Positions 1 through 52,331 of a DNA stretch of 52,331 nt are shown in pieces. The DNA comes from Deltaproteobacteria bacterium (GTDB taxonomy: Bacteria; Myxococcota; Myxococcia; Myxococcales; SZAS-1). Positions within the stretch are counted from its first letter, which is position 1, and every line of letters begins with the position of its first letter. The notes under the pieces were generated by a model. It saw only the letters and a list, made by a program, of their open reading frames with translations. It was not told the origin of the DNA and ran no database searches. The translations under genes were made by a program, and so were the position numbers. The stretch spans positions 1 to 52,331 of the forward strand of contig JAFEBB010000053.1 of the NCBI GenBank assembly GCA_018266075.1, in the 5' to 3' direction.

Positions 1-2137
1 TCGCGCCGCTCGAGCCCAACAGCTCCGCCAGCGCCGCGCCTTCGCTCGTCGTCTCGCGAGACGCGAGCACGATCTTCGCCCCCACCGTCAGTGGCAGCAG
101 CAGCTCGAGCACAGCGATGTCGAACGAAAGCGTGGTCACCGCGAGCACCGTGTCGCTCGCCGTCATTCCCGGACCGTCGACCATGCTCGACAGGAAGTTC
201 GCTACCGCCCGATGCGGCACTGCCACGCCCTTCGGCTTCCCCGTCGAGCCCGACGTGTAGATCACATACGCCGCATCGTCGGACCGGGCGCTGTTTGGAC
301 CTGCCTCCAGGTCGCTGGAGTCGAGCGGTGCGAGCGAGTCGTCCGCGTCGAGCGTGACGACCTGCTTCGCCTTGAGCTCCAGACGCTCACTGAGCGATTG
401 CTCGGTCACCAGCGCCGCGATTGCCGCATCCTCTGCCATGAACGCGAGCCGTTCTTTGGGAAACCCGGGATCGAGCGGCACATACGCGGCGCCGGCCTTG
501 AGCGCGCCAAGTAGGCCAACGAGCATCCGCTCCGAACGCTCCACGCACACGCCCACGTGCGTACCCCGCCCGACACCGAGCTCGCGGAGCCTGCGTGCGA
601 GCTGATTGGCCCGCGCGTTGAGCGAGCCAAACGTGACCACCCGGTTACCGGTCTGGACGGCGATGCGCTCGGGGTTCTCCGCGACCTGTTCTTCGAACCG
701 CCGATGAATGAGCTGCGGCCCAGGCACGCTCCTTTCGGTCGCGTTCCAGGCGTCGAGCTGCCCTTGCTCCCGCGGCGTCAACATCGGCAGGTTGGCGATG
801 GGCGTTGCCAGCTCCAGCGACGCGGCGTCGAGGAGCTGGGCATACGCCTCCATCCACCGCTCGACCGTCCGGGCCTCGAAGAGATCGCTGTTGAACTGCA
901 CCTCGAGCGTCACCTCGCCGCGCTGCTCCACGGCGTTGACGAAGAGATCGAACGTCTCGAAGCGGCGCGGATTCGTCTGCAGCTGCACCTCGAGCCCGGC
1001 GAACGGCATCTCGCGCTCGCTCAGCCCGCGGTCGAGGTTGAAGCACACCGACGCCAGGGGAAGCCGGCTCGGATCGCGCGCGAGCGGCAGCGAACGCAGG
1101 AGCCGGCCATAGGTGAAGGCCTGGTGCTCGGAGGCATCGAGCGTGGCCCTTCTCGTCTCCGCGAGCAGCGCGAGGAACGACTTGTCCCGCGCGGGCGCGA
1201 GCCGAATGGGGAGCGTGTTCACGCAGTGGCCCACGAGCGTTTCGTGATCGCCCACGCCCTGGCCCGCCGACGGAATGCCAATGACCACGTCCTCCTGCCC
1301 GGTGAGCCGTCCCATCAGCACGCCGAAGCCGGCGAGCAGCGCGTTGAACAAGCTCCCGCGCTCGCGCGCCGCCGCGCGCCGCACGCGCGACACCAGCTCC
1401 TCCGGCAGCAGCCGATCCATTCGACGGGAGGCGTACGTCTTCTGCGCTGGACGGACGCGATCCGTCGGCAGCTCGAGCACCGGCAGCTCACCCGAGAACC
1501 GCGAGAGCCAGTACGCCTCGTCCGCGGGCTTCGATGCGGCACCTGTTCGCGCCTGCTCGCGCGCGTACGCGGCGATGGATTCTGCCGGCTCGAGCGCAAC
1601 CGGATGTCCGGGCTTGCGCGCGCTGTACAGCGCCGCCCATTCGCGAACGATCACCGCAGTCGACCAGCCATCGCAAACGAGGTGGTGCGCGGTGAAGATG
1701 GCGCGAACTTCTTGCGGCGACATGCGCACCAGGTGCGCGCGGCACACCGGACCGTGCTCGAGGTCAAAGGGCGTCTGCACTTCACTCTCGAGCAGCGCAG
1801 TGAACACCGCATCGCGGTCGGCGCGCGCGGACAGATCGTTCAGCTTCGGCGCGACGAAGAGCGGCGGCCCAACGAGCAGCGACGTGCCATCCGCGCTGAA
1901 GGTGGAGCGCAGCGCCGCGTGCCTCGCCACGAGATCTTCGAGCGCGCTCCCCAGCGCCAGCACGTCCACGTCGCCGCGAAGGGTGAGCGTGATCGACTCG
2001 TTGAAGGCGAGCGACGCCTCAGAGCCGAGGCGTGTCGCGGTCCAGAGCTCGCGTTGAGGTTCGGTGGTGGGCGCCACGTCGAGGATTGCGGGCCCAGCAA
2101 AAGGATCGAAGTCGCTTACCAGCTCCTGGGTGGACAT
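1..2137 (-). CDS. Nonribosomal peptide synthetase, N-terminal part (C-A), truncated by window edge
   Basis: Reads leftward with no stop before base 1, so about 712 codons are visible. The ATG at 2137-2135 is preceded by a GGAG ribosome site. The first 450 or so residues are a condensation domain: an EPQRELWTATRLG motif near the start, RHAALRSTFS, and the catalytic HHxxxDG motif as HHLVCDGWS (near 1680-1655). An adenylation domain follows, with AAYVPLDPGFP and the phosphate-loop motif YTSGSTGKPKG (near 268-236), then TTLSFDIAVLE, whose Asp normally binds the amino group of the amino-acid substrate. A protein starting with a C domain usually receives an acyl or peptidyl chain from another carrier. 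Substrate, carrier domain and termination domain are not visible. It is divergent from the exopolysaccharide operon, and a phosphopantetheinyl transferase at 20040 could activate it. The link to the polysaccharide is inferred. Confidence 0.93.
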   Translation of the reverse strand, partial: MSTQELVSDFDPFAGPAILDVAPTTEPQRELWTATRLGSEASLAFNESITLTLRGDVDVLALGSALEDLVARHAALRSTFSADGTSLLVGPPLFVAPKLNDLSARADRDAVFTALLESEVQTPFDLEHGPVCRAHLVRMSPQEVRAIFTAHHLVCDGWSTAVIVREWAALYSARKPGHPVALEPAESIAAYAREQARTGAASKPADEAYWLSRFSGELPVLELPTDRVRPAQKTYASRRMDRLLPEELVSRVRRAAARERGSLFNALLAGFGVLMGRLTGQEDVVIGIPSAGQGVGDHETLVGHCVNTLPIRLAPARDKSFLALLAETRRATLDASEHQAFTYGRLLRSLPLARDPSRLPLASVCFNLDRGLSEREMPFAGLEVQLQTNPRRFETFDLFVNAVEQRGEVTLEVQFNSDLFEARTVERWMEAYAQLLDAASLELATPIANLPMLTPREQGQLDAWNATERSVPGPQLIHRRFEEQVAENPERIAVQTGNRVVTFGSLNARANQLARRLRELGVGRGTHVGVCVERSERMLVGLLGALKAGAAYVPLDPGFPKERLAFMAEDAAIAALVTEQSLSERLELKAKQVVTLDADDSLAPLDSSDLEAGPNSARSDDAAYVIYTSGSTGKPKGVAVPHRAVANFLSSMVDGPGMTASDTVLAVTTLSFDIAVLELLLPLTVGAKIVLASRETTSEGAALAELLGSSGA

Positions 2138-2369
2138 CGTCGCTCCGGGTCAAGGTGCGGTTCGGCGACGCAACGCGGTCGCAGAAACCGGGCCAGCCGC
2201 GTGAGCGCTGCGCGACAGCCGTTCGATTCACGCAGCGACGCCCGGAGTGCCCAGCAGCGTGCGAGGCGCATCCGGCACGCGTCTCGCACGAGCGCACCAT
2301 CGGTCGCGGGCGAAGCGGGGCTCGGGCCACGACGAGGTCGGGTGTTGGCGGCGTTGGGGAGGCGTGGTC
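2138..2369. promoter_or_regulatory. Divergent intergenic region between NRPS and exopolysaccharide operon
   Basis: This 232-base gap lies between two genes that point away from each other, so promoters for both must lie in it or inside the neighbouring starts. A GGGGAGG ribosome site (2356-2361) precedes the rightward gene. I could not pick out a convincing -35/-10 pair or operator by eye in this GC-rich stretch. Confidence 0.45.
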
Positions 2370-3731
2370 ATGAGCGGGTTTCTGGGGGCCCTCAGTCCGG
2401 GGCGGATGGCGAAGCTCAACCTGTTGGGTGATTTGGCGGTGCTGGTCCTCGCCGTCGCGTTCGCGTCGAGGGGCCACGGGCTCTTCTGGAGCATGCTGCT
2501 GGCGCCCGTGTGGATCCTCACGGCGGCCGCGCTGCGGCACTACGACCCCTGGGCGAGCGATCGCAGCGCGCTCGACGATCTCGCGCTCGTGTCGGTGCTC
2601 GTGGCCGCCGTCACCACCGTGCAGGCCATGCTCAACGCGCTCTTCGGGAGCTGGCTCCCCACGCCCAACGTGGGCCACTACGCGCTGGCGAGCTTTCCGC
2701 TCCACGCTGCGCTTCGCGCGCTGATCCGCGGGCTGCGCCGCCTCGACAAGCCGCTCGACGAAGTGCTCGTGGTGGGCACCGGTCCGCTCGGCCGTCTCAC
2801 CCGCGAGGACGTCGCGCACAGTCGACGCCGTCGCGTGCTGGGCTACCTGCGCTTCCCCGACGAGCCCGAGCCCGAGCGCAGCAACGCGTACCTCGGCGTG
2901 AGCGACGAGCTCGAGTCCATCCTCCGCGACGTGCCGGTGGCCGAGGTCTACGTCGCCGGAAACGCCATCAAGCAGGGGCCGGCCATGCAGCGCGTGGTGC
3001 ACACCTGCGAGCGCTTCGGCGTTCCGTTCGCGTTGCCCGCGCAGCCCTTCCGACTCGACCGCGCGCAGGCCATGGGCGCGGGCTTCAGCGGCGACGGCTA
3101 CCAGCACCTGCTCTGCTGCTCCTACAAGCCCGCGCAGATGGCGGTGAAGCGCCTCTTCGACATCGTCGCGTCGGCGTTCGCGCTCTGGGTCCTGCTGCCG
3201 TTCTTCGCGGTGGTGATCGCGGCGATCAAGCTGACCAGCAAGGGCCCCATCTTCTTCAAGCAGCAGCGCGTGGGACTGAACGGCAAGCCGTTCCACATGC
3301 TCAAGTTCCGCTCGATGGTGGTGAATGCCGAGGCGTTGCTCGCCGGCCTCCAGGCGCAGAACGAGCAGACCGGCCCGGTGTTCAAGATGCGCCGCGATCC
3401 GCGCATCACGCGCGTCGGCCGCTTCATCCGCAAGTACTCGATCGACGAGCTGCCGCAGCTCATCAACGTGCTCCGCGGCGACATGAGCATCGTGGGGCCG
3501 CGGCCGCCGGTGCCGAGCGAGGTCGCGCGCTATGAGCCGTGGCAGCGGCGGCGGCTCTCGGTGCGGCCGGGCCTGACGTGCATCTGGCAGGTGAGCGGCC
3601 GCAACCAGATCTCGTTCGAGGAGTGGATGTACCTCGACATGCGCTACATCGATCACTGGAGCCTGACGCAGGATCTGGAGCTCATCGTTCGCACGGTGCC
3701 CGTGGTGCTCACCGGGCGCGGCGCGAGCTGA
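2370..3731 (+). CDS. epsZ: Undecaprenyl-phosphate sugar-1-phosphate transferase (polyprenyl glycosylphosphotransferase)
   Basis: A membrane enzyme that starts polysaccharide synthesis by moving a hexose-1-phosphate from a UDP-sugar to undecaprenyl phosphate. The 453 residues give an N-terminal group of membrane segments, a CoA-binding-like cytosolic domain (DEVLVVGTGPLG), and a C-terminal catalytic domain that begins KRLFDIVASAFALWVLLPFF. Hallmarks seen are KQQRVGLNGKPFHMLKFRSM, IRKYSIDELPQLINVL, GDMSIVGPRPPVPSEV and RPGLTCIWQVSGRN. I chose the ATG at 2370 because GGGGAGG lies 8 bases upstream; longer in-frame starts exist but lack a site. The symbol rests on similarity in gene order to the M. 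xanthus eps locus and is an inference. Confidence 0.95.
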   Translation: MSGFLGALSPGRMAKLNLLGDLAVLVLAVAFASRGHGLFWSMLLAPVWILTAAALRHYDPWASDRSALDDLALVSVLVAAVTTVQAMLNALFGSWLPTPNVGHYALASFPLHAALRALIRGLRRLDKPLDEVLVVGTGPLGRLTREDVAHSRRRRVLGYLRFPDEPEPERSNAYLGVSDELESILRDVPVAEVYVAGNAIKQGPAMQRVVHTCERFGVPFALPAQPFRLDRAQAMGAGFSGDGYQHLLCCSYKPAQMAVKRLFDIVASAFALWVLLPFFAVVIAAIKLTSKGPIFFKQQRVGLNGKPFHMLKFRSMVVNAEALLAGLQAQNEQTGPVFKMRRDPRITRVGRFIRKYSIDELPQLINVLRGDMSIVGPRPPVPSEVARYEPWQRRRLSVRPGLTCIWQVSGRNQISFEEWMYLDMRYIDHWSLTQDLELIVRTVPVVLTGRGAS

Positions 3732-3845
3732 ACGATGGCCGACGCGCAGGAGTCGGCACGTGACCTGCTTTCGTGAAGCAGCAGTGCGGCCGCGAGCCGC
3801 GTTCCCATCGAGCCCGCGAAAATAGCGGGGAGCGGAGCGAACACC

Positions 3846-4439
3846 ATGCGCGTCGTTGCGCCGATTCTTCTGGCCGCCGTCGGGCTCGGCTGCGCCACCA
3901 GCAAGCCGACGTTCGTCTGGGCCGATGAGTACAGCGACCCCATCACCGCCGACGGCAGGCACTACGTGATCGAGCCGGGCGACACCATCTGGGTGCGCGT
4001 CTTCAATCAAGAGAACATGTCGACGAAGGGACGCGTGCGCAGCGACGGCATGGTGGCCGTGCCCTTCCTCAACGACGTACAGGCCTCGGGCTACACACCC
4101 GACGCGCTCGCTGCGCAGCTCCAAAGCCGCCTCAAGGACTACATCAATGCGCCGCAGGTGACGGTGAGCGTGGAGGAGCTGCACTCCATCACGGTGGCCG
4201 TGCTCGGCGAGGTGGCGCACCCGGGCCAGGTGACGACGGCGTCAGGCGCGGGCGTCCTCCAGGTTCTCGCGGCGAGCGGCGGGCTCACCGAGTTCGGCCA
4301 CCACAACCGCATCTACGTCTTGCGGCTCGCGCCCGAGCGCACCACACGCATCCGCTTCGATCTCGACGAGCTGTATCGCGGTGAGGGCAAGGCGTCGTCG
4401 TTCCGCATGCGTCCGGGCGACGTTCTGGTGGTCGAGTAG
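3846..4439 (+). CDS. epsY: Short polysaccharide export (OPX/Wza-type) lipoprotein
   Basis: A 197-residue protein for polysaccharide export through the envelope. It starts with a lipoprotein signal whose lipobox is VGLGC (Cys about residue 17). The polysaccharide-export domain follows (YVIEPGDTIWVRVFNQENMS; LKDYINAPQVTVSVEE), then one SLBB-like domain (VAVLGEVAHPGQV to MRPGDVLVVE). It is about half the length of E. coli Wza (roughly 380 residues) and lacks the C-terminal amphipathic helix that forms Wza's outer-membrane pore. Short OPX proteins of myxobacteria are thought to work with a separate outer-membrane beta-barrel, and the next gene fits that role. A purine-rich GGGGAGCGGAGCG precedes the start. 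It ends two bases before the next gene. Confidence 0.93.
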   Translation: MRVVAPILLAAVGLGCATSKPTFVWADEYSDPITADGRHYVIEPGDTIWVRVFNQENMSTKGRVRSDGMVAVPFLNDVQASGYTPDALAAQLQSRLKDYINAPQVTVSVEELHSITVAVLGEVAHPGQVTTASGAGVLQVLAASGGLTEFGHHNRIYVLRLAPERTTRIRFDLDELYRGEGKASSFRMRPGDVLVVE

Positions 4440-4441
4440 CC

Positions 4442-5599
4442 ATGCACGCGCTGCTGCTCGCGCTCACGCTCGCCGCTCCGCCGGTGACGTGGCAGGCCGC
4501 GGTGACCACCGAGGCGGTGGAGCGCACGCCGGAGCCCGGCGAGGCGTCCACGGTGGCCACTTCGGAGCTTGCGCTCGCGCCGCGCGTGGGTGCGCTCTTC
4601 GGCAGCGGCGAGGCGATGTTCGCGCTGGGCTACGCGCCGCGGCTCACGCTCGTGGATCCGCAGGGGCTGAGGCAGCTCGAGGTCCTGCACCAGGCGACCG
4701 TCGACGCCACGTTCCGCCCCGACCGCACCTGGCAGCTCGTGCTGGGCGAGCTCTACGCGCGCGGCAACACCAACCTCACGCCGCTGCAGCGCCCCGCGAC
4801 GGCCGCTGCCGTGCCGGCCGACCAGCTCCCTGGCGTGTCCTCGCTCGACTACATGGGCTCCACCACGCGCGCCGACTTGAAGGGCCAGCTCTCGCGTCGG
4901 CTGGAGTTGGTGATCACCCCGAGCTTCTCGATCTCCGGCGGCGCGACACCATCCGCGCGATTGGAACTTCCGCTCGAGCGCACGCCGCGCCTCGACACAT
5001 CCATGAGTTGGAAGATCGCGGGCGCACAGAGCCTCGGCGTCGCTGCAGCGGCCTGGCACACCGATACGTCCAGCGGACCGACGGCCGATGTCGTCGAAGC
5101 GAGCGGAACGTGGCGTCGCCAGCTCGACGAGCGGAGCAAGCTCAGCCTCGCGGCAGGTGCGGGCGCGTACCACACCAGCGAGCCGGGCTCGGCGAACCTC
5201 CCCTGGCTCGCAGGGCCGCTGGGGCTCTTCGAATACCGCCGCGGCCTCGGCGAGCGCGCCGAGAACCTGGAGGCGCTGGCACAAGTGTCGCTTGGCCCCG
5301 CGGTGGATCCGCTCACCGGCACCGCGGTGGAGCGGGTGGATGGCATCGGCGGCGTCGAATTCACCGCCATGCAGAACCTGCGCCTGGCGGAGCGCGCCAG
5401 CTCCGGCGTCACGCTCGACGGAACCCAGGAGGGCTACGCGCAGCTCGAGTCGACGGCCACGTGGACGATCTCGAAGCCGGTGCGTCTTGCCGCCAGCGCG
5501 CGCGGGGCCTACCTCACCTCGGAAGCACCGGGCCAGGCGAGCGGGCTGCAGTGGCTGGCCTCGGTGAGCGTCACGGTGGTCGAGGCGGGGGTGCCTTGA
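4442..5599 (+). CDS. epsX: Predicted outer-membrane beta-barrel of the polysaccharide exporter
   Basis: A 385-residue protein starting with a hydrophobic export signal (MHALLLALTLAAPPVTWQ). The rest shows alternating polar and hydrophobic residues in short strands with aromatic girdles and turn-rich breaks, typical of outer-membrane barrels. The pattern continues to the last residues (WLASVSVTVVEAGVP). There is no enzyme motif. Its place directly after the OPX lipoprotein, two bases away, and before the response regulator and Wzz genes matches the position of the barrel partner described for M. xanthus export systems. The barrel assignment is inference from composition and context; a structure prediction giving a barrel of about 18 strands would settle it. 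Confidence 0.72.
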   Translation: MHALLLALTLAAPPVTWQAAVTTEAVERTPEPGEASTVATSELALAPRVGALFGSGEAMFALGYAPRLTLVDPQGLRQLEVLHQATVDATFRPDRTWQLVLGELYARGNTNLTPLQRPATAAAVPADQLPGVSSLDYMGSTTRADLKGQLSRRLELVITPSFSISGGATPSARLELPLERTPRLDTSMSWKIAGAQSLGVAAAAWHTDTSSGPTADVVEASGTWRRQLDERSKLSLAAGAGAYHTSEPGSANLPWLAGPLGLFEYRRGLGERAENLEALAQVSLGPAVDPLTGTAVERVDGIGGVEFTAMQNLRLAERASSGVTLDGTQEGYAQLESTATWTISKPVRLAASARGAYLTSEAPGQASGLQWLASVSVTVVEAGVP

Positions 5600-5766
5600 T
5601 GCAGAAGCTGATTCTGCTCGCGGGGCTCGTGGGACCGGTGGCCGTGCCCGCAATCGCGGCGCGCGCTCGAAATCCGCGCCGCGCGCTCAAGCGGCTGCTG
5701 CTGGGCACCCTGCTCTTCAATGCCTCGTATCTCGTCGCGTTGCGCTGGCTGTACCCGCGGTTCTGA
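5599..5766 (+). CDS. Small predicted membrane protein
   Basis: A 55-residue protein whose ATG shares an ATGA overlap with the stop of the preceding gene, a sign of translational coupling. It has a hydrophobic N-terminal segment (ILLAGLVGPVAVPAIAA), a basic middle (RARNPRRALKRL) and a second hydrophobic segment (LLLGTLLFNASYLVALRW). This suggests a two-helix inner-membrane protein. I do not recognise a family. Position inside the export operon, between the beta-barrel and the response regulator, suggests a minor part of the export or synthesis complex. Confidence 0.7.
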   Translation: MQKLILLAGLVGPVAVPAIAARARNPRRALKRLLLGTLLFNASYLVALRWLYPRF

Positions 5767-5778
5767 AGGGAGGGCGCC

Positions 5779-6168
5779 GTGGAGCGAAAGAGCGTGCTGC
5801 TCGTGGAGGACAGCCCGGAGCTCCGGCAGCTCACCCGCGCGCACCTGCTGCGCCTCGGGCTCGACGTGACCGAGGCCGGTGACGGCCGCCACGCGCTCGG
5901 CGCGCTCGCCACCCGCAGCTTCGACCTGGTGTGCCTGGACCTGATGCTGCCCGAGGTCAGCGGCTACGAGATCTGCGAGCGCATCCGCGCGAACGACGCG
6001 AACCGCAACGTGCCCATCCTGGTCATCAGCGCGCGAAGCTCGGCCACGGATCGCGCGCACGCGCTCGAGGCCGGCGCCGACGCCGTGCTGGTGAAGCCCT
6101 TCCGCGCCAACGAGCTGCGCTCGCGCGTCGCCGAGCTGCTCACCGGCGCCCAGAAAGGCGCGCCATGA
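5779..6168 (+). CDS. epsW: Single-domain response regulator
   Basis: A 129-residue receiver domain with no output domain. It starts with GTG behind a GAAGGGAGGG ribosome site. It carries the acidic pair in LLVEDSPE, the phospho-acceptor Asp in VCLDLMLPEVSG, the switch Ser in VISARSS and the conserved Lys in VLVKPFRANE. It probably relays a phosphorylation signal by protein contact to the export or synthesis machinery. M. xanthus has a comparable receiver gene in its eps locus. No histidine kinase is encoded nearby in this operon. Its stop overlaps the start of the chain-length gene by four bases. Confidence 0.93.
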   Translation: MERKSVLLVEDSPELRQLTRAHLLRLGLDVTEAGDGRHALGALATRSFDLVCLDLMLPEVSGYEICERIRANDANRNVPILVISARSSATDRAHALEAGADAVLVKPFRANELRSRVAELLTGAQKGAP

Positions 6169-7631
6169 GCGAGCCTGCTCCCGCGCCGAAGCCGAGCGCC
6201 GCCGAGGAGAACGGCGACCTCTTCGACTACGCGCTCATCCGCGACTGGCTGGGCTACGCGCTCGGCTCCACGCTGCGTCATCCTCTCATCGCCATCATCG
6301 TCGCGGCGTTGGTGATGTGCACGACCATCGGCGCGCTCAAGGTGCTCCCGCGCTCGTACCACGTGGAGAGCAAGCTCCTCGCCCAGCGCAACACGGTGAT
6401 GAACGCGCTCGACAACCCCAACCGAAGCTGGGGCGAGGGCGACGCACCGCTGCGCGCAGCGTCGGAGACCGTGCTCCGTCGCGACAACCTGGTGCTGCTC
6501 ATCAAGCAGACCGACCTGGTGGACACCTGGGAGCGCACCCGCGCGCCCGCCGTGCGCCTCAAGGATCGCGTGCTCGAGCTCATCAACGGGCCACCCACCG
6601 ACGACGATCGCATCGATGCGCTCGTGGGGTTGCTCGAGAAGCGGCTCACGGTGGAGACCGGTGATCAGACGGTCACCATCTCGCTCGACTGGCCCGACGG
6701 CAACACCGCCTTCCGCCTCGTCGACGCCGCGCAACAGAACTTCCTCGAGGCGCGGCACGTCACGGAGATCGCCCTCATCTCCGAGGCCATCTCCATCCTC
6801 GAGGGCCACGCCACGCAGGTGCACGAGGCGGTGATGTCCACGATGGACGAGCTGCAGCAGCGCATGAAGGCCGCCGACGCCGCCGACGACAAGGACAAGC
6901 CGCCAGACAGCGCGCCCAAGCCCGCGAAGGCGCGCGCGCCGACGCGGCGACCCGAGGACCAGGAGGTCGCGCAGCTCAAGGTGCTGCTCAGCTCCAAGAA
7001 GCAGACCATCAAGGACGTGGAGGAGTTTCGCCAGCGCCGCCTCACCGAGCTCCAAACGCAGCTCACCGAGGCCAAGGCCATCTACGCGCCCGCGCACCCC
7101 ACGGTCCTCAACATCCAGCAGACCATCGACGCGCTGACGCAGCCCTCGCCCCAGGTGGAGCAGCTCCAGCGCGAGGCCAAGGACCTCGAGGACGAGCTCG
7201 ACCGGCGCGTGACCCACCTCGATGGCATCCAGGAGCCCTCGCGAAAGGACATCGACGACGCGATCAAGCTCAGCCGCAAGGCGCCCTCGGATACGGAAGA
7301 CGTGAACCTCGAGTACACGCGCTCGCGGCTGCGTCTCGCGGTGAGCCAGTACGACACGCTGCTCGAGCGCATCGACGCAGCGCACATCGAGCTCGACACC
7401 GCGCGCGCCGCGTTCAAGTACCGCTACGCCGTCATCCGGCCGGCGCAGGTACCCAAGAAGCCGCAGAAGCCGAACGCCGGCTCGGTGCTCTTCGCGGGCG
7501 CGCTGGCGGCCCTGGCGCTGGCGCAGCTCGCGGCGCTGCTCGCGGATCTTCGCGGCGGACGCATCGTGCAGCGCTGGCAGGTGGAGCGGCTCCTGGAGTT
7601 GCCCGTGCTGGGCGAGGTGCGGCGCGCGTGA
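6165..7631 (+). CDS. epsV: Polysaccharide chain-length determinant (Wzz-type), no kinase domain
   Basis: A 488-residue inner-membrane protein that sets polysaccharide chain length. It has an N-terminal Wzz domain with a first membrane helix (HPLIAIIVAALVMCTTIGAL, about residues 40-60), a long charged coiled-coil periplasmic region (roughly 200-440), the PxxP-type segment VIRPAQVPKKPQKPN, and a second helix (VLFAGALAALALAQLAAL). The protein stops soon after the second helix, with no Walker motifs and no tyrosine tail, so it is not a complete Wzc. The ATPase-like partner may be the degenerate protein at 10356. The start at 6165 overlaps the previous stop (ATGA) and is preferred over longer in-frame starts inside the regulator gene. 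Confidence 0.92.
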   Translation: MSEPAPAPKPSAAEENGDLFDYALIRDWLGYALGSTLRHPLIAIIVAALVMCTTIGALKVLPRSYHVESKLLAQRNTVMNALDNPNRSWGEGDAPLRAASETVLRRDNLVLLIKQTDLVDTWERTRAPAVRLKDRVLELINGPPTDDDRIDALVGLLEKRLTVETGDQTVTISLDWPDGNTAFRLVDAAQQNFLEARHVTEIALISEAISILEGHATQVHEAVMSTMDELQQRMKAADAADDKDKPPDSAPKPAKARAPTRRPEDQEVAQLKVLLSSKKQTIKDVEEFRQRRLTELQTQLTEAKAIYAPAHPTVLNIQQTIDALTQPSPQVEQLQREAKDLEDELDRRVTHLDGIQEPSRKDIDDAIKLSRKAPSDTEDVNLEYTRSRLRLAVSQYDTLLERIDAAHIELDTARAAFKYRYAVIRPAQVPKKPQKPNAGSVLFAGALAALALAQLAALLADLRGGRIVQRWQVERLLELPVLGEVRRA

Positions 7632-9181
7632 GCGCCGCGCTGCCAGCGCCCGCGGTGGCCCCGCGGCGAACGCCGTGGCTGCTGGCGCCCCTCGCGGTGG
7701 GTGCGCCGCTGTGTCTGCTCGCGCTCTTCGTCACTGACGGCAGCCTCGTGCTCGTGCTCGCGCCACTGGCCGGGCTCGGCGTGCTCGCGTTCGTGCTCTT
7801 CGGACGGCTCCGCACGAGCGCCATGATTCTGCTCCTCGCGGGCCTCGCGCTGGAGAACCCCTCCGAGCGGCCCGCGAACGGAATGTGGCGTTCGCCGCTC
7901 TACCCGCTCGGCGCGCTGCTCCTCGACAAGCTCAACAACGTCACCGGCATCCACGCGCTGCGCTTCACCGGGCTCGACGCGGCCATGCTCCTGCTGGCGT
8001 CGGTGCTCGTCTATCGGCGCTGGCACGGCATCGAGCTCGATCGGCGCGGGCAAGTGCAGACCGCGCGGCCGCTCGGCCAGGCCGCGACGGTCTCCCTCGC
8101 CGCGATCATCGGGCTCTGGGGCTACGGTCTCGCCACCGGCGGCGACTTCCAGAACTCGCTCTGGCAGGTGCAGAAGCCGCTCTACGTGCCGCTCCTGGCG
8201 CTCTTCTTTCAAGCGAGCTTCCAGGGGCCGCGCGATCACGAGCTGCTCGCCAAGATCGTCGTCGGTGCCGCGCTGTGGAAGGCAGCGACCGCGCTCTACG
8301 TGCGGCACCTCTTTCCGTGGCTCAGCGACGAAGCGCTGCCGTACGTGAACACGCACTCCGATTCGGCGCTGTACGCGACCGCGTTCACGCTGCTCGTCGC
8401 GGCGTTCCTGCTGAAGCCTTCGCGCGCGAGGCTGCTGCGGTGCGTGCTGCTGCTTCCCCTCCTCGCGGAAGGAATGATTGCCAACAACCGGCGGCTGGTC
8501 TGGGTGGAGCTCGCCGCCGTGCTCGCCACGCTGCTGCTCTTCATGCCGCGCACGCGGCTCAAGCGGAAGCTCGCGCGCGGCGCGGTCATGGCGACGCCGT
8601 TCGCCATCCTCTACCTGGCCATCGGTTGGAACTCGGGCTCCACGATCTTCAAGCCCGCGCGGACGATGCGCTCGGTGGTGAGCTCGGACACCGACTCGAG
8701 CTCGAGGAGCCGCGACATCGAGAACTTCAACCTGGTGATGACCACGGGCGCGCACATGCTGCTCGGCCAGGGCTTCGGGCACGAATACGAAGAGCACGTC
8801 GTCGGCGACGACATCTCGCACGTGTTTCCACAGTACCGCTACATCCCCCACAACAGCCTGCTCGGGCTTTGGTCGTTCGGCGGCTGGCTCGGCTACACCG
8901 GCCTCACCGCCATCCTGAGCGCCGGCGTGTTCCTCGCGGCGCGCGCGTTCCGGATGGCGCGCGATCCGGACCACCGCGTCGCGGCGTTCGTCTCCATCGC
9001 TGTCGTCGCCATCTACCTGCTGCAGGGCTACGGCGACATGGGCGTCTTCTCCTGGCTGTCCACCTTCCTGCTCGCGGCGGCGCTGGCCACGGCCGCGAAG
9101 CTCGCTGTCGCGGTTCGAGCCTGGCCTTCGCGACAAGCCGAACCTGCACGGGCACAGCTCGCGCCGGAGGGCACGACATGA
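7628..9181 (+). CDS. Wzy-type polysaccharide polymerase / O-antigen ligase family membrane protein
   Basis: A 517-residue protein with about a dozen hydrophobic segments, beginning with a GTG in a GTGA overlap with the Wzz gene. The C-terminal part has the Wzy_C pattern: a large soluble loop holding GLGFGHEY-type and HNSLLGLWSFGGWLGY motifs (about 425-460). In this family such a loop carries catalytic Arg and His residues that join repeat units on the periplasmic face. With a Wzx flippase (18494) and the phosphosugar transferase (2370), it makes the locus a complete Wzx/Wzy pathway. A ligase role cannot be excluded from sequence alone, but the operon argues for polymerase. Confidence 0.88.
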   Translation: MSAALPAPAVAPRRTPWLLAPLAVGAPLCLLALFVTDGSLVLVLAPLAGLGVLAFVLFGRLRTSAMILLLAGLALENPSERPANGMWRSPLYPLGALLLDKLNNVTGIHALRFTGLDAAMLLLASVLVYRRWHGIELDRRGQVQTARPLGQAATVSLAAIIGLWGYGLATGGDFQNSLWQVQKPLYVPLLALFFQASFQGPRDHELLAKIVVGAALWKAATALYVRHLFPWLSDEALPYVNTHSDSALYATAFTLLVAAFLLKPSRARLLRCVLLLPLLAEGMIANNRRLVWVELAAVLATLLLFMPRTRLKRKLARGAVMATPFAILYLAIGWNSGSTIFKPARTMRSVVSSDTDSSSRSRDIENFNLVMTTGAHMLLGQGFGHEYEEHVVGDDISHVFPQYRYIPHNSLLGLWSFGGWLGYTGLTAILSAGVFLAARAFRMARDPDHRVAAFVSIAVVAIYLLQGYGDMGVFSWLSTFLLAAALATAAKLAVAVRAWPSRQAEPARAQLAPEGTT

Positions 9182-10359
9182 GCGGCGTCCAGATCATCTG
9201 TACGATGGCCGCGGCGCCCGCGCTTTTCGCCGGCGTGTACCTCTTGTTGCTCACGCTCGCCTCGCGTCGCACCTCTGCGCCGCCATTGCTCGACCTGCCG
9301 CTCCGCTTCACGATCGTGGTGCCCGCGCACAACGAAGCGCGCGGCATCGCCGAGACGGTGAAGAACCTCCGCGCGCTGGCCTGGCCTCCCGAGCGGTTTC
9401 GCGTGCTGGTGCTGGCCGACAACTGCAGCGACGACACCGCGAACCGCGCGCGCGCAGCCGGCGCTCAGGTCATCGAGCGCATCGATCGCGCGAACCGGGG
9501 AAAGGGCTACGCGCTGCAGCTCGCGTTCGATCACCTGCTCGGCCAGGGCTGGGCCGACGCGATGGTGGTCGTCGACGCGGACACGTTGGTCTCGCCGAAC
9601 CTGCTTCGCGCGTTCGCCGCGCAGATCGGCGCGGGCGCGCAGGCCGTCCAGGCGGACTACCGCGTTCGGAACGTCGACGACGCGTGGCGCACGCGGCTCA
9701 TGGCCATCGCGTTCGGCGCGTTTCACACCGAGCGCTCCCTCGCGCGCGAGCGGCTGGGCCTCTCGTGCGGCCTGCGCGGCAACGGCATGTGCTTCACGGC
9801 GGGCACGCTCCGCGCCGTGCCGCACCTCGCGTTCTCGCTCGTGGAGGACCTCGAGTACGGGCTTCGGCTCGGCGAAGCCGGCGTTCGCGTGCACCACGCC
9901 GTCGACGCGCAGGTGTTTGGGGAGATGGTGGCGGGTGAGCGCGCGTCGCGGTCGCAGCGTTTGCGATGGGAGCGTGGTCGACGCGCCCTCGCGCGCACGC
10001 GCGGTCCAACATTGCTTGCACGTGCACTCGTGAAGCGGAGCGCGCTCTTGCTCGACCTCGCGATCGATCTGCTCCTGCCACCGCTCGCGAGCCTCGCGCT
10101 CTACAGCGCGCTCGGGCTGATCGCCGCGCTGATGTTCGGGGGCGGCGCGCTCGCGATCGACGCGTTCTCCTTCACGCTCTTTGCCATCGCGCTCCACGTC
10201 GTGCGCGGCTGGCAGCTCTCGGGAACAGGCGCGCGTGGCCTGGCCGACCTCCTGCGCGCCCCGGTTTACCTGCTCTGGAAGCTGGGGCTCGCACTTCGCC
10301 GGCCCACGCAGCGCCCGACGAGTTGGGTGCGCACCGCACGCGGAGGCGAGAGCCCATGA
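9178..10359 (+). CDS. Membrane-bound family 2 glycosyltransferase
   Basis: A 393-residue enzyme with an N-terminal membrane helix, a GT-A fold domain, and about three C-terminal membrane segments. Motifs seen are FTIVVPAHNEARGIAETV, VLADNCSDDTA, the metal-binding VVDADT, SLVEDLEYGLRL, and QRLRWERGRR, which resembles the Q(R/Q)xRW acceptor motif of membrane-processive GT2 enzymes. It would add a sugar from a nucleotide donor to the lipid-linked repeat unit at the cytoplasmic face. It overlaps both neighbours by ATGA. The sugar cannot be named from sequence. Confidence 0.93.
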   Translation: MSGVQIICTMAAAPALFAGVYLLLLTLASRRTSAPPLLDLPLRFTIVVPAHNEARGIAETVKNLRALAWPPERFRVLVLADNCSDDTANRARAAGAQVIERIDRANRGKGYALQLAFDHLLGQGWADAMVVVDADTLVSPNLLRAFAAQIGAGAQAVQADYRVRNVDDAWRTRLMAIAFGAFHTERSLARERLGLSCGLRGNGMCFTAGTLRAVPHLAFSLVEDLEYGLRLGEAGVRVHHAVDAQVFGEMVAGERASRSQRLRWERGRRALARTRGPTLLARALVKRSALLLDLAIDLLLPPLASLALYSALGLIAALMFGGGALAIDAFSFTLFAIALHVVRGWQLSGTGARGLADLLRAPVYLLWKLGLALRRPTQRPTSWVRTARGGESP

Positions 10360-10823
10360 CGAAGCCCAAGGCCACCGCCGAGGAGCTGCCGCCGGCCCAC
10401 CCCTACACGCTCGCGCGCGTGCAGGAACTCTGGTACGCGCTGCAGGCGCGCAGCTGGCTCTCGCTGGCGATCGTCCCCTCGCATCCGGGCAGCGGCAGTC
10501 GCGAGCTGGCGCGCGCGCTCACAGAAGTGGGAAGCGCGCTGCGCGGAGAGCCCGTTCACCTCTTCGACGCCGAGCACAGTGACTCGGACGCCGTCGTGAA
10601 GCTGATGGTCGACGTTCGCGCGTACACCCGCGACAACGAGCGCGTGGTGATCGCGCTTGATCCGCCGGTCATCAACCCCACGGCCATCTCGCTGATTCGC
10701 GCCGCCGACGCCGCGCTGCTCACGATCGAGCGCGGGCGTGCAGACCTTCGCTCCGCACGAAAGACCATCGAGCTCGTCGGTCCAGATCGTCTCGTTGGAA
10801 GTGTGCTCGTTCAAGCGAGGTAG
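10356..10823 (+). CDS. Degenerate ParA/BY-kinase-like ATPase associated with Wzz
   Basis: A 155-residue protein that aligns by eye with the cytosolic CpsD/Wzc tyrosine-kinase fold (LAIVPSHPGSGSRELARALTEVG, VVIALDPPVINPTAISLIRAAD, TIELVGPDRLVGSVL). The P-loop reads PGSGSRE where an active kinase would have GxGKS/T, so the essential Lys is missing. There is no C-terminal tyrosine cluster, and the protein is shorter than usual (about 230). It is probably a non-catalytic partner that binds the Wzz protein encoded at 6165. ATGA overlap with the preceding glycosyltransferase supports co-translation. The fold assignment is inference. Confidence 0.7.
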   Translation: MTKPKATAEELPPAHPYTLARVQELWYALQARSWLSLAIVPSHPGSGSRELARALTEVGSALRGEPVHLFDAEHSDSDAVVKLMVDVRAYTRDNERVVIALDPPVINPTAISLIRAADAALLTIERGRADLRSARKTIELVGPDRLVGSVLVQAR

Positions 10824-10825
10824 CC

Positions 10826-12478
10826 ATGAGCTCGCCACGCGTCAGCGTCGTCGTCGCCACGTACAACCGGAAGGCGTTGCTGCTGCGCCTCCTGCGCCAG
10901 CTCGCTGCGCAACGGGTCGCGCCTGATGAGCTGGAGCTCATCGTCGTCGACGACGGCTCTGCGGAGCCCGTGGCAGCCGATGTCGAGGCGCTGCAGCTGC
11001 CCTGTCGTGTGGAGGTGATCACCCAGGCGAACGCGGGCGCCGCTGCGGCACGCCACGCGGGCGTCGCGTGCGCGCGCGGCGACGTCATCGTGCTCGTGGA
11101 CGACGACATGCAGGTCGCCCCGGACTTCCTCGCCGAGCACCTGGCCGTGCACGACGTGCATCCGCACGCGGTGGTGCTCGGTCGAATCGCCGCCGATCCT
11201 GCGCTGCGCGAGATGCCGCTCTTCGAGCGCTACAACGCGTGGCGACTCGAGCGCTGGGAGCGGGCGCAGCGCGCCGGCGCATTCGCCCTGCACGGCAACA
11301 ACCTCTGCACCGGGAACGTGTCGTTCCGTCGCGAGGACTACGAGGCCGTGGGCGGCTTCGACCTCTCGCTCCGCCGCAGCGAGGACGCGGAGCTCGGACT
11401 TCGCCTCGAGGCACACGGCGTGTTCTTCACCTTCCGTGAGAGCGCCGTCGTGCAGCACGGCAGCGACCACACCAGCTGGGAGAACTGGCTCCAGAGCGCG
11501 CGGCGTTACGGCGCGTTCGATCTCCGCATCGCGCGCAAGCACGCGCACATGCCGCACGCGGATCCCTGGCGCTACCTCTTCGCGCTTCGCGCTCCCGTGC
11601 GGCCCTTCCTCGCGTTCGCAGCGGCCGCTCCTCACCTCGCAGAAGCGCTGTCCCGCGGGACCGTGCGCGCGGCTGAAGCGCTCGATCGCCGGGGCCTGGA
11701 GTCACTCGCCATTCCGCTCACGGGCATCGCGTACGGCGTGGAGTACTTCCGCGGCATCCGCGGCGAGGCCGGCTCACTCAGCGAGGCGCTCGAGAGCGCG
11801 ATCGAATTTCTCACCAAGATTGGCGATGCACCGGAATGCGATGTCCGTGCGCCACGCTTCGCGGCGGCCGCGGTCAGCGCTGCCCGCGACTTCGCCGCCG
11901 ATCGCGCCGCGCGCCACCGCTGCGAGTCGCGCTATGGCTACGCGGGCACGCGCGGACAACCGCTCGGCGCCGAGCTCGCGACGAAGATCGGCCTGCAGCT
12001 CGCCGCAGGCTACCGCCTGATGCGCCTGTGGCGCGCCGCGGGAGTTTCAGTCGGCGCGAAGATCACCTCGCGGTTCATCCGCCACCTCTACGGCTCCGAC
12101 ATCCACTGGGACGCCGAGCTCGCGCCGGGCACCACCTTCGTGCACGGCTTCGGGCTCGCCATCAGCCACGCCGCGCGCGTCGGGCCGGACTGCGTGATCT
12201 CGCAGAACGTCACGCTCGGCATGGGCATCGATCCCGTCACGCGCGAGACCGGCGGACCGACGCTCGGCGCCGGCGTGCACGTGGGCGCGGGGGCCGTGCT
12301 CATTGGTCCGATCACCGTCGGCGCGGGCTCGAAGGTCATGCCCAACGTGGTGCTCACCACCTCGGTGCCGCCGGGCTCGCTCGTCGAGGCGCCCGTGCCC
12401 CACGTGCGCCCGCGCCTGAAGCCACAGAACGAGCCGCTCGCAGCGCGGGCTCGCAGTGCCTCTGGAGAACGGAGCTGA
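10826..12478 (+). CDS. Fusion of family 2 glycosyltransferase and serine-acetyltransferase-like hexapeptide domain
   Basis: 550 residues. The N-terminal half is a GT2 enzyme: VSVVVATYNRKALLLRLLRQL, IVVDDGS, VDDDMQVAPDF, a NVSFRREDYEAVGGFD acceptor loop, and RSEDAELGLRL. The C-terminal part (from about residue 370) is a left-handed beta-helix like serine O-acetyltransferase: GSDIHWDAELAPGTTFVHG, ISHAARVGPDCVISQNVTLG, GPTLGAGVHVGAGAVLIGPI. It could add a sugar and then O-acetylate it. M. xanthus eps has a separate serine-acetyltransferase-like gene, so the fusion is notable. A frameshift-free join is seen; no internal start with a ribosome site is evident. It starts two bases after the previous stop. 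Confidence 0.9.
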   Translation: MSSPRVSVVVATYNRKALLLRLLRQLAAQRVAPDELELIVVDDGSAEPVAADVEALQLPCRVEVITQANAGAAAARHAGVACARGDVIVLVDDDMQVAPDFLAEHLAVHDVHPHAVVLGRIAADPALREMPLFERYNAWRLERWERAQRAGAFALHGNNLCTGNVSFRREDYEAVGGFDLSLRRSEDAELGLRLEAHGVFFTFRESAVVQHGSDHTSWENWLQSARRYGAFDLRIARKHAHMPHADPWRYLFALRAPVRPFLAFAAAAPHLAEALSRGTVRAAEALDRRGLESLAIPLTGIAYGVEYFRGIRGEAGSLSEALESAIEFLTKIGDAPECDVRAPRFAAAAVSAARDFAADRAARHRCESRYGYAGTRGQPLGAELATKIGLQLAAGYRLMRLWRAAGVSVGAKITSRFIRHLYGSDIHWDAELAPGTTFVHGFGLAISHAARVGPDCVISQNVTLGMGIDPVTRETGGPTLGAGVHVGAGAVLIGPITVGAGSKVMPNVVLTTSVPPGSLVEAPVPHVRPRLKPQNEPLAARARSASGERS

Positions 12479-12481
12479 ACC

Positions 12482-14587
12482 ATGCGCGCCGGGCTTCTGC
12501 TCTTTGCGGCTTCGGCCGTGCTCGCGTGTCGACCGACGCACGCGAACGAGCCACCCAAGCACCCACCCGCGGGGCCGTTCCCTGAAGCGGCGACGAAGAT
12601 CTGGGACAAGGGCCTCGCCGACGGCTGGGAAGATTGGGGCTGGGCGCCGCGCAAGCTCGAGGCCGGTCAGCCCGCGCGCCTCGACATGGGCCACTACGGC
12701 GGCTGGATCCTCGCGCACCGCAAGCTCGAGGGGCACTGGGGCGGCGTGCGCATCCGCTACCGCGCGCCCGCGGGCTACGGCGAGTTCCTCGAGGTGCGCG
12801 TCGACTCGGATCAGTCGGTGAGCTACCCGCGCGTCGCGTTGGACGTCGCGCACCAGCTGCCTGCAGCCGATGGCTGGACCGACGCCTTCATCCCCATGGG
12901 CGAGCTCGACCCGCACGGCCAGCCGTTCGACCGCATCATCCTCCGCGCGTACCGCGACGTGGGCCACGACCCGGTCGAGCTCGCGAGCGTCGCCTTCACC
13001 CACCCCGACCCGGCGAACGAGAAGCCCGTGGTCACCAAGCGAAGGAGCGTGACGCTCACCGTCGACTGCCGCGCGGCGACGCACGAGATCAGCCCGCTCA
13101 TCTACGGCATCGCCTACGGCTTCCAGAAGGACACGAGCGGCCCGCTGCGCTGGTCTCTCGGCGCAACTGCCCGGCGTTGGGGCGGCAACCCCGCGAGCCG
13201 CTACAACTGGAAGCTGGGCAACGCGTGGAACACGGCGTCGGACTGGTTCTTCCAGAACGTGAACTACACCGGCCTGCCCAACTACACGTACCAGCACTTC
13301 CTCGACGATGACTTGAAGCACAACGTCGCCACGGCGCTCACCGTTCCCACGCTCGGCTGGGTGGCGAAGGACACCACGTCGTACACGTTTCCCGTGAGCC
13401 GCTTCGGCGCACAGGCGAAGACAGCGCCGGAGCAACAAAACGCCGGAAACGGCGTGGACACCAACGGCAAGCCCATCGTGCCGCCCGGGCCGTCACAGAC
13501 CAGCGTGCCCGCACCGCCCGAGTTCATCGGCGAGTGGGTGAAGGCCATTCGCGCGCACGAGAAGCCCGGCGTGCGCAGCGTGCAGATGTACATCCTCGAC
13601 AACGAGCCGATGCTCTGGAACACCACCCACCGCGACGTTCACCCCGCGCCGGTGAGCTACGACGAGCTGCTCGAGCGCACCATCGGCTACGCCAAGGCCA
13701 TCAAGGCGGCGGACCCGCAAGCGATCATCGCCGGTCCCGCCGAGTGGGGCTGGCCCGCGTACCAGTACTCGGCGGTGGACGCGCAGGAGGGCTACTCGTT
13801 CGCGCCCGATCGCCTGCGCCACGGCAACGTGCCGCTCATTCCTTGGTGGCTGCGCAAGCTGCACGAGTACAAGCAGAAGAACGGCGTGAACCTGGTGGAC
13901 GTGCTCGACGTGCACTTCTACCCCCAGGCCGATGGCATGGGCGTGGGCACCGACGGCAAGGTCGATGCCGCCACGGCCGCGAAACGCATCCGCTCCACGC
14001 GCGCGCTCTGGGATCCCACGTACGTCGACGAGTCGTGGATCAAGCAGCCGGTGATGCTCTTGCCGCGGCTCAAGAAGTGGATCGACGAGAACAACCCGGG
14101 GATGGGCATCTCCATCGGCGAGTGGAACTTCGGCGCAGAGAACGACGTGAGCGGCGGCCTGGCCGTCGCCGAGACGCTGGGTCGATTCGAGAATGCGGGC
14201 ATCACCTCGGCGTTCTACTGGACCAGCCCGCCCGACGGCTCACCGGCTTACTGGGCCTTCCGCGCGTACCGCAACTACGACGAGCACGGCGCGCACTTCC
14301 TCGACACTTCGGTTCCGGGCAGCAGCAGCGACAAGTCGGCGTCCGTGTTCGCGTCCCGCGACTCGAGCGGCAAGCTGGTGTTGGTGGCGCTCAACCTCGA
14401 TCCCGAGTCGGAGCTCGACGCCGATGTGGAGCTCGAAGGCTGTGCCGCGCCAAGCAGCGCGCGCGCCTTCAGCTACGTGGGCGGACTGCACGGCTTCCAG
14501 CCCGCGCCTGATCCGCTCCAGGGCCGCACGGTGCACGCCGCGCTCTCGCCCTACTCGATCAACGTGCTCGAGCTTCACGCCAAGTGA
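12482..14587 (+). CDS. epsB: Glycoside hydrolase family 44 lipoprotein
   Basis: A 701-residue secreted glycosidase. The N-terminus is a lipoprotein signal with lipobox AVLAC (Cys about residue 16). Residues 30-180 form a beta-sandwich-like carbohydrate-associated domain. The GH44 catalytic domain follows: ISPLIYGIAYGF, then RRWGGNPASRYNWKLGNAWN and SDWFFQNVNY, with candidate acidic residues in YILDNEPMLW and ISIGEWNFGAEND. A C-terminal beta domain ends the protein. GH44 enzymes cut beta-1,4 glucans or xyloglucans. In M. xanthus the eps locus also contains a glycoside hydrolase, thought to trim or remodel the polysaccharide. It is the last gene of the rightward operon, three bases after the GT2 fusion. 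Confidence 0.92.
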   Translation: MRAGLLLFAASAVLACRPTHANEPPKHPPAGPFPEAATKIWDKGLADGWEDWGWAPRKLEAGQPARLDMGHYGGWILAHRKLEGHWGGVRIRYRAPAGYGEFLEVRVDSDQSVSYPRVALDVAHQLPAADGWTDAFIPMGELDPHGQPFDRIILRAYRDVGHDPVELASVAFTHPDPANEKPVVTKRRSVTLTVDCRAATHEISPLIYGIAYGFQKDTSGPLRWSLGATARRWGGNPASRYNWKLGNAWNTASDWFFQNVNYTGLPNYTYQHFLDDDLKHNVATALTVPTLGWVAKDTTSYTFPVSRFGAQAKTAPEQQNAGNGVDTNGKPIVPPGPSQTSVPAPPEFIGEWVKAIRAHEKPGVRSVQMYILDNEPMLWNTTHRDVHPAPVSYDELLERTIGYAKAIKAADPQAIIAGPAEWGWPAYQYSAVDAQEGYSFAPDRLRHGNVPLIPWWLRKLHEYKQKNGVNLVDVLDVHFYPQADGMGVGTDGKVDAATAAKRIRSTRALWDPTYVDESWIKQPVMLLPRLKKWIDENNPGMGISIGEWNFGAENDVSGGLAVAETLGRFENAGITSAFYWTSPPDGSPAYWAFRAYRNYDEHGAHFLDTSVPGSSSDKSASVFASRDSSGKLVLVALNLDPESELDADVELEGCAAPSSARAFSYVGGLHGFQPAPDPLQGRTVHAALSPYSINVLELHAK

Positions 14588-14596
14588 AGCGCTGAT

Positions 14597-15352
14597 TCAC
14601 GCCACCCGCGTGCGCGCTCGGGCCACGAGCTCGACCAGATCTCCGACGCAGCGCACGCCGAGAATCTCGTCGGGCCGAAGCGCCACGCCAAACGCGGCCT
14701 CGAGCGAGAGCAAGAGATTCAGCGAGCCGAGCGAGGTCCAGGCCTCGAGGGAGTGCGGCCCGTCGGTCAGCAAGGGCAGCTCAGCGAGCCCCAGCGCGCG
14801 ACGCACGAGCTCCGGAACTTCACGCGAGTCGAGAGCCGCGTCGTCGCCCTCCACGCGCGCGGGAACGCCGCTCGCCTTCGCGCCCGCGGGGATCTCGCCC
14901 GAGACCACGCTGCCGGGAGCGATGATCGCGTCGTCGCCGATTCGTGCGCCTCGCAGCAGCGTCACGCGCGAGCCGAGCTTCACGCCTCGGCCGACGTGAA
15001 TCGGGCGCGCCTCGACGGGCTCGTTCCCGCCGCCGGTGCGATGAAAGTCGGTGTCGAGGATCATCGCGAACGGGCCGAGCTGCGCGCCCTCGCCAAGCAG
15101 CACGTGGCAATGCGCTGCGATGGCGGCGCCGTGCGCGATGGAGACGCCGTCGTGAATCTGGAGGAGCCCGCGCGGCCCGGTGACGAGGTGTGAGATCACG
15201 GGCAACGAGTCGATGGACACGTCGGAGCCCAGCTCGATGCGTCCGGGATTTCGAATATGCGGCTGACCGCGGAGTGTCACGCGCTGGCCCACGTGGTCAC
15301 AGTCGCGCAGCCACCAACGCGTCCGATGCTCGTCGAAGAACGTTCGCCACAT
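14597..15352 (-). CDS. Hexapeptide-repeat acyltransferase fused to acyl carrier protein
   Basis: 251 residues. Residues 20-165 form a left-handed beta-helix acyltransferase (IELGSDVSIDS, DGVSIAHGAAIAAHCHVLLG, DTDFHRTGG, VGRGVKLGSRVTLLRGARIG, IAPGSVVSGEIPAGAKASGVPA). The last 75 residues form an acyl carrier protein with helix-2 motif AWTSLGSLNLLLSLEAAFGV, where Ser is the likely phosphopantetheine site; the usual Asp before it is Thr here. The gene sits 3 bases downstream of the FkbH gene, and a phosphopantetheinyl transferase is at 20040. A plausible role is to accept a glyceryl group from FkbH on the carrier and transfer it to a sugar of the repeat unit. Activity is inferred from the domain pairing. 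Confidence 0.87.
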   Translation of the reverse strand: MWRTFFDEHRTRWWLRDCDHVGQRVTLRGQPHIRNPGRIELGSDVSIDSLPVISHLVTGPRGLLQIHDGVSIAHGAAIAAHCHVLLGEGAQLGPFAMILDTDFHRTGGGNEPVEARPIHVGRGVKLGSRVTLLRGARIGDDAIIAPGSVVSGEIPAGAKASGVPARVEGDDAALDSREVPELVRRALGLAELPLLTDGPHSLEAWTSLGSLNLLLSLEAAFGVALRPDEILGVRCVGDLVELVARARTRVA

Positions 15353-15355
15353 GGT

Positions 15356-17656
15356 TCACCCCACGCGGACGAGCGTGATGCAGCGCGGGAGCTCGTACGG
15401 CCGCGATGTCTCCCAGGTGAAGCGCCTGCCGTCGCCCGCTTCGAAGCCCGAGCCGACGAGGACCTCGAGCGTCGGGCGGTTCTTGGCGGTCTTGAGGTAG
15501 CGCGCCTCCACGCGCGTCGCCCCCTGCCCGCTCGCCCACGCGACCGCGTGGTGCAAGAGCGCGAGCTCCACCTTGCGGCCCATCACCCGACAACTGAGCA
15601 CCAGATCGACGATGCGCGCGGTCTCGCCGACGACCTCCACGCTCACCAGTCCCGTGAGGCCCGCGTCGCCAAAGCGATCGGACACCGTCGCTGCCCAGAG
15701 CTTGCGATTCGGCTCCGACGCCCACGCCTCGAGCTCCGCGCTTCCCAGCCGGCGCGTGCTGAGGTTGAGCTGGTTGGTCTTGTTGAGCAACTGCACCACG
15801 CGCGACTGGTTCGCGGCGGAGAGCGGCTCCATGCGCACGCGAATCTCCAGGCCTTGCAACCACGCGTCGAGATCGCCGACCTCTTGCTTGAGCTCGGTTC
15901 GCGCGCGCTCGGCGGCGTAGAGCCGCGTGCGCTCCAGGTCCTCGCTGCTGATGTAGGGCGCGTCGAAGCAGCGCAGCGCGCGCATCGCCTCGGGATAGCG
16001 AAGCTTGTCGGTCGGCCAATCGGGCACGAGCACCTCGGGCAGCGCTTCACGCACGCGCGCGCGCTCGGTGGGGTTGTCGTCGATGAAGACCACCGACTGC
16101 AGCCCGAGGTTCAGCTCCTGGGCCAGCTCGGCCACGTTGCGCGCCTTGTCGCGCCAGTTGATTCGCCAGCCCACGAAGTCGGCCCTACGAAGCACCATCT
16201 CCGGGTGTTGCTCGATGGCCTCCATCGCGACGGCCTCGTCGTTCTTGCTGGCGATGGCGAGCACGACGCCGCGCCGCGTGAGGTCCTTGAGCTGTCGCTG
16301 AAAGTCGACGAGCGCTTCGCCTTCCGGATCGTGGCCGCCGAGGTGCAAGCCCTGCCAGCCGACCTCGCCGACGATGCCGCCCCAGAGCGTCTCGTCGAGA
16401 TCCACGACGACGAGCTTTCGGGCCTGGCCCGCGCACGCGCGCAGCGCGGCCTTGAGCTCGCGCGCGGCCTCCGCGAGCACCTCGCCCTGGTGGCGCACCT
16501 TGCCGAGGTACCAGCCCTTCGCGCTCGTGCCCGCGCGGCCGCCCGCGGCGACCCAGCGCTGCGCGTCGAGCACGAAGGTGTTGGGCGCGTTGCTGAGCCG
16601 CGCCATCAGTCGCGCGTTCATCACCGAGAGCGCCCAGCTCGCGCCGAGCGGCGGCCGCGAGTCGAGCAAGCCGAGGCCACGCTGATCTGGAGCGAGCGAC
16701 CAACTGGCCACGAACATGTGTCGGTACGCGCTCGCGCCCTGGAGCACGCGGTCGACGAACAGATCGACGTCCGCCTCGAGCGACTCGACCGTCGCGGGCT
16801 CGTGATGCAGCAGCTTCGCGAATGACTCCGAACAGAGCTCCGGCCGCGTCCAGATGAGCGCAAAGTCGCGCGCGCCATCTGGCGGACCTTGAACCAGCTG
16901 CTGCATCACCTGCGCATACGGCGTCTCCACGAGCTCGATCGCGGGCAACTCCGACGGGTCGCGCAGACGCGTGGCCAGATCGCCCAGCGTGAAATCCGCG
17001 AGCACCACGCCGCGCAGCTCGGGCTCGACGACCGTGAGCGTCCGCGTCGGAGGCGGAACGGGCCCTGCGGCCGCGCCGTCGACGCGTCGCAACACGCGCG
17101 CGGGCACGCCACCCGCCACGACGCCCGGCGGAATTTCGCCCGACACCACACTGCCCGCGGTGATCACCGAGCCCGCGCCGATCTTGGTTCCCGGCAGGAC
17201 GGTCACGCGGCCCGCGAGCCAGACGCCATCTCCAATCTCCACCGGCCTCGAATCACCGCCCTGTGGCAGCTCGAAGTCCGCCACCACGCAGTACGGCCCG
17301 AGGCTCACCCGATCGCCGAGGCGAAGCTGCGTTCGCGCGGCAAGCACCGTGCCGAAGTTGATGACCACCTGATCGCCGATCTCCAGCGTCGCGCCTTCCC
17401 CGCACCAGAGCTCAGCTGGACAGAACTCGGAGTTCATCAAGAAGTCAGCGCCGATGTGGAGCGTGCCGGCGTTCTCCACACGCGGGCGGCCCACGGTGCG
17501 CGCACGCGGGCCCACGCACGTCGCGCCGCGCAGGAAGAACGGCGCCAGCGCGCTCGAGGTCACGAAGCGTCCGCCCTTGCGGATCCGCTCGGTGAGATCC
17601 AACTCACGGTCGCGGTCGAGGCTGCGGCGGATGGTGGAGAGCAAGGTCACGGGCAT
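15356..17656 (-). CDS. Hexapeptide acyltransferase-FkbH (HAD-IIIC) fusion protein
   Basis: 766 residues in three parts. Residues about 55-205 are a left-handed beta-helix acyltransferase (LRLGDRVSLGPYCVVADFEL, VEIGDGVWLAGRVTVLPGTK, SGEIPPGVVAGGVPARVL). Residues about 210-560 are FkbH-like, with the HAD nucleophile motif VVVDLDETLWGGIVGE (near residue 419), AIASKNDEAVAMEA and VFIDDNPTERARVREALP. The last 150 residues are GNAT-like (LLNKTNQLNLSTRR, VSDRFGDAGLTGLVSVEV). FkbH enzymes of polyketide pathways dephosphorylate 1,3-bisphosphoglycerate and load glyceryl on an ACP. The ACP-containing partner is the next gene downstream. The ATG overlaps the divergent start at 17655, and no clear ribosome site is seen, so the start is uncertain. 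Confidence 0.9.
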   Translation of the reverse strand: MPVTLLSTIRRSLDRDRELDLTERIRKGGRFVTSSALAPFFLRGATCVGPRARTVGRPRVENAGTLHIGADFLMNSEFCPAELWCGEGATLEIGDQVVINFGTVLAARTQLRLGDRVSLGPYCVVADFELPQGGDSRPVEIGDGVWLAGRVTVLPGTKIGAGSVITAGSVVSGEIPPGVVAGGVPARVLRRVDGAAAGPVPPPTRTLTVVEPELRGVVLADFTLGDLATRLRDPSELPAIELVETPYAQVMQQLVQGPPDGARDFALIWTRPELCSESFAKLLHHEPATVESLEADVDLFVDRVLQGASAYRHMFVASWSLAPDQRGLGLLDSRPPLGASWALSVMNARLMARLSNAPNTFVLDAQRWVAAGGRAGTSAKGWYLGKVRHQGEVLAEAARELKAALRACAGQARKLVVVDLDETLWGGIVGEVGWQGLHLGGHDPEGEALVDFQRQLKDLTRRGVVLAIASKNDEAVAMEAIEQHPEMVLRRADFVGWRINWRDKARNVAELAQELNLGLQSVVFIDDNPTERARVREALPEVLVPDWPTDKLRYPEAMRALRCFDAPYISSEDLERTRLYAAERARTELKQEVGDLDAWLQGLEIRVRMEPLSAANQSRVVQLLNKTNQLNLSTRRLGSAELEAWASEPNRKLWAATVSDRFGDAGLTGLVSVEVVGETARIVDLVLSCRVMGRKVELALLHHAVAWASGQGATRVEARYLKTAKNRPTLEVLVGSGFEAGDGRRFTWETSRPYELPRCITLVRVG

Positions 17657-18497
17657 GCGCGGTCAGGTAAGCAGCGAGGCGCGCGCGGTCGACCCCCTGT
17701 CGAGGGGCTCGAACGCGCTCGCTGGCGAACGGAGTGCGCCCACGCGTTCAGCAGAGCGCGTGCGCATTGGTCAGATCTGGATCGACGCGGTCACGCGCGC
17801 GGGCGCGCTCGATCGAATCGAGTCGCTCATCGCCGCTGGCCAGGGCGGTCGGGTGTTCACGCCGAACGTCGATCACGTGGTCAACGTCGAGCGCGACCCC
17901 GACTTTCTCGGGGCGTATCGCGCCGCCGAGCTCGTGCTCTGCGATGGACAGCCGCTGCTCTGGGCCTCGCGAATCTTGCGCACGCCGCTCCCGGCGAAGG
18001 TCTCGGGATCCGATCTCGTGCAGCCGCTGCTGCGACGCGCGGGCGAGCGCGGCTGGCGCGTATTCCTCCTCGGAGGCGGGCCCGGTGTGGCGGCCGAGGT
18101 CGCGCGTCGCGCCAAGGCGAACCTGGGTGTGAACGTCGTCGGAACGGCTTCGCCTCGCATCGAGCGGAAGGCATCGCCGGTTGACCCGGAGTTGGTGGCG
18201 CAGATCGTCGACGCGCGGACCCAGCTGCTGCTCGTGGGGCTCGGCGCGCCCAAGCAGGAGCTGTGGATTCATCGAAGCGCGAGGGCGATCGCGCCTGCGG
18301 TGTCCGTGGGCGTGGGCGCGTCGCTCGACTTTCTTGCGGGCCACGTGCGCCGCGCGCCGCCGTGGATGTCGCGCGCGGGGCTGGAGTGGCTCTTCCGCTT
18401 GGCCCAGGAGCCGCGTCGGCTGTGGCGGCGCTACCTGGTTGACGACGTTCGCTTCGCGCCAATCTTGCTTCGCGCGCTGATCGAGGCCCAACCATGA
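17655..18497 (+). CDS. WecG/TagA/CpsF family glycosyltransferase
   Basis: 280 residues from this ATG, or 245 from an in-frame GTG at 17760 that fits the usual family length better. A GT26 enzyme that adds an N-acetylmannosamine-type sugar to a lipid-linked acceptor. Motifs seen are TPNVDHVVNVERDPDF, the GT26 hallmark LVLCDGQPLLWASRI, KVSGSDLVQPLL, VFLLGGGPGVAAEVA, and LVGLGAPKQELWIHR. The C-terminal basic and aromatic segment (RLAQEPRRLWRRYLVDD) is the usual membrane-contact tail. The ATG at 17655 overlaps the opposite-strand ATG of the FkbH gene. The gene is coupled by ATGA to the flippase gene. Confidence 0.93.
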   Translation: MRGQVSSEARAVDPLSRGSNALAGERSAPTRSAERVRIGQIWIDAVTRAGALDRIESLIAAGQGGRVFTPNVDHVVNVERDPDFLGAYRAAELVLCDGQPLLWASRILRTPLPAKVSGSDLVQPLLRRAGERGWRVFLLGGGPGVAAEVARRAKANLGVNVVGTASPRIERKASPVDPELVAQIVDARTQLLLVGLGAPKQELWIHRSARAIAPAVSVGVGASLDFLAGHVRRAPPWMSRAGLEWLFRLAQEPRRLWRRYLVDDVRFAPILLRALIEAQP

Positions 18498-20047
18498 GTC
18501 CCGCAGAAGGCTCGGTCGCCGAGCGCACGCCGGCCGAGGTCGCGCCGCCTCCAGCCGAGGATGCCGGCGCCGCCGACGTGCGCGTGGCCGTGCGCAGCGC
18601 GCTGGTGCTGAACGTGGCGCTGGTCGCGACGTGGGCCGTGGCTTCGCTCGCCCGCTTCTTCTTGAGCCGTCACCTCGGGCCGACGCTCTTCGGCGTGTAC
18701 CGCGCCGCCGACGCACAGACGACCCTCTGGTTCATGCTGCTCAGCTTCGGGCTGGAGACGTACATCCAGAAAGAGATCCCCGTCCGGCCGCAGCACGCCA
18801 CGGACTTCCTCGGCGGCGTGGTGGTGGTGCGCGCCCTGCTCACGGTGGCCGTGCTCGCCGGGCTCGGCGCCTTGCTCTGGCTCCGCGGCGTCTCTGGAGA
18901 GCGAAGCGCGCTGCTGCTCACGTTCTGCGCGGGCTACGCGTTCATGGCCATGAACCACTCGCTCGCGGCGCTCCTGCACGCGGCGCGCAGGGTGGGCGGC
19001 CTCGCGGTGATGAACGTGGCCACCAAGGCGATCTGGGGCGTGGGCATTCTGTTCGCGGTGCTCTCGCGACTGCCGCTCGCGGGGATCGCGGGCGCGATGG
19101 CGCTCTCGGAGATCGTGCGATGCGCGGTGCTCGCGCTGCTGGTGCGCAAGCACCTGGGGACGATGTGGCGCGTGGATCTGGCCGCCGTGCGACGCGTATT
19201 CGCCACGAGCCTGCCCTTCTATCTGAACGGCGTGGCGATCACGGTCTACGGAAACGTCGACACCATCGTGCTCTCGTGGCTCTCGAGCGACGCGGAGGTG
19301 GGCTACTACGGCGCCGCGCAGAACATCGCGGGGCTCTCGATGTTCATCTCGCCGCTCATCGGCTGGGTGCTCATGCCGCTGCTCTCGCGCGCGGGCGCCC
19401 GATCGCCGGACGAGATGTACGGCCTCTTCCGGCGCGCGCTGGAGCTGGTGGTCACGCTCATCGCGCCGGTCGTCGCGCTGGTGGCGCTGGGCGCTGAGCT
19501 CTGGGTGACGCGGCTCTCGGGCGGCGACTACGGCCCGGCGGCGGTGGCGCTGCGCATCCTCGCGCCGATGTTCGTGCTCACGTACCTGGCAACGATCTCG
19601 GCCACGACGCTGAATCTGCTCGACCGTTCATGGACCGTGACCCTGGTCTCGATGGGCTCGCTCGTCGCGTCGACCGTGCTCGACGTGCTGCTCGTGCCCC
19701 GCGCGTGGCGCGCATTCGGAGTTGGCGGTGCGGGTACGGCCGCAGCGCTGTCGCTGACCCTGACCGAGGCGGCGGTGACGGCCTCGTTCCTCTTCGTCCT
19801 CGGTCGACGCGCGTTCGATCGGCGGAACCTCGCGGCGGTGGGCAAGTCGGTCCTCATCTGCGCGGTGGTGGCCGGGTTGGATCACCTGCTGCGACCGATG
19901 GCGTGGGCGCGGCTCATGCTCGACGGGATCGCGTTCGTCGCGCTCGCGCTGCTCACGGGAACGGTGCGCGTGAACGAGGTGCGCGCGCTGGTGGGCGATC
20001 AGCTCCGCGCCAAGCTCACCCGGCGCGCGGCGCCCGCCGGTGGTTGA
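18494..20047 (+). CDS. wzx: Wzx-type oligosaccharide flippase
   Basis: A 517-residue polytopic membrane protein with a short charged N-terminal tail, then about 12-14 hydrophobic segments. It begins ALVATWAVASLARFFLSRHL and has the flippase features GPTLFGVYRAADA, YIQKEIPV, IVLSWLSSDAEVGYYGAAQN and AALSLTLTEA. The pattern matches the MATE/MOP-superfamily Wzx proteins that turn undecaprenyl-diphosphate repeat units over to the periplasmic face for Wzy. ATGA overlap links it to the WecG/TagA gene, and an 8-base overlap links it to the phosphopantetheinyl transferase gene downstream. Confidence 0.92.
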   Translation: MSPAEGSVAERTPAEVAPPPAEDAGAADVRVAVRSALVLNVALVATWAVASLARFFLSRHLGPTLFGVYRAADAQTTLWFMLLSFGLETYIQKEIPVRPQHATDFLGGVVVVRALLTVAVLAGLGALLWLRGVSGERSALLLTFCAGYAFMAMNHSLAALLHAARRVGGLAVMNVATKAIWGVGILFAVLSRLPLAGIAGAMALSEIVRCAVLALLVRKHLGTMWRVDLAAVRRVFATSLPFYLNGVAITVYGNVDTIVLSWLSSDAEVGYYGAAQNIAGLSMFISPLIGWVLMPLLSRAGARSPDEMYGLFRRALELVVTLIAPVVALVALGAELWVTRLSGGDYGPAAVALRILAPMFVLTYLATISATTLNLLDRSWTVTLVSMGSLVASTVLDVLLVPRAWRAFGVGGAGTAAALSLTLTEAAVTASFLFVLGRRAFDRRNLAAVGKSVLICAVVAGLDHLLRPMAWARLMLDGIAFVALALLTGTVRVNEVRALVGDQLRAKLTRRAAPAGG

Positions 20048-20726
20048 GCGCGTGGTCTCGGACGGTGAAGCGCAGGTCGCCTGCTTCGAGCTCGACCGCG
20101 GCGCGTGGCCGCACGCAGACGCGCTCCTCGACGATGCCGAGCTCGCCCGCGCAAGTCGCTTCAAGCACGAGCGCGACCGGCGCCGCTTCGTCCGCTCGCA
20201 CGCAGCGCTCCGTTCGACGTTGGCCTTGGCGCTCGGCATCGATCCGCGCGCGCTGGTGTTCACCGAGGGCGCACACGGTCGTCCAGAGCTCACGGATGGC
20301 GCGCTGCGCTTCAGCCTCTCGCATTCCGGAGGCATCGCGCTCGTCGCGCTCGCGCGGCGCGCGGTGGGCGTGGACGCCGAGGCCATCCGTGCTGGGCCGC
20401 ACCTGGAGGTGGCGCGCTTCTTCTCCGCGCGCGAACAGGCGGCGCTGGCCGCGGTGCCGAATGACGAGCGCTGCGCGGCGTTCTTTCGCGCGTGGGTTCG
20501 CAAGGAGGCCTATCTCAAGGCGCGCGGCACCGGGCTGCAGGCGCCGCTGCACGCCTTCGACGTGAGCCTGGAGCCCGGTTCGCCAGCGCAGCTCCTCGGC
20601 ACGCGGCCCGATTCGCGAGAGGCCGACCGCTGGACGCTCGCCGACGTCGCTGTACCAAACGGTTACATTGCCGCGCTCGCGCACGAGGGCCCGCTTCGAA
20701 ACGTGGTGGTGCGCGTCTGCAGGTGA
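20040..20726 (+). CDS. Sfp-type 4'-phosphopantetheinyl transferase
   Basis: 228 residues, GTG start inside the end of the flippase gene. It transfers phosphopantetheine from coenzyme A to the Ser of carrier proteins. The family signatures are present: FSLSHSGGIALVAL, then VGVDAEAI with the Mg-binding acidic residues, and FFRAWVRKEAYLKARGTGL with the WxxKEAxxK core. Its presence in this locus makes sense if it activates the acyl carrier domain at 14597 and the NRPS at the left edge. Its stop codon touches the stop codon of the convergent protease gene with no spacer. Confidence 0.94.
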   Translation: MVERVVSDGEAQVACFELDRGAWPHADALLDDAELARASRFKHERDRRRFVRSHAALRSTLALALGIDPRALVFTEGAHGRPELTDGALRFSLSHSGGIALVALARRAVGVDAEAIRAGPHLEVARFFSAREQAALAAVPNDERCAAFFRAWVRKEAYLKARGTGLQAPLHAFDVSLEPGSPAQLLGTRPDSREADRWTLADVAVPNGYIAALAHEGPLRNVVVRVCR

Positions 20727-23297
20727 CTACTGTTCCTGGTGGCGCCGTCCCCAGCGGAGCAACGCGAGGGCGAAGAGGCCGGTGACGCTCCACAGATCGC
20801 TCGGGCCCTGCGACGCGCACGAGCAGCCGCCGCCCGCTGCGGTGGACTTCTTGCCGCCGCTGGTGCCCGTCGAGGCGCTCCCGTGGGTGCCTGTCGACGA
20901 GCCCGTGGAGGCGCCGTGCGTGCTCCCCGAGCCGGTGCTGCCCTCGGTGGTGCTGCCGGCGCCGGTGGAGCCGCTGGCCGTCGAGCCCGAGGCCCCGGCG
21001 GCGGACGTGGACGCGGTGGCGCTGGTGCCGGTGGTCGAACCGGCGGTGCCGGTCGAGGCCGTGGCGGTCGACGCGCCCGTGGTCGACGCCGCGACGCCGG
21101 TGGATCCCGCCGTCGCGGTCGCTGACGCGGAGGTGGTGCCGGTGGTCGAGCCCGCGGTGCTGGTGGCGCTGGTGCCCGTCGTCGAGGTCGCGCCCACGGT
21201 GCCCGTCGACGACGAGCCGCTGTCGCTGCTCGCCGCCACCGTGCCCGTCGAGCCCGAGCCGCTGGTGCTGGTCGCGACCGTGCCGACGGTCCCGGTCGAG
21301 CCCGAGCCGCTGCTGCTGCTGGTGCTGGTGGCAAAGGTTCCTGTCGAGCCCGAGCCGCTGGTGCTGGTCGCGACCGTGCCGAAGCTGCCCGTGGTGCTCG
21401 TGGCCGTCGACCCCGCGGAGGTCCCCGTCGTCGACACGGCGGAGGTGCCGGTGGTGCTGCTCGCGGTCGACGTCGCGGACGTGCCCGTGGTGCTGCTCGC
21501 GACGGTGCCGGTTCCGGTCGTCCCCGTGGTGCTCGACGCCGAGGTCCCCGTCGTCGACGTGCCCGTGGTTCCCGTGGTGCCGCTCGAGCAAACGGGCCAA
21601 TTGGCGATGAGCTGGTCCACGTCGATCGAGCCCCAGCCGGTGGCGAGGTCATAGCCCGCGCCGGCGCCGAAGCCCGGCAGGCCGTCGAGCGCGTTGCTGC
21701 CCGTGTTGATGTCGTGGAACACCAGCGCGCCGCCGCCCTGCTGCGTCTGGCCGAGCGCGTACAGCGTGGGGTGGATGTCGCCGAGCTTGCAGCCCACCTG
21801 GCCGGAGACCAGCGCGAAGACGCCCGCCGCGAGCGGCGCGGCCACGCTGGTGCCGCCGAAGACGTCGAGGTTGCCCGCGCCGTTGGTCGCGCCGTTGCAG
21901 CCGGGATCGGTGCCCTGCCCCGAGCCGCAGTCGTAGACGGCCACGCCCGGGTGGGTCACCGCGGCCATGAGCGCGAGGTCGGGCACGTCGCGCGCACCGT
22001 CGGTGCTCTTGGGGCCGATGCCCACCTGCCAGCTCGGCTTGGCGAAGTAGCGGCTCTGTCCGCCGCCACCGCCGCCGAGGGTGTTGCCCTCGTTCCAGGT
22101 GGTCTCGGGCTGGACGCCGGTGAGCGCGTTGCTGGTGTCGAACCAGGTCGCCTGCGCGGACGAGAACTGCGAGCCGCCCATGGCGACGACCTCCGGCAGC
22201 GACGCGGGGAAGTCGACGGTGGGGTTTCCGCCGTCGTAGCCGTCGTGCTTGTTGCTGTTGTTGTCGGCGCAGTCGTCGGAGCCCGAGTCACCCGAGGCCG
22301 CGAACCACGCCTGACCTTCCGCGAGGCCCTGCTGGATGGCCTGCTGCATGGAGGCCATCTCGCCCGGGTAGTAGAAGTTCTCCTCGTACTCGCAGAGCCC
22401 GAGGGAGATGCTCACCACGGTGGCCGTGGAGAGGGTGTTGGCGATGTACTGAACGCCGGTGGTGAAGACCTCGCTCGCGGGCGGCAGCACGAGATCGATG
22501 TCGGCGGCGTTCGCGGCGCCCACGCTCTGCATCTCCACGTCGAGCTGGTACTCCTCGTTCGCGCCCGGCGTGTCGAAGTCGTTGTTCGCGTTCGGCAGGA
22601 CGATCGGGTTGTAGGGCGCGGTCGCGTGCGAGATGTTGGTGAAGTACGTCTGGATCGCGGTGACCGAGGGCGGCACGAACGGCGCCCGCGCGCGGTTGCC
22701 CGTGCCCTCCTGCGTGCCCAGCACCACCGTGGTCAATCCCGACGCAGCCTGGCCCGTGGCGATGAGCCCCGCGAGGTCGTACTGCAAGCGGAGATCGTCG
22801 GCGCCGAGCGCGTCGCCCTGTGAGGTCGAGATGCGGTGCTTGAGGTGGATGCGCGTGTCGAGGCCGGAGATGTAGAGCAGGTGCCCGGCAAGCTCGGCTG
22901 GAATCCTCAGATCCCCCTCGTACGCGCGCGCGGGACGGCCGTTCGACTCGACCTCTTCGAGCTGCACGCCAAGCAGGTTGCGGACGCCGGCCACGGTGCC
23001 GGTCGCATCGAGGAAGAGCCGGTTGGGCGCCACCGTCACCTCGAAGCCCTGGGCCCGAAGCCGCTTCACCATCGCGTCGGTGCTCGCCGCGTCGACGCCG
23101 AAGCGCTCGCCAAACTCTGCGGGCGTGAGGTAGCGGCGGTACCACGGCGACGACGGATCCTGCTGGGCGTCGAGCAGCGCCCGCAGGCCCTCGGGGTTCG
23201 TGTTGCCGAGCACGATGCCGAGGTGCGCGGGCTCCGAGTCGGCGAGGGGTGGGCCCAGCGCCCCCAGGGCGATGGCGGCGACGAGTGGAGCGAGCAT
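20727..23297 (-). CDS. Secreted S53 (sedolisin/kumamolisin-like) serine-carboxyl protease with Ser/Thr/Gly tail and MYXO-CTERM-like end
   Basis: 856 residues from the ATG at 23297, which has GAGGAAG just upstream; longer in-frame starts are unlikely because this Met opens a signal peptide (MLAPLVAAIALGALGPPLA). A pro-kumamolisin domain comes next (SSPWYRRYLTPAEFGERFGV). The S53 catalytic domain shows the Glu/Asp pair in NEEYQLDVEM, the oxyanion Asp in ASGDSGSDDC, and the nucleophile in FGGTSVAAPLAAG. About 240 residues of Ser/Thr/Gly repeats follow (bases about 20880-21590). The end is GGGCSCASQ, a hydrophobic stretch, then RWGRRHQEQ, the layout of MYXO-CTERM sorting tails. It acts outside or on the cell at acid or neutral pH. 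Maturation and anchoring are inferred. Confidence 0.93.
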   Translation of the reverse strand: MLAPLVAAIALGALGPPLADSEPAHLGIVLGNTNPEGLRALLDAQQDPSSPWYRRYLTPAEFGERFGVDAASTDAMVKRLRAQGFEVTVAPNRLFLDATGTVAGVRNLLGVQLEEVESNGRPARAYEGDLRIPAELAGHLLYISGLDTRIHLKHRISTSQGDALGADDLRLQYDLAGLIATGQAASGLTTVVLGTQEGTGNRARAPFVPPSVTAIQTYFTNISHATAPYNPIVLPNANNDFDTPGANEEYQLDVEMQSVGAANAADIDLVLPPASEVFTTGVQYIANTLSTATVVSISLGLCEYEENFYYPGEMASMQQAIQQGLAEGQAWFAASGDSGSDDCADNNSNKHDGYDGGNPTVDFPASLPEVVAMGGSQFSSAQATWFDTSNALTGVQPETTWNEGNTLGGGGGGQSRYFAKPSWQVGIGPKSTDGARDVPDLALMAAVTHPGVAVYDCGSGQGTDPGCNGATNGAGNLDVFGGTSVAAPLAAGVFALVSGQVGCKLGDIHPTLYALGQTQQGGGALVFHDINTGSNALDGLPGFGAGAGYDLATGWGSIDVDQLIANWPVCSSGTTGTTGTSTTGTSASSTTGTTGTGTVASSTTGTSATSTASSTTGTSAVSTTGTSAGSTATSTTGSFGTVATSTSGSGSTGTFATSTSSSSGSGSTGTVGTVATSTSGSGSTGTVAASSDSGSSSTGTVGATSTTGTSATSTAGSTTGTTSASATATAGSTGVAASTTGASTATASTGTAGSTTGTSATASTSAAGASGSTASGSTGAGSTTEGSTGSGSTHGASTGSSTGTHGSASTGTSGGKKSTAAGGGCSCASQGPSDLWSVTGLFALALLRWGRRHQEQ
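20880..21590 (-). repeat. Ser/Thr/Gly-rich low-complexity coding repeats
   Basis: On the minus strand this stretch repeats short units such as STTGTS and GSGSTGT about 40 times, inside the protease gene and in frame throughout. At DNA level the units are imperfect 9- to 36-base repeats built from a few codons. The encoded segment is a flexible linker between catalytic domain and C-terminal anchor, similar to linkers of other myxobacterial surface proteins. Confidence 0.85.
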
Positions 23298-23495
23298 GGG
23301 CTTCCTCGGAGCTGGCGCACCCGCCGGCGCAGGCGCGAGCCCCGAGTCTACACATGGGCGAGCGAGCGCCGTGCGCTGCCACGCGCCGCGCGCCACACCC
23401 ACATCCAAGAACCCTTCAGGCAGCCGGCCCGGCGCGAGCCGCAGCGACGGCACATCTTCGATCTGCCCGGAGGACGCGGGCAGCAGGGACGGAGA
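23298..23495. other. Divergent intergenic region
   Basis: This 198-base gap separates the protease gene from the rightward acyltransferase-cdsA pair, so it must serve promoters in both directions. I see the ribosome sites at both ends but no convincing promoter, terminator or small gene. Confidence 0.4.
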
Positions 23496-24326
23496 ATGAA
23501 GCTCACCGGCTGGCGGCGCATCGCCGGGGCCATGTGGCGCGCCCCCGACGATCCGCAGATCTTCGGCACGCTCGAGGTCGACGCCACCGCGCTGCTCGCG
23601 CACCTGGCCCACGCGCGCGAGGCCGGGCTGCACCTCACGCCCACCCACCTGCTCGGCCGCGCGCTCGCCTACGCGCTGCACGCGGTTCCAGACCTGAACG
23701 TGCGAATCGTGGGGAGCCGGCTCTATTCACGCCCGAGCGTCGACATCTTCTTCATCACCGCCGTGGGCCAGGGCGATCTCTCCGGCGTGAAGGTGGTGGA
23801 CGCCGATCAGAAGTCGGCGCCGGAGATCGCGCGGGAGCTGGGAGAGAAGGCGAGCGCGCTCCGGCGCGGCAAGGACCCGGGCTTCGCGCGCACCAAGCGG
23901 CTCATGGAGCGGCTGCCCCACTTCATGCTGCGGCCGCTGGTCCGGCTCTTCGCGTGGCTCGCAGGCACCCACGCGCTGAAGCTTCCGGCGCTGGGGCTGG
24001 AGGCGAGCCCCTTTGGCAGCGCCATGGTGAGCAGCGTGGGGATGCTCGGGCTGCCCACCGGCTTCTCGCCGCTGGCGTGGATGTACAAGGTCCCCATCCT
24101 CGTGCTCGGCGGGCAGATCGCCGACAAGCCCGTGGCGATCGAAGGCCATGTGGAGGTGCGCAAGGTGATGCCGGTGACGGCCACCATCGACCACCGCTAC
24201 GCCGACGGCTGGCACATCGCCGCGCTGCTCGCGCCGTTCCGCGAGTACCTGGCCGATCCCGCGCGCTTCGAGCCCGCCCTGCCCGCACCGCTGCACGTGG
24301 ACGGCGAGCAGCTTCCCACCCACTGA
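23496..24326 (+). CDS. Stand-alone 2-oxoacid dehydrogenase E2-type acyltransferase domain protein
   Basis: 276 residues with only the catalytic chloramphenicol-acetyltransferase-like fold of dihydrolipoamide acyltransferases. The active-site motif DHRxxDG reads DHRYADG, near residue 230. It has no lipoyl domain and no E1/E3-binding domain, and the local genes do not encode a dehydrogenase complex. The start is chosen at 23496 behind GGGACGGAG. Such stand-alone proteins have unknown acyl acceptors. The gene is followed after 6 bases by cdsA, so a link with membrane lipid is possible but not shown. Confidence 0.85.
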   Translation: MKLTGWRRIAGAMWRAPDDPQIFGTLEVDATALLAHLAHAREAGLHLTPTHLLGRALAYALHAVPDLNVRIVGSRLYSRPSVDIFFITAVGQGDLSGVKVVDADQKSAPEIARELGEKASALRRGKDPGFARTKRLMERLPHFMLRPLVRLFAWLAGTHALKLPALGLEASPFGSAMVSSVGMLGLPTGFSPLAWMYKVPILVLGGQIADKPVAIEGHVEVRKVMPVTATIDHRYADGWHIAALLAPFREYLADPARFEPALPAPLHVDGEQLPTH

Positions 24327-24332
24327 GGACCC

Positions 24333-25205
24333 ATGACCGGCGCGCGCTCGCTCCACCTCGTCTCGCCGCCGCCAAAGGTGCTGCCTCCCTCGCGCGAGGA
24401 CGCGCGCCGCAACCTCATCGCCCGGCTGGTGAGCGCGGCGCTGCTCTTGCCGCCCGTGGCCGTCATCGTGGCGCTGGGGAGCTGGCCGTTCGCCTTGCTG
24501 TGCGCGCTCGCCGCCGCGGGCTGCACCGCGGAGCTCCTGGCCATGCCCGACGGCCGGGTGCATCCGGTCGACGCATACCCGGTCATGCTCTCCGCGGCGC
24601 TCGCGCTGGGCCTGGCGCGTGGCGGCGGGGCTTGGCTCGCGCCCGGACTGGTGGCGGCCACGCTCGGTCTGCTGGTCGTGCACGTGGCCTCGACGCGCCC
24701 CGTGGAAGCGCGGAGGCGGAGCGCGTCGCTCGCGGCGCTGGCGTGGCTGGCGTTCGCGCTGCCCCTCGCGTTGCTGGGATCGCTGCGGCTGGAGCACGGC
24801 GGCGGGGCGGTGGCGCTCGCGCTGGGCGTGGCGTGGTGCAACGACGCGGGCGCGTTCTTCGTGGGCCGCTCGCTCGGCAAGTCCAAGCTCGCGCCGGCGC
24901 TCTCCCCTGCGAAGACCTGGGAAGGCTTCTGGGGCGGGCTCGTCGCGGGCATCGCGGGCACATTCGCTGTCCGGGCGTTGTTCCTGCCGACGATGGGCGT
25001 GCGCGAGACGCTGGTGGTCGGGCTCGGCGCCGGGCTCCTGGGACCGCTGGGCGATCTCGCGATCGCGATGTTGAAGCGCTCGTTCGGCTTGAAGGACAGC
25101 AGCCCCGTCATTCCCGGCCACGGTGGACTGCTGGACCGGCTCGCGTCGCTGCTGGCGATCGCGCCGTGGACCTGGTTGGTTCTCCAGGTCTGGCCACCGA
25201 GCTGA
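24333..25205 (+). CDS. cdsA: Phosphatidate cytidylyltransferase
   Basis: A 290-residue inner-membrane enzyme that makes CDP-diacylglycerol from CTP and phosphatidate. It has several hydrophobic helices, NDAGAFFVGRSLGKSKLAP, the SPAKTWEGFWGG motif and, near the C-terminus, the CdsA signature LKRSFGLKDSSPVIPGHGG followed by LLDRLAS. The final Asp of the family signature (DRxD) is Ala here. The rest of the signature, including KD and HGG, is intact, so activity is likely but not certain. Its TGA touches the stop of the convergent pirin gene with no spacer. Confidence 0.92.
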   Translation: MTGARSLHLVSPPPKVLPPSREDARRNLIARLVSAALLLPPVAVIVALGSWPFALLCALAAAGCTAELLAMPDGRVHPVDAYPVMLSAALALGLARGGGAWLAPGLVAATLGLLVVHVASTRPVEARRRSASLAALAWLAFALPLALLGSLRLEHGGGAVALALGVAWCNDAGAFFVGRSLGKSKLAPALSPAKTWEGFWGGLVAGIAGTFAVRALFLPTMGVRETLVVGLGAGLLGPLGDLAIAMLKRSFGLKDSSPVIPGHGGLLDRLASLLAIAPWTWLVLQVWPPS

Positions 25206-26126
25206 TCAACGAAACTTCGGCTCGCCTGGAGCCGGCACGCGCTCGTGCTCGTCGCCCGGGACGACCGGGAACTCTTGCGCTGCCCACGCATGCGCGGCGT
25301 CGACGATCTTCTCCTGCGAGCTGGAGACGAAGTTCCACCAGATGTGGCGCGGGCCGTCGAGCGGCTCGCCACCGAGGAGCAGCACGCGCGCGGGCGCGTC
25401 GGCGCTGAGCAACGGCTCAGTACCGCGCGCGAACACCGCGAGCGTGCCCACGCCGAACGTCCGACCCGCCGCGTGGATCTGGCCTTCGACAACGTACGCT
25501 GCGCGCTCCACGTGCTCCTTTGCGAGCCGGAATTTGGCGCCCGCGGAGAGCTGCGCGTCGGCGTAGAGCATGGGCGACGAGGCCTTCACGGGCGAGCGCA
25601 GCCCGCGGTACTCGCCGATGAGCAGCCGCACCGCCGCGCCGTTCTCCTCGAAGCGCGGCAGCTGCGCGCCGGGGCTGTGCTCGAACGCGGGCGCGTCGTC
25701 CTCGCGCGACTTCGGCAGCGCCACCCAGAGCTGAACGCCGCGCAGCGCGACCGTGCCCTCGCGCGGCGAGCGCTCGGAGTGCACCACGCCGCGGCCCGCG
25801 GTCATCCAGTTGATGTCGCCGGGCACGATGACCTGGTGCGAGCCGAGGCTGTCGCGGTGCTCCATGGCGCCGTCGAACAGGTAGGTCACGGTGGAGAGGC
25901 CGATGTGCGGGTGCGGCGCGATGTCCACGCGCTGGGTCGCCGGCGCCTCGTGGCCCATGTGATCGAGGAAGCACACCGGGCCCACCATCCGCCGCGCCGG
26001 CGCCGGCAACACCCGGCCCACGCTGAGCGCGCCGATCTTCCGCGGCCGCGCCTGGATCTCCACCTCCAGCTCAGCGGCGACATCGCGCTCGCTGCAGGCG
26101 GGATCGTTCGTGTCCAGCCAGCTCAT
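25206..26126 (-). CDS. Pirin family protein
   Basis: 306 residues with the double cupin fold of pirins. The N-terminal cupin has the metal-binding histidine pattern in DIAPHPHIGLSTVTYLF and the glutamate-containing MEHRDSLGSHQVIVPGDINW, then GRGVVHSE. The C-terminal cupin (FRLAKEHVERAAYVVEGQI) and a tail (RHIWWNFVSSSQEKI) complete it. Bacterial pirins act as iron-containing redox proteins, quercetinases or regulators of metabolic enzymes; the specific role here cannot be read. It is convergent with cdsA and divergent from the TMEM175-like gene. Confidence 0.93.
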   Translation of the reverse strand: MSWLDTNDPACSERDVAAELEVEIQARPRKIGALSVGRVLPAPARRMVGPVCFLDHMGHEAPATQRVDIAPHPHIGLSTVTYLFDGAMEHRDSLGSHQVIVPGDINWMTAGRGVVHSERSPREGTVALRGVQLWVALPKSREDDAPAFEHSPGAQLPRFEENGAAVRLLIGEYRGLRSPVKASSPMLYADAQLSAGAKFRLAKEHVERAAYVVEGQIHAAGRTFGVGTLAVFARGTEPLLSADAPARVLLLGGEPLDGPRHIWWNFVSSSQEKIVDAAHAWAAQEFPVVPGDEHERVPAPGEPKFR

Positions 26127-26191
26127 GTCCTGCTCCTCGCCCCGTTGCCCCCAGGATGTACACGCCGCAGATTCGCTGTCGCGATCCTTTC

Positions 26192-26821
26192 ATGGCGCTC
26201 CACTACAACCAGATCGCCGCGGGCAGCACCGACCGCCTCGCAGGCCTGAGCGACGGCCTCTTTGGCGTGGCCATGACGCTGCTGGTGCTCGATCTTCATC
26301 TCCCCCAGGTCGGCACGGTCCACGACGAGCACGCGCTCATCCAGCATCTGGGCGAGCTCGCGCCGCGCGCGCTCATCTATCTGATGAGCTTTCTGACCCT
26401 GGGCATCTTCTGGGTCGGCCAGCAGACGCAGATCAACCAGCTCGACCACGCCGATCGAAACCTCACCTGGATCCACCTGCTCTTCCTCTTCGCGGTCACG
26501 CTGGTGCCGTTCTCCACCAAGCTGCTGGCGTCGTTTCCGCTCTACCGGACGTCGGTGGTCGTCTACTGGCTGAACATCGCGTTGCTGGGCCTCTTCGTGC
26601 TCTGGAGCTGGCTGTACGCGGTCATCGACAAGTGCCTCAAGCCGGACGTCAAGCCCGAGACCTCGCGCGCAATCTGCCGGCGCCTCATCCACGCGCAGCT
26701 CTGGTACGCGGGCGGGGCGGCGCTGTGCATCGTGGACACGCGCCTGAGCATCGTGATGCTGGTGCTGGTGCAGCTCAACTTTGCGGTTCGGCCGCTGCTG
26801 CGGCGCGTGCGGCACGTGTGA
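26192..26821 (+). CDS. TMEM175 family potassium-channel-like protein (DUF1211)
   Basis: 209 residues with about five to six membrane helices. The family motif is clear near the N-terminus: STDRLAGLSDGLFGVAMTLL followed by VLDLHLP, matching the RxxxFSDGVFAIxxTLLVL pattern. Bacterial TMEM175 proteins form tetrameric K+-permeable channels in the inner membrane. I chose the ATG at 26192; an upstream ATG at 26156 would add 12 residues and neither has a strong ribosome site. No operon partner is evident. Confidence 0.88.
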   Translation: MALHYNQIAAGSTDRLAGLSDGLFGVAMTLLVLDLHLPQVGTVHDEHALIQHLGELAPRALIYLMSFLTLGIFWVGQQTQINQLDHADRNLTWIHLLFLFAVTLVPFSTKLLASFPLYRTSVVVYWLNIALLGLFVLWSWLYAVIDKCLKPDVKPETSRAICRRLIHAQLWYAGGAALCIVDTRLSIVMLVLVQLNFAVRPLLRRVRHV

Positions 26822-26839
26822 GCGACGGCCCGCCCGTTC

Positions 26840-26994
26840 GATTCCTGCCGGTCGCCGGCGTTGGCGCATCAGCGGGTACGGCCCCGGACCAGGGCGGGCT
26901 GGGCGTGGGGCTCGACGTGGCGCGCGCGAGGTGGTGGCGCAGCACGGCCACGTTTTTGGTGGAGCTGCCCATCGAGGGGCCACCCGTCGAGTGA
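26840..26994 (+). pseudogene. Remnant of a histidine kinase ATPase C-terminus
   Basis: Downstream of the channel gene, in one frame, lies DQGGLGVGLDVAR and, after a break, TFLVELPIEG. These match the G2 box and the end of a HATPase_c domain (GLGLGLxIxR ... GxTFxVxLP). After DVAR, the next expected residues (EVVAQHG) are found only in another frame, and the segment between QHG and TFLVELP is missing. So there is a two-base shift plus a deletion of about 15-20 codons. There is no intact upstream kinase gene. This looks like a decayed kinase tail. Confidence 0.5.
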
Positions 26995-27037
26995 CGCTTG
27001 CGAGGCAGGCCGCGCTGGGAGAGCATTTTCGGGCGCC

Positions 27038-27991
27038 ATGACGGAACCCTGTCCCACCTGCGGAACGCGGCTCATCAACAACCGCTGCCCGCGGTGTATC
27101 CCGCTCGTGCGCGCCGAGGACGAGCCCGAGGCCGAGCCGTCCCAGGCCGATCAAACCGTCCGCAACCTGCCGCGCATGGCGGCGCCCACCACCGATGCGG
27201 ACGCCGACGCTGCAACGGGTCGCCCGCCATCCCAGCGCAGCTCCGCGGGCATGCGCGAGCTCAGCGATCCGGGCAAGCGCCAGCGCAGCTCCGCGGGCAT
27301 GAAGGAGCTTCCCGATCCGGGCAGGCGCCGCGCCCCGGGCGAGCGCAGCTCCGCGGGCATGCGCGAGCTCAGCGATCCCGGCAAGCCGCGCAAGAAGGCC
27401 TGGTCGCGCGGCGAGGACGACGAAGGCGCCAAGGGCGGCGAGAAGGTCGACAAGAACCGCCGCGACGGCTGGTACGAGCTCGCAGAGAACGAGAAGAAGG
27501 CGGACGTGGCCAAGGCGCCCACCCGCGACGACGGCACGCCGCTCCCACCCAGACCGCTTGGACCCGCAAGCCGCGTGGACTACGCGCTGGTGGTGCTGCT
27601 GGTGGGCTTCGGCAACATCGCGCTCTTCGCGCTGGGTGCGCCGCCGGGGCCGAGCGCCATCGCCGCGTGCATGGCGCCGCTGGCCGTGGGCTTCGTGTCG
27701 CTGGTGTGGATGCGCGGCGGACGCTTGCTGCTCTTCGCCGTGGCGCTCCTGCAGATCGCGGCGGCAGGCACCCGGCTCATGCAAGCGCAGGGCATGGCCT
27801 CGTTCAGCGTCGCGGCGGCGGAGATCATCTGTGCAGCCGCGATCATCGGTGTCGCGACGGCGGGCTCGCGGGGCCTCTTGCGCGCGGCGCTGGCGATGGC
27901 CGCGCTGGCGAGCGGCGCCAAGGTGACGGTGGTGCACCGGCACATTCCGCCGGCCAACGCGACCGCCGAGGCTGCGCAGCCGCGGCCGTAG
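27038..27991 (+). CDS. Zinc-ribbon protein with repeated RSSAGMRELSDPGK motif and membrane C-terminus
   Basis: 317 residues. The N-terminus is a compact zinc ribbon (CPTCGTRLINNRCPRC). Residues about 66-116 contain three copies of RSSAGMRELSDPGK separated by short basic spacers. A charged region follows, then about four hydrophobic helices (YALVVLLVGFGNIALFAL, MAPLAVGFVSLVWM, and two more). The layout suggests a membrane-anchored cytosolic adaptor. I do not recognise a characterised family. Start chosen at 27038 because the zinc ribbon begins there. Its TAG touches the stop of the small convergent gene. Confidence 0.8.
   Translation: MTEPCPTCGTRLINNRCPRCIPLVRAEDEPEAEPSQADQTVRNLPRMAAPTTDADADAATGRPPSQRSSAGMRELSDPGKRQRSSAGMKELPDPGRRRAPGERSSAGMRELSDPGKPRKKAWSRGEDDEGAKGGEKVDKNRRDGWYELAENEKKADVAKAPTRDDGTPLPPRPLGPASRVDYALVVLLVGFGNIALFALGAPPGPSAIAACMAPLAVGFVSLVWMRGGRLLLFAVALLQIAAAGTRLMQAQGMASFSVAAAEIICAAAIIGVATAGSRGLLRAALAMAALASGAKVTVVHRHIPPANATAEAAQPRP
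27233..27385 (+). repeat. Three 45-base in-frame repeats
   Basis: Copies lie at 27233-27277, 27281-27325 and 27341-27385. The first 20 or so bases of each are nearly identical and copies 1 and 3 differ at only two positions. They encode (Q/E)RSSAGM(R/K)EL(S/P)DPG(K/R). Spacers are 3 and 15 bases, so the units are kept in frame. Confidence 0.9.
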
Positions 27992-28120
27992 TCAGTCCTC
28001 GCCCTCGGGCGCGACGATCAGATCCTCGTCGATCTCCGACCAGGGAACGCCGTCGCCCTCGTGGTCCTCCGGCGCCGCGACGGTGTGGCGCGCGGCCGTG
28101 TCGCGACGGACCTGGTCCAT
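27992..28120 (-). CDS. Small acidic hypothetical protein
   Basis: 42 residues, MDQVRRDTAARHTVAAPEDH then EGDGVPWSEIDEDLIVAPEGED. The protein is strongly acidic with one Trp. Its stop codon abuts the stop of the convergent zinc-ribbon gene exactly, as two other convergent pairs do in this region. There is no good ribosome site, and no family is recognised. It may be real, or may be a chance frame in high-GC DNA. Confidence 0.45.
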   Translation of the reverse strand: MDQVRRDTAARHTVAAPEDHEGDGVPWSEIDEDLIVAPEGED

Positions 28121-28240
28121 GCTCGCAGCCGACGCGGGCGCCCGAAGCTCCCGCGCCGCGCGCCGCGCCCCCGCACCCGCGCTGAACGCAGGCTAGCAGT
28201 CCTCGCGCGAGCGGGACGATCTTCGCGCCTCGACCTAAGC

Positions 28241-28450
28241 TTAGAAGTCCTCTTCGTCGGCGATGAGGGCGCGGAGCGGCGCCGGCAAGAGCACCCACAT
28301 CGCGAGCCGCTGCGTGGCCTTGCTGAACGCTGCCTCGGCGCGCGTGCGCTCCGAGGCCGACGCCTGCTCGAGCTCGCGCAAGGCCGTGGCGACGTCGCGC
28401 TCCGCCCAGGCCACGTGCCGCGCGTGCGCGTCGTTCACGAAGTTCGCCAT
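28241..28450 (-). CDS. Small hypothetical protein
   Basis: 69 residues starting MANFVNDAHARHVAWAERDV, with a strong GGGGAGG ribosome site at the correct distance upstream, which is why this start is preferred. The sequence is mostly helical and charged (ALRELEQASASERTRAEAAF), then a hydrophobic patch (LAMWVLLPAPLRALI) and an acidic end (ADEEDF). No known family is recognised. It is divergent from the GH15 gene. Confidence 0.65.
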   Translation of the reverse strand: MANFVNDAHARHVAWAERDVATALRELEQASASERTRAEAAFSKATQRLAMWVLLPAPLRALIADEEDF

Positions 28451-28670
28451 TGCGGGCCTCCCCGGGACCGTCCGCAAGCAGTCCAGATCGCGCGGCGCGG
28501 CCGCAACCCGACCGAACGCCCGCTTTCGCCTGGCAAACAGCGCCCTGCCCGCTCGGTCGGGTGTTGGACGCCCGGCGCCTTGCGCGCGAGGCCGCGGAGA
28601 CTGCGAGCGCGCCTTGCCGGTGCGACCGTCGATTCCGAGATTCGGCCCGAGGCCCACACGAGGAGAGCGC

Positions 28671-30494
28671 ATGGCGTCGCGAATCGAGGACTACGGAATC
28701 ATCGGCAACCTCCGCACGGCGGCGCTCATCTCACGCTCCGGTTCCGTGGACTGGATGTGCGCGCCGCACTTCGACTCCGACGCCTGCTTCAGCTCGCTCA
28801 TCGGCTACGACGAGCACGGCTGCTACGCCATCCGCCCCACCGTGCCCACCCGCGAGGTGCGCCAGCAGTACCAGGGCGACACCCTGGTACTCAGCACCGA
28901 GTACGAGTGCGATGTCGGCGCGGTGCGGGTCACCGACTTCATGCCCATCAACGACGCGCGGTGCGATCTCATCCGCCGCGTCGAGGGCATGCGCGGCGAG
29001 GTCCCGCTGGAGCTGGTGGTCAACCCCCAGTTCGGCTACGGCGCCAATCAGCCCTGGGTGCGCGGCGACGCGCACACCACCACCTTCGTCACCGGCCCGG
29101 ACGCCATCCGGTTCCACAGCACCGTCGACACCCGGCCCGGCGAGAAGCACCTGCGCGCCTACTTCAGCGTGCGCGCCGGCGAGAAGGTGGACTTCCAGCT
29201 GACCTGGCATGACTCGTACAAGCCCGCGCCGCCGCTGCTCGACGTGGACGCAGAGCTCGAGGGCACGCTGCGGTACTGGCAAGAGTGGGCGAACCGGTGC
29301 CAGTACAAGGGCCGCTACCGCGACGCGGTGCTGCGCTCCCTGCTCACCCTGAAGTCGCTGACCTACGCGCCCACCGGCGCCGTCATCGCCGCGCCCACCG
29401 CCTCGCTGCCCGAGGAGATCGGCGGCGTGCGCAACTGGGACTACCGGTTCTGCTGGCTGCGCGACACCACCCTCACCCTGCACGCGCTCATCTTCGGCGG
29501 CTACGTCGACGAGGCCACGGCCTTCCGCGACTGGCTCTTGCGCACCGTCGCGGGCGCCCCCGAGGAAGTGCAGATCATGTACAGCATCCATGGCGGGCGG
29601 CGGCTCACCGAGTACGAGCTCCCCTGGCTGCCGGGCTATGAAGGCTCCAAGCCCGTGCGCGTGGGCAACGCCGCCTCGGAGCAGTTCCAGCTCGACATCT
29701 TCGGGGAGACGGTGAGCGCGCTGCTGCACGCGCGGCGGAGCGGCATGGGCGAAGGCATCGGCGCGTGGACGCCCGGCCTGCGGTTGGTGCGTCACCTGGA
29801 GCGCGTGTGGCAGTACCCGGATGAGGGCATCTGGGAGGTCCGCGGCGGACAGAAGCACTTCACCTACTCCAAGGTGATGGCCTGGGTGGCGGTGAACGCG
29901 TTCATCGGGCTGGTGGAGGAGTTCCACGCCGGCGGCGCCGACGGCCGCGAGCTCCTTCCGCGCATGCGCGCCCTGCGCGAGCGCATCCACGAGGAGGTGT
30001 GCGAGCGCGGCTTCAACCCGCACGTGCAGGCCTTCACGCAGTACTACGGGAGCGAGACCCTCGACGCGAGCGTGCTGCTCATCCCCCAGGTCGGCTTCTT
30101 GCCCGCCTCGGACCCGCGCGTGAAGAGCACGGTGGCCGCCATCGAGAAGAAGCTGCTCCGCGACGGCTTCGTGCTGCGCTACGAGACCGCGAATGGCGTC
30201 GACGGCCTCGCCGGCAGCGAGGGCGCGTTCCTGGCCTGCAGCTTCTGGCTCGGCGACAACTATGCCCTCGCCGGACGCATGGACGAGGCGGAGGCGATGT
30301 TCGACCGGCTGCTCGGGCTGCGCAACCACCTGGGCCTCTTGGCCGAGGAGTACGAGCCGCGGCTGCAGCGGCAGATCGGCAACTTCCCCCAGGGCTTCTC
30401 TCACCTGGCGCTCATCAACTCGGCGATGGTGCTGGACAGCCCGGACCGGGCAACGCTCCGGTCGCCGGAAGGTGAGCCGGCCGTCATCCACTGA
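28671..30494 (+). CDS. Glycoside hydrolase family 15 protein (glucoamylase/trehalase-like)
   Basis: 607 residues, ATG behind CGAGGAGAG. The N-terminal domain begins with the family hallmark RIEDYGIIGNLRTAALIS and SVDWMCAPHFDSDACF. The catalytic (alpha/alpha)6 domain has RNWDYRFCWLRDTTLTLHAL, MYSIHGGRRLTEYELPWLPG, and the C-terminal acid EEYEPRLQRQIGNFPQGFSH. Members act as glucoamylases or trehalases that release glucose from storage or compatible sugars. There is no signal peptide, so it is likely cytoplasmic. It stands alone. Confidence 0.93.
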   Translation: MASRIEDYGIIGNLRTAALISRSGSVDWMCAPHFDSDACFSSLIGYDEHGCYAIRPTVPTREVRQQYQGDTLVLSTEYECDVGAVRVTDFMPINDARCDLIRRVEGMRGEVPLELVVNPQFGYGANQPWVRGDAHTTTFVTGPDAIRFHSTVDTRPGEKHLRAYFSVRAGEKVDFQLTWHDSYKPAPPLLDVDAELEGTLRYWQEWANRCQYKGRYRDAVLRSLLTLKSLTYAPTGAVIAAPTASLPEEIGGVRNWDYRFCWLRDTTLTLHALIFGGYVDEATAFRDWLLRTVAGAPEEVQIMYSIHGGRRLTEYELPWLPGYEGSKPVRVGNAASEQFQLDIFGETVSALLHARRSGMGEGIGAWTPGLRLVRHLERVWQYPDEGIWEVRGGQKHFTYSKVMAWVAVNAFIGLVEEFHAGGADGRELLPRMRALRERIHEEVCERGFNPHVQAFTQYYGSETLDASVLLIPQVGFLPASDPRVKSTVAAIEKKLLRDGFVLRYETANGVDGLAGSEGAFLACSFWLGDNYALAGRMDEAEAMFDRLLGLRNHLGLLAEEYEPRLQRQIGNFPQGFSHLALINSAMVLDSPDRATLRSPEGEPAVIH

Positions 30495-30602
30495 CGGCTC
30501 CAAGTTCCTGACATGCGCAGCTGCAGGTTCTTGCTGCGAGCGACTTCGACCCCCGCGCGGAGCACGCGAGGGCCGAAGATCTTTCGGTGTACGAAGGTGG
30601 AC

Positions 30603-31346
30603 ATGCTCGCCCCGCTCCTCGTGGCCATGCTCGCCGCTGCGCCTGCCTCGCCGACCGACGGGACGGTGCTCGCGCCCAGCCTTCCCGCCTTCGGCGCCGA
30701 CGCGGCCGCCGTGCTCGCCTGGCCGCTTCAGCTCCAGGCGCCGCAGTGGGTGGCGCTCGGCGCCGCCGCTGCGGGCACGGGGCTGCTCCTGCGTTACGAC
30801 GTGCAGCTCTACGCCGCGCTCCACCGCGACGTGCGCTGGACCTTTCGCGGCAACAACGTCTTCAACGCCACGCTCTACCTGGGCGACGGGCTGGTGGACC
30901 TCGGCGTGGTGAGCGCGTTCGCGGTGGGCGACGCGCGCTCGCGACGCGTGGCTCTCGAGGGCGTGGAGGCGCTCGCCGCGGTGGCGTTGACCAGCACCAC
31001 GGCCAAGCACCTGTTCCGCGTGGACCGTCCCGAGACCGATCCCTGGCACAAGCACTACTTCAAGGGCCTCGGCGAGGACGCGTTTCCCTCGGGGCACACC
31101 ATGAGCGCCTTCGCCACGGCGACGGTGGTGAGCCTGGAGTACCCGGCCGCGGCGCCGCTCGCCTACCCCGCGGCCACGCTGGTGGGGCTCTCGGTGATCG
31201 AGCGCGGCTGGCACTGGCCGAGCGACGTCCTCGCGGGCGCGGCGCTGGGCTCGTGCATCGGCTACGCCGCGCGCGCCGTGAACCGCACGCGCTGGGTCAT
31301 CGGCCCGGGGCCGGGCGCCGGGCTGGCCGCCGAGACACGGTTCTGA
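30603..31346 (+). CDS. PAP2 superfamily phosphatase
   Basis: 247 residues with an N-terminal export signal (MLAPLLVAMLAAAPASP) and several membrane segments. The three PAP2 motifs are present: KHLFRVDRP (KxxxxxxRP), FPSGHTMSAF (PSGH), and SVIERGWHWPSDVLAGAALG (SRxxxxxHxxxD form). The enzyme would dephosphorylate lipid phosphates such as undecaprenyl diphosphate or phosphatidate at the periplasmic face. The final 50 bases overlap the convergent DUF488 gene. Confidence 0.92.
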   Translation: MLAPLLVAMLAAAPASPTDGTVLAPSLPAFGADAAAVLAWPLQLQAPQWVALGAAAAGTGLLLRYDVQLYAALHRDVRWTFRGNNVFNATLYLGDGLVDLGVVSAFAVGDARSRRVALEGVEALAAVALTSTTAKHLFRVDRPETDPWHKHYFKGLGEDAFPSGHTMSAFATATVVSLEYPAAAPLAYPAATLVGLSVIERGWHWPSDVLAGAALGSCIGYAARAVNRTRWVIGPGPGAGLAAETRF

Positions 31347-31707
31347 CGCTGCGCCGCGCCGCCCCATGGCGCAGCAGGAAGCCGCGCAGCACCTGGGCGC
31401 TGGAGTGCTCGGCGTCGCGCGCGCTGAAGAGCAGCGTCACCGACTTGCTCCGCGCCGCCTCCACCAGCGGCTTCCAGGTCTCGGGCCGCTTCGCGAGCTC
31501 GGTCTGGTAGCGCTCCTTGAACTCGGGCCACTTCTCCACGTCGTGCCCGTACCAGGTGCGCAGGGCGCCGGTGGGCGCGACCTCGCGGTTCCAGGCGTCG
31601 AGGTGGGCGTCGTCCTTGGTCATGCCCCGCGGCCAGAGGCGCTCCACCAACACGCGGCGACCATCGGCGCGGCTCACCGGCTCGTACACCCGCTTGATGC
31701 GCAGCAT
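31297..31707 (-). CDS. DUF488 family protein
   Basis: 136 residues with the family sequence IKRVYEPVSRADGRRVLVER, LWPRGMTKDDAHLDAWNREV, APTGALRTWYGHDVEKWPEF and VTLLFSARDAEHSSAQVL. These small proteins have no established reaction. The last 17 codons lie antisense to the end of the PAP2 gene, and this tail (ARRSVRTVSRRPARRPAPGR) is basic and unlike the family end, so the stop was probably lost from its original place. Confidence 0.9.
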   Translation of the reverse strand: MLRIKRVYEPVSRADGRRVLVERLWPRGMTKDDAHLDAWNREVAPTGALRTWYGHDVEKWPEFKERYQTELAKRPETWKPLVEAARSKSVTLLFSARDAEHSSAQVLRGFLLRHGAARRSVRTVSRRPARRPAPGR

Positions 31708-31722
31708 GGGCTCCTCCGGATT

Positions 31723-31971
31723 TCAGCGGCGGGAGCTCGCCGTCGCCGACGCGCGCTCGCTCTCCAGCCGAGCCAGCCGCGCCTCCACGGACTCGCGGGG
31801 ATCGACCTGGCCCTCGAGGTCTCCCTCCCGCGGCACGCGCGAGGGCGCCTCGGGGTCGATGGTGCCCGAGAGCCGGCGGCTCACCTGGTCGAGCCCGTCG
31901 GCGGCCTGGGGGATGGGCTCGCTCTCCAGCTCGTGCGGCCCGGCGTTGGTCGAATCGTCACGCGGCTCCAT
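31723..31971 (-). CDS. Small hypothetical protein
   Basis: 82 residues starting MEPRDDSTNAGPHELESEPI. It is acidic and predicted disordered, then has a helical C-terminus (ESVEARLARLESERASATAS). It lies 15 bases upstream of the DUF488 gene on the same strand, so the two may be co-transcribed. The ribosome site is weak. No known family. Confidence 0.5.
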   Translation of the reverse strand: MEPRDDSTNAGPHELESEPIPQAADGLDQVSRRLSGTIDPEAPSRVPREGDLEGQVDPRESVEARLARLESERASATASSRR

Positions 31972-32101
31972 GACCGCAAGGTAGGAACGCGAATGGGGGC
32001 CGCCGCGCGCGCGCCGACGTGCACGCGCTCGGATGCTCGCGCGCATCCCCCGCGCATCGGCCGCCGCGCCTTACTTTGAGACGAAGGCGCGGGGCCCTGG
32101 C

Positions 32102-34576
32102 ATGCAGCCCTCCATTCTCCAGAGCGTCGGCGCGCGCCGCGAGGTGGCGCCTCTTGCGAGCGCCGTCAGCTGGCGGCTGGTGGACGCCGGCCAGCGCGTG
32201 GAGGTGGAGGCCCAGGGCACGTTGCGGCGCCTGTTCGACGGCCTGCCCGAGCACCCGCGGACGCTGCCCGAGCTCCTCGAGCGCCTGGCCGGGCCTGCCC
32301 AGGTGCCGCTCCTCTTGGAGCTGGTGCGCGCGGTGGCCGTCGATCGCGTGCCGCGGAGCTGCCTGCACCGGGCGCCGCTCCTGGATCGCGGGCGGATGCG
32401 GCTGGAGACGCGCGTCTTTGCCGAGCCCGGGCACGCCTCGCTCTGCGGCATCACCGCGCCGGCGCCCGCCGCGCAAACCGAGCGGGCGCTGGCCCAGCGC
32501 ACCGAGCTGCGGACCCTGCGCCGGCGCGTCCATGACCTGCACGCCGTGCTCGACTCCCTGGCCGAGAGCGTCCTGCTGCAGAGCCCCGATGGTGAGACGA
32601 CCTTCATCAATCGCGCGGCCCGCGCGTTCTTGCAGGTCACCGATCCCCGGATGTCCTCGCGCGATGTCAGCGGCCTCTTCGAGCTCTTCGACGCCCGGGG
32701 CAATGTCCTCACCTTCGACGACCTCCCGGGCCAGCACGCGCTGAAGGGCGAGCTCCCGTCGCCGAGGCTGGTGCACTCCCGGAGGCTGGGCGAGGGCGAG
32801 GAGCGCTGGGCGATCGTCCGGGCCACGCCCATCTTCGGGCCCGGGCACAGGGTCCGGATGGTGGTGAATGCCTGGTCGGATGTGACCGCCGTGCGCCGCG
32901 CCCACGATGCCCTGCGCCGCGAGCGCGCGCTGTTGCAGGCCCAGAGCGACGCCTCACTCGACGCCACGTTGATCGTCGCCCCCAGCGGCGAGCTCCTCTA
33001 CATGAACCGCCGCTTCCACGCGCTGTGGGGCCTGAAGCCCACGACGGGCGCCACCTCCGACGACGCGCGCGCCCTGCAGACCGCGCGCGACAAGGTGGCC
33101 GACCCCGAGGGCTTCGTGCGCCGTATCCAGGAGATCTACGCCTCGCCCGACGCCACCAGCCACGACGAGGTGCTCATGCGCGACGGCCGCGTGCTGGAGC
33201 GCTACAGCGCGCCGGCGCTGGGCGAGGACGGGGAGCGCTACGGCCGGGTGTGGTTCTTCCGCGACGTGACCGAGGCCAAGCGCGCCGAGCAGCGCGAGCG
33301 CCTCTTGATCGAAGAGCGGGCCGCCCGCAGCACCGCCGAGCTCGCCAAGGGCCGCTGGCAGTTCCTCGCCGAGGTGAGCCAGCGTCTTGGCAGCTCGCTC
33401 AATCTCGACGCCGTGCTTCGCGAGACCGGCGCGCTCTCCCTCCGACGCCTGGCCGACTGCTGCTTCATCGATCTCCTGGGCGAGGACGGTGCGCTGCACG
33501 CCGCAGCGACCTCCTGCGCCGATCCGGTTCGGAACGCCGCCCTGGAGCGGCTGCGCGAATTTCGAGGCGCGGGGACACCGCAGGACATGGCCGAGGCCTT
33601 GCGCACCGGCCAGCCCCAGCTCACCCGGCTCGGCCTGAGGCCCCCGACGGATCCCGCCCGCGCGGAGGACGAGGCCGGCTTTGCGTCGCTGCGAATCTCC
33701 TGGCTGCTGACCTTGCCGCTCGGCCCGCGCGACCGCCAGCTGGGCACGCTCACTCTCGGCCGGGCGGGGGCGCCCACCTTCGCCGATCAGCAGATGGCCG
33801 TGGAGCTCGCCAGCCGCGCAGCGACGGCCATCGAGAGCGCGCTCCTCTACCAACGCGCCCAGGAGGCGATTGGCCTGCGCGATGACTTCCTCTCCGTGGC
33901 CTCGCACGAGCTGCGGACGCCGATGACCGCGCTGCGACTCTCGCTCCAGGCCTTGATGCGCCAGGCCGAGCAGCACCCGGAGCGTGAATCGGAGACGACC
34001 GATCGACTGGTGCGGGCGGCGTCGCGGTACGAGGTGAGGCTGAGCAAGCTCGTGGACACGCTCCTCGACGTGACCCGCATCGAGAGCGGCAACCTCGCGC
34101 TCGAGCTCGAGCCGGTCGATCTCTGCGCCGTGGCCCAGGAGGTGGTCTCGCTCTTCCAGGCCGAGGCCGCGCGCTCGCACACCGCGATCGTGCTTCAGGC
34201 GCCCGGGCCGGTCGTCGGACATTGGGATCGCTCGCGGCTCGAGCAGGTGGTCACCAACCTGCTCTCCAACGCGCTCAAGTACGGCGCGGGCAGGCCCGTG
34301 CACGTCGAGATCGCCAGCTCGCAAGGCCGCGCGCAGCTGGTGGTGCGCGACCAGGGCATCGGCGTGCCGGTCGAACAGCACGAGAAGATCTTCGGGCGCT
34401 TCGAGCGCGCCGTCTCGTCGCGGCACTACGGCGGGCTGGGGCTCGGGCTCTACATCGTCAAGGGCATCACCGAGGCGCTGGGCGGCAAGGTCTGGCTGAA
34501 GAGCGCGCCCGGCGCCGGCGCGACGTTCACGGTGGAGCTGCCCTGCAAAGGCCCCGCGGAGGTCGGCCAGCCATGA
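32102..34576 (+). CDS. Sensor histidine kinase with PAS and GAF domains
   Basis: 824 residues from the ATG at 32102. There is no membrane helix, so it is a cytosolic sensor. A divergent N-terminal domain (residues 1-125) precedes a PAS-like domain (LHAVLDSLAESVLLQSPDGE), a second PAS (DASLDATLIVAPSGELLYMN), a GAF domain (VSQRLGSSLNLDAVLRETGA), the phospho-acceptor helix (FLSVASHELRTPMTALRLSL), and the HATPase domain with N box (VVTNLLSNALKYG), G1 (VRDQGIGVP), F box and G2 (GGLGLGLYIVKGI). The cognate receiver is the next gene, in ATGA overlap. Confidence 0.95.
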   Translation: MQPSILQSVGARREVAPLASAVSWRLVDAGQRVEVEAQGTLRRLFDGLPEHPRTLPELLERLAGPAQVPLLLELVRAVAVDRVPRSCLHRAPLLDRGRMRLETRVFAEPGHASLCGITAPAPAAQTERALAQRTELRTLRRRVHDLHAVLDSLAESVLLQSPDGETTFINRAARAFLQVTDPRMSSRDVSGLFELFDARGNVLTFDDLPGQHALKGELPSPRLVHSRRLGEGEERWAIVRATPIFGPGHRVRMVVNAWSDVTAVRRAHDALRRERALLQAQSDASLDATLIVAPSGELLYMNRRFHALWGLKPTTGATSDDARALQTARDKVADPEGFVRRIQEIYASPDATSHDEVLMRDGRVLERYSAPALGEDGERYGRVWFFRDVTEAKRAEQRERLLIEERAARSTAELAKGRWQFLAEVSQRLGSSLNLDAVLRETGALSLRRLADCCFIDLLGEDGALHAAATSCADPVRNAALERLREFRGAGTPQDMAEALRTGQPQLTRLGLRPPTDPARAEDEAGFASLRISWLLTLPLGPRDRQLGTLTLGRAGAPTFADQQMAVELASRAATAIESALLYQRAQEAIGLRDDFLSVASHELRTPMTALRLSLQALMRQAEQHPERESETTDRLVRAASRYEVRLSKLVDTLLDVTRIESGNLALELEPVDLCAVAQEVVSLFQAEAARSHTAIVLQAPGPVVGHWDRSRLEQVVTNLLSNALKYGAGRPVHVEIASSQGRAQLVVRDQGIGVPVEQHEKIFGRFERAVSSRHYGGLGLGLYIVKGITEALGGKVWLKSAPGAGATFTVELPCKGPAEVGQP

Positions 34577-34965
34577 ACGCCAAGGCCCAGGTGCTGGTGG
34601 TGGAGGACGACCCCGACGTCGCCGACATGCTCACCGAGCTGCTGGGGCTCGAGGGCTACCGGGTGCTGCAAGCGCGCGAGGGCCGCGAGGCGCTGGCCAT
34701 GCTCCGCGGCGGCGCGCTGCCCGACGTGATCTTGCTGGATCTGATGATGCCGGAGATGAACGGCTGGCAGTTTCGCCAGGCGCAGCTCGCCGACGAACGC
34801 TTCGCCAACGTGCCGGTGGTGGTGCTCTCGGCGGACACCCTCACGCGCGAGAAGGCGCTGGCGCTCGGCGCGAGCGTGGGGCTGCGCAAGCCGGTGGACA
34901 TCGAGCGGCTCCTGGAGGTGCTCGAGTCGATCGGCGCGCCCCATGGCCCGACGGTTGGCGCATAA
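34573..34965 (+). CDS. Single-domain response regulator
   Basis: A 130-residue CheY-like receiver. It has VLVVEDDPDVADML, the phospho-acceptor Asp in VILLDLMMPEMNG, VVVLSADTLT and the Lys in LRKPVDIERLLE. No output domain. ATGA overlap with the histidine kinase makes it the probable phosphorelay partner. It ends 17 bases before the leftward tRNA genes. Confidence 0.95.
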   Translation: MNAKAQVLVVEDDPDVADMLTELLGLEGYRVLQAREGREALAMLRGGALPDVILLDLMMPEMNGWQFRQAQLADERFANVPVVVLSADTLTREKALALGASVGLRKPVDIERLLEVLESIGAPHGPTVGA

Positions 34966-34982
34966 CAATTGGGTTAAGACGA

Positions 34983-35065
34983 CGGAAGTCCGGGGAGTCG
35001 AACCCCGCTGCGCCGAAGCGCGCCCGTTTAGCAGATGGGTGCCGTCCCTCGCTGGCTCGACTTCC
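34983..35065 (-). tRNA. tRNA-Ser (anticodon GCT)
   Basis: On the minus strand, acceptor GGAAGTC (35065-35059) pairs with GACTTCC (34990-34984), and the discriminator is G. The anticodon loop is CTGCTAA, giving anticodon GCT. A long variable arm (CGCGCTTCGGCGCAG) is typical of serine tRNAs. The T arm is GGGGTTCGACTCCCC. The anticodon stem has one A-C mismatch. CCA is not encoded. Confidence 0.93.
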
Positions 35066-35068
35066 AGG

Positions 35069-35155
35069 TGGCGGAGGGTGAGGGAGTCGAACCCCCAAGG
35101 CTTTGCGCTCGCCCGCTTTCGAGGCAGGTGCCGTCGCCCGTCGGCTTGACCCTCC
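35069..35155 (-). tRNA. tRNA-Ser (anticodon CGA)
   Basis: On the minus strand, acceptor GGAGGGT (35155-35149) pairs with ACCCTCC (35079-35073), discriminator G, then an encoded CCA (35071-35069). The anticodon loop CTCGAAA gives CGA. It has a long serine-type variable arm and a T arm GGGGGTTCGACTCCC. It lies 3 bases upstream of the tRNA-Ser(GCT) gene on the same strand, so the pair is probably one transcript. Confidence 0.94.
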
Positions 35156-35166
35156 GTAGAACCCGT

Positions 35167-35207
35167 TTCAAGACCGTCTCCGGCTGCGTCGCCGGCGGGG
35201 TCTTGAA
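35167..35207 (-). other. Hairpin in leader of tRNA-Ser pair
   Basis: TTCAAGACC (35167-35175) and GGTCTTGAA (35199-35207) are perfect inverted repeats, and the inner CCGGC/GCCGG extends the stem. It sits just upstream of the tRNA-Ser(CGA) 5' end in the direction of transcription. It could be a processing or terminator structure. No U-run follows on either strand. Confidence 0.4.
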
Positions 35208-35310
35208 GCCCGGTCCAGTCCGGTCACGAAGACCGGCGCGAACTGCAAGTGGGGCGTGAGCACGAGCAACGCATGCGTGAAGGACGCCGCGCAGATCCGG
35301 AGGCTGACGG

Positions 35311-35348
35311 GAAAGAAAAAGCCCCGTAGCTCTTTCGAGCTACGGGGC
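35311..35348 (-). terminator. Intrinsic terminator, leftward
   Basis: A 12-bp perfect stem GCCCCGTAGCTC / GAGCTACGGGGC (35321-35332, 35337-35348) with a 4-base loop. On the minus strand the stem is followed by a T-rich run (TTTTTCTTTC, 35320-35311). It lies directly downstream of the tRNA 3' fragment at 35355, as expected for the terminator of a tRNA gene that once stood there. Confidence 0.85.
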
Positions 35349-35354
35349 CGAAAC

Positions 35355-35378
35355 TGGCGGGGTGTACGGGACTCGAAC
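35355..35378 (-). other. tRNA 3'-end fragment, probable attachment-site scar (island left junction)
   Basis: Read on the minus strand this is GTTCGAGTCCCGT then ACACCCCGCCA: the T-loop, 3' T-stem, 3' acceptor strand, discriminator and CCA of a tRNA. The 5' T-stem (expected ACGGG) is replaced by GGTCC, and no GGGGTGT acceptor 5' strand occurs within the next 150 bases. A terminator lies immediately 3'. This is the pattern left when an element integrates into the 3' half of a tRNA gene and the intact gene ends up at the far end. The tRNA identity is not resolved, and no integrase gene is seen. Confidence 0.6.
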
Positions 35379-35564
35379 GGACCCAAGCGAGTTGGCGCAA
35401 CTGGTTGATGTCACGCTGTTTTCCCACCCAACCAGCCATGCTTGCTGGGGTTTCGAGGCAAGAGTCCCGTCCACTCCCGTCCACTCGGATCCACCGGGAT
35501 CGACCTCGGTCCTGGCACTATTGAGGCACCGGTATTGATATGTCTAGATGGCCGAGCGCTGGGT
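35379..35564. other. Non-coding stretch at island left end
   Basis: I see no gene here. The stretch contains a short tandem repeat (CCCGTCCACT twice, near 35467-35486) and base use less GC-rich than the chromosome to the left. It may include recombinase-binding sequence of the element. Confidence 0.35.
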
Positions 35565-37331
35565 CTACCGGCGACCTGCCAGCGCGTTGTTGAGGCGCCC
35601 CGCGTGCGCGTTCTTGCGGTCGCCGTAGCTGCTCACGCACAAGGCGCGAGCGGACGCACCGCACTCGGGGCAGCTCGCGCCGAGCGCGACCTCGTTGGCC
35701 GCGGCCACGCGCTCCTTGTGGTTCGTCTGCCTCGTGTCACCCCGCTGCTGGATGCAGTTCTGCCCTCTCTTCGCGGAACACGCGGGACACGCCACGAGGT
35801 TCCGTACGCCGATCCGAATGGCCGACTCGCCCTCGGGCGCGGGCGGCTGCGCGGCGACCTTCGGAACTGGCGCGATCGGTTTGGAGTCGAGCGGAATGAC
35901 CCAGAACGGGCGCTTGGTAATGGTGTCCCAACCGACCTCAAGAAGCGGCTCCCGCGAGTCGAGCTCACGCTTGGGCCAGTTGCCAATGCGGCGCCTGAAC
36001 GCCAGCCTTGCCGCCATGGGTTCATTCCGCGCTGAACGCGCCTCGCGAAGCAACTGGTGGAAGAACTCGCGCTCGTTGCGAACGGGCCCGACCTCGACCA
36101 GTTGGTCTTCGACGCTCTCGGCGGCCAGCAGCACGTCCTCGACCTCGCGGCGAGGAAGCTCCCGGTCGCACTCCGGGCAATACCTTGGACGCCCGCGGAA
36201 CTCGGCGCCGCAGAACCGACAAGAGAAGACCGGAGCATCGGACTGCCGGGGCTCGCGGCCCTCCAGCGAGGGCTTCTCGGGGTCGGTTAGGAAGCCGTGC
36301 CGCTTCCAGCACCCGGCGTGGTCGAGGATGAAGCAGTCCTGCTTGCCGACCTCAGGACACGGCCGCAGCGCGCGGCCGCACATCTGCTTCCAGAGCGAGC
36401 GCGACTGCGTGGGCCGCGCCAGCACGACCGCTGAGCAGCGCGGGAGATCCCAGCCCTCGGTGAGGATCTGGCAGTTGGACACGACCTCCAGCTCGCCCGA
36501 CGCCAACCGTCCGAGGACCGCTGCCCGCTGGGATTCGGGCATGTCTCCATCGACGTGCCCCGCACGGACGCCTTCACGCTGAAACGCCTCCACGATGTGG
36601 CGGCTGTGCTCCTTCGTGGTGGCGAAGACCACGGTCGTCCGGCCGACGGCGAGCTTCTTCCACTCGCGCACAATGCCGTCGATGAGCACGGGTTGGTCCA
36701 TCACGCGGCCGAGGTCGCCCTGGTTGTAGTCGTTGCCGACCTTCTTCACGCTGGAGAGGTCGGGCTCATCGCGACCGAACACACGCGGCTCGACGAGGTG
36801 GCCCTGCTCCACGAGCTCGGCCAGCGACGAGACTTGAATCAACGCGTCGAAGAGATCGCCGAGCGCGCGGCCGTCGGTGCGATACGGCGTCGCCGTCAGG
36901 CCCAAGAGCGCCTTGTACTTGGTGGCTTCGATGACCCGGCTCCACGAGTCGGCCTTGGCGTGGTGCGCCTCATCGACGATGACGACCTGGAACTCTCGGA
37001 GCGAGTCGCGGCGACGGTCGAGCGTGGCGATGGCCGCGACCTGGACGAGTGCCTCGGGACGCTCGCGCGCGGGGTCGATGCCAGCCTTGATGATCCCGTG
37101 CTCGATGCCGAGGTCGGTAAGCTTCCGCGAGGTCTGCTCGATGAGCTCGATGCGATGCGCGAGAAAGAGTGTTCGGCTCCCCCGCTGCTGAGCGCCCTGG
37201 ATGAAAGCGCAGGCGATGACCGTCTTGCCGGCGCCGGTGGGCGCTACGATCAGGGAGCGCTTCTTGCCTGCCCGAAACGCGGAGCGCGCATCGTCGAGGG
37301 CGCGCTTCTGGTAGTCGCGGAGCTGGAACAT
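35565..37331 (-). CDS. SF2 DEAD/DEAH-box helicase with cysteine-rich C-terminus (RadD-like)
   Basis: 588 residues. The helicase core has the Q-like FQLRDYQKRAL, Walker A IVAPTGAGKTV, motif II VIVDEAHHAK, motif III LGLTATPYRTDG, and the second RecA domain with VVSNCQILTEGWDLPRCSAV and motif VI QMCGRALRP. The C-terminal region has three cysteine clusters: FSCRFCGAEF..RYCPEC (about 375-395), CPACSAKRGQNC, and CPECGASARALC with a following His/Arg helix. The core resembles RadD/YejH helicases. The gene starts 14 bases after the nucleotidyltransferase-like gene and is the third gene of an AbiE-like operon. Confidence 0.92.
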   Translation of the reverse strand: MFQLRDYQKRALDDARSAFRAGKKRSLIVAPTGAGKTVIACAFIQGAQQRGSRTLFLAHRIELIEQTSRKLTDLGIEHGIIKAGIDPARERPEALVQVAAIATLDRRRDSLREFQVVIVDEAHHAKADSWSRVIEATKYKALLGLTATPYRTDGRALGDLFDALIQVSSLAELVEQGHLVEPRVFGRDEPDLSSVKKVGNDYNQGDLGRVMDQPVLIDGIVREWKKLAVGRTTVVFATTKEHSRHIVEAFQREGVRAGHVDGDMPESQRAAVLGRLASGELEVVSNCQILTEGWDLPRCSAVVLARPTQSRSLWKQMCGRALRPCPEVGKQDCFILDHAGCWKRHGFLTDPEKPSLEGREPRQSDAPVFSCRFCGAEFRGRPRYCPECDRELPRREVEDVLLAAESVEDQLVEVGPVRNEREFFHQLLREARSARNEPMAARLAFRRRIGNWPKRELDSREPLLEVGWDTITKRPFWVIPLDSKPIAPVPKVAAQPPAPEGESAIRIGVRNLVACPACSAKRGQNCIQQRGDTRQTNHKERVAAANEVALGASCPECGASARALCVSSYGDRKNAHAGRLNNALAGRR

Positions 37332-37345
37332 GGCCGGCTCACGTT

Positions 37346-38125
37346 CTACGGCTCACTGGCGAGCTCTGCGAAGAGGTCGACGACCGAGCGAGCCAGCAGC
37401 GCCTGATCCTGCTGGTCGAGGGTCGCCGCATACTTCAACACGTCGAGGACACCCGGGGACTCGACGTCGCCGAAGAGGGTATAGAGGTCTCGACGAATCG
37501 CCCTGCCCTCATGCACGGCATCGAGCGCTGGGCCGACCACCTTCGGCGTGTGCAGCCGCACGTAGGCGAAGATGTCGAAGCAATCCTTCGTCTCGCCCGG
37601 CCGGTGAATCAGCTTCGCGTCGAGCTTCAGGGCCAGGAACGCCGCCGGTGAGGGCACCTGGAGCGGCAGCTCGCGATCTTTGAGCTTGACCGCGAGTCGC
37701 TGAGGGCGAGCAAGCGCTAGCGCGCCCTGAGGCAGCCGGGTGGCTCCCGTGGGCACTACCGCATCGTCGATGTCGTCTGGCACGAAAAGATCGATCTCCA
37801 CTGCGACCTCGCCGACCTGCTTCGCCCAGCGATGTTCCCTCGTCCGCTTGTAGCCTGCTGCACCGAGAATCTGCGGCAGGCGCTCGGCCTGCTGCGGTTG
37901 CTGCTCGAAGTCGAAGAGCAGATCAGGCTCGAACGAGTAGCCACGCGGAACAGTGATGCCCGTGTCGGTGACGACCTGAATGGTCGCGTCCCCCGTCTTC
38001 TGCCGAGCTTCGAGCGCGAGCACCTGGCCGCCAATGAGCACGACGTGCTCGGCAAGGTCGCCCAGCGAGAGCAAGAGCTGTCCGAGCTCGGCGAGCACGC
38101 ACTCGAACTTCTCGGCCTCAGTCAC
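37346..38125 (-). CDS. Nucleotidyltransferase-fold protein, AbiEii-like
   Basis: 259 residues. The features are a nucleotidyltransferase layout: VVLIGGQVLALEAR, then SFEPDLLFDF with acidic metal-ligand candidates, VAVEIDLFVPDD, and the downstream CFDIFAYVRLHTPK and VDLFAELA helices. In AbiE systems the nucleotidyltransferase is a toxin that modifies tRNA or other targets; here the catalytic residues depart from the textbook GSxxxD pattern. Its ATG overlaps the end of the upstream antitoxin-like gene (4 bases), as in AbiE pairs. Function is inferred from this arrangement. Confidence 0.75.
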   Translation of the reverse strand: MTEAEKFECVLAELGQLLLSLGDLAEHVVLIGGQVLALEARQKTGDATIQVVTDTGITVPRGYSFEPDLLFDFEQQPQQAERLPQILGAAGYKRTREHRWAKQVGEVAVEIDLFVPDDIDDAVVPTGATRLPQGALALARPQRLAVKLKDRELPLQVPSPAAFLALKLDAKLIHRPGETKDCFDIFAYVRLHTPKVVGPALDAVHEGRAIRRDLYTLFGDVESPGVLDVLKYAATLDQQDQALLARSVVDLFAELASEP

Positions 38126-39255
38126 GAGCTGTCTCCACGGAACGGCAGCGCCTTGAGGAAGCGCTCCAAGAGGAACTCCGCCTGCTCGGGGCCTCGGCCA
38201 CCGGCCTTTGCCAAATCGACGATGAGCTGCGGCAGAAACACGCCGGGCCCGTGCGGAAGCGGTCTCGGCGCCAAGTAGATGCCGCCCGCTTCGGTCTCAG
38301 CTGAGGCTTCGGCGCGCAGCACGAGGAAGTTGTGCGGCGTGACCTTACGTAGTCCGAGCGTCTCGACGAGAGGCTGGCTCTCGCCGCTCACGTAGAGCGC
38401 GTGAGGCAGGCCCGAGACGAAGAGTTCGTCCTGAGAGAGTCCGCTCGCAAGCGTGAAGATGCCTTTGCCGCCCGATACACGGAGCGCGTCGAGCCCACTC
38501 TGAAGTGCGTTCGGCTCGGTGCTCGGCGCGTTGTACGCCTCTAGAGCGATGGCGGTCTTCTCGGGGCTTTTCATCCATGCCCGGAGCAGCGCTCCAGCGT
38601 CGCGGACGTGGAAGCCTGACCGCGTCGATGTCCGCGCGACAAAGCCTTGGCGTTCAAGTCCGCTCAGGACACCGTGTGCATGCACGTAGCTCGTCTGGGT
38701 TCGGGCGGCGATCGCCTGGGCCGTGAATGTCGTCGTCGTTTCCGACAGCAAGAGGCGAACGATCCGGCAGCCCTTGCCAGAAAAGAAGCTCGTTCTTGGA
38801 GCACGCTCGACGTGCCCGTGGCCAACCACGTGGACGTAGACCGGCCCCGAGTGCGCGATCACCGTTCCGCGCTGGTCGACAAGCGCGACGCCTTCGCTGA
38901 GACACGAGTCCACAATGGACGGCAATGCAACGGATGTTGCCAGCGCCGGCACGATTGGGGCGCTCACCTTGCCAATCGCGGCATCGCGCCGTCGACGCTC
39001 TTCAGCGACGGCGGTGATTCGCTCCTTCAGTCGAGGAACGTCTCGCGCAAGTAGGCTCGGGCGGAAGACGATCAGGAGCTGCACGTCTGCTGTTGGGCTC
39101 CGCAGGGTGGCCCAATCCAAGACGAGTTCTCCAGCCTGTCCAACCTGAGGCACGACCGTCGTCTCACCACGAACGAGCGCCAAGCCGGCTGGCAGCTCGA
39201 TCTTCTGCCGCCAGAACGCCTCCCTGTCGTCGGCTCGTGGAACGGCGTTTTTCAT
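38122..39255 (-). CDS. AbiEi-like antitoxin with REase-like N-terminal domain and winged helix
   Basis: 377 residues. The N-terminal 160 residues match by eye a restriction-endonuclease-like fold seen in some AbiEi-family proteins (VDSCLSEGVALVDQRGTVIA and SGPVYVHVVG). A winged helix follows (RIVRLLLSETTTTFTAQAIA, TQTSYVHAHGVLSGLERQGF), then a C-terminal domain (YNAPSTEPNALQSGLDALRV). This would bind its own promoter and counter the partner nucleotidyltransferase. A perfect 12-bp inverted repeat lies 3 bases from the start codon (39258). There is no ribosome site, so the mRNA may be leaderless. Confidence 0.75.
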   Translation of the reverse strand: MKNAVPRADDREAFWRQKIELPAGLALVRGETTVVPQVGQAGELVLDWATLRSPTADVQLLIVFRPSLLARDVPRLKERITAVAEERRRRDAAIGKVSAPIVPALATSVALPSIVDSCLSEGVALVDQRGTVIAHSGPVYVHVVGHGHVERAPRTSFFSGKGCRIVRLLLSETTTTFTAQAIAARTQTSYVHAHGVLSGLERQGFVARTSTRSGFHVRDAGALLRAWMKSPEKTAIALEAYNAPSTEPNALQSGLDALRVSGGKGIFTLASGLSQDELFVSGLPHALYVSGESQPLVETLGLRKVTPHNFLVLRAEASAETEAGGIYLAPRPLPHGPGVFLPQLIVDLAKAGGRGPEQAEFLLERFLKALPFRGDSS

Positions 39256-39257
39256 TC

Positions 39258-39325
39258 ACACGGATAATGCTCGACTATGACCGACAAAGCCAGCCTAACG
39301 ATCAATCTCAGCCCATTATCCGTGT
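39258..39325 (-). promoter_or_regulatory. Inverted-repeat operator and promoter of the AbiE-like operon
   Basis: ACACGGATAATG (39258-39269) and CATTATCCGTGT (39314-39325) are a perfect 12-bp inverted repeat separated by 44 bases. The copy next to the start codon contains CATTAT, which resembles a -10 box, 3 to 14 bases from the ATG. AbiEi proteins repress their own operon by binding paired inverted repeats, so these arms are likely operator half-sites. Confidence 0.65.
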
Positions 39326-39495
39326 CAATGATTGATTCGCTTTCTGTCGACAATCGTCTCCGAAACCCTCGATTCGCCAAGGGGGCTGCCCATCAAGCTG
39401 GACCAACTCCAGCACCATGCATTTGGCGTACGTCAGGGGGATAGACTAGCGTCGTCGTTCCGGGTGGCTACGTTTGCCCCCGAAAGAGGGATCAC

Positions 39496-39714
39496 ATGGC
39501 AGAGCGCCCCACCACCATCGAGCAGGAAGTGCTCACCACAGTTGCGTCCAAAGGACCTGTGGCCCCGACGGTTGTGGCCGAGACGCTCGCAGAGAAGGGC
39601 CGAGAGGAGCCGACGGTTCGCTCGGCAGTCTGGTCGCTCATCGGACGCGGCGAGCTTGAGGTAACGGACGACTGGCGGCTGACGACGACCGGTTCGGTCG
39701 GCACCACGAAATAG
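39496..39714 (+). CDS. Small winged-helix protein
   Basis: 72 residues with a GAGGGATCAC ribosome site. The sequence folds as a minimal winged helix (EQEVLTTVASKGPVAPTVVA, TVRSAVWSLIGRGELEVTDD, WRLTTTG). It may be a DNA-binding regulator for the surrounding defence genes. It is followed by an intrinsic terminator at 39746, so it is its own transcription unit. The region upstream to 39326 is intergenic. Confidence 0.75.
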   Translation: MAERPTTIEQEVLTTVASKGPVAPTVVAETLAEKGREEPTVRSAVWSLIGRGELEVTDDWRLTTTGSVGTTK

Positions 39715-39745
39715 CCGGAATCCTGTTCTGACTCGATCTAACCTA

Positions 39746-39779
39746 GGGCCCTGCTCGCTTGAGCAGGGCCCTTCTCTTT
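39746..39779 (+). terminator. Intrinsic terminator, rightward
   Basis: A perfect 11-bp stem GGGCCCTGCTC / GAGCAGGGCCC (39746-39756, 39761-39771) with loop GCTT, followed by TTCTCTTT. It terminates the small winged-helix gene. Confidence 0.88.
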
Positions 39780-39795
39780 GGCGGATACGACCTCC

Positions 39796-41283
39796 ATGGC
39801 CAACAACAAGAAGGCACAGACCGGTCGCCCCCGCAATGCGACTAAGACGCCTGCCGACCCAGCCAATGCTCCGGACACCTCGAAGAGGCGTTCGTCGCAG
39901 GCTCCCGCGGCCACTGCCCCCGCGGACACCGCTCTCGCGCGGCCAACGCAAGTCAAGCGTACGGATCGCCGGCACAGCGAAGGTAGACCGGACGGCACGC
40001 GGACGGCATTCAAGCGTGACCGGGATCGCGTTCTGTACTCCGACGCGTTCCGCAGATTGGCTGGGGTCACCCAGGTCGTCCACGCTGCCGAAGGCCACGG
40101 GTTCCACAACCGGCTCACACATTCGCTGAAGGTGGCGCAAGTCGGGCGACGCGTCGCTGAGAGGCTCGCCACCGATGTCGATCTATCCGCAGCAGCGGGT
40201 GGCATCGACCCAGATGTCGTTGAGACGGCGAGCCTCGCCCACGACCTTGGGCACCCTCCCTTTGGACACATCGCAGAGGAGGAACTACACGCCCAGATTC
40301 AGGCCGTCGGTGTCGAGGATGGTTTTGAAGGGAACGCACAGTCCTTCCGAATCGTGACCCGAGCCGCGATTCGCTCAAACGAGCATCTCGGGCTCAATCT
40401 CACTCGCGCATCGCTCAACGCGATTCTGAAGTATCCGTGGGCCCACGGCGCCGCCGGCAAGAAGAGCAAGAAGTGGGGGCACTTCTTCAGCGAGACAGAA
40501 GACTTCAACTTCGCTCGCCAGATGACTCCTGGCGAGAAGCAATCCAACGAAGCGAGCCTGATGGACTGGGCTGACGACATCACCTATGCGGTGCACGACG
40601 TGGAAGACTTCTATCGCGTTGGGACGATTCCGCTCGATCGGCTGCTCTCGGGCAAAGGCCCAGAGCGCGTCCAGTTCATCGATGCGGCAGTCGCTCGGTG
40701 GGCCGAGTCCGAACAAGTGGATCCCGCTGCGAAGGACAAGGCGAACAGGTTCTTCGACTTGCTCGGTCCATTCATTCCCGACGAACTTCGGAGTCCATAC
40801 AGCGGAACGCGCGCTCAGCGAGCAGCTCTGAACCAACTGAGCTCGATGCTGATCACGCGGTTCGTGCTCGCAATCAACTTCGTAGAGGCCGCTGGCTCCG
40901 TCGGCCTGCGGTTCGAGGAAGCCAAAGCCTTCGAGGTGAAGACACTCAAGAGCCTTATGGTGCACTACGTCTACCGTAACCCTGCTCTCGTCGCTCAGCA
41001 GTTTGGGCAGCGAAGAGTCGTGGCGGAACTCTTCAAGATCCTCTTCGACGCCGCGAAGCCAGGTGCAAGAGATGCCGGGGTGATTCCCATGCCGTACCGC
41101 GATCTGCTTGACGAGGTGAATCGCGGAGGACCTTGCGTCCGATCGCCTGAAGACCAGAGTCGAGAGCGAGCGAGGCTCGTGGCTGACATCATCGCGAGCC
41201 TCACAGAGCAACAAGCACTTGAGTTCCATCAGCGGCTCGCCGGGATCAGCCCAGGCTCTGTGCTTGAGAGCATCATCCGGTGA
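39796..41283 (+). CDS. dGTPase-like HD-domain deoxynucleoside triphosphate triphosphohydrolase
   Basis: 495 residues. After a low-complexity N-terminal extension (Pro/Ala/Thr-rich, residues 1-55), the dGTPase family begins: DGTRTAFKRDRDRVLYSDAF and FRRLAGVTQV. The metal-binding His appears in HGFHNRLTHSLKVAQVGRR and the HD pair in ETASLAHDLGHPPFGHIAEE. A later acidic residue in DWADDITYAVHDVEDF completes the site. The family cuts dNTPs to nucleoside and triphosphate. Antiphage dGTPases deplete dGTP during infection. This one lies in a defence island and is followed after 22 bases by a broken gene that may have been its partner. Confidence 0.93.
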   Translation: MANNKKAQTGRPRNATKTPADPANAPDTSKRRSSQAPAATAPADTALARPTQVKRTDRRHSEGRPDGTRTAFKRDRDRVLYSDAFRRLAGVTQVVHAAEGHGFHNRLTHSLKVAQVGRRVAERLATDVDLSAAAGGIDPDVVETASLAHDLGHPPFGHIAEEELHAQIQAVGVEDGFEGNAQSFRIVTRAAIRSNEHLGLNLTRASLNAILKYPWAHGAAGKKSKKWGHFFSETEDFNFARQMTPGEKQSNEASLMDWADDITYAVHDVEDFYRVGTIPLDRLLSGKGPERVQFIDAAVARWAESEQVDPAAKDKANRFFDLLGPFIPDELRSPYSGTRAQRAALNQLSSMLITRFVLAINFVEAAGSVGLRFEEAKAFEVKTLKSLMVHYVYRNPALVAQQFGQRRVVAELFKILFDAAKPGARDAGVIPMPYRDLLDEVNRGGPCVRSPEDQSRERARLVADIIASLTEQQALEFHQRLAGISPGSVLESIIR

Positions 41284-41305
41284 CTTCCCGGAGGAGCTAG
41301 CCAGA

Positions 41306-41845
41306 ATGGCCGAACTCGTGCCCTTCGATTCCGAGCGCGATTGGCGCGCGTCGATCTTCTGGGCAAAGGCGCCGGAGAAAGACAGCGAGTCCTCACCCGA
41401 AGATCCTCTCGCCCTCGCCTACTTGAGCCAGCAGGTCGGACTGTGGCTCTTCGGCGGGCTGACCACGCGCACCAGCCGCGCGCAGAACTACCTGGTCGTC
41501 CTTTACGGACTCGATCTCGCGCGACGCGCTGCTGTGCACTACGGTAAGCCCCAGGGCCATGAGGTCTACGAGACCTTCTTCAACCGCTGGGAACGGCTCT
41601 GGGCGCTCGCGACCGTGGAATCACATGGGGGCGTACTCGAACGCGGGCACCCGGACTCGATGCGTCGCATTTGCGGCGCCAAACGGCATTGGAAAGATGC
41701 TGACCGGCCACTGGAGCTCGACTTCCAGTTGATCGACCGCCAGAGCGAGCTGGGCGGCTTGGGAGCATACCTTTCATCGCTCCGCGCAAACGGACTCGTG
41801 CTGCCTGGCACCCTTCAGCCTAGCCCCTCCGCCGAGGCACTTGGG
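41306..41845 (+). pseudogene. Gene of unknown family truncated by IS66 remnant
   Basis: A GGAGGAG ribosome site and ATG open a frame of about 175 native residues (MAELVPFDSERDWRASIFWA ...). Segments resemble the intact protein at 48926-50356: DPLALAYLSQQVGLWLFGGL / DALGLRRAADRFAEALAPGL, FNRWERLWALATV / WLRPLELLWVART, and ELGGLGAYLSSLRANGL / YRQVGAYGIYRTIFRR. Beyond about 41845 the frame runs into the minus-strand IS66 genes, so the C-terminal two thirds are lost or replaced. It follows the dGTPase gene by 22 bases. Function is unknown. Confidence 0.65.
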
Positions 41846-42238
41846 GTACAGCTTGTCCGCCACGTCGAGCGCGTGGACCCGGGGCACGATCTCCAGATGC
41901 TTCTGCTCGCGCGGGCCGTGTCCGGTCTGCTTCCCGCCCGGCCGCTTCTCGCGCTTGTCCCCGAAGAACCGCGCCCGCGCCTGCTGCAGCTGTTCACGCC
42001 ACAGCGCCGCAACGCAGCCGCGCTCGATGCGCTTCGCGAAGACACACAGCCCCGTTCCGTCCCAGTAGAGCAGCTTGGCGCGCTTCCGCGTCCGGCTGGT
42101 GAAGAGGAACACGTCGCCCGAGAGCGGATCCCGCTGGAGCTCGCGCTTCACCAGCGCGAAGAGGCCGTCGAAGCCCTTGCGCAGGTCCGCAGGTCGCGCG
42201 TACGCGAAGACCGAGAACCGCCGCGTCGAGCCGATCAC
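41840..42238 (-). pseudogene. IS66 TnpB-TnpC fused remnant
   Basis: The GTG at 42238 overlaps the tnpA stop (GTGA). The first 65-70 residues are TnpB: RRFSVFAYARPADLRKGFDG, VFLFTSRTRKRAKLLYWDGT, GLCVFAKRIERG. The frame then switches without a shift to TnpC-like sequence: LWREQLQQARARFFGDKREK and VHALDVADKLYPKC, resembling the leucine-zipper/FGxxSEK and zinc-binding CPxC regions. The first zinc Cys is Tyr. The rest of TnpC is missing. Confidence 0.8.
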
Positions 42239-42567
42239 GCGAGTTTCCGGAGCAGCGCCGCGAGCGCGTCGAGATCCAGGCCCTCGATGCGCAGGCCGCA
42301 CGGGCCCTGCACCACCACCTCGTGCTTCGTCGCGACGACTTCGACGGGCCGGAGCGTACGGCTGCACGGCCGCTCGCGCTGCCAGCGGTACAACGTGCCC
42401 AGCGCGATCCCGAGCTTGTCTGCGAGCGACTGCCAGGTGGCGCCTCCCGCGCGCCTCGCGCCCACGTGCGCGCAGACGCGTGCGGCCAGCTGCGGCGAGA
42501 ACCGCGTGCGCTTCCGACGCGTCGAGAGCTCACGCTTCAATGCGGCGCCCTTGTTGCTCAGGTCCAT
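42235..42567 (-). CDS. tnpA: IS66-family TnpA-like accessory protein
   Basis: 110 residues with a GGAGGAGC ribosome site directly before the ATG at 42567. The helix-turn-helix is recognisable (TRFSPQLAARVCAHVGARRA and LADKLGIALGTLYRWQRERP). The C-terminal part has the usual IS66 TnpA ending (GLRIEGLDLDALAALLRKLA). It is the best preserved gene of the IS66 remnant but cannot mobilise the element without TnpC. Confidence 0.85.
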   Translation of the reverse strand: MDLSNKGAALKRELSTRRKRTRFSPQLAARVCAHVGARRAGGATWQSLADKLGIALGTLYRWQRERPCSRTLRPVEVVATKHEVVVQGPCGLRIEGLDLDALAALLRKLA

Positions 42568-42600
42568 GTGCTCCTCCAGCCGGAGGAACACTCGCGCGGC

Positions 42601-42949
42601 CGAGGCGACACGTCACGACGGGGCCCGGCGAGGACTTACAATCAAATAGCGACGTACGAATCTGAAAGCCGGCGAAAGCTGGCTGGAGCGCGTGAATCTT
42701 TCACGGGCGCTCCAGCCAAGATGGAGGACCTATGCCTAGGAAGGGGCACTTTCTTCGAGAGAGCTAATGACCCCTTCAGGAGGAATTAATTCATCGGTCC
42801 TGAACATGTTCGGTCGGACAACCTAGCCGGCGGCGATATCAAGTCGTTCGTTGCGAACTTCCGCTCACTCAACCGTCGCTTGCTATTTGGACCTCAAGCA
42901 ATCTCAACCCACCGCAGGCGGCGCACCCACGTCATCCGAAGTGCTTTCC
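42601..42949. other. Non-coding stretch between IS66 remnant and DUF262 gene
   Basis: No intact gene is seen in about 350 bases. A strong hairpin lies at 42681-42717 (GGCTGGAGCGC...GTGAA, loop TCT, TTCAC..GCGCTCCAGCC with a GG bulge), without a clear U-run. From 42790 a short open stretch reads FIGPEHVRSDNLAGGDIKSF then VANFRSLNRRLLFG, vaguely like the start of a type I restriction specificity domain, but without a start codon and in a decayed context. Confidence 0.4.
42681..42717. other. Strong hairpin
   Basis: A near-perfect inverted repeat of 16 bases with a two-base bulge and three-base loop. It is placed 80 bases right of the IS66 remnant and 230 bases downstream of the DUF262 stop. It could be a transcription stop, an RNA structure, or an old element end. 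Neither strand has a following T-run. Confidence 0.45.
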
Positions 42950-44776
42950 TCACCCGGTGGCTGCGTCTTCATCCTCTGAATCCTGTGCCGCCGAGTCTTC
43001 ACTGAGAGTCGTCGTCGAAGGCTCGGCGATGCCGCAGACCTTCCGGATCTCCGAGAGGATGAGCCGTTCGCGGCGATTTCGAAACGCCTCGTATGCGCTC
43101 AACGCGGAGGGGCCGTCGCCATCAATGGCTGCCTGCATCGCCTTCAGCCCGACCGCATCGATGAAGTGGGCATCCAGGATGTCGGCCGATGGTCCCTTCG
43201 GGAAAACGTCGGTGTCGCTGACGTACTCGGCAGGAGGCTGATCGAGAATCTTGCGGTTCGTTTCGTCCGAAATGAGCGTGCGATTGACGATGCTATTGAC
43301 ATCAATCCGAGCCTTCAAAGCGCTCCGCTTCAGATACGCCTTCGGGAAGATGTGATGATCCTCCAGCTGCTGGAGCTGGATGCTTTCAGCTCGGGACCAA
43401 TCCCTCGCTCCTCGGGCCGCGAGAAGGCAGAACACCCCGCAGTAGATCGCGCTGGCGTGACTCGCGGAATGGCGAACCGTGAAGCCACTTGAACCGATCC
43501 GGGATTGGGCCTCGGAGAAGACGCTCGGGGTACCGGACTCGCCACTCCAAAGCCGGAGCATCTCCTGGTAGTCCTTCCTCGACTTGCTCTCGACCGCGCT
43601 GGAGTACCGCTCCAAGAACACGTTGCACCAATACCATCGGCGCAACGACGACCGGGCGTCGTCTCCGAGCTTCTTCGAGTCGATGTGCTCCTTCAAAGCA
43701 GCGAGCACGGGAAGAAGGCCGAAGCCAGGAAGCCATTTCTGGTCAAAGACGCCGAAACCGTCTGGACCAACGTGCTGGATGAGCTGCAGGGCCCGCTCGA
43801 TCGCTGCAGCCGCTCGATGCCAATCGGCCACAAAACCTTCAGGCGCCAGATCGATGAGCACACGTGGTCGAACTTCCTGATCTCTCAGCAGGGCGATCGT
43901 CCGCAGCATCAGGACACCGAATTTGTTCTTGTCTGCCTTGCCGCCCGACCAGGTTCGCAGCCGCTCGTGCTTTTCGCAGGCTTCGTCCCACAGCTTGTGG
44001 AGATGAATTCCCGATCGATACAGCCGGGCCGTGAGGAGGTCGTAGACCGAGAGTTCGACACCAGTCGAATTCAGCTTCTCGAAGATCGCGCAGACTTGGG
44101 CGAGGGTCGACTTGTCCGCCTCGTTGACGAGAGGTAGCTCGATCACCGGCACTTCGAAAAGGCTGAAGGCGTGAATCGCCTCCTTCCATCGGGGGCGGAG
44201 CTCCGACTTGTACGTCTCGACGGCCTTGGGCTCGTGTTTGTGAAGCCAGTCCTCAAAGCCGTCGAGCCACTTGTCGAACAGGTGCCACGACAGATCGGTA
44301 CACGGGAGGATCCGCCGTTCGTACTGGACCTCGACACGATCCAGACCATCGAGCTCGTTGAGCGCCCGGTCAAAGACGATCTCGTCGTCCTCCGGGGTCG
44401 CACGAAGCTTCTCAAGATCCACGAAGAACCGCCTCGGGCGCGACGAGTCCTTCAGAGAAAGCTTTGGCGCGTGGAGCGCATACACGAGCGACGTCAGCCG
44501 CTGCTGCCCATCGAGAACGAGAAACTCGGGAGCAAGAGTCGTCGACTTCGGTGCCGCCCCACGGAGTTCCTTGGGTGAGAACGGCGGGCTATTCGGGTCG
44601 CACCGAAGGAAGAGCAGTGAGCCAACGTAGTACCGGCGCAAGATGGAGCGCAGGAGGTCTGCGATCTGGTCTCGCGGCCAGACGAAGTCGCGCTGGAAGT
44701 TCGGAAGGCAGACCTTGCCTTCATGCGCCTGCGCAACAATATCGACCAACTTTCTCGTAGCCGGGGTGAGTTGCAT
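42950..44776 (-). CDS. DUF262 (GmrSD-like) nuclease with C-terminal HNH motif
   Basis: 608 residues. The N-terminal DUF262 domain has PNFQRDFVWP (residues 25-34) and the nucleotide-binding DGQQR at 89-93, as in type IV restriction GmrS and SspE. The C-terminal part has a HNH-like motif LEDHHIFPKAYLK followed by NRTLISDETNRK, as in DUF1524/GmrD. In GmrSD and SspE, NTP binding by DUF262 controls DNA nicking. GGAGG lies upstream of the ATG. It is the last gene of the five-gene leftward operon, 99 bases after the helicase gene. The acidic C-terminus (SEDSAAQDSEDEDAATG) is likely disordered. Confidence 0.9.
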   Translation of the reverse strand: MQLTPATRKLVDIVAQAHEGKVCLPNFQRDFVWPRDQIADLLRSILRRYYVGSLLFLRCDPNSPPFSPKELRGAAPKSTTLAPEFLVLDGQQRLTSLVYALHAPKLSLKDSSRPRRFFVDLEKLRATPEDDEIVFDRALNELDGLDRVEVQYERRILPCTDLSWHLFDKWLDGFEDWLHKHEPKAVETYKSELRPRWKEAIHAFSLFEVPVIELPLVNEADKSTLAQVCAIFEKLNSTGVELSVYDLLTARLYRSGIHLHKLWDEACEKHERLRTWSGGKADKNKFGVLMLRTIALLRDQEVRPRVLIDLAPEGFVADWHRAAAAIERALQLIQHVGPDGFGVFDQKWLPGFGLLPVLAALKEHIDSKKLGDDARSSLRRWYWCNVFLERYSSAVESKSRKDYQEMLRLWSGESGTPSVFSEAQSRIGSSGFTVRHSASHASAIYCGVFCLLAARGARDWSRAESIQLQQLEDHHIFPKAYLKRSALKARIDVNSIVNRTLISDETNRKILDQPPAEYVSDTDVFPKGPSADILDAHFIDAVGLKAMQAAIDGDGPSALSAYEAFRNRRERLILSEIRKVCGIAEPSTTTLSEDSAAQDSEDEDAATG

Positions 44777-44875
44777 GAGCCGACGATTCCTCCATCGAGA
44801 ACAGCGAGCAAGGCGTTTCTTCTACGAGACCGGCGGGAGGACGACGCGCCCGACGATGCTGATGACGCAGGCACC

Positions 44876-47005
44876 TCATCCCGCGACAGCCAGCTTCATG
44901 TTCAAGCCGGCGAGCTTCTTTCGGGCGAGCCCGAGAACCTTCGTCACGAATGTCTGCGAGGCACTCGTATCTACATCCATGTCGACGGGAGGCACGCCAC
45001 CGAGCAAGAGGTCGAAGACGTCGAGCCGCACCTTCATGATCTGCACGGCCTTGCCATCGCGTGTCCCCTCGAAGCTTGGGAACGCATACCGGATAGGCTG
45101 GTTCGTCAGCGATGCCCATCCGCCCACTCGGCGCACTCTCCCGTTCCGCTGAAGCGTCCTTACCGGGCTGGGATCCAGCTCGTAATGTACGAGGTGGCAA
45201 CAGTACCGATGGAGATCGACGCCCTCAGACAGCCTGTCCGTGGCCACAAGCACGTCTGGTCCGAAGGGGCTGTTGAAGACGGCAAGGATTACGTCCGGTG
45301 ACCCTTGGTAGAGCGTCTTCGGCTGCTCCTGCGATCCCGTTGCATCCCACGACCCGAGCGTTCGCGTCCCCTTGTCCAGGCCCCCCGACATCGCCAGCCA
45401 GGTTCCCTGATGCTCAATGGTCCTAAGCACCGCAAGAGTCGACCGTGAACGGCCATCAATGAGCCCATTGAAGAGCTTCTCGGCGGCTTCAGCGATACTG
45501 AGGACGCGATCTTCGGTTCTGCCACGCGGCTTTTTATCTCGGAGCTTCTCGGCCAGTTCTTCCACCGAGCCAGAGTGTGGCCCTATCCAAGCGCTCACCT
45601 GACTGCGAATGCCTTTGCTCGCGAGCCAGTCCAGGAAGGTCGCCCGGAGCTCGTCAACGTCCGTCGGCAACTCCTCGCTTTGTCCGAGCTCAGGCTTGGG
45701 GATCACGGCGTCCCACGCCTGCCGCCACATCTTCGCCGACTCCGTGCTCAACGTTCGGGGCTTCAGGTTCGCTTCAAGCGCACCAAGCAGTTCAGCCGCA
45801 GTCGCACGGTGATGACAGAAGACTAGGACCTTTTCTTCTCGCTCTACGACTTCGTCGATCGCCCGCACGACGGCCAACATCTTCGGGTGCGGCGAGCCCA
45901 TTCGCTTTTTGAGAAGGTTCTTCGCAGCGTTCAGGTGTCGCTCGGCAACGAAGTCAGCGGCGGCCTGGAGCCGGTCTTCGTCAGCTAGGTCGGTGGCCAG
46001 ATGCGCCCAACCGACGTGGTACCGAGGGTCGTTCGTCCTGGTACGTCCAACCTGTGGGGTCAATCGCAGGTACCGGTCCGCACGAATCAGGAGCTCGACA
46101 TCCTCTTCGCCAGCTGGAGGCACGGAGATGGGCCATCCACGAGCATCGATGTCTCCGAAGTGCGTTCGCTCGGCTTCGCTGAGCGACGCAATTCCATGTC
46201 GAATGACGTACGGCGCGGTTGCCTCGATCGCGTCCTGAGCTGCCTGCACCAGGCGACTGGCTTCTTCTTCAACGCTCCGGCCCGCGCTGTCCCGATGGAG
46301 TCGCTCAAGTGCAAGGGCGTACCGCTCCACCGGCTTGTCTACGCCTTGCGCTCCTACAAAGCCGAGCAGCTGGACGAGTTCATCGACATCGATGCTGAAT
46401 GGTGTGGCCGTGAGGATGAGCTTGGATTTCGCCATGCGTCCCAGGTCGGCAAGCGCCTGGCTGAACGCACTGTTTTCTCCTTTGGCTCGGTGGGCTTCAT
46501 CCACAATCATCAGGTCGCAAGCCGCACGTCCCGAGCCGCGTAGCTGCACAAGCTGATGGTGCGTCCCGATTTGGATGCGTCCCGAGCGGAGGCGCCCCAC
46601 GTCGCCAACCTTCAATTGAGAGTCATTGATGTCTTGGAGGAGCTGCGCACGGGCGCGAAGCGGGTTGATGTGGGCCTGTAGTTCTTCGGCCCATCGACGT
46701 TGCATCACGGAGTTCGGAGCATAGATTCGGACGCTCTTGCCGTGCCCCGCGACCACCCACGCGACAAGCGCAGCAATGGTGGTCTTTCCGAGCCCGACGT
46801 CGTCGGCAAGAAGAACGCCTCCAACCCGTTTGTATCCGGCGGCTCCGGAGATTCTGCAGAGGATCTCATTGGCGGTTCGGAACTGGCGACGAGTCGGCTC
46901 CAGTGCCAGGGGCCGATTGCTGCCTCTGCAGGTCTCTACGTAGCTGTCGGGATAGGCCAGGAACTTCCAGCTCGGCCCGTTCAGTTCAAGGAAGTCATCC
47001 GGCAC
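44876..47005 (-). CDS. SNF2-type (SF2) helicase of the candidate defence operon
   Basis: 709 residues from a GTG at 47005 with GAGGAGG six bases upstream; an upstream TTG at 47020 is less likely. Motif I is GVLLADDVGLGKTTIAALVA, motif II is MIVDEAHRAK, motif III is LILTATPFSIDV, and the second lobe has VLVFCHHRATAAELLGAL, DVLVATDRLSEGVDLHRYCC and motif VI LQRNGRVRRVGG. The family would translocate on double-stranded DNA. A long insert (about residues 430-560) separates the two lobes. It overlaps the end of the PLD gene by 11 bases. Together with nuclease partners, this suggests DNA targeting. Confidence 0.9.
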   Translation of the reverse strand: MPDDFLELNGPSWKFLAYPDSYVETCRGSNRPLALEPTRRQFRTANEILCRISGAAGYKRVGGVLLADDVGLGKTTIAALVAWVVAGHGKSVRIYAPNSVMQRRWAEELQAHINPLRARAQLLQDINDSQLKVGDVGRLRSGRIQIGTHHQLVQLRGSGRAACDLMIVDEAHRAKGENSAFSQALADLGRMAKSKLILTATPFSIDVDELVQLLGFVGAQGVDKPVERYALALERLHRDSAGRSVEEEASRLVQAAQDAIEATAPYVIRHGIASLSEAERTHFGDIDARGWPISVPPAGEEDVELLIRADRYLRLTPQVGRTRTNDPRYHVGWAHLATDLADEDRLQAAADFVAERHLNAAKNLLKKRMGSPHPKMLAVVRAIDEVVEREEKVLVFCHHRATAAELLGALEANLKPRTLSTESAKMWRQAWDAVIPKPELGQSEELPTDVDELRATFLDWLASKGIRSQVSAWIGPHSGSVEELAEKLRDKKPRGRTEDRVLSIAEAAEKLFNGLIDGRSRSTLAVLRTIEHQGTWLAMSGGLDKGTRTLGSWDATGSQEQPKTLYQGSPDVILAVFNSPFGPDVLVATDRLSEGVDLHRYCCHLVHYELDPSPVRTLQRNGRVRRVGGWASLTNQPIRYAFPSFEGTRDGKAVQIMKVRLDVFDLLLGGVPPVDMDVDTSASQTFVTKVLGLARKKLAGLNMKLAVAG

Positions 47006-48929
47006 GTCGCACCTCCTCAAGTCGCCACGTCAGCTCTTGAGCGACGACTCGTGCAGCCCCCTTGAAGACCGGATCGTCTTCAGAACGCCGCTGAAAGATC
47101 GCCAAGAGCCTCTCCCCATCGGCCCGAACCCTGCTGAGTGCGCCCGGCTCGACGTTGGAGCAGCGCTTCAACTCTTCCAGCCACGTCCCCACGACGTCGA
47201 ACCACTCTCTCGCTTGCTCCATCGCCGCCACGGAGTAGTCGCCCCCGCCGATGGCCGAGCTTGCTTCACCGCCGCCTGAGGGCTCGGAAAGGCCAGGGAT
47301 GTCTCCCGACTCCACGGTGGGACCGCCGTACATCTCCAGGAGCAGCGCATCCCGAAGCGCCTCTTCGGCTTCCGGCGAAACCTCAGGAACGGGCAGAAGA
47401 ACGAACTCTTCGTCAGGTCTCAGGTCGACAACGGGGACCTCAAGATGCTCCTCGGCGACCGAGAACGTCACCGAGAAGGGCAAGCCGCGCCCATCGTCCC
47501 ACGCCAATCTAGCTGCCCAGGTCTGGGACCCCACGTCATCGAACTTGAGCTCGGCCGGAACCGAGTTGCCCTGTGCCTGCACCAAGCCAGTTATCGTCTG
47601 CTCCTCTGAAGCAAGTCGGCAAGTCGCCTCGATCTGTCTGCCATCCCAGGACGCCGCAGCCCAGACGATGTGTCGGTCTGCAACCCGCTCAAGTTCGGAC
47701 GTCGTGAACGGTGCGTACTCATCGTCAAAGGCCATCAGCTCGTCAGGGTCGATCGGCCAGTCGGCATCCAAGACAACGCCGAGCTCGAAGTTCCTCGCCG
47801 GCTGGACCCCGGCACCCCAGGCCGATGCACTGAAGTTCGCCGAAGTGATGAGGAGCTTTCGGACCCGGCCTCGGCGCAGCCCATAGAACTTCGCGTGGCT
47901 CCAGCGAGGGTCGCCATCTCTGTGGTCGGGATGAAACCGGCTTACCGGCCCAGCCCTCACGTGACCAAGACGTTCGACCTGAACACCCGCGCTCGTGAGG
48001 CAGTCGAGGGCTGACTTCGAGAGGCGCCATTCTCCACCCGAGATTCCCGCCCACGGATGGGATTCATCGATCCACGCGAGACCTAGTCGGTCCGGGTCTG
48101 TTCCCAGCGCCTTGCACCAGGCTTCCAGGGTCTCGCCGTTCCAGCCACCGACGAACGGCACACAAATGCGAACTTCGAGGGAGCCCCGGTCCTCTGGCGC
48201 GACTGCGCGGAGCGCCCTCGCACCCCAGCGGCGGTCGTCTCCAGGCTCACGAACCGTCGACGGAACAGTCGCAACGAAGCTCACATCGTCTGGGCAAGCA
48301 GCTTTGCCCAGTAGGTCAACGAAGTAGGCTGCTCGTTTGGGCGCCTCTGGCCCTCCGGCCGAGGCCGTCAGGACCTGGAGGAAGTCAGGCAAGATTCCCC
48401 AGGAAGAGAGATTCGCCTGGGTCGGCCGGTCTCCGAGCTCGACCGTCGCTCGCCACCCGCACTGGAGCTGCCCCCTGAAGGCGGCCTCGGTCAAATTGGT
48501 GGATGAGACGAACAACTCCAGCAAGTCAGGCTCGGTATCCGACCTCCAGTGGAACATCCAGAGTTTGGCGTGCTGCACAGCCTGTCCGGTCGCCCCCACG
48601 GTGAACGGCGACACGTATCGCCACAACCACGGGTACTGCGGCTTGGTAGCCGCGGAGAAGTTGTGGTCACCATCCTCGTCCGCAGTGGAAGAGACGATCG
48701 TCATCCGACCGCGAAGCCGCTCCAGGCGTACGGCGAGCTCGCCAAAGAAGAGAGCCCTTCCCTCCGGCTCGTTGGTCGGACTCCGAGACAGGTGGAGTAG
48801 AGAGGGGAGTAGGTGCTCGACGAGAAGCGGCGCCTCGGCTGGGCGGTATGTCGTCATGAACATCGCGGCGAGCTGGTGCCGGCGAGGAGGAATCGGGATC
48901 GAGCTCAGCCAGTCGGACTCAGTAGTCAC
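46995..48929 (-). CDS. PLD-superfamily protein with Tdp1-like HKN motifs
   Basis: 644 residues with two half-sites typical of the phospholipase D superfamily. The first is QHAKLWMF (H120, K122) with FVSSTNLTEAAFRG (N145). The second is SHAKFYGL (H345, K347) with LITSANFSASAWG (N365). The Asn in place of Asp and the SANxSxxAWG pattern resemble tyrosyl-DNA phosphodiesterase 1. The last 170 residues are a separate acidic to helical region. It may process DNA ends or protein-DNA adducts, or nick DNA, together with the overlapping helicase. The GTG start overlaps the preceding gene by four bases. Enzyme activity is inferred. Confidence 0.85.
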   Translation of the reverse strand: MTTESDWLSSIPIPPRRHQLAAMFMTTYRPAEAPLLVEHLLPSLLHLSRSPTNEPEGRALFFGELAVRLERLRGRMTIVSSTADEDGDHNFSAATKPQYPWLWRYVSPFTVGATGQAVQHAKLWMFHWRSDTEPDLLELFVSSTNLTEAAFRGQLQCGWRATVELGDRPTQANLSSWGILPDFLQVLTASAGGPEAPKRAAYFVDLLGKAACPDDVSFVATVPSTVREPGDDRRWGARALRAVAPEDRGSLEVRICVPFVGGWNGETLEAWCKALGTDPDRLGLAWIDESHPWAGISGGEWRLSKSALDCLTSAGVQVERLGHVRAGPVSRFHPDHRDGDPRWSHAKFYGLRRGRVRKLLITSANFSASAWGAGVQPARNFELGVVLDADWPIDPDELMAFDDEYAPFTTSELERVADRHIVWAAASWDGRQIEATCRLASEEQTITGLVQAQGNSVPAELKFDDVGSQTWAARLAWDDGRGLPFSVTFSVAEEHLEVPVVDLRPDEEFVLLPVPEVSPEAEEALRDALLLEMYGGPTVESGDIPGLSEPSGGGEASSAIGGGDYSVAAMEQAREWFDVVGTWLEELKRCSNVEPGALSRVRADGERLLAIFQRRSEDDPVFKGAARVVAQELTWRLEEVRRAG

Positions 48930-50356
48930 GCTGCCTCCTCCTCTTCTTCATTCTTGAGATCGGACTCTCTGGTCTGGGCGGCAGTGAGGGCGTGCTTCAG
49001 GTTTGGGATGCCGCACTGCGAAGCCATCCGACAGAGCGACCACAGCCGGAACCCGTAATCGGATGCCCGACCTACGTCCTGCGGCAGCAGCGGCTCGATG
49101 CGGTCTCGTCGAAGGCGGAACCATCGCAGGCCGCCACCAAAGGACTCGTGGTGTTTGACCAAGGCAGTGACTGCGTCCGAGGTCGACCGAGCTGCAAGCG
49201 ATGCTCGCGCCAAGGCCGTGGCCGCATCGTCCCCATGCCCACCCGCGTCCACGTGGCTGCCCCACGCTGCAGCAGCATCCCGGAGTCGCTCTAGGGCATC
49301 GCCAAGCTGCTTGTCCCCGGCAGCGTCAGTGACCGAAAGATGCGGCCCCTGGGTCGACGCTCCAATCAGCTCCCACAGCCGCCGAGTCACTTCCATGCCG
49401 CCATCTGCCAGCCGAGTGAATGCAGGCAGAGCTCGGAGCAGAGCTGCGTCAGGCGTGGCCTGGAGAGCTCGTGCCTTGGCCAAGTCCTCGCACAACCCGG
49501 TGTGCGTGGCTGCGTCGGACTCCGAAAGTACCCGAGCAACCTGTGTACGCCGTGAAGCGTCGGCGAACAGTAGGGACCGGAGCGCCTTCCGCTCATCTTC
49601 GTTTTCGAGAGGAGAGCAGTCGTCGGCCGGCGTCGGGACAAACGTCGAGCGCCCCAAGGAGTCCCAGTTGGGCCACCCTTTGAGCATCCACCACTCGTCC
49701 TGTCTGTCAGTCCAAACAGCCCACTTCGAACGCTCTTCCATCCAATCTTCGGACGGACGGGCTCCCTGAGGGATGGCGGCGACTACGATCCGAGCAAGCT
49801 GGTGAATCCCGTCATCTGGGGTCCAACCGTCGCGAGCCCCTGCCCCGTTCTTCGTGAACCCGGGCACTCGGCGAAAGATGGTCCTGTAGATTCCATACGC
49901 ACCCACCTGACGGTAGCGCCTGAACTGGGCCTCGCTCAATCCAAACCGAGGCTCCCATTCCCTGTCGACCAACAGCCCCCTCAACCAAGGGGCAACTCGT
50001 CGCCGGCCTGGAAGTTGCCGGCCCTCGGAGCTCTCGTCGAAGTGCAGGGTTCTCGCGACCCAGAGCAACTCCAAGGGACGCAGCCATGCGTACCGACCTC
50101 GCTGAGCGTCCCGAGTCTTGAGATCGCCGCCCTCTGCTCGATTCCACGGCTCATGTGATGTTTTGATGCACCAAGCCAAAATGCTGACCCACCTCGCGTC
50201 CCGTGTTCCGTTGGTGAGGCCCGGTGCTAGAGCCTCGGCGAAGCGATCCGCCGCTCGGCGGAGGCCCAGGGCGTCGCCTCGCCGTCGAGCCGGGGCGTCC
50301 CAAGGGCTCGTGAAGAACCACCCGTGCTGCGGAAAGACTTCCTGTTTCGTCGGCAT
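48926..50356 (-). CDS. Protein of unknown family, candidate core of the defence operon
   Basis: 476 residues, no motif that I recognise. The N-terminus has MPTKQEVFPQHGWFFTSPWD followed by DALGLRRAADRFAEALAPGL and RDARWVSILAWCIKTSH, then W-rich WLRPLELLWVARTLHF. The second half is mostly helical. It seems related to the gene truncated at 41306. The end is acidic (ESDLKNEEEEEAA). It overlaps the PLD gene by ATGA and follows the CBS-HEPN gene by 29 bases. It could be the target-recognition or scaffold part of the operon. Function is unknown. Confidence 0.8.
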   Translation of the reverse strand: MPTKQEVFPQHGWFFTSPWDAPARRRGDALGLRRAADRFAEALAPGLTNGTRDARWVSILAWCIKTSHEPWNRAEGGDLKTRDAQRGRYAWLRPLELLWVARTLHFDESSEGRQLPGRRRVAPWLRGLLVDREWEPRFGLSEAQFRRYRQVGAYGIYRTIFRRVPGFTKNGAGARDGWTPDDGIHQLARIVVAAIPQGARPSEDWMEERSKWAVWTDRQDEWWMLKGWPNWDSLGRSTFVPTPADDCSPLENEDERKALRSLLFADASRRTQVARVLSESDAATHTGLCEDLAKARALQATPDAALLRALPAFTRLADGGMEVTRRLWELIGASTQGPHLSVTDAAGDKQLGDALERLRDAAAAWGSHVDAGGHGDDAATALARASLAARSTSDAVTALVKHHESFGGGLRWFRLRRDRIEPLLPQDVGRASDYGFRLWSLCRMASQCGIPNLKHALTAAQTRESDLKNEEEEEAA

Positions 50357-50385
50357 GCGACGCCCCTCCCAGCCTCATTGGCAAA

Positions 50386-51201
50386 CTAGGTCGTCCTCTT
50401 CTGGTGAAGAGCACTCCGAGCAACTCCGATCAGCTCTCCCAGCTCGCGAATAGCCTTGGCGACCCGCCGAGCGTCCTCTGGATCCATTGCGAAGCCTCCA
50501 GCATGCGCAAGGGGATCCCTGAGCACTTCAATCGGTTCCATTCGCTCGCAGAATCGGTCGGTGTCTTCCCCGAACACACGGCGAGCCCGAACGAGGATCC
50601 GCTTGTCGGCCAACGATGTGATCTCTAAGAGGTCGACCTCGTTGCGCCGCTTTCGCGCTCGCTTCAACCATCTCTTCAGGAGGTCCTGGCGCTCCTGAGC
50701 GAAGTGAGCCAGCCACCGTTCATCATTAGGGTCGAGGACGGCGAGGAGAACCTCTCGCAGCAGGAGCTCCAGGTGCGTGAGCCGCGTGAAGATCACCGAA
50801 CGGACCGGCAGCTTCTGCAGGTCGCTCAGAGTGAGAATGCCTTCGATCCGGCCTTCACTGAGGACGAGCTTGAAACTGGGCTCGTTATCGAGTCGCTCCA
50901 GCACGGGCAGAAGGGGATCACCGGCGGACGCAAGCATTCGCTCGTGCAGCGGGAGCATGATCTCCGACACGGTCTGAGAAGGCGCCTCCTCTGCGCGCTT
51001 CCGAGCTAGGACTCCCACCACGACGTCGTTCCTACGGGCTGGGATGAAGTCGATGTTCGCCAACTCAGGCCGACCGATCACTTCTCCGGCAGTATCGGCT
51101 GCGCCACACGAAAGCAGCGACATCGTGGCCGCCAGGCGAACCGTTGCTGCGCTCTCCAGATTTGAGAGGTCGGCATCCAGTGCGTTTGCGGCCCAAGGCA
51201 T
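50386..51201 (-). CDS. CBS-like domain protein with HEPN-type RxxxxH motif
   Basis: 271 residues. Residues about 90-135 read as one CBS-like unit (PLLPVLERLDNEPSFKLVLS and EGRIEGILTLSDLQKL). The C-terminal helical part has LRDPLAHAGG, an Rx4H motif (R228, H233) of the form found in HEPN ribonucleases. A CBS unit can bind adenosine nucleotides, so nucleotide sensing with RNase output is plausible. It is the first gene of the five-gene leftward operon. No strong ribosome site. Both domain calls are by eye and need a profile search. Confidence 0.65.
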   Translation of the reverse strand: MPWAANALDADLSNLESAATVRLAATMSLLSCGAADTAGEVIGRPELANIDFIPARRNDVVVGVLARKRAEEAPSQTVSEIMLPLHERMLASAGDPLLPVLERLDNEPSFKLVLSEGRIEGILTLSDLQKLPVRSVIFTRLTHLELLLREVLLAVLDPNDERWLAHFAQERQDLLKRWLKRARKRRNEVDLLEITSLADKRILVRARRVFGEDTDRFCERMEPIEVLRDPLAHAGGFAMDPEDARRVAKAIRELGELIGVARSALHQKRTT

Positions 51202-51340
51202 CAGAGTGCTCTCTGCGGGAGTCGGTTCGAGCCGGTTGCCCAGTCTAACTCCAGGACCATTCGTTTCCTCTGCTTCACCCGTTCGGCGGCTCGGTTGGCA
51301 TCGTTACGATGTACTGGAATGCCGGCGCCCCGAGGCCGAC

Positions 51341-52030
51341 CTACCGGGCACTGGACGCGCCCTCATCCGGATGCGTTGGAGCAACACCAATCAGGCGCTC
51401 CTGCCATTGTTTGTAAGTCTCGCCCGATGCCACGACCTTCCACGTGTCACGGCCGTTCACGCTGGTCCCAGCGACTGCTACCGCAGCGGCTGTCGGCGAG
51501 TCGAAGACGTAGTCTTGGGTGAACTTGAGCAGCTCGTTCCCACTGGGCTCCAGAACGCCACTCTCGACGAGCCGGGTCCGCATGTTCTTATAGCTGGGCT
51601 GGAGAGACTCGACGTTGCGCCGCCGTGCGGTCGATCCCTTCTGTAAGATGAACGCGCCATCTTTGGCGATGCACTCGGCAGAGGCCGTGTCCCACGTCAG
51701 TCGGAGGCGAACGCCACCGACCTCAGCGCCCTCCGTATTGCCAGTCGCCGACGCGAACACGTTAAGTCCTAGCACTGGCAGGAGAAGCCTGACGTTCTCG
51801 ATGAACGTCGCCATGTCTGCCTCGTCCGCCTCCGGGAGTCGGCCTCCGCTTGGCTCGTTCCCGTTCATTACCTGCACGAGCTTGGCGGCGCGGATGTCTT
51901 CGACCAATCGCGCTTCAAGCCACCGGACGTGAGCCTTCGTCAGATTGTTGTCCTTGGAGACGAAGACCACGACCCACGTCCAGAAGTCCTTGTTCGAGTC
52001 GTGGCTGGCGATACGCGCCCAGACGTCGTC
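51341..52030 (-). pseudogene. GIY-YIG nuclease-DUF4357 protein, 5' end removed by insertion sequence
   Basis: About 230 residues remain. The first part (DDVWARIASHDSNKDFWTWV then VVFVSKDNNLTKAHVRWLEA) matches the C-terminal half of a GIY-YIG domain, lacking the GIY and YIG strands. The DUF4357 domain follows: FILQKGSTARRR, NMRTRLVESGVL, DYVFDSPTAAAVAVAGTSVN and GRDTWK. The frame can be opened from a GTG at 52048, but this lies inside the insertion sequence. The nuclease active site is therefore lost. Confidence 0.75.
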
Positions 52031-52031
52031 A

Positions 52032-52331
52032 GGCGATGTCCCTCGCACTGTTGAAAGTCGGCGGCGGGAGCGAGGCTTCTACGCAGCCTTGCTGATGTGA
52101 TCAATTCCATTCTTCATTGTGTCGTTGAGAGCAGCGATGAGCTGCGGGATCTGCCCGTGGCCGCGCACGCGCCGGAAGCACTTCTTGGCGTCCTCGATTG
52201 CTGCGACCACCCAGCGGAGCACCATCGCGCCGCCGCGCCACTTCCTCACGTTGCGCAGGCGCACGCGGAGCAGGCCGTTGAGGTTCTCAATCACGTTCGT
52301 GCTCGAGAGCGTTCGCAGCAGCGCGCCCGAG
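52032..52331 (-). mobile_element. IS256-family insertion sequence, right part outside window
   Basis: The left end is near 52032, where GIY-YIG coding sequence stops and a non-homologous 47-base stretch precedes the transposase stop. Only the transposase C-terminus is visible, and the element runs off the right edge. Terminal repeats and target duplication cannot be checked here. Confidence 0.7.
52079..52331 (-). CDS. IS256-family transposase, C-terminal part
   Basis: The 83 visible codons read through the right edge. Hallmarks of the mutator/IS256 family C-terminus are seen: LSSTNVIENLNGLLR, NVRKWRGGAMVLRWVVAAIE and KCFRRVRGHGQIPQLIAALN. The acidic residue in the IENLN segment is the expected third catalytic acid. 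The gene is probably complete outside the window. Confidence 0.85.
   Translation of the reverse strand, partial: SGALLRTLSSTNVIENLNGLLRVRLRNVRKWRGGAMVLRWVVAAIEDAKKCFRRVRGHGQIPQLIAALNDTMKNGIDHISKAA

Follow-up and report, generated by a model that had tools for sequence, protein, structure and literature searches.

Azaca, a system of three genes (zacA, zacB, and zacC), was reportedly described by Millman et al. in 2022. In PADLOC it is represented by PDLC03828-03830, and ZacA corresponds to the Pfam family DUF6361 (PF19888). Only passing mentions of the Azaca mechanism were found in the literature. Two other kinds of protein are relevant to the locus described here. GmrSD-type enzymes work either by themselves or next to BREX (PMC10952713; PMC12839542), and GmrSD and HEPN genes next to core systems are auxiliary effectors in BREX (PMC12839542). 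CBS-HEPN proteins, some with an HD domain, were described in 2013 (PMC3710099), and DS-11 is a one-gene CBS-HEPN system for which phage defence was shown and both domains were needed (PMC13092281). The present locus probably combines a divergent, Azaca-like putative antiphage core of three genes, D-C-B, with two independently acquired accessory nucleases, A and E.

The window, that is, the whole stretch of DNA analysed (52,331 bp), is the entire contig C53 of a genome of 7.84 Mb; among its most similar genomes with named records, many are myxobacterial. Five genes run leftward in the order E, D, C, B, and A, and gene F lies upstream of E (Table 1). The five ORFs reported in the first-pass annotation were all present, with the coordinates and motif residues that it had given: DGQQR at position 89 of A, GLGKTT at 76 of B, HAK at 120 and 345 of C, and RDPLAH at 228-233 of E. 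Its spacing was confirmed for the gap of 29 bp between E and D, the ATGA overlap between D and C, and the gap of 99 bp between B and A. The reported 11-base spacing of C and B, however, is best read as an overlap rather than a gap, because GTG at 47005, with AGGAGG 7 nt upstream, is the likely start of B. The GC content of A-F was 60-64%, compared with 72.7% in one flanking gene. Scans of the locus for Rfam families and for sigma-70-like promoters gave no match.

Table 1 Coordinates of the genes and other features in the window.
Feature	Predicted product or description	Position	Strand	Length
Gene A	DUF262-HNH	42950-44776	-	608 aa
Gene B	SNF2 helicase/translocase	44876-47005	-	~709 aa if the start is GTG 47005
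Gene C	Two-motif HKN (Tdp1-like) PLD-fold phosphodiesterase, ZacB-like	46995-48929	-	644 aa
Gene D	Remote ZacA/DUF6361-like protein	48926-50356	-	476 aa
Gene E	CBS-HEPN predicted RNase, DS-11-like architecture	50386-51201	-	271 aa
Gene F	DUF4357 (PDC-S14) remnant, 5' end lost	51341-52048	-	235 aa
tRNA-Ser (GCT, CGA)	Two tandem genes	34981-35155		
Three-gene set	ResIII helicase gene and two further genes, leftward	35565-39255		
ResIII helicase	Helicase with phage-type zinc finger	35568-37331		
dGTPase	dGTPase defence model	39778-41283		
IS66	Remnants	41777-42591		
Transposase-like tail	Read by eye	52075-52331		

The first-pass annotation had taken the five genes for one antiphage system and had proposed the conservation of neighbours as a test. 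Run across related loci, this test showed that only D-C-B stays together. Gene D had a match in 12 of 193 related genomes (its own genome counted). The surrounding 15-20 kb was fetched for nine of these genomes, and all nine carried D, C, and B in the same order at 34-56% identity. When the D alignment was used to scan 84,980 species genomes, 21 loci were found. They belong to Myxococcota, Pseudomonadota (including Dyella, Zoogloea, and Burkholderiales), and Planctomycetota and are partly the same records as the nine loci above, and the three genes occurred together in every locus whose sequence was long enough. Start-stop coupling is usual among the relatives, with 4-bp overlaps of D with C and of C with B repeated. 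Furthermore, the pairwise distances of the three proteins correlated at 0.98 over 17 loci, a value reached by none of 2000 permutations. Taken together, these findings show that D, C, and B move as one conserved and translationally coupled unit, that they co-evolve, and that the unit spans three phyla or more. The five ORFs are thus evidently not chance ones, since D-C-B recur in other phyla at such identities.

Gene A matched Pfam GmrSD_N (PF03235) at 9e-29, as the first-pass annotation had called it, and was closest to HEC-05 and PDC-M55C in PADLOC. Its HNH part was read from the motif EDHHIFP at position 472 only, with no match to the Pfam HNH or GmrSD_C profiles. A is predicted to be a type IV-like restriction enzyme of the GmrSD kind. 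GmrSD_N genes numbered 0-5 per genome, the genome of the window having exactly one, namely A, and relatives of A with about 30% identity were found in other genomes away from the core. Elsewhere, DGQQR was observed beside the core only at two loci (L017, 4748-8754; L023, 4254-8314), where two adjacent DUF262 genes immediately precede D (L017) or a remnant of D (L023); GmrSD_N was confirmed in the pair of L017. At L023 the pair was kept, about 57 residues remain of D, and neither C nor B is present, which reads as a decaying cassette.

Gene E gave a sub-threshold CBS match in Pfam (E 0.06) and contains an R228-x4-H233 motif. Nine gammaproteobacterial relatives with 26-31% identity all keep this motif in the form LRN/DxLAH, which bears out the earlier CBS-HEPN call. 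An N-terminal HD domain was carried by eight of the nine, and HEPN_Swt1 was matched below threshold (2e-4 to 9e-3) in three of the four relatives scanned. A tenth match (L115) resembles IMP dehydrogenase, its similarity to E being confined to the CBS domains. The HD domain of the gammaproteobacterial HD-CBS-HEPN family (L107-L114) is RelA/SpoT-like, and these proteins are possibly alarmone-linked RNases. No homologue of E was found in 192 related genomes, nor in viral contigs and plasmids. Because DS-11 defends as a single gene, E may by analogy be able to act alone.

These results bear on the view of the locus as one integrated system, in which the DUF262-HNH protein would sense modified DNA, the helicase and PLD proteins would degrade it, and the CBS-HEPN protein would abort infection. 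This is unlikely. The genes share a strand, short gaps, and a GC content of 60-64% in A-E, and DUF262 genes lie beside the core again in a second genus (L017 and L023). A rough estimate from random placement, which leaves the clustering of defence genes out of account, puts the chance of two independent placements of this kind at about 4e-5; the association is suggestive only, because genes for defence, to which both partners belong, gather in islands. However, A and E are absent from all the other core loci, and tblastn of A, E, and F against about 10 kb around the core in related loci gave no match. The relatives of A and E live apart from the core, the other DUF262 pairs are of a different type and precede D instead of following B, and a gap of 99 bp separates A from B. 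The five genes were thus rejected as a conserved unit.

Turning to the core, gene C matched Tyr-DNA_phospho in Pfam (PF06087, 1.5e-8) and ZacB in PADLOC (4.8e-9, 33.6 bits), and hhalign of C with ZacB gave a probability of 97.6% over 315 columns that covered both motifs. The residues H120/K122/N145 and H345/K347/N365 were invariant or nearly so across 22 loci. C and ZacB share HxK followed by (S/R)xNxT or SAN and have no HKD aspartate, which is the HKN signature of the Tdp1 type. C is accordingly classed as ZacB-like, a relationship that is remote and not at the level of orthologues.

Gene B matched SNF2 (PF00176, 3.3e-17) and Helicase_C in Pfam, and DDVGLGKTT, DEAH (position 174), and QRNGRxRR were conserved in 21 loci. 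The SNF2 and Tyr-DNA_phospho domains agree with the first-pass annotation, which had also singled out the helicase and the PLD protein as the DNA-acting pair, a reading that is supported here. B matched ZacC in PADLOC at 7e-19. In a tree of SNF2 proteins, it formed its own clade with support of 98-100, beside ZacC, DrmD, and PDC-M27C, and an AU test of B joined with ZacC gave a p-AU of 0.27, so that a grouping of B with ZacC is neither established nor ruled out, as is also the case for DrmD and PDC-M27C. B has about 700 residues and ZacC 1000-1150. PDC-M27C-like SNF2 helicases of three related genomes (L103-L105) form a further clade.

Gene D had no match by hmmscan in Pfam, PADLOC, or NCBIfam, including the ZacA and PF19888 profiles. 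Its family of 19 members has near-invariant RRGDALGLR, DARW, WLRPLEL, and GGGxRWF motifs. When the profile of these 19 sequences was run against whole genomes, the best match was the ZacA gene in two genomes, G065 and G140 (E 0.03 and 0.05, respectively), and in G181 an intermediate between D and ZacA was matched at 8e-6. The PADLOC ZacA profile recovered six genomes with true Azaca loci and gave a weak match in G181, at the position where D matches too. In the reverse test with the ZacA HMM, 20 of 20 D proteins scored above all reversed controls. The match is firm over about 45 N-terminal residues only (LGLxxxADxFADxLxPGxSxxxxxARW/Y), and the full-length alignment was not significant. Direct hhalign of D with ZacA was weak (E 0.002-0.003, probability 11-16%, as single sequences and as profiles); the whole-genome profile search with reversed controls is the better test of this pair. 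These profile matches suggest that D is a remote relative of ZacA. The intermediate (L024; contig C827 of G181, ~1-1030, minus strand) has a SIR2-like gene as its neighbour at the contig end, and may represent a third lineage of DUF6361-like proteins.

Structure models were also compared. The AlphaFold models of D and ZacA had pLDDT values of 73.8 and 67.5, respectively, and neither model gave a convincing fold match. For D, the best E in Foldseek was 0.35 and the best Z in VIA-align was 5.7 over 75 residues, the matches being mostly to winged-helix-like regions at 303-428 with scores not above the background for helical models; the best Z of the ZacA model was 3.5. A winged-helix-like C-terminal region of D is thus possible, being hinted at only by the models. 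A sequence search of solved structures gave nothing below E 0.19 for D and no match for C and E.

Given these relationships, we consider it quite unlikely that D-C-B is a new defence system other than Azaca, in which B and D would bring the Tdp1-like C to its targets, 3'-linked protein-DNA or other blocked ends that arise as phage DNA is replicated or packaged. The separate clade of B, the Tyr-DNA phosphodiesterase family as the best Pfam match of C, the HKN rather than HKD form of both its motifs, and the failure of any library to recognise D would all fit such a system. On the other hand, the HKN pattern also occurs in ZacB, the gene order equals that of ZacABC, and D is linked with ZacA by reciprocal profiles. 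A slim chance is likewise all that we give to a distinct, unnamed system whose two-site HKN enzyme of the Tdp1 type would attack phage DNA ends or protein-DNA adducts and which would swap DUF262 or HEPN effectors; with similarly little likelihood, an SNF2 translocase and a DUF6361-like adaptor would deliver the enzyme in such a system, and the effectors would form a modular second layer.

The surroundings agree with the defence-island setting of the first-pass annotation, which had noted other defence genes and insertion sequences: a dGTPase, a ResIII helicase, IS66 remnants, and a transposase-like tail lie nearby. The dGTPase matched the PADLOC dGTPase defence model at 3e-92. The island is foreign, bounded by insertion sequences, and low in GC. 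Two tandem tRNA-Ser genes stand at the point where GC falls, and the island may have entered beside them. The ResIII helicase gene forms a tightly spaced set with genes for proteins of 259 and 377 aa, neither of which had a significant match in Pfam or PADLOC; this set is a possible second unrecognised defence operon. Gene F, 139 bp upstream of E in the same direction, matched PF14267 in Pfam (4.5e-16) and the PDC-S14 profile from position 95 only. At 51341-52331, F is without its first ~94 residues and what reads as the C-terminal end of a transposase lies just upstream; an insertion seems to have cut off F, which is unlikely to be functional. In another genome, a GIY-YIG-like frame just upstream of a true Azaca ZacA gene contains a relative of F with 48% identity over 99 aa (L040, 14622-14918).

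Known defence genes are frequent neighbours of the core elsewhere: BrxHI (L019), an IetA-like AAA protein (L052), LmuA/PDC-M48B (L055), LmuB (L057), AbiEii (L049), an AddAB-like UvrD and PD-(D/E)XK pair (L050), and the GmrSD pair of L017 and L023. Ordinary neighbours, for example a glycosyl hydrolase (L058), were also observed. Proteins of the Tdp1-like and SNF2 kinds have general roles in DNA repair, but a housekeeping DNA-repair or mobile-element module that accumulates in defence islands is very unlikely, given the patchy distribution of D-C-B among related genomes and its spread across phyla, the repeated defence neighbours, the Azaca likeness, the foreign GC, and the absence of D from the viral contigs, plasmids, and phages searched.

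The reading of an Azaca-like core with accessory nucleases is held back by the short extent of the match between D and ZacA, the placement of B, which is not nested with ZacC, the lack of a convincing fold match, and the closeness of E to D, with which E may be cotranscribed. Under the Azaca-like reading, D would be the sensor or adaptor that recognises foreign or aberrant DNA or loads the complex on it, B would translocate on DNA by ATP hydrolysis, and C would cut the phosphodiester backbone through its two HKN motifs. Every ATPase and HKN residue of B and C is conserved, which argues that both activities are under selection. Neither the core nor the scanned genes next to it contained a methylase, suggesting that discrimination would rely on DNA structure or modification, or that the response would kill the cell. 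A would cut modified DNA on its own, in the manner of GmrSD or BrxU, and E would cleave RNA once an adenine nucleotide is bound by its CBS pair, as in DS-11. Both would act as parallel or back-up effectors and not as parts of one machine.

The first-pass annotation had set the locus apart from DISARM, BREX, and Druantia, and this stands. A PLD protein and an SNF2 helicase are common to DISARM and the present locus, and weak matches to the DrmC and DrmD profiles were observed. However, no other gene matched DrmA or DrmB, neither DUF1998 nor a methylase was found in genes A-F with Pfam, PADLOC, or NCBIfam, DrmD is a separate clade, and the DrmD score of B (86.5 bits) is far under the cut-off of 610 bits; DISARM was rejected on these grounds. 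ZacC, the helicase of Azaca itself, also matches DrmD and PDC-M27C. BREX and Druantia were rejected as well, with no match to PglZ, BrxC, or a DruE-type helicase in genes A-F in the same three libraries. PDC-M27C was the best PADLOC match of B (78 bits), whereas C and D matched no PDC-M27 model and the grouping of B with PDC-M27C had a support of 42%.

The accessory genes have their own counterparts. A resembles GmrSD, BrxU, and SspE in its GmrSD_N part, which contains DGQQR, and in its C-terminal EDHH motif, which is HNH-like. E has the CBS-HEPN layout with R-x4-H in common with DS-11, to which we liken it by architecture as described; E, however, adjoins a core of an unrelated kind, and most of its relatives carry the additional HD domain. 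The locus also illustrates that five tidy co-directional genes may consist of a three-gene core with independent add-ons.

The closest likeness is to Azaca, which the first-pass annotation had missed. The PADLOC comparison that it had proposed gave weak ZacB and ZacC matches of C and B in the core. D-C-B and Azaca have the same gene order and tight spacing and the same series of a ZacA-like protein, an HKN PLD protein, and an SNF2 helicase, and the layout of true Azaca loci (L035-L040) is the same as that in the window and its relatives. They differ in that D is below detection by the ZacA and DUF6361 profiles, B is shorter and in a separate clade, and Azaca is without the accessory A and E. 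We call the core Azaca-like rather than Azaca because the signal between D and ZacA covers those ~45 residues only and because B has its own clade, neither joined to nor barred from ZacC. Judged from its sequences, D-C-B is an Azaca-like cassette, unannotated in the libraries searched. With D undetected by the versions of Pfam, PADLOC, and NCBIfam used and B and C scoring as remote relatives, defence surveys would fail to count this cassette, although it is present in three or more phyla. The tie to Azaca widens a little-understood family, and the conserved residues together with a diverged homologue pair offer a handle on how the arrangement of ZacA, PLD, and SNF2 proteins functions.
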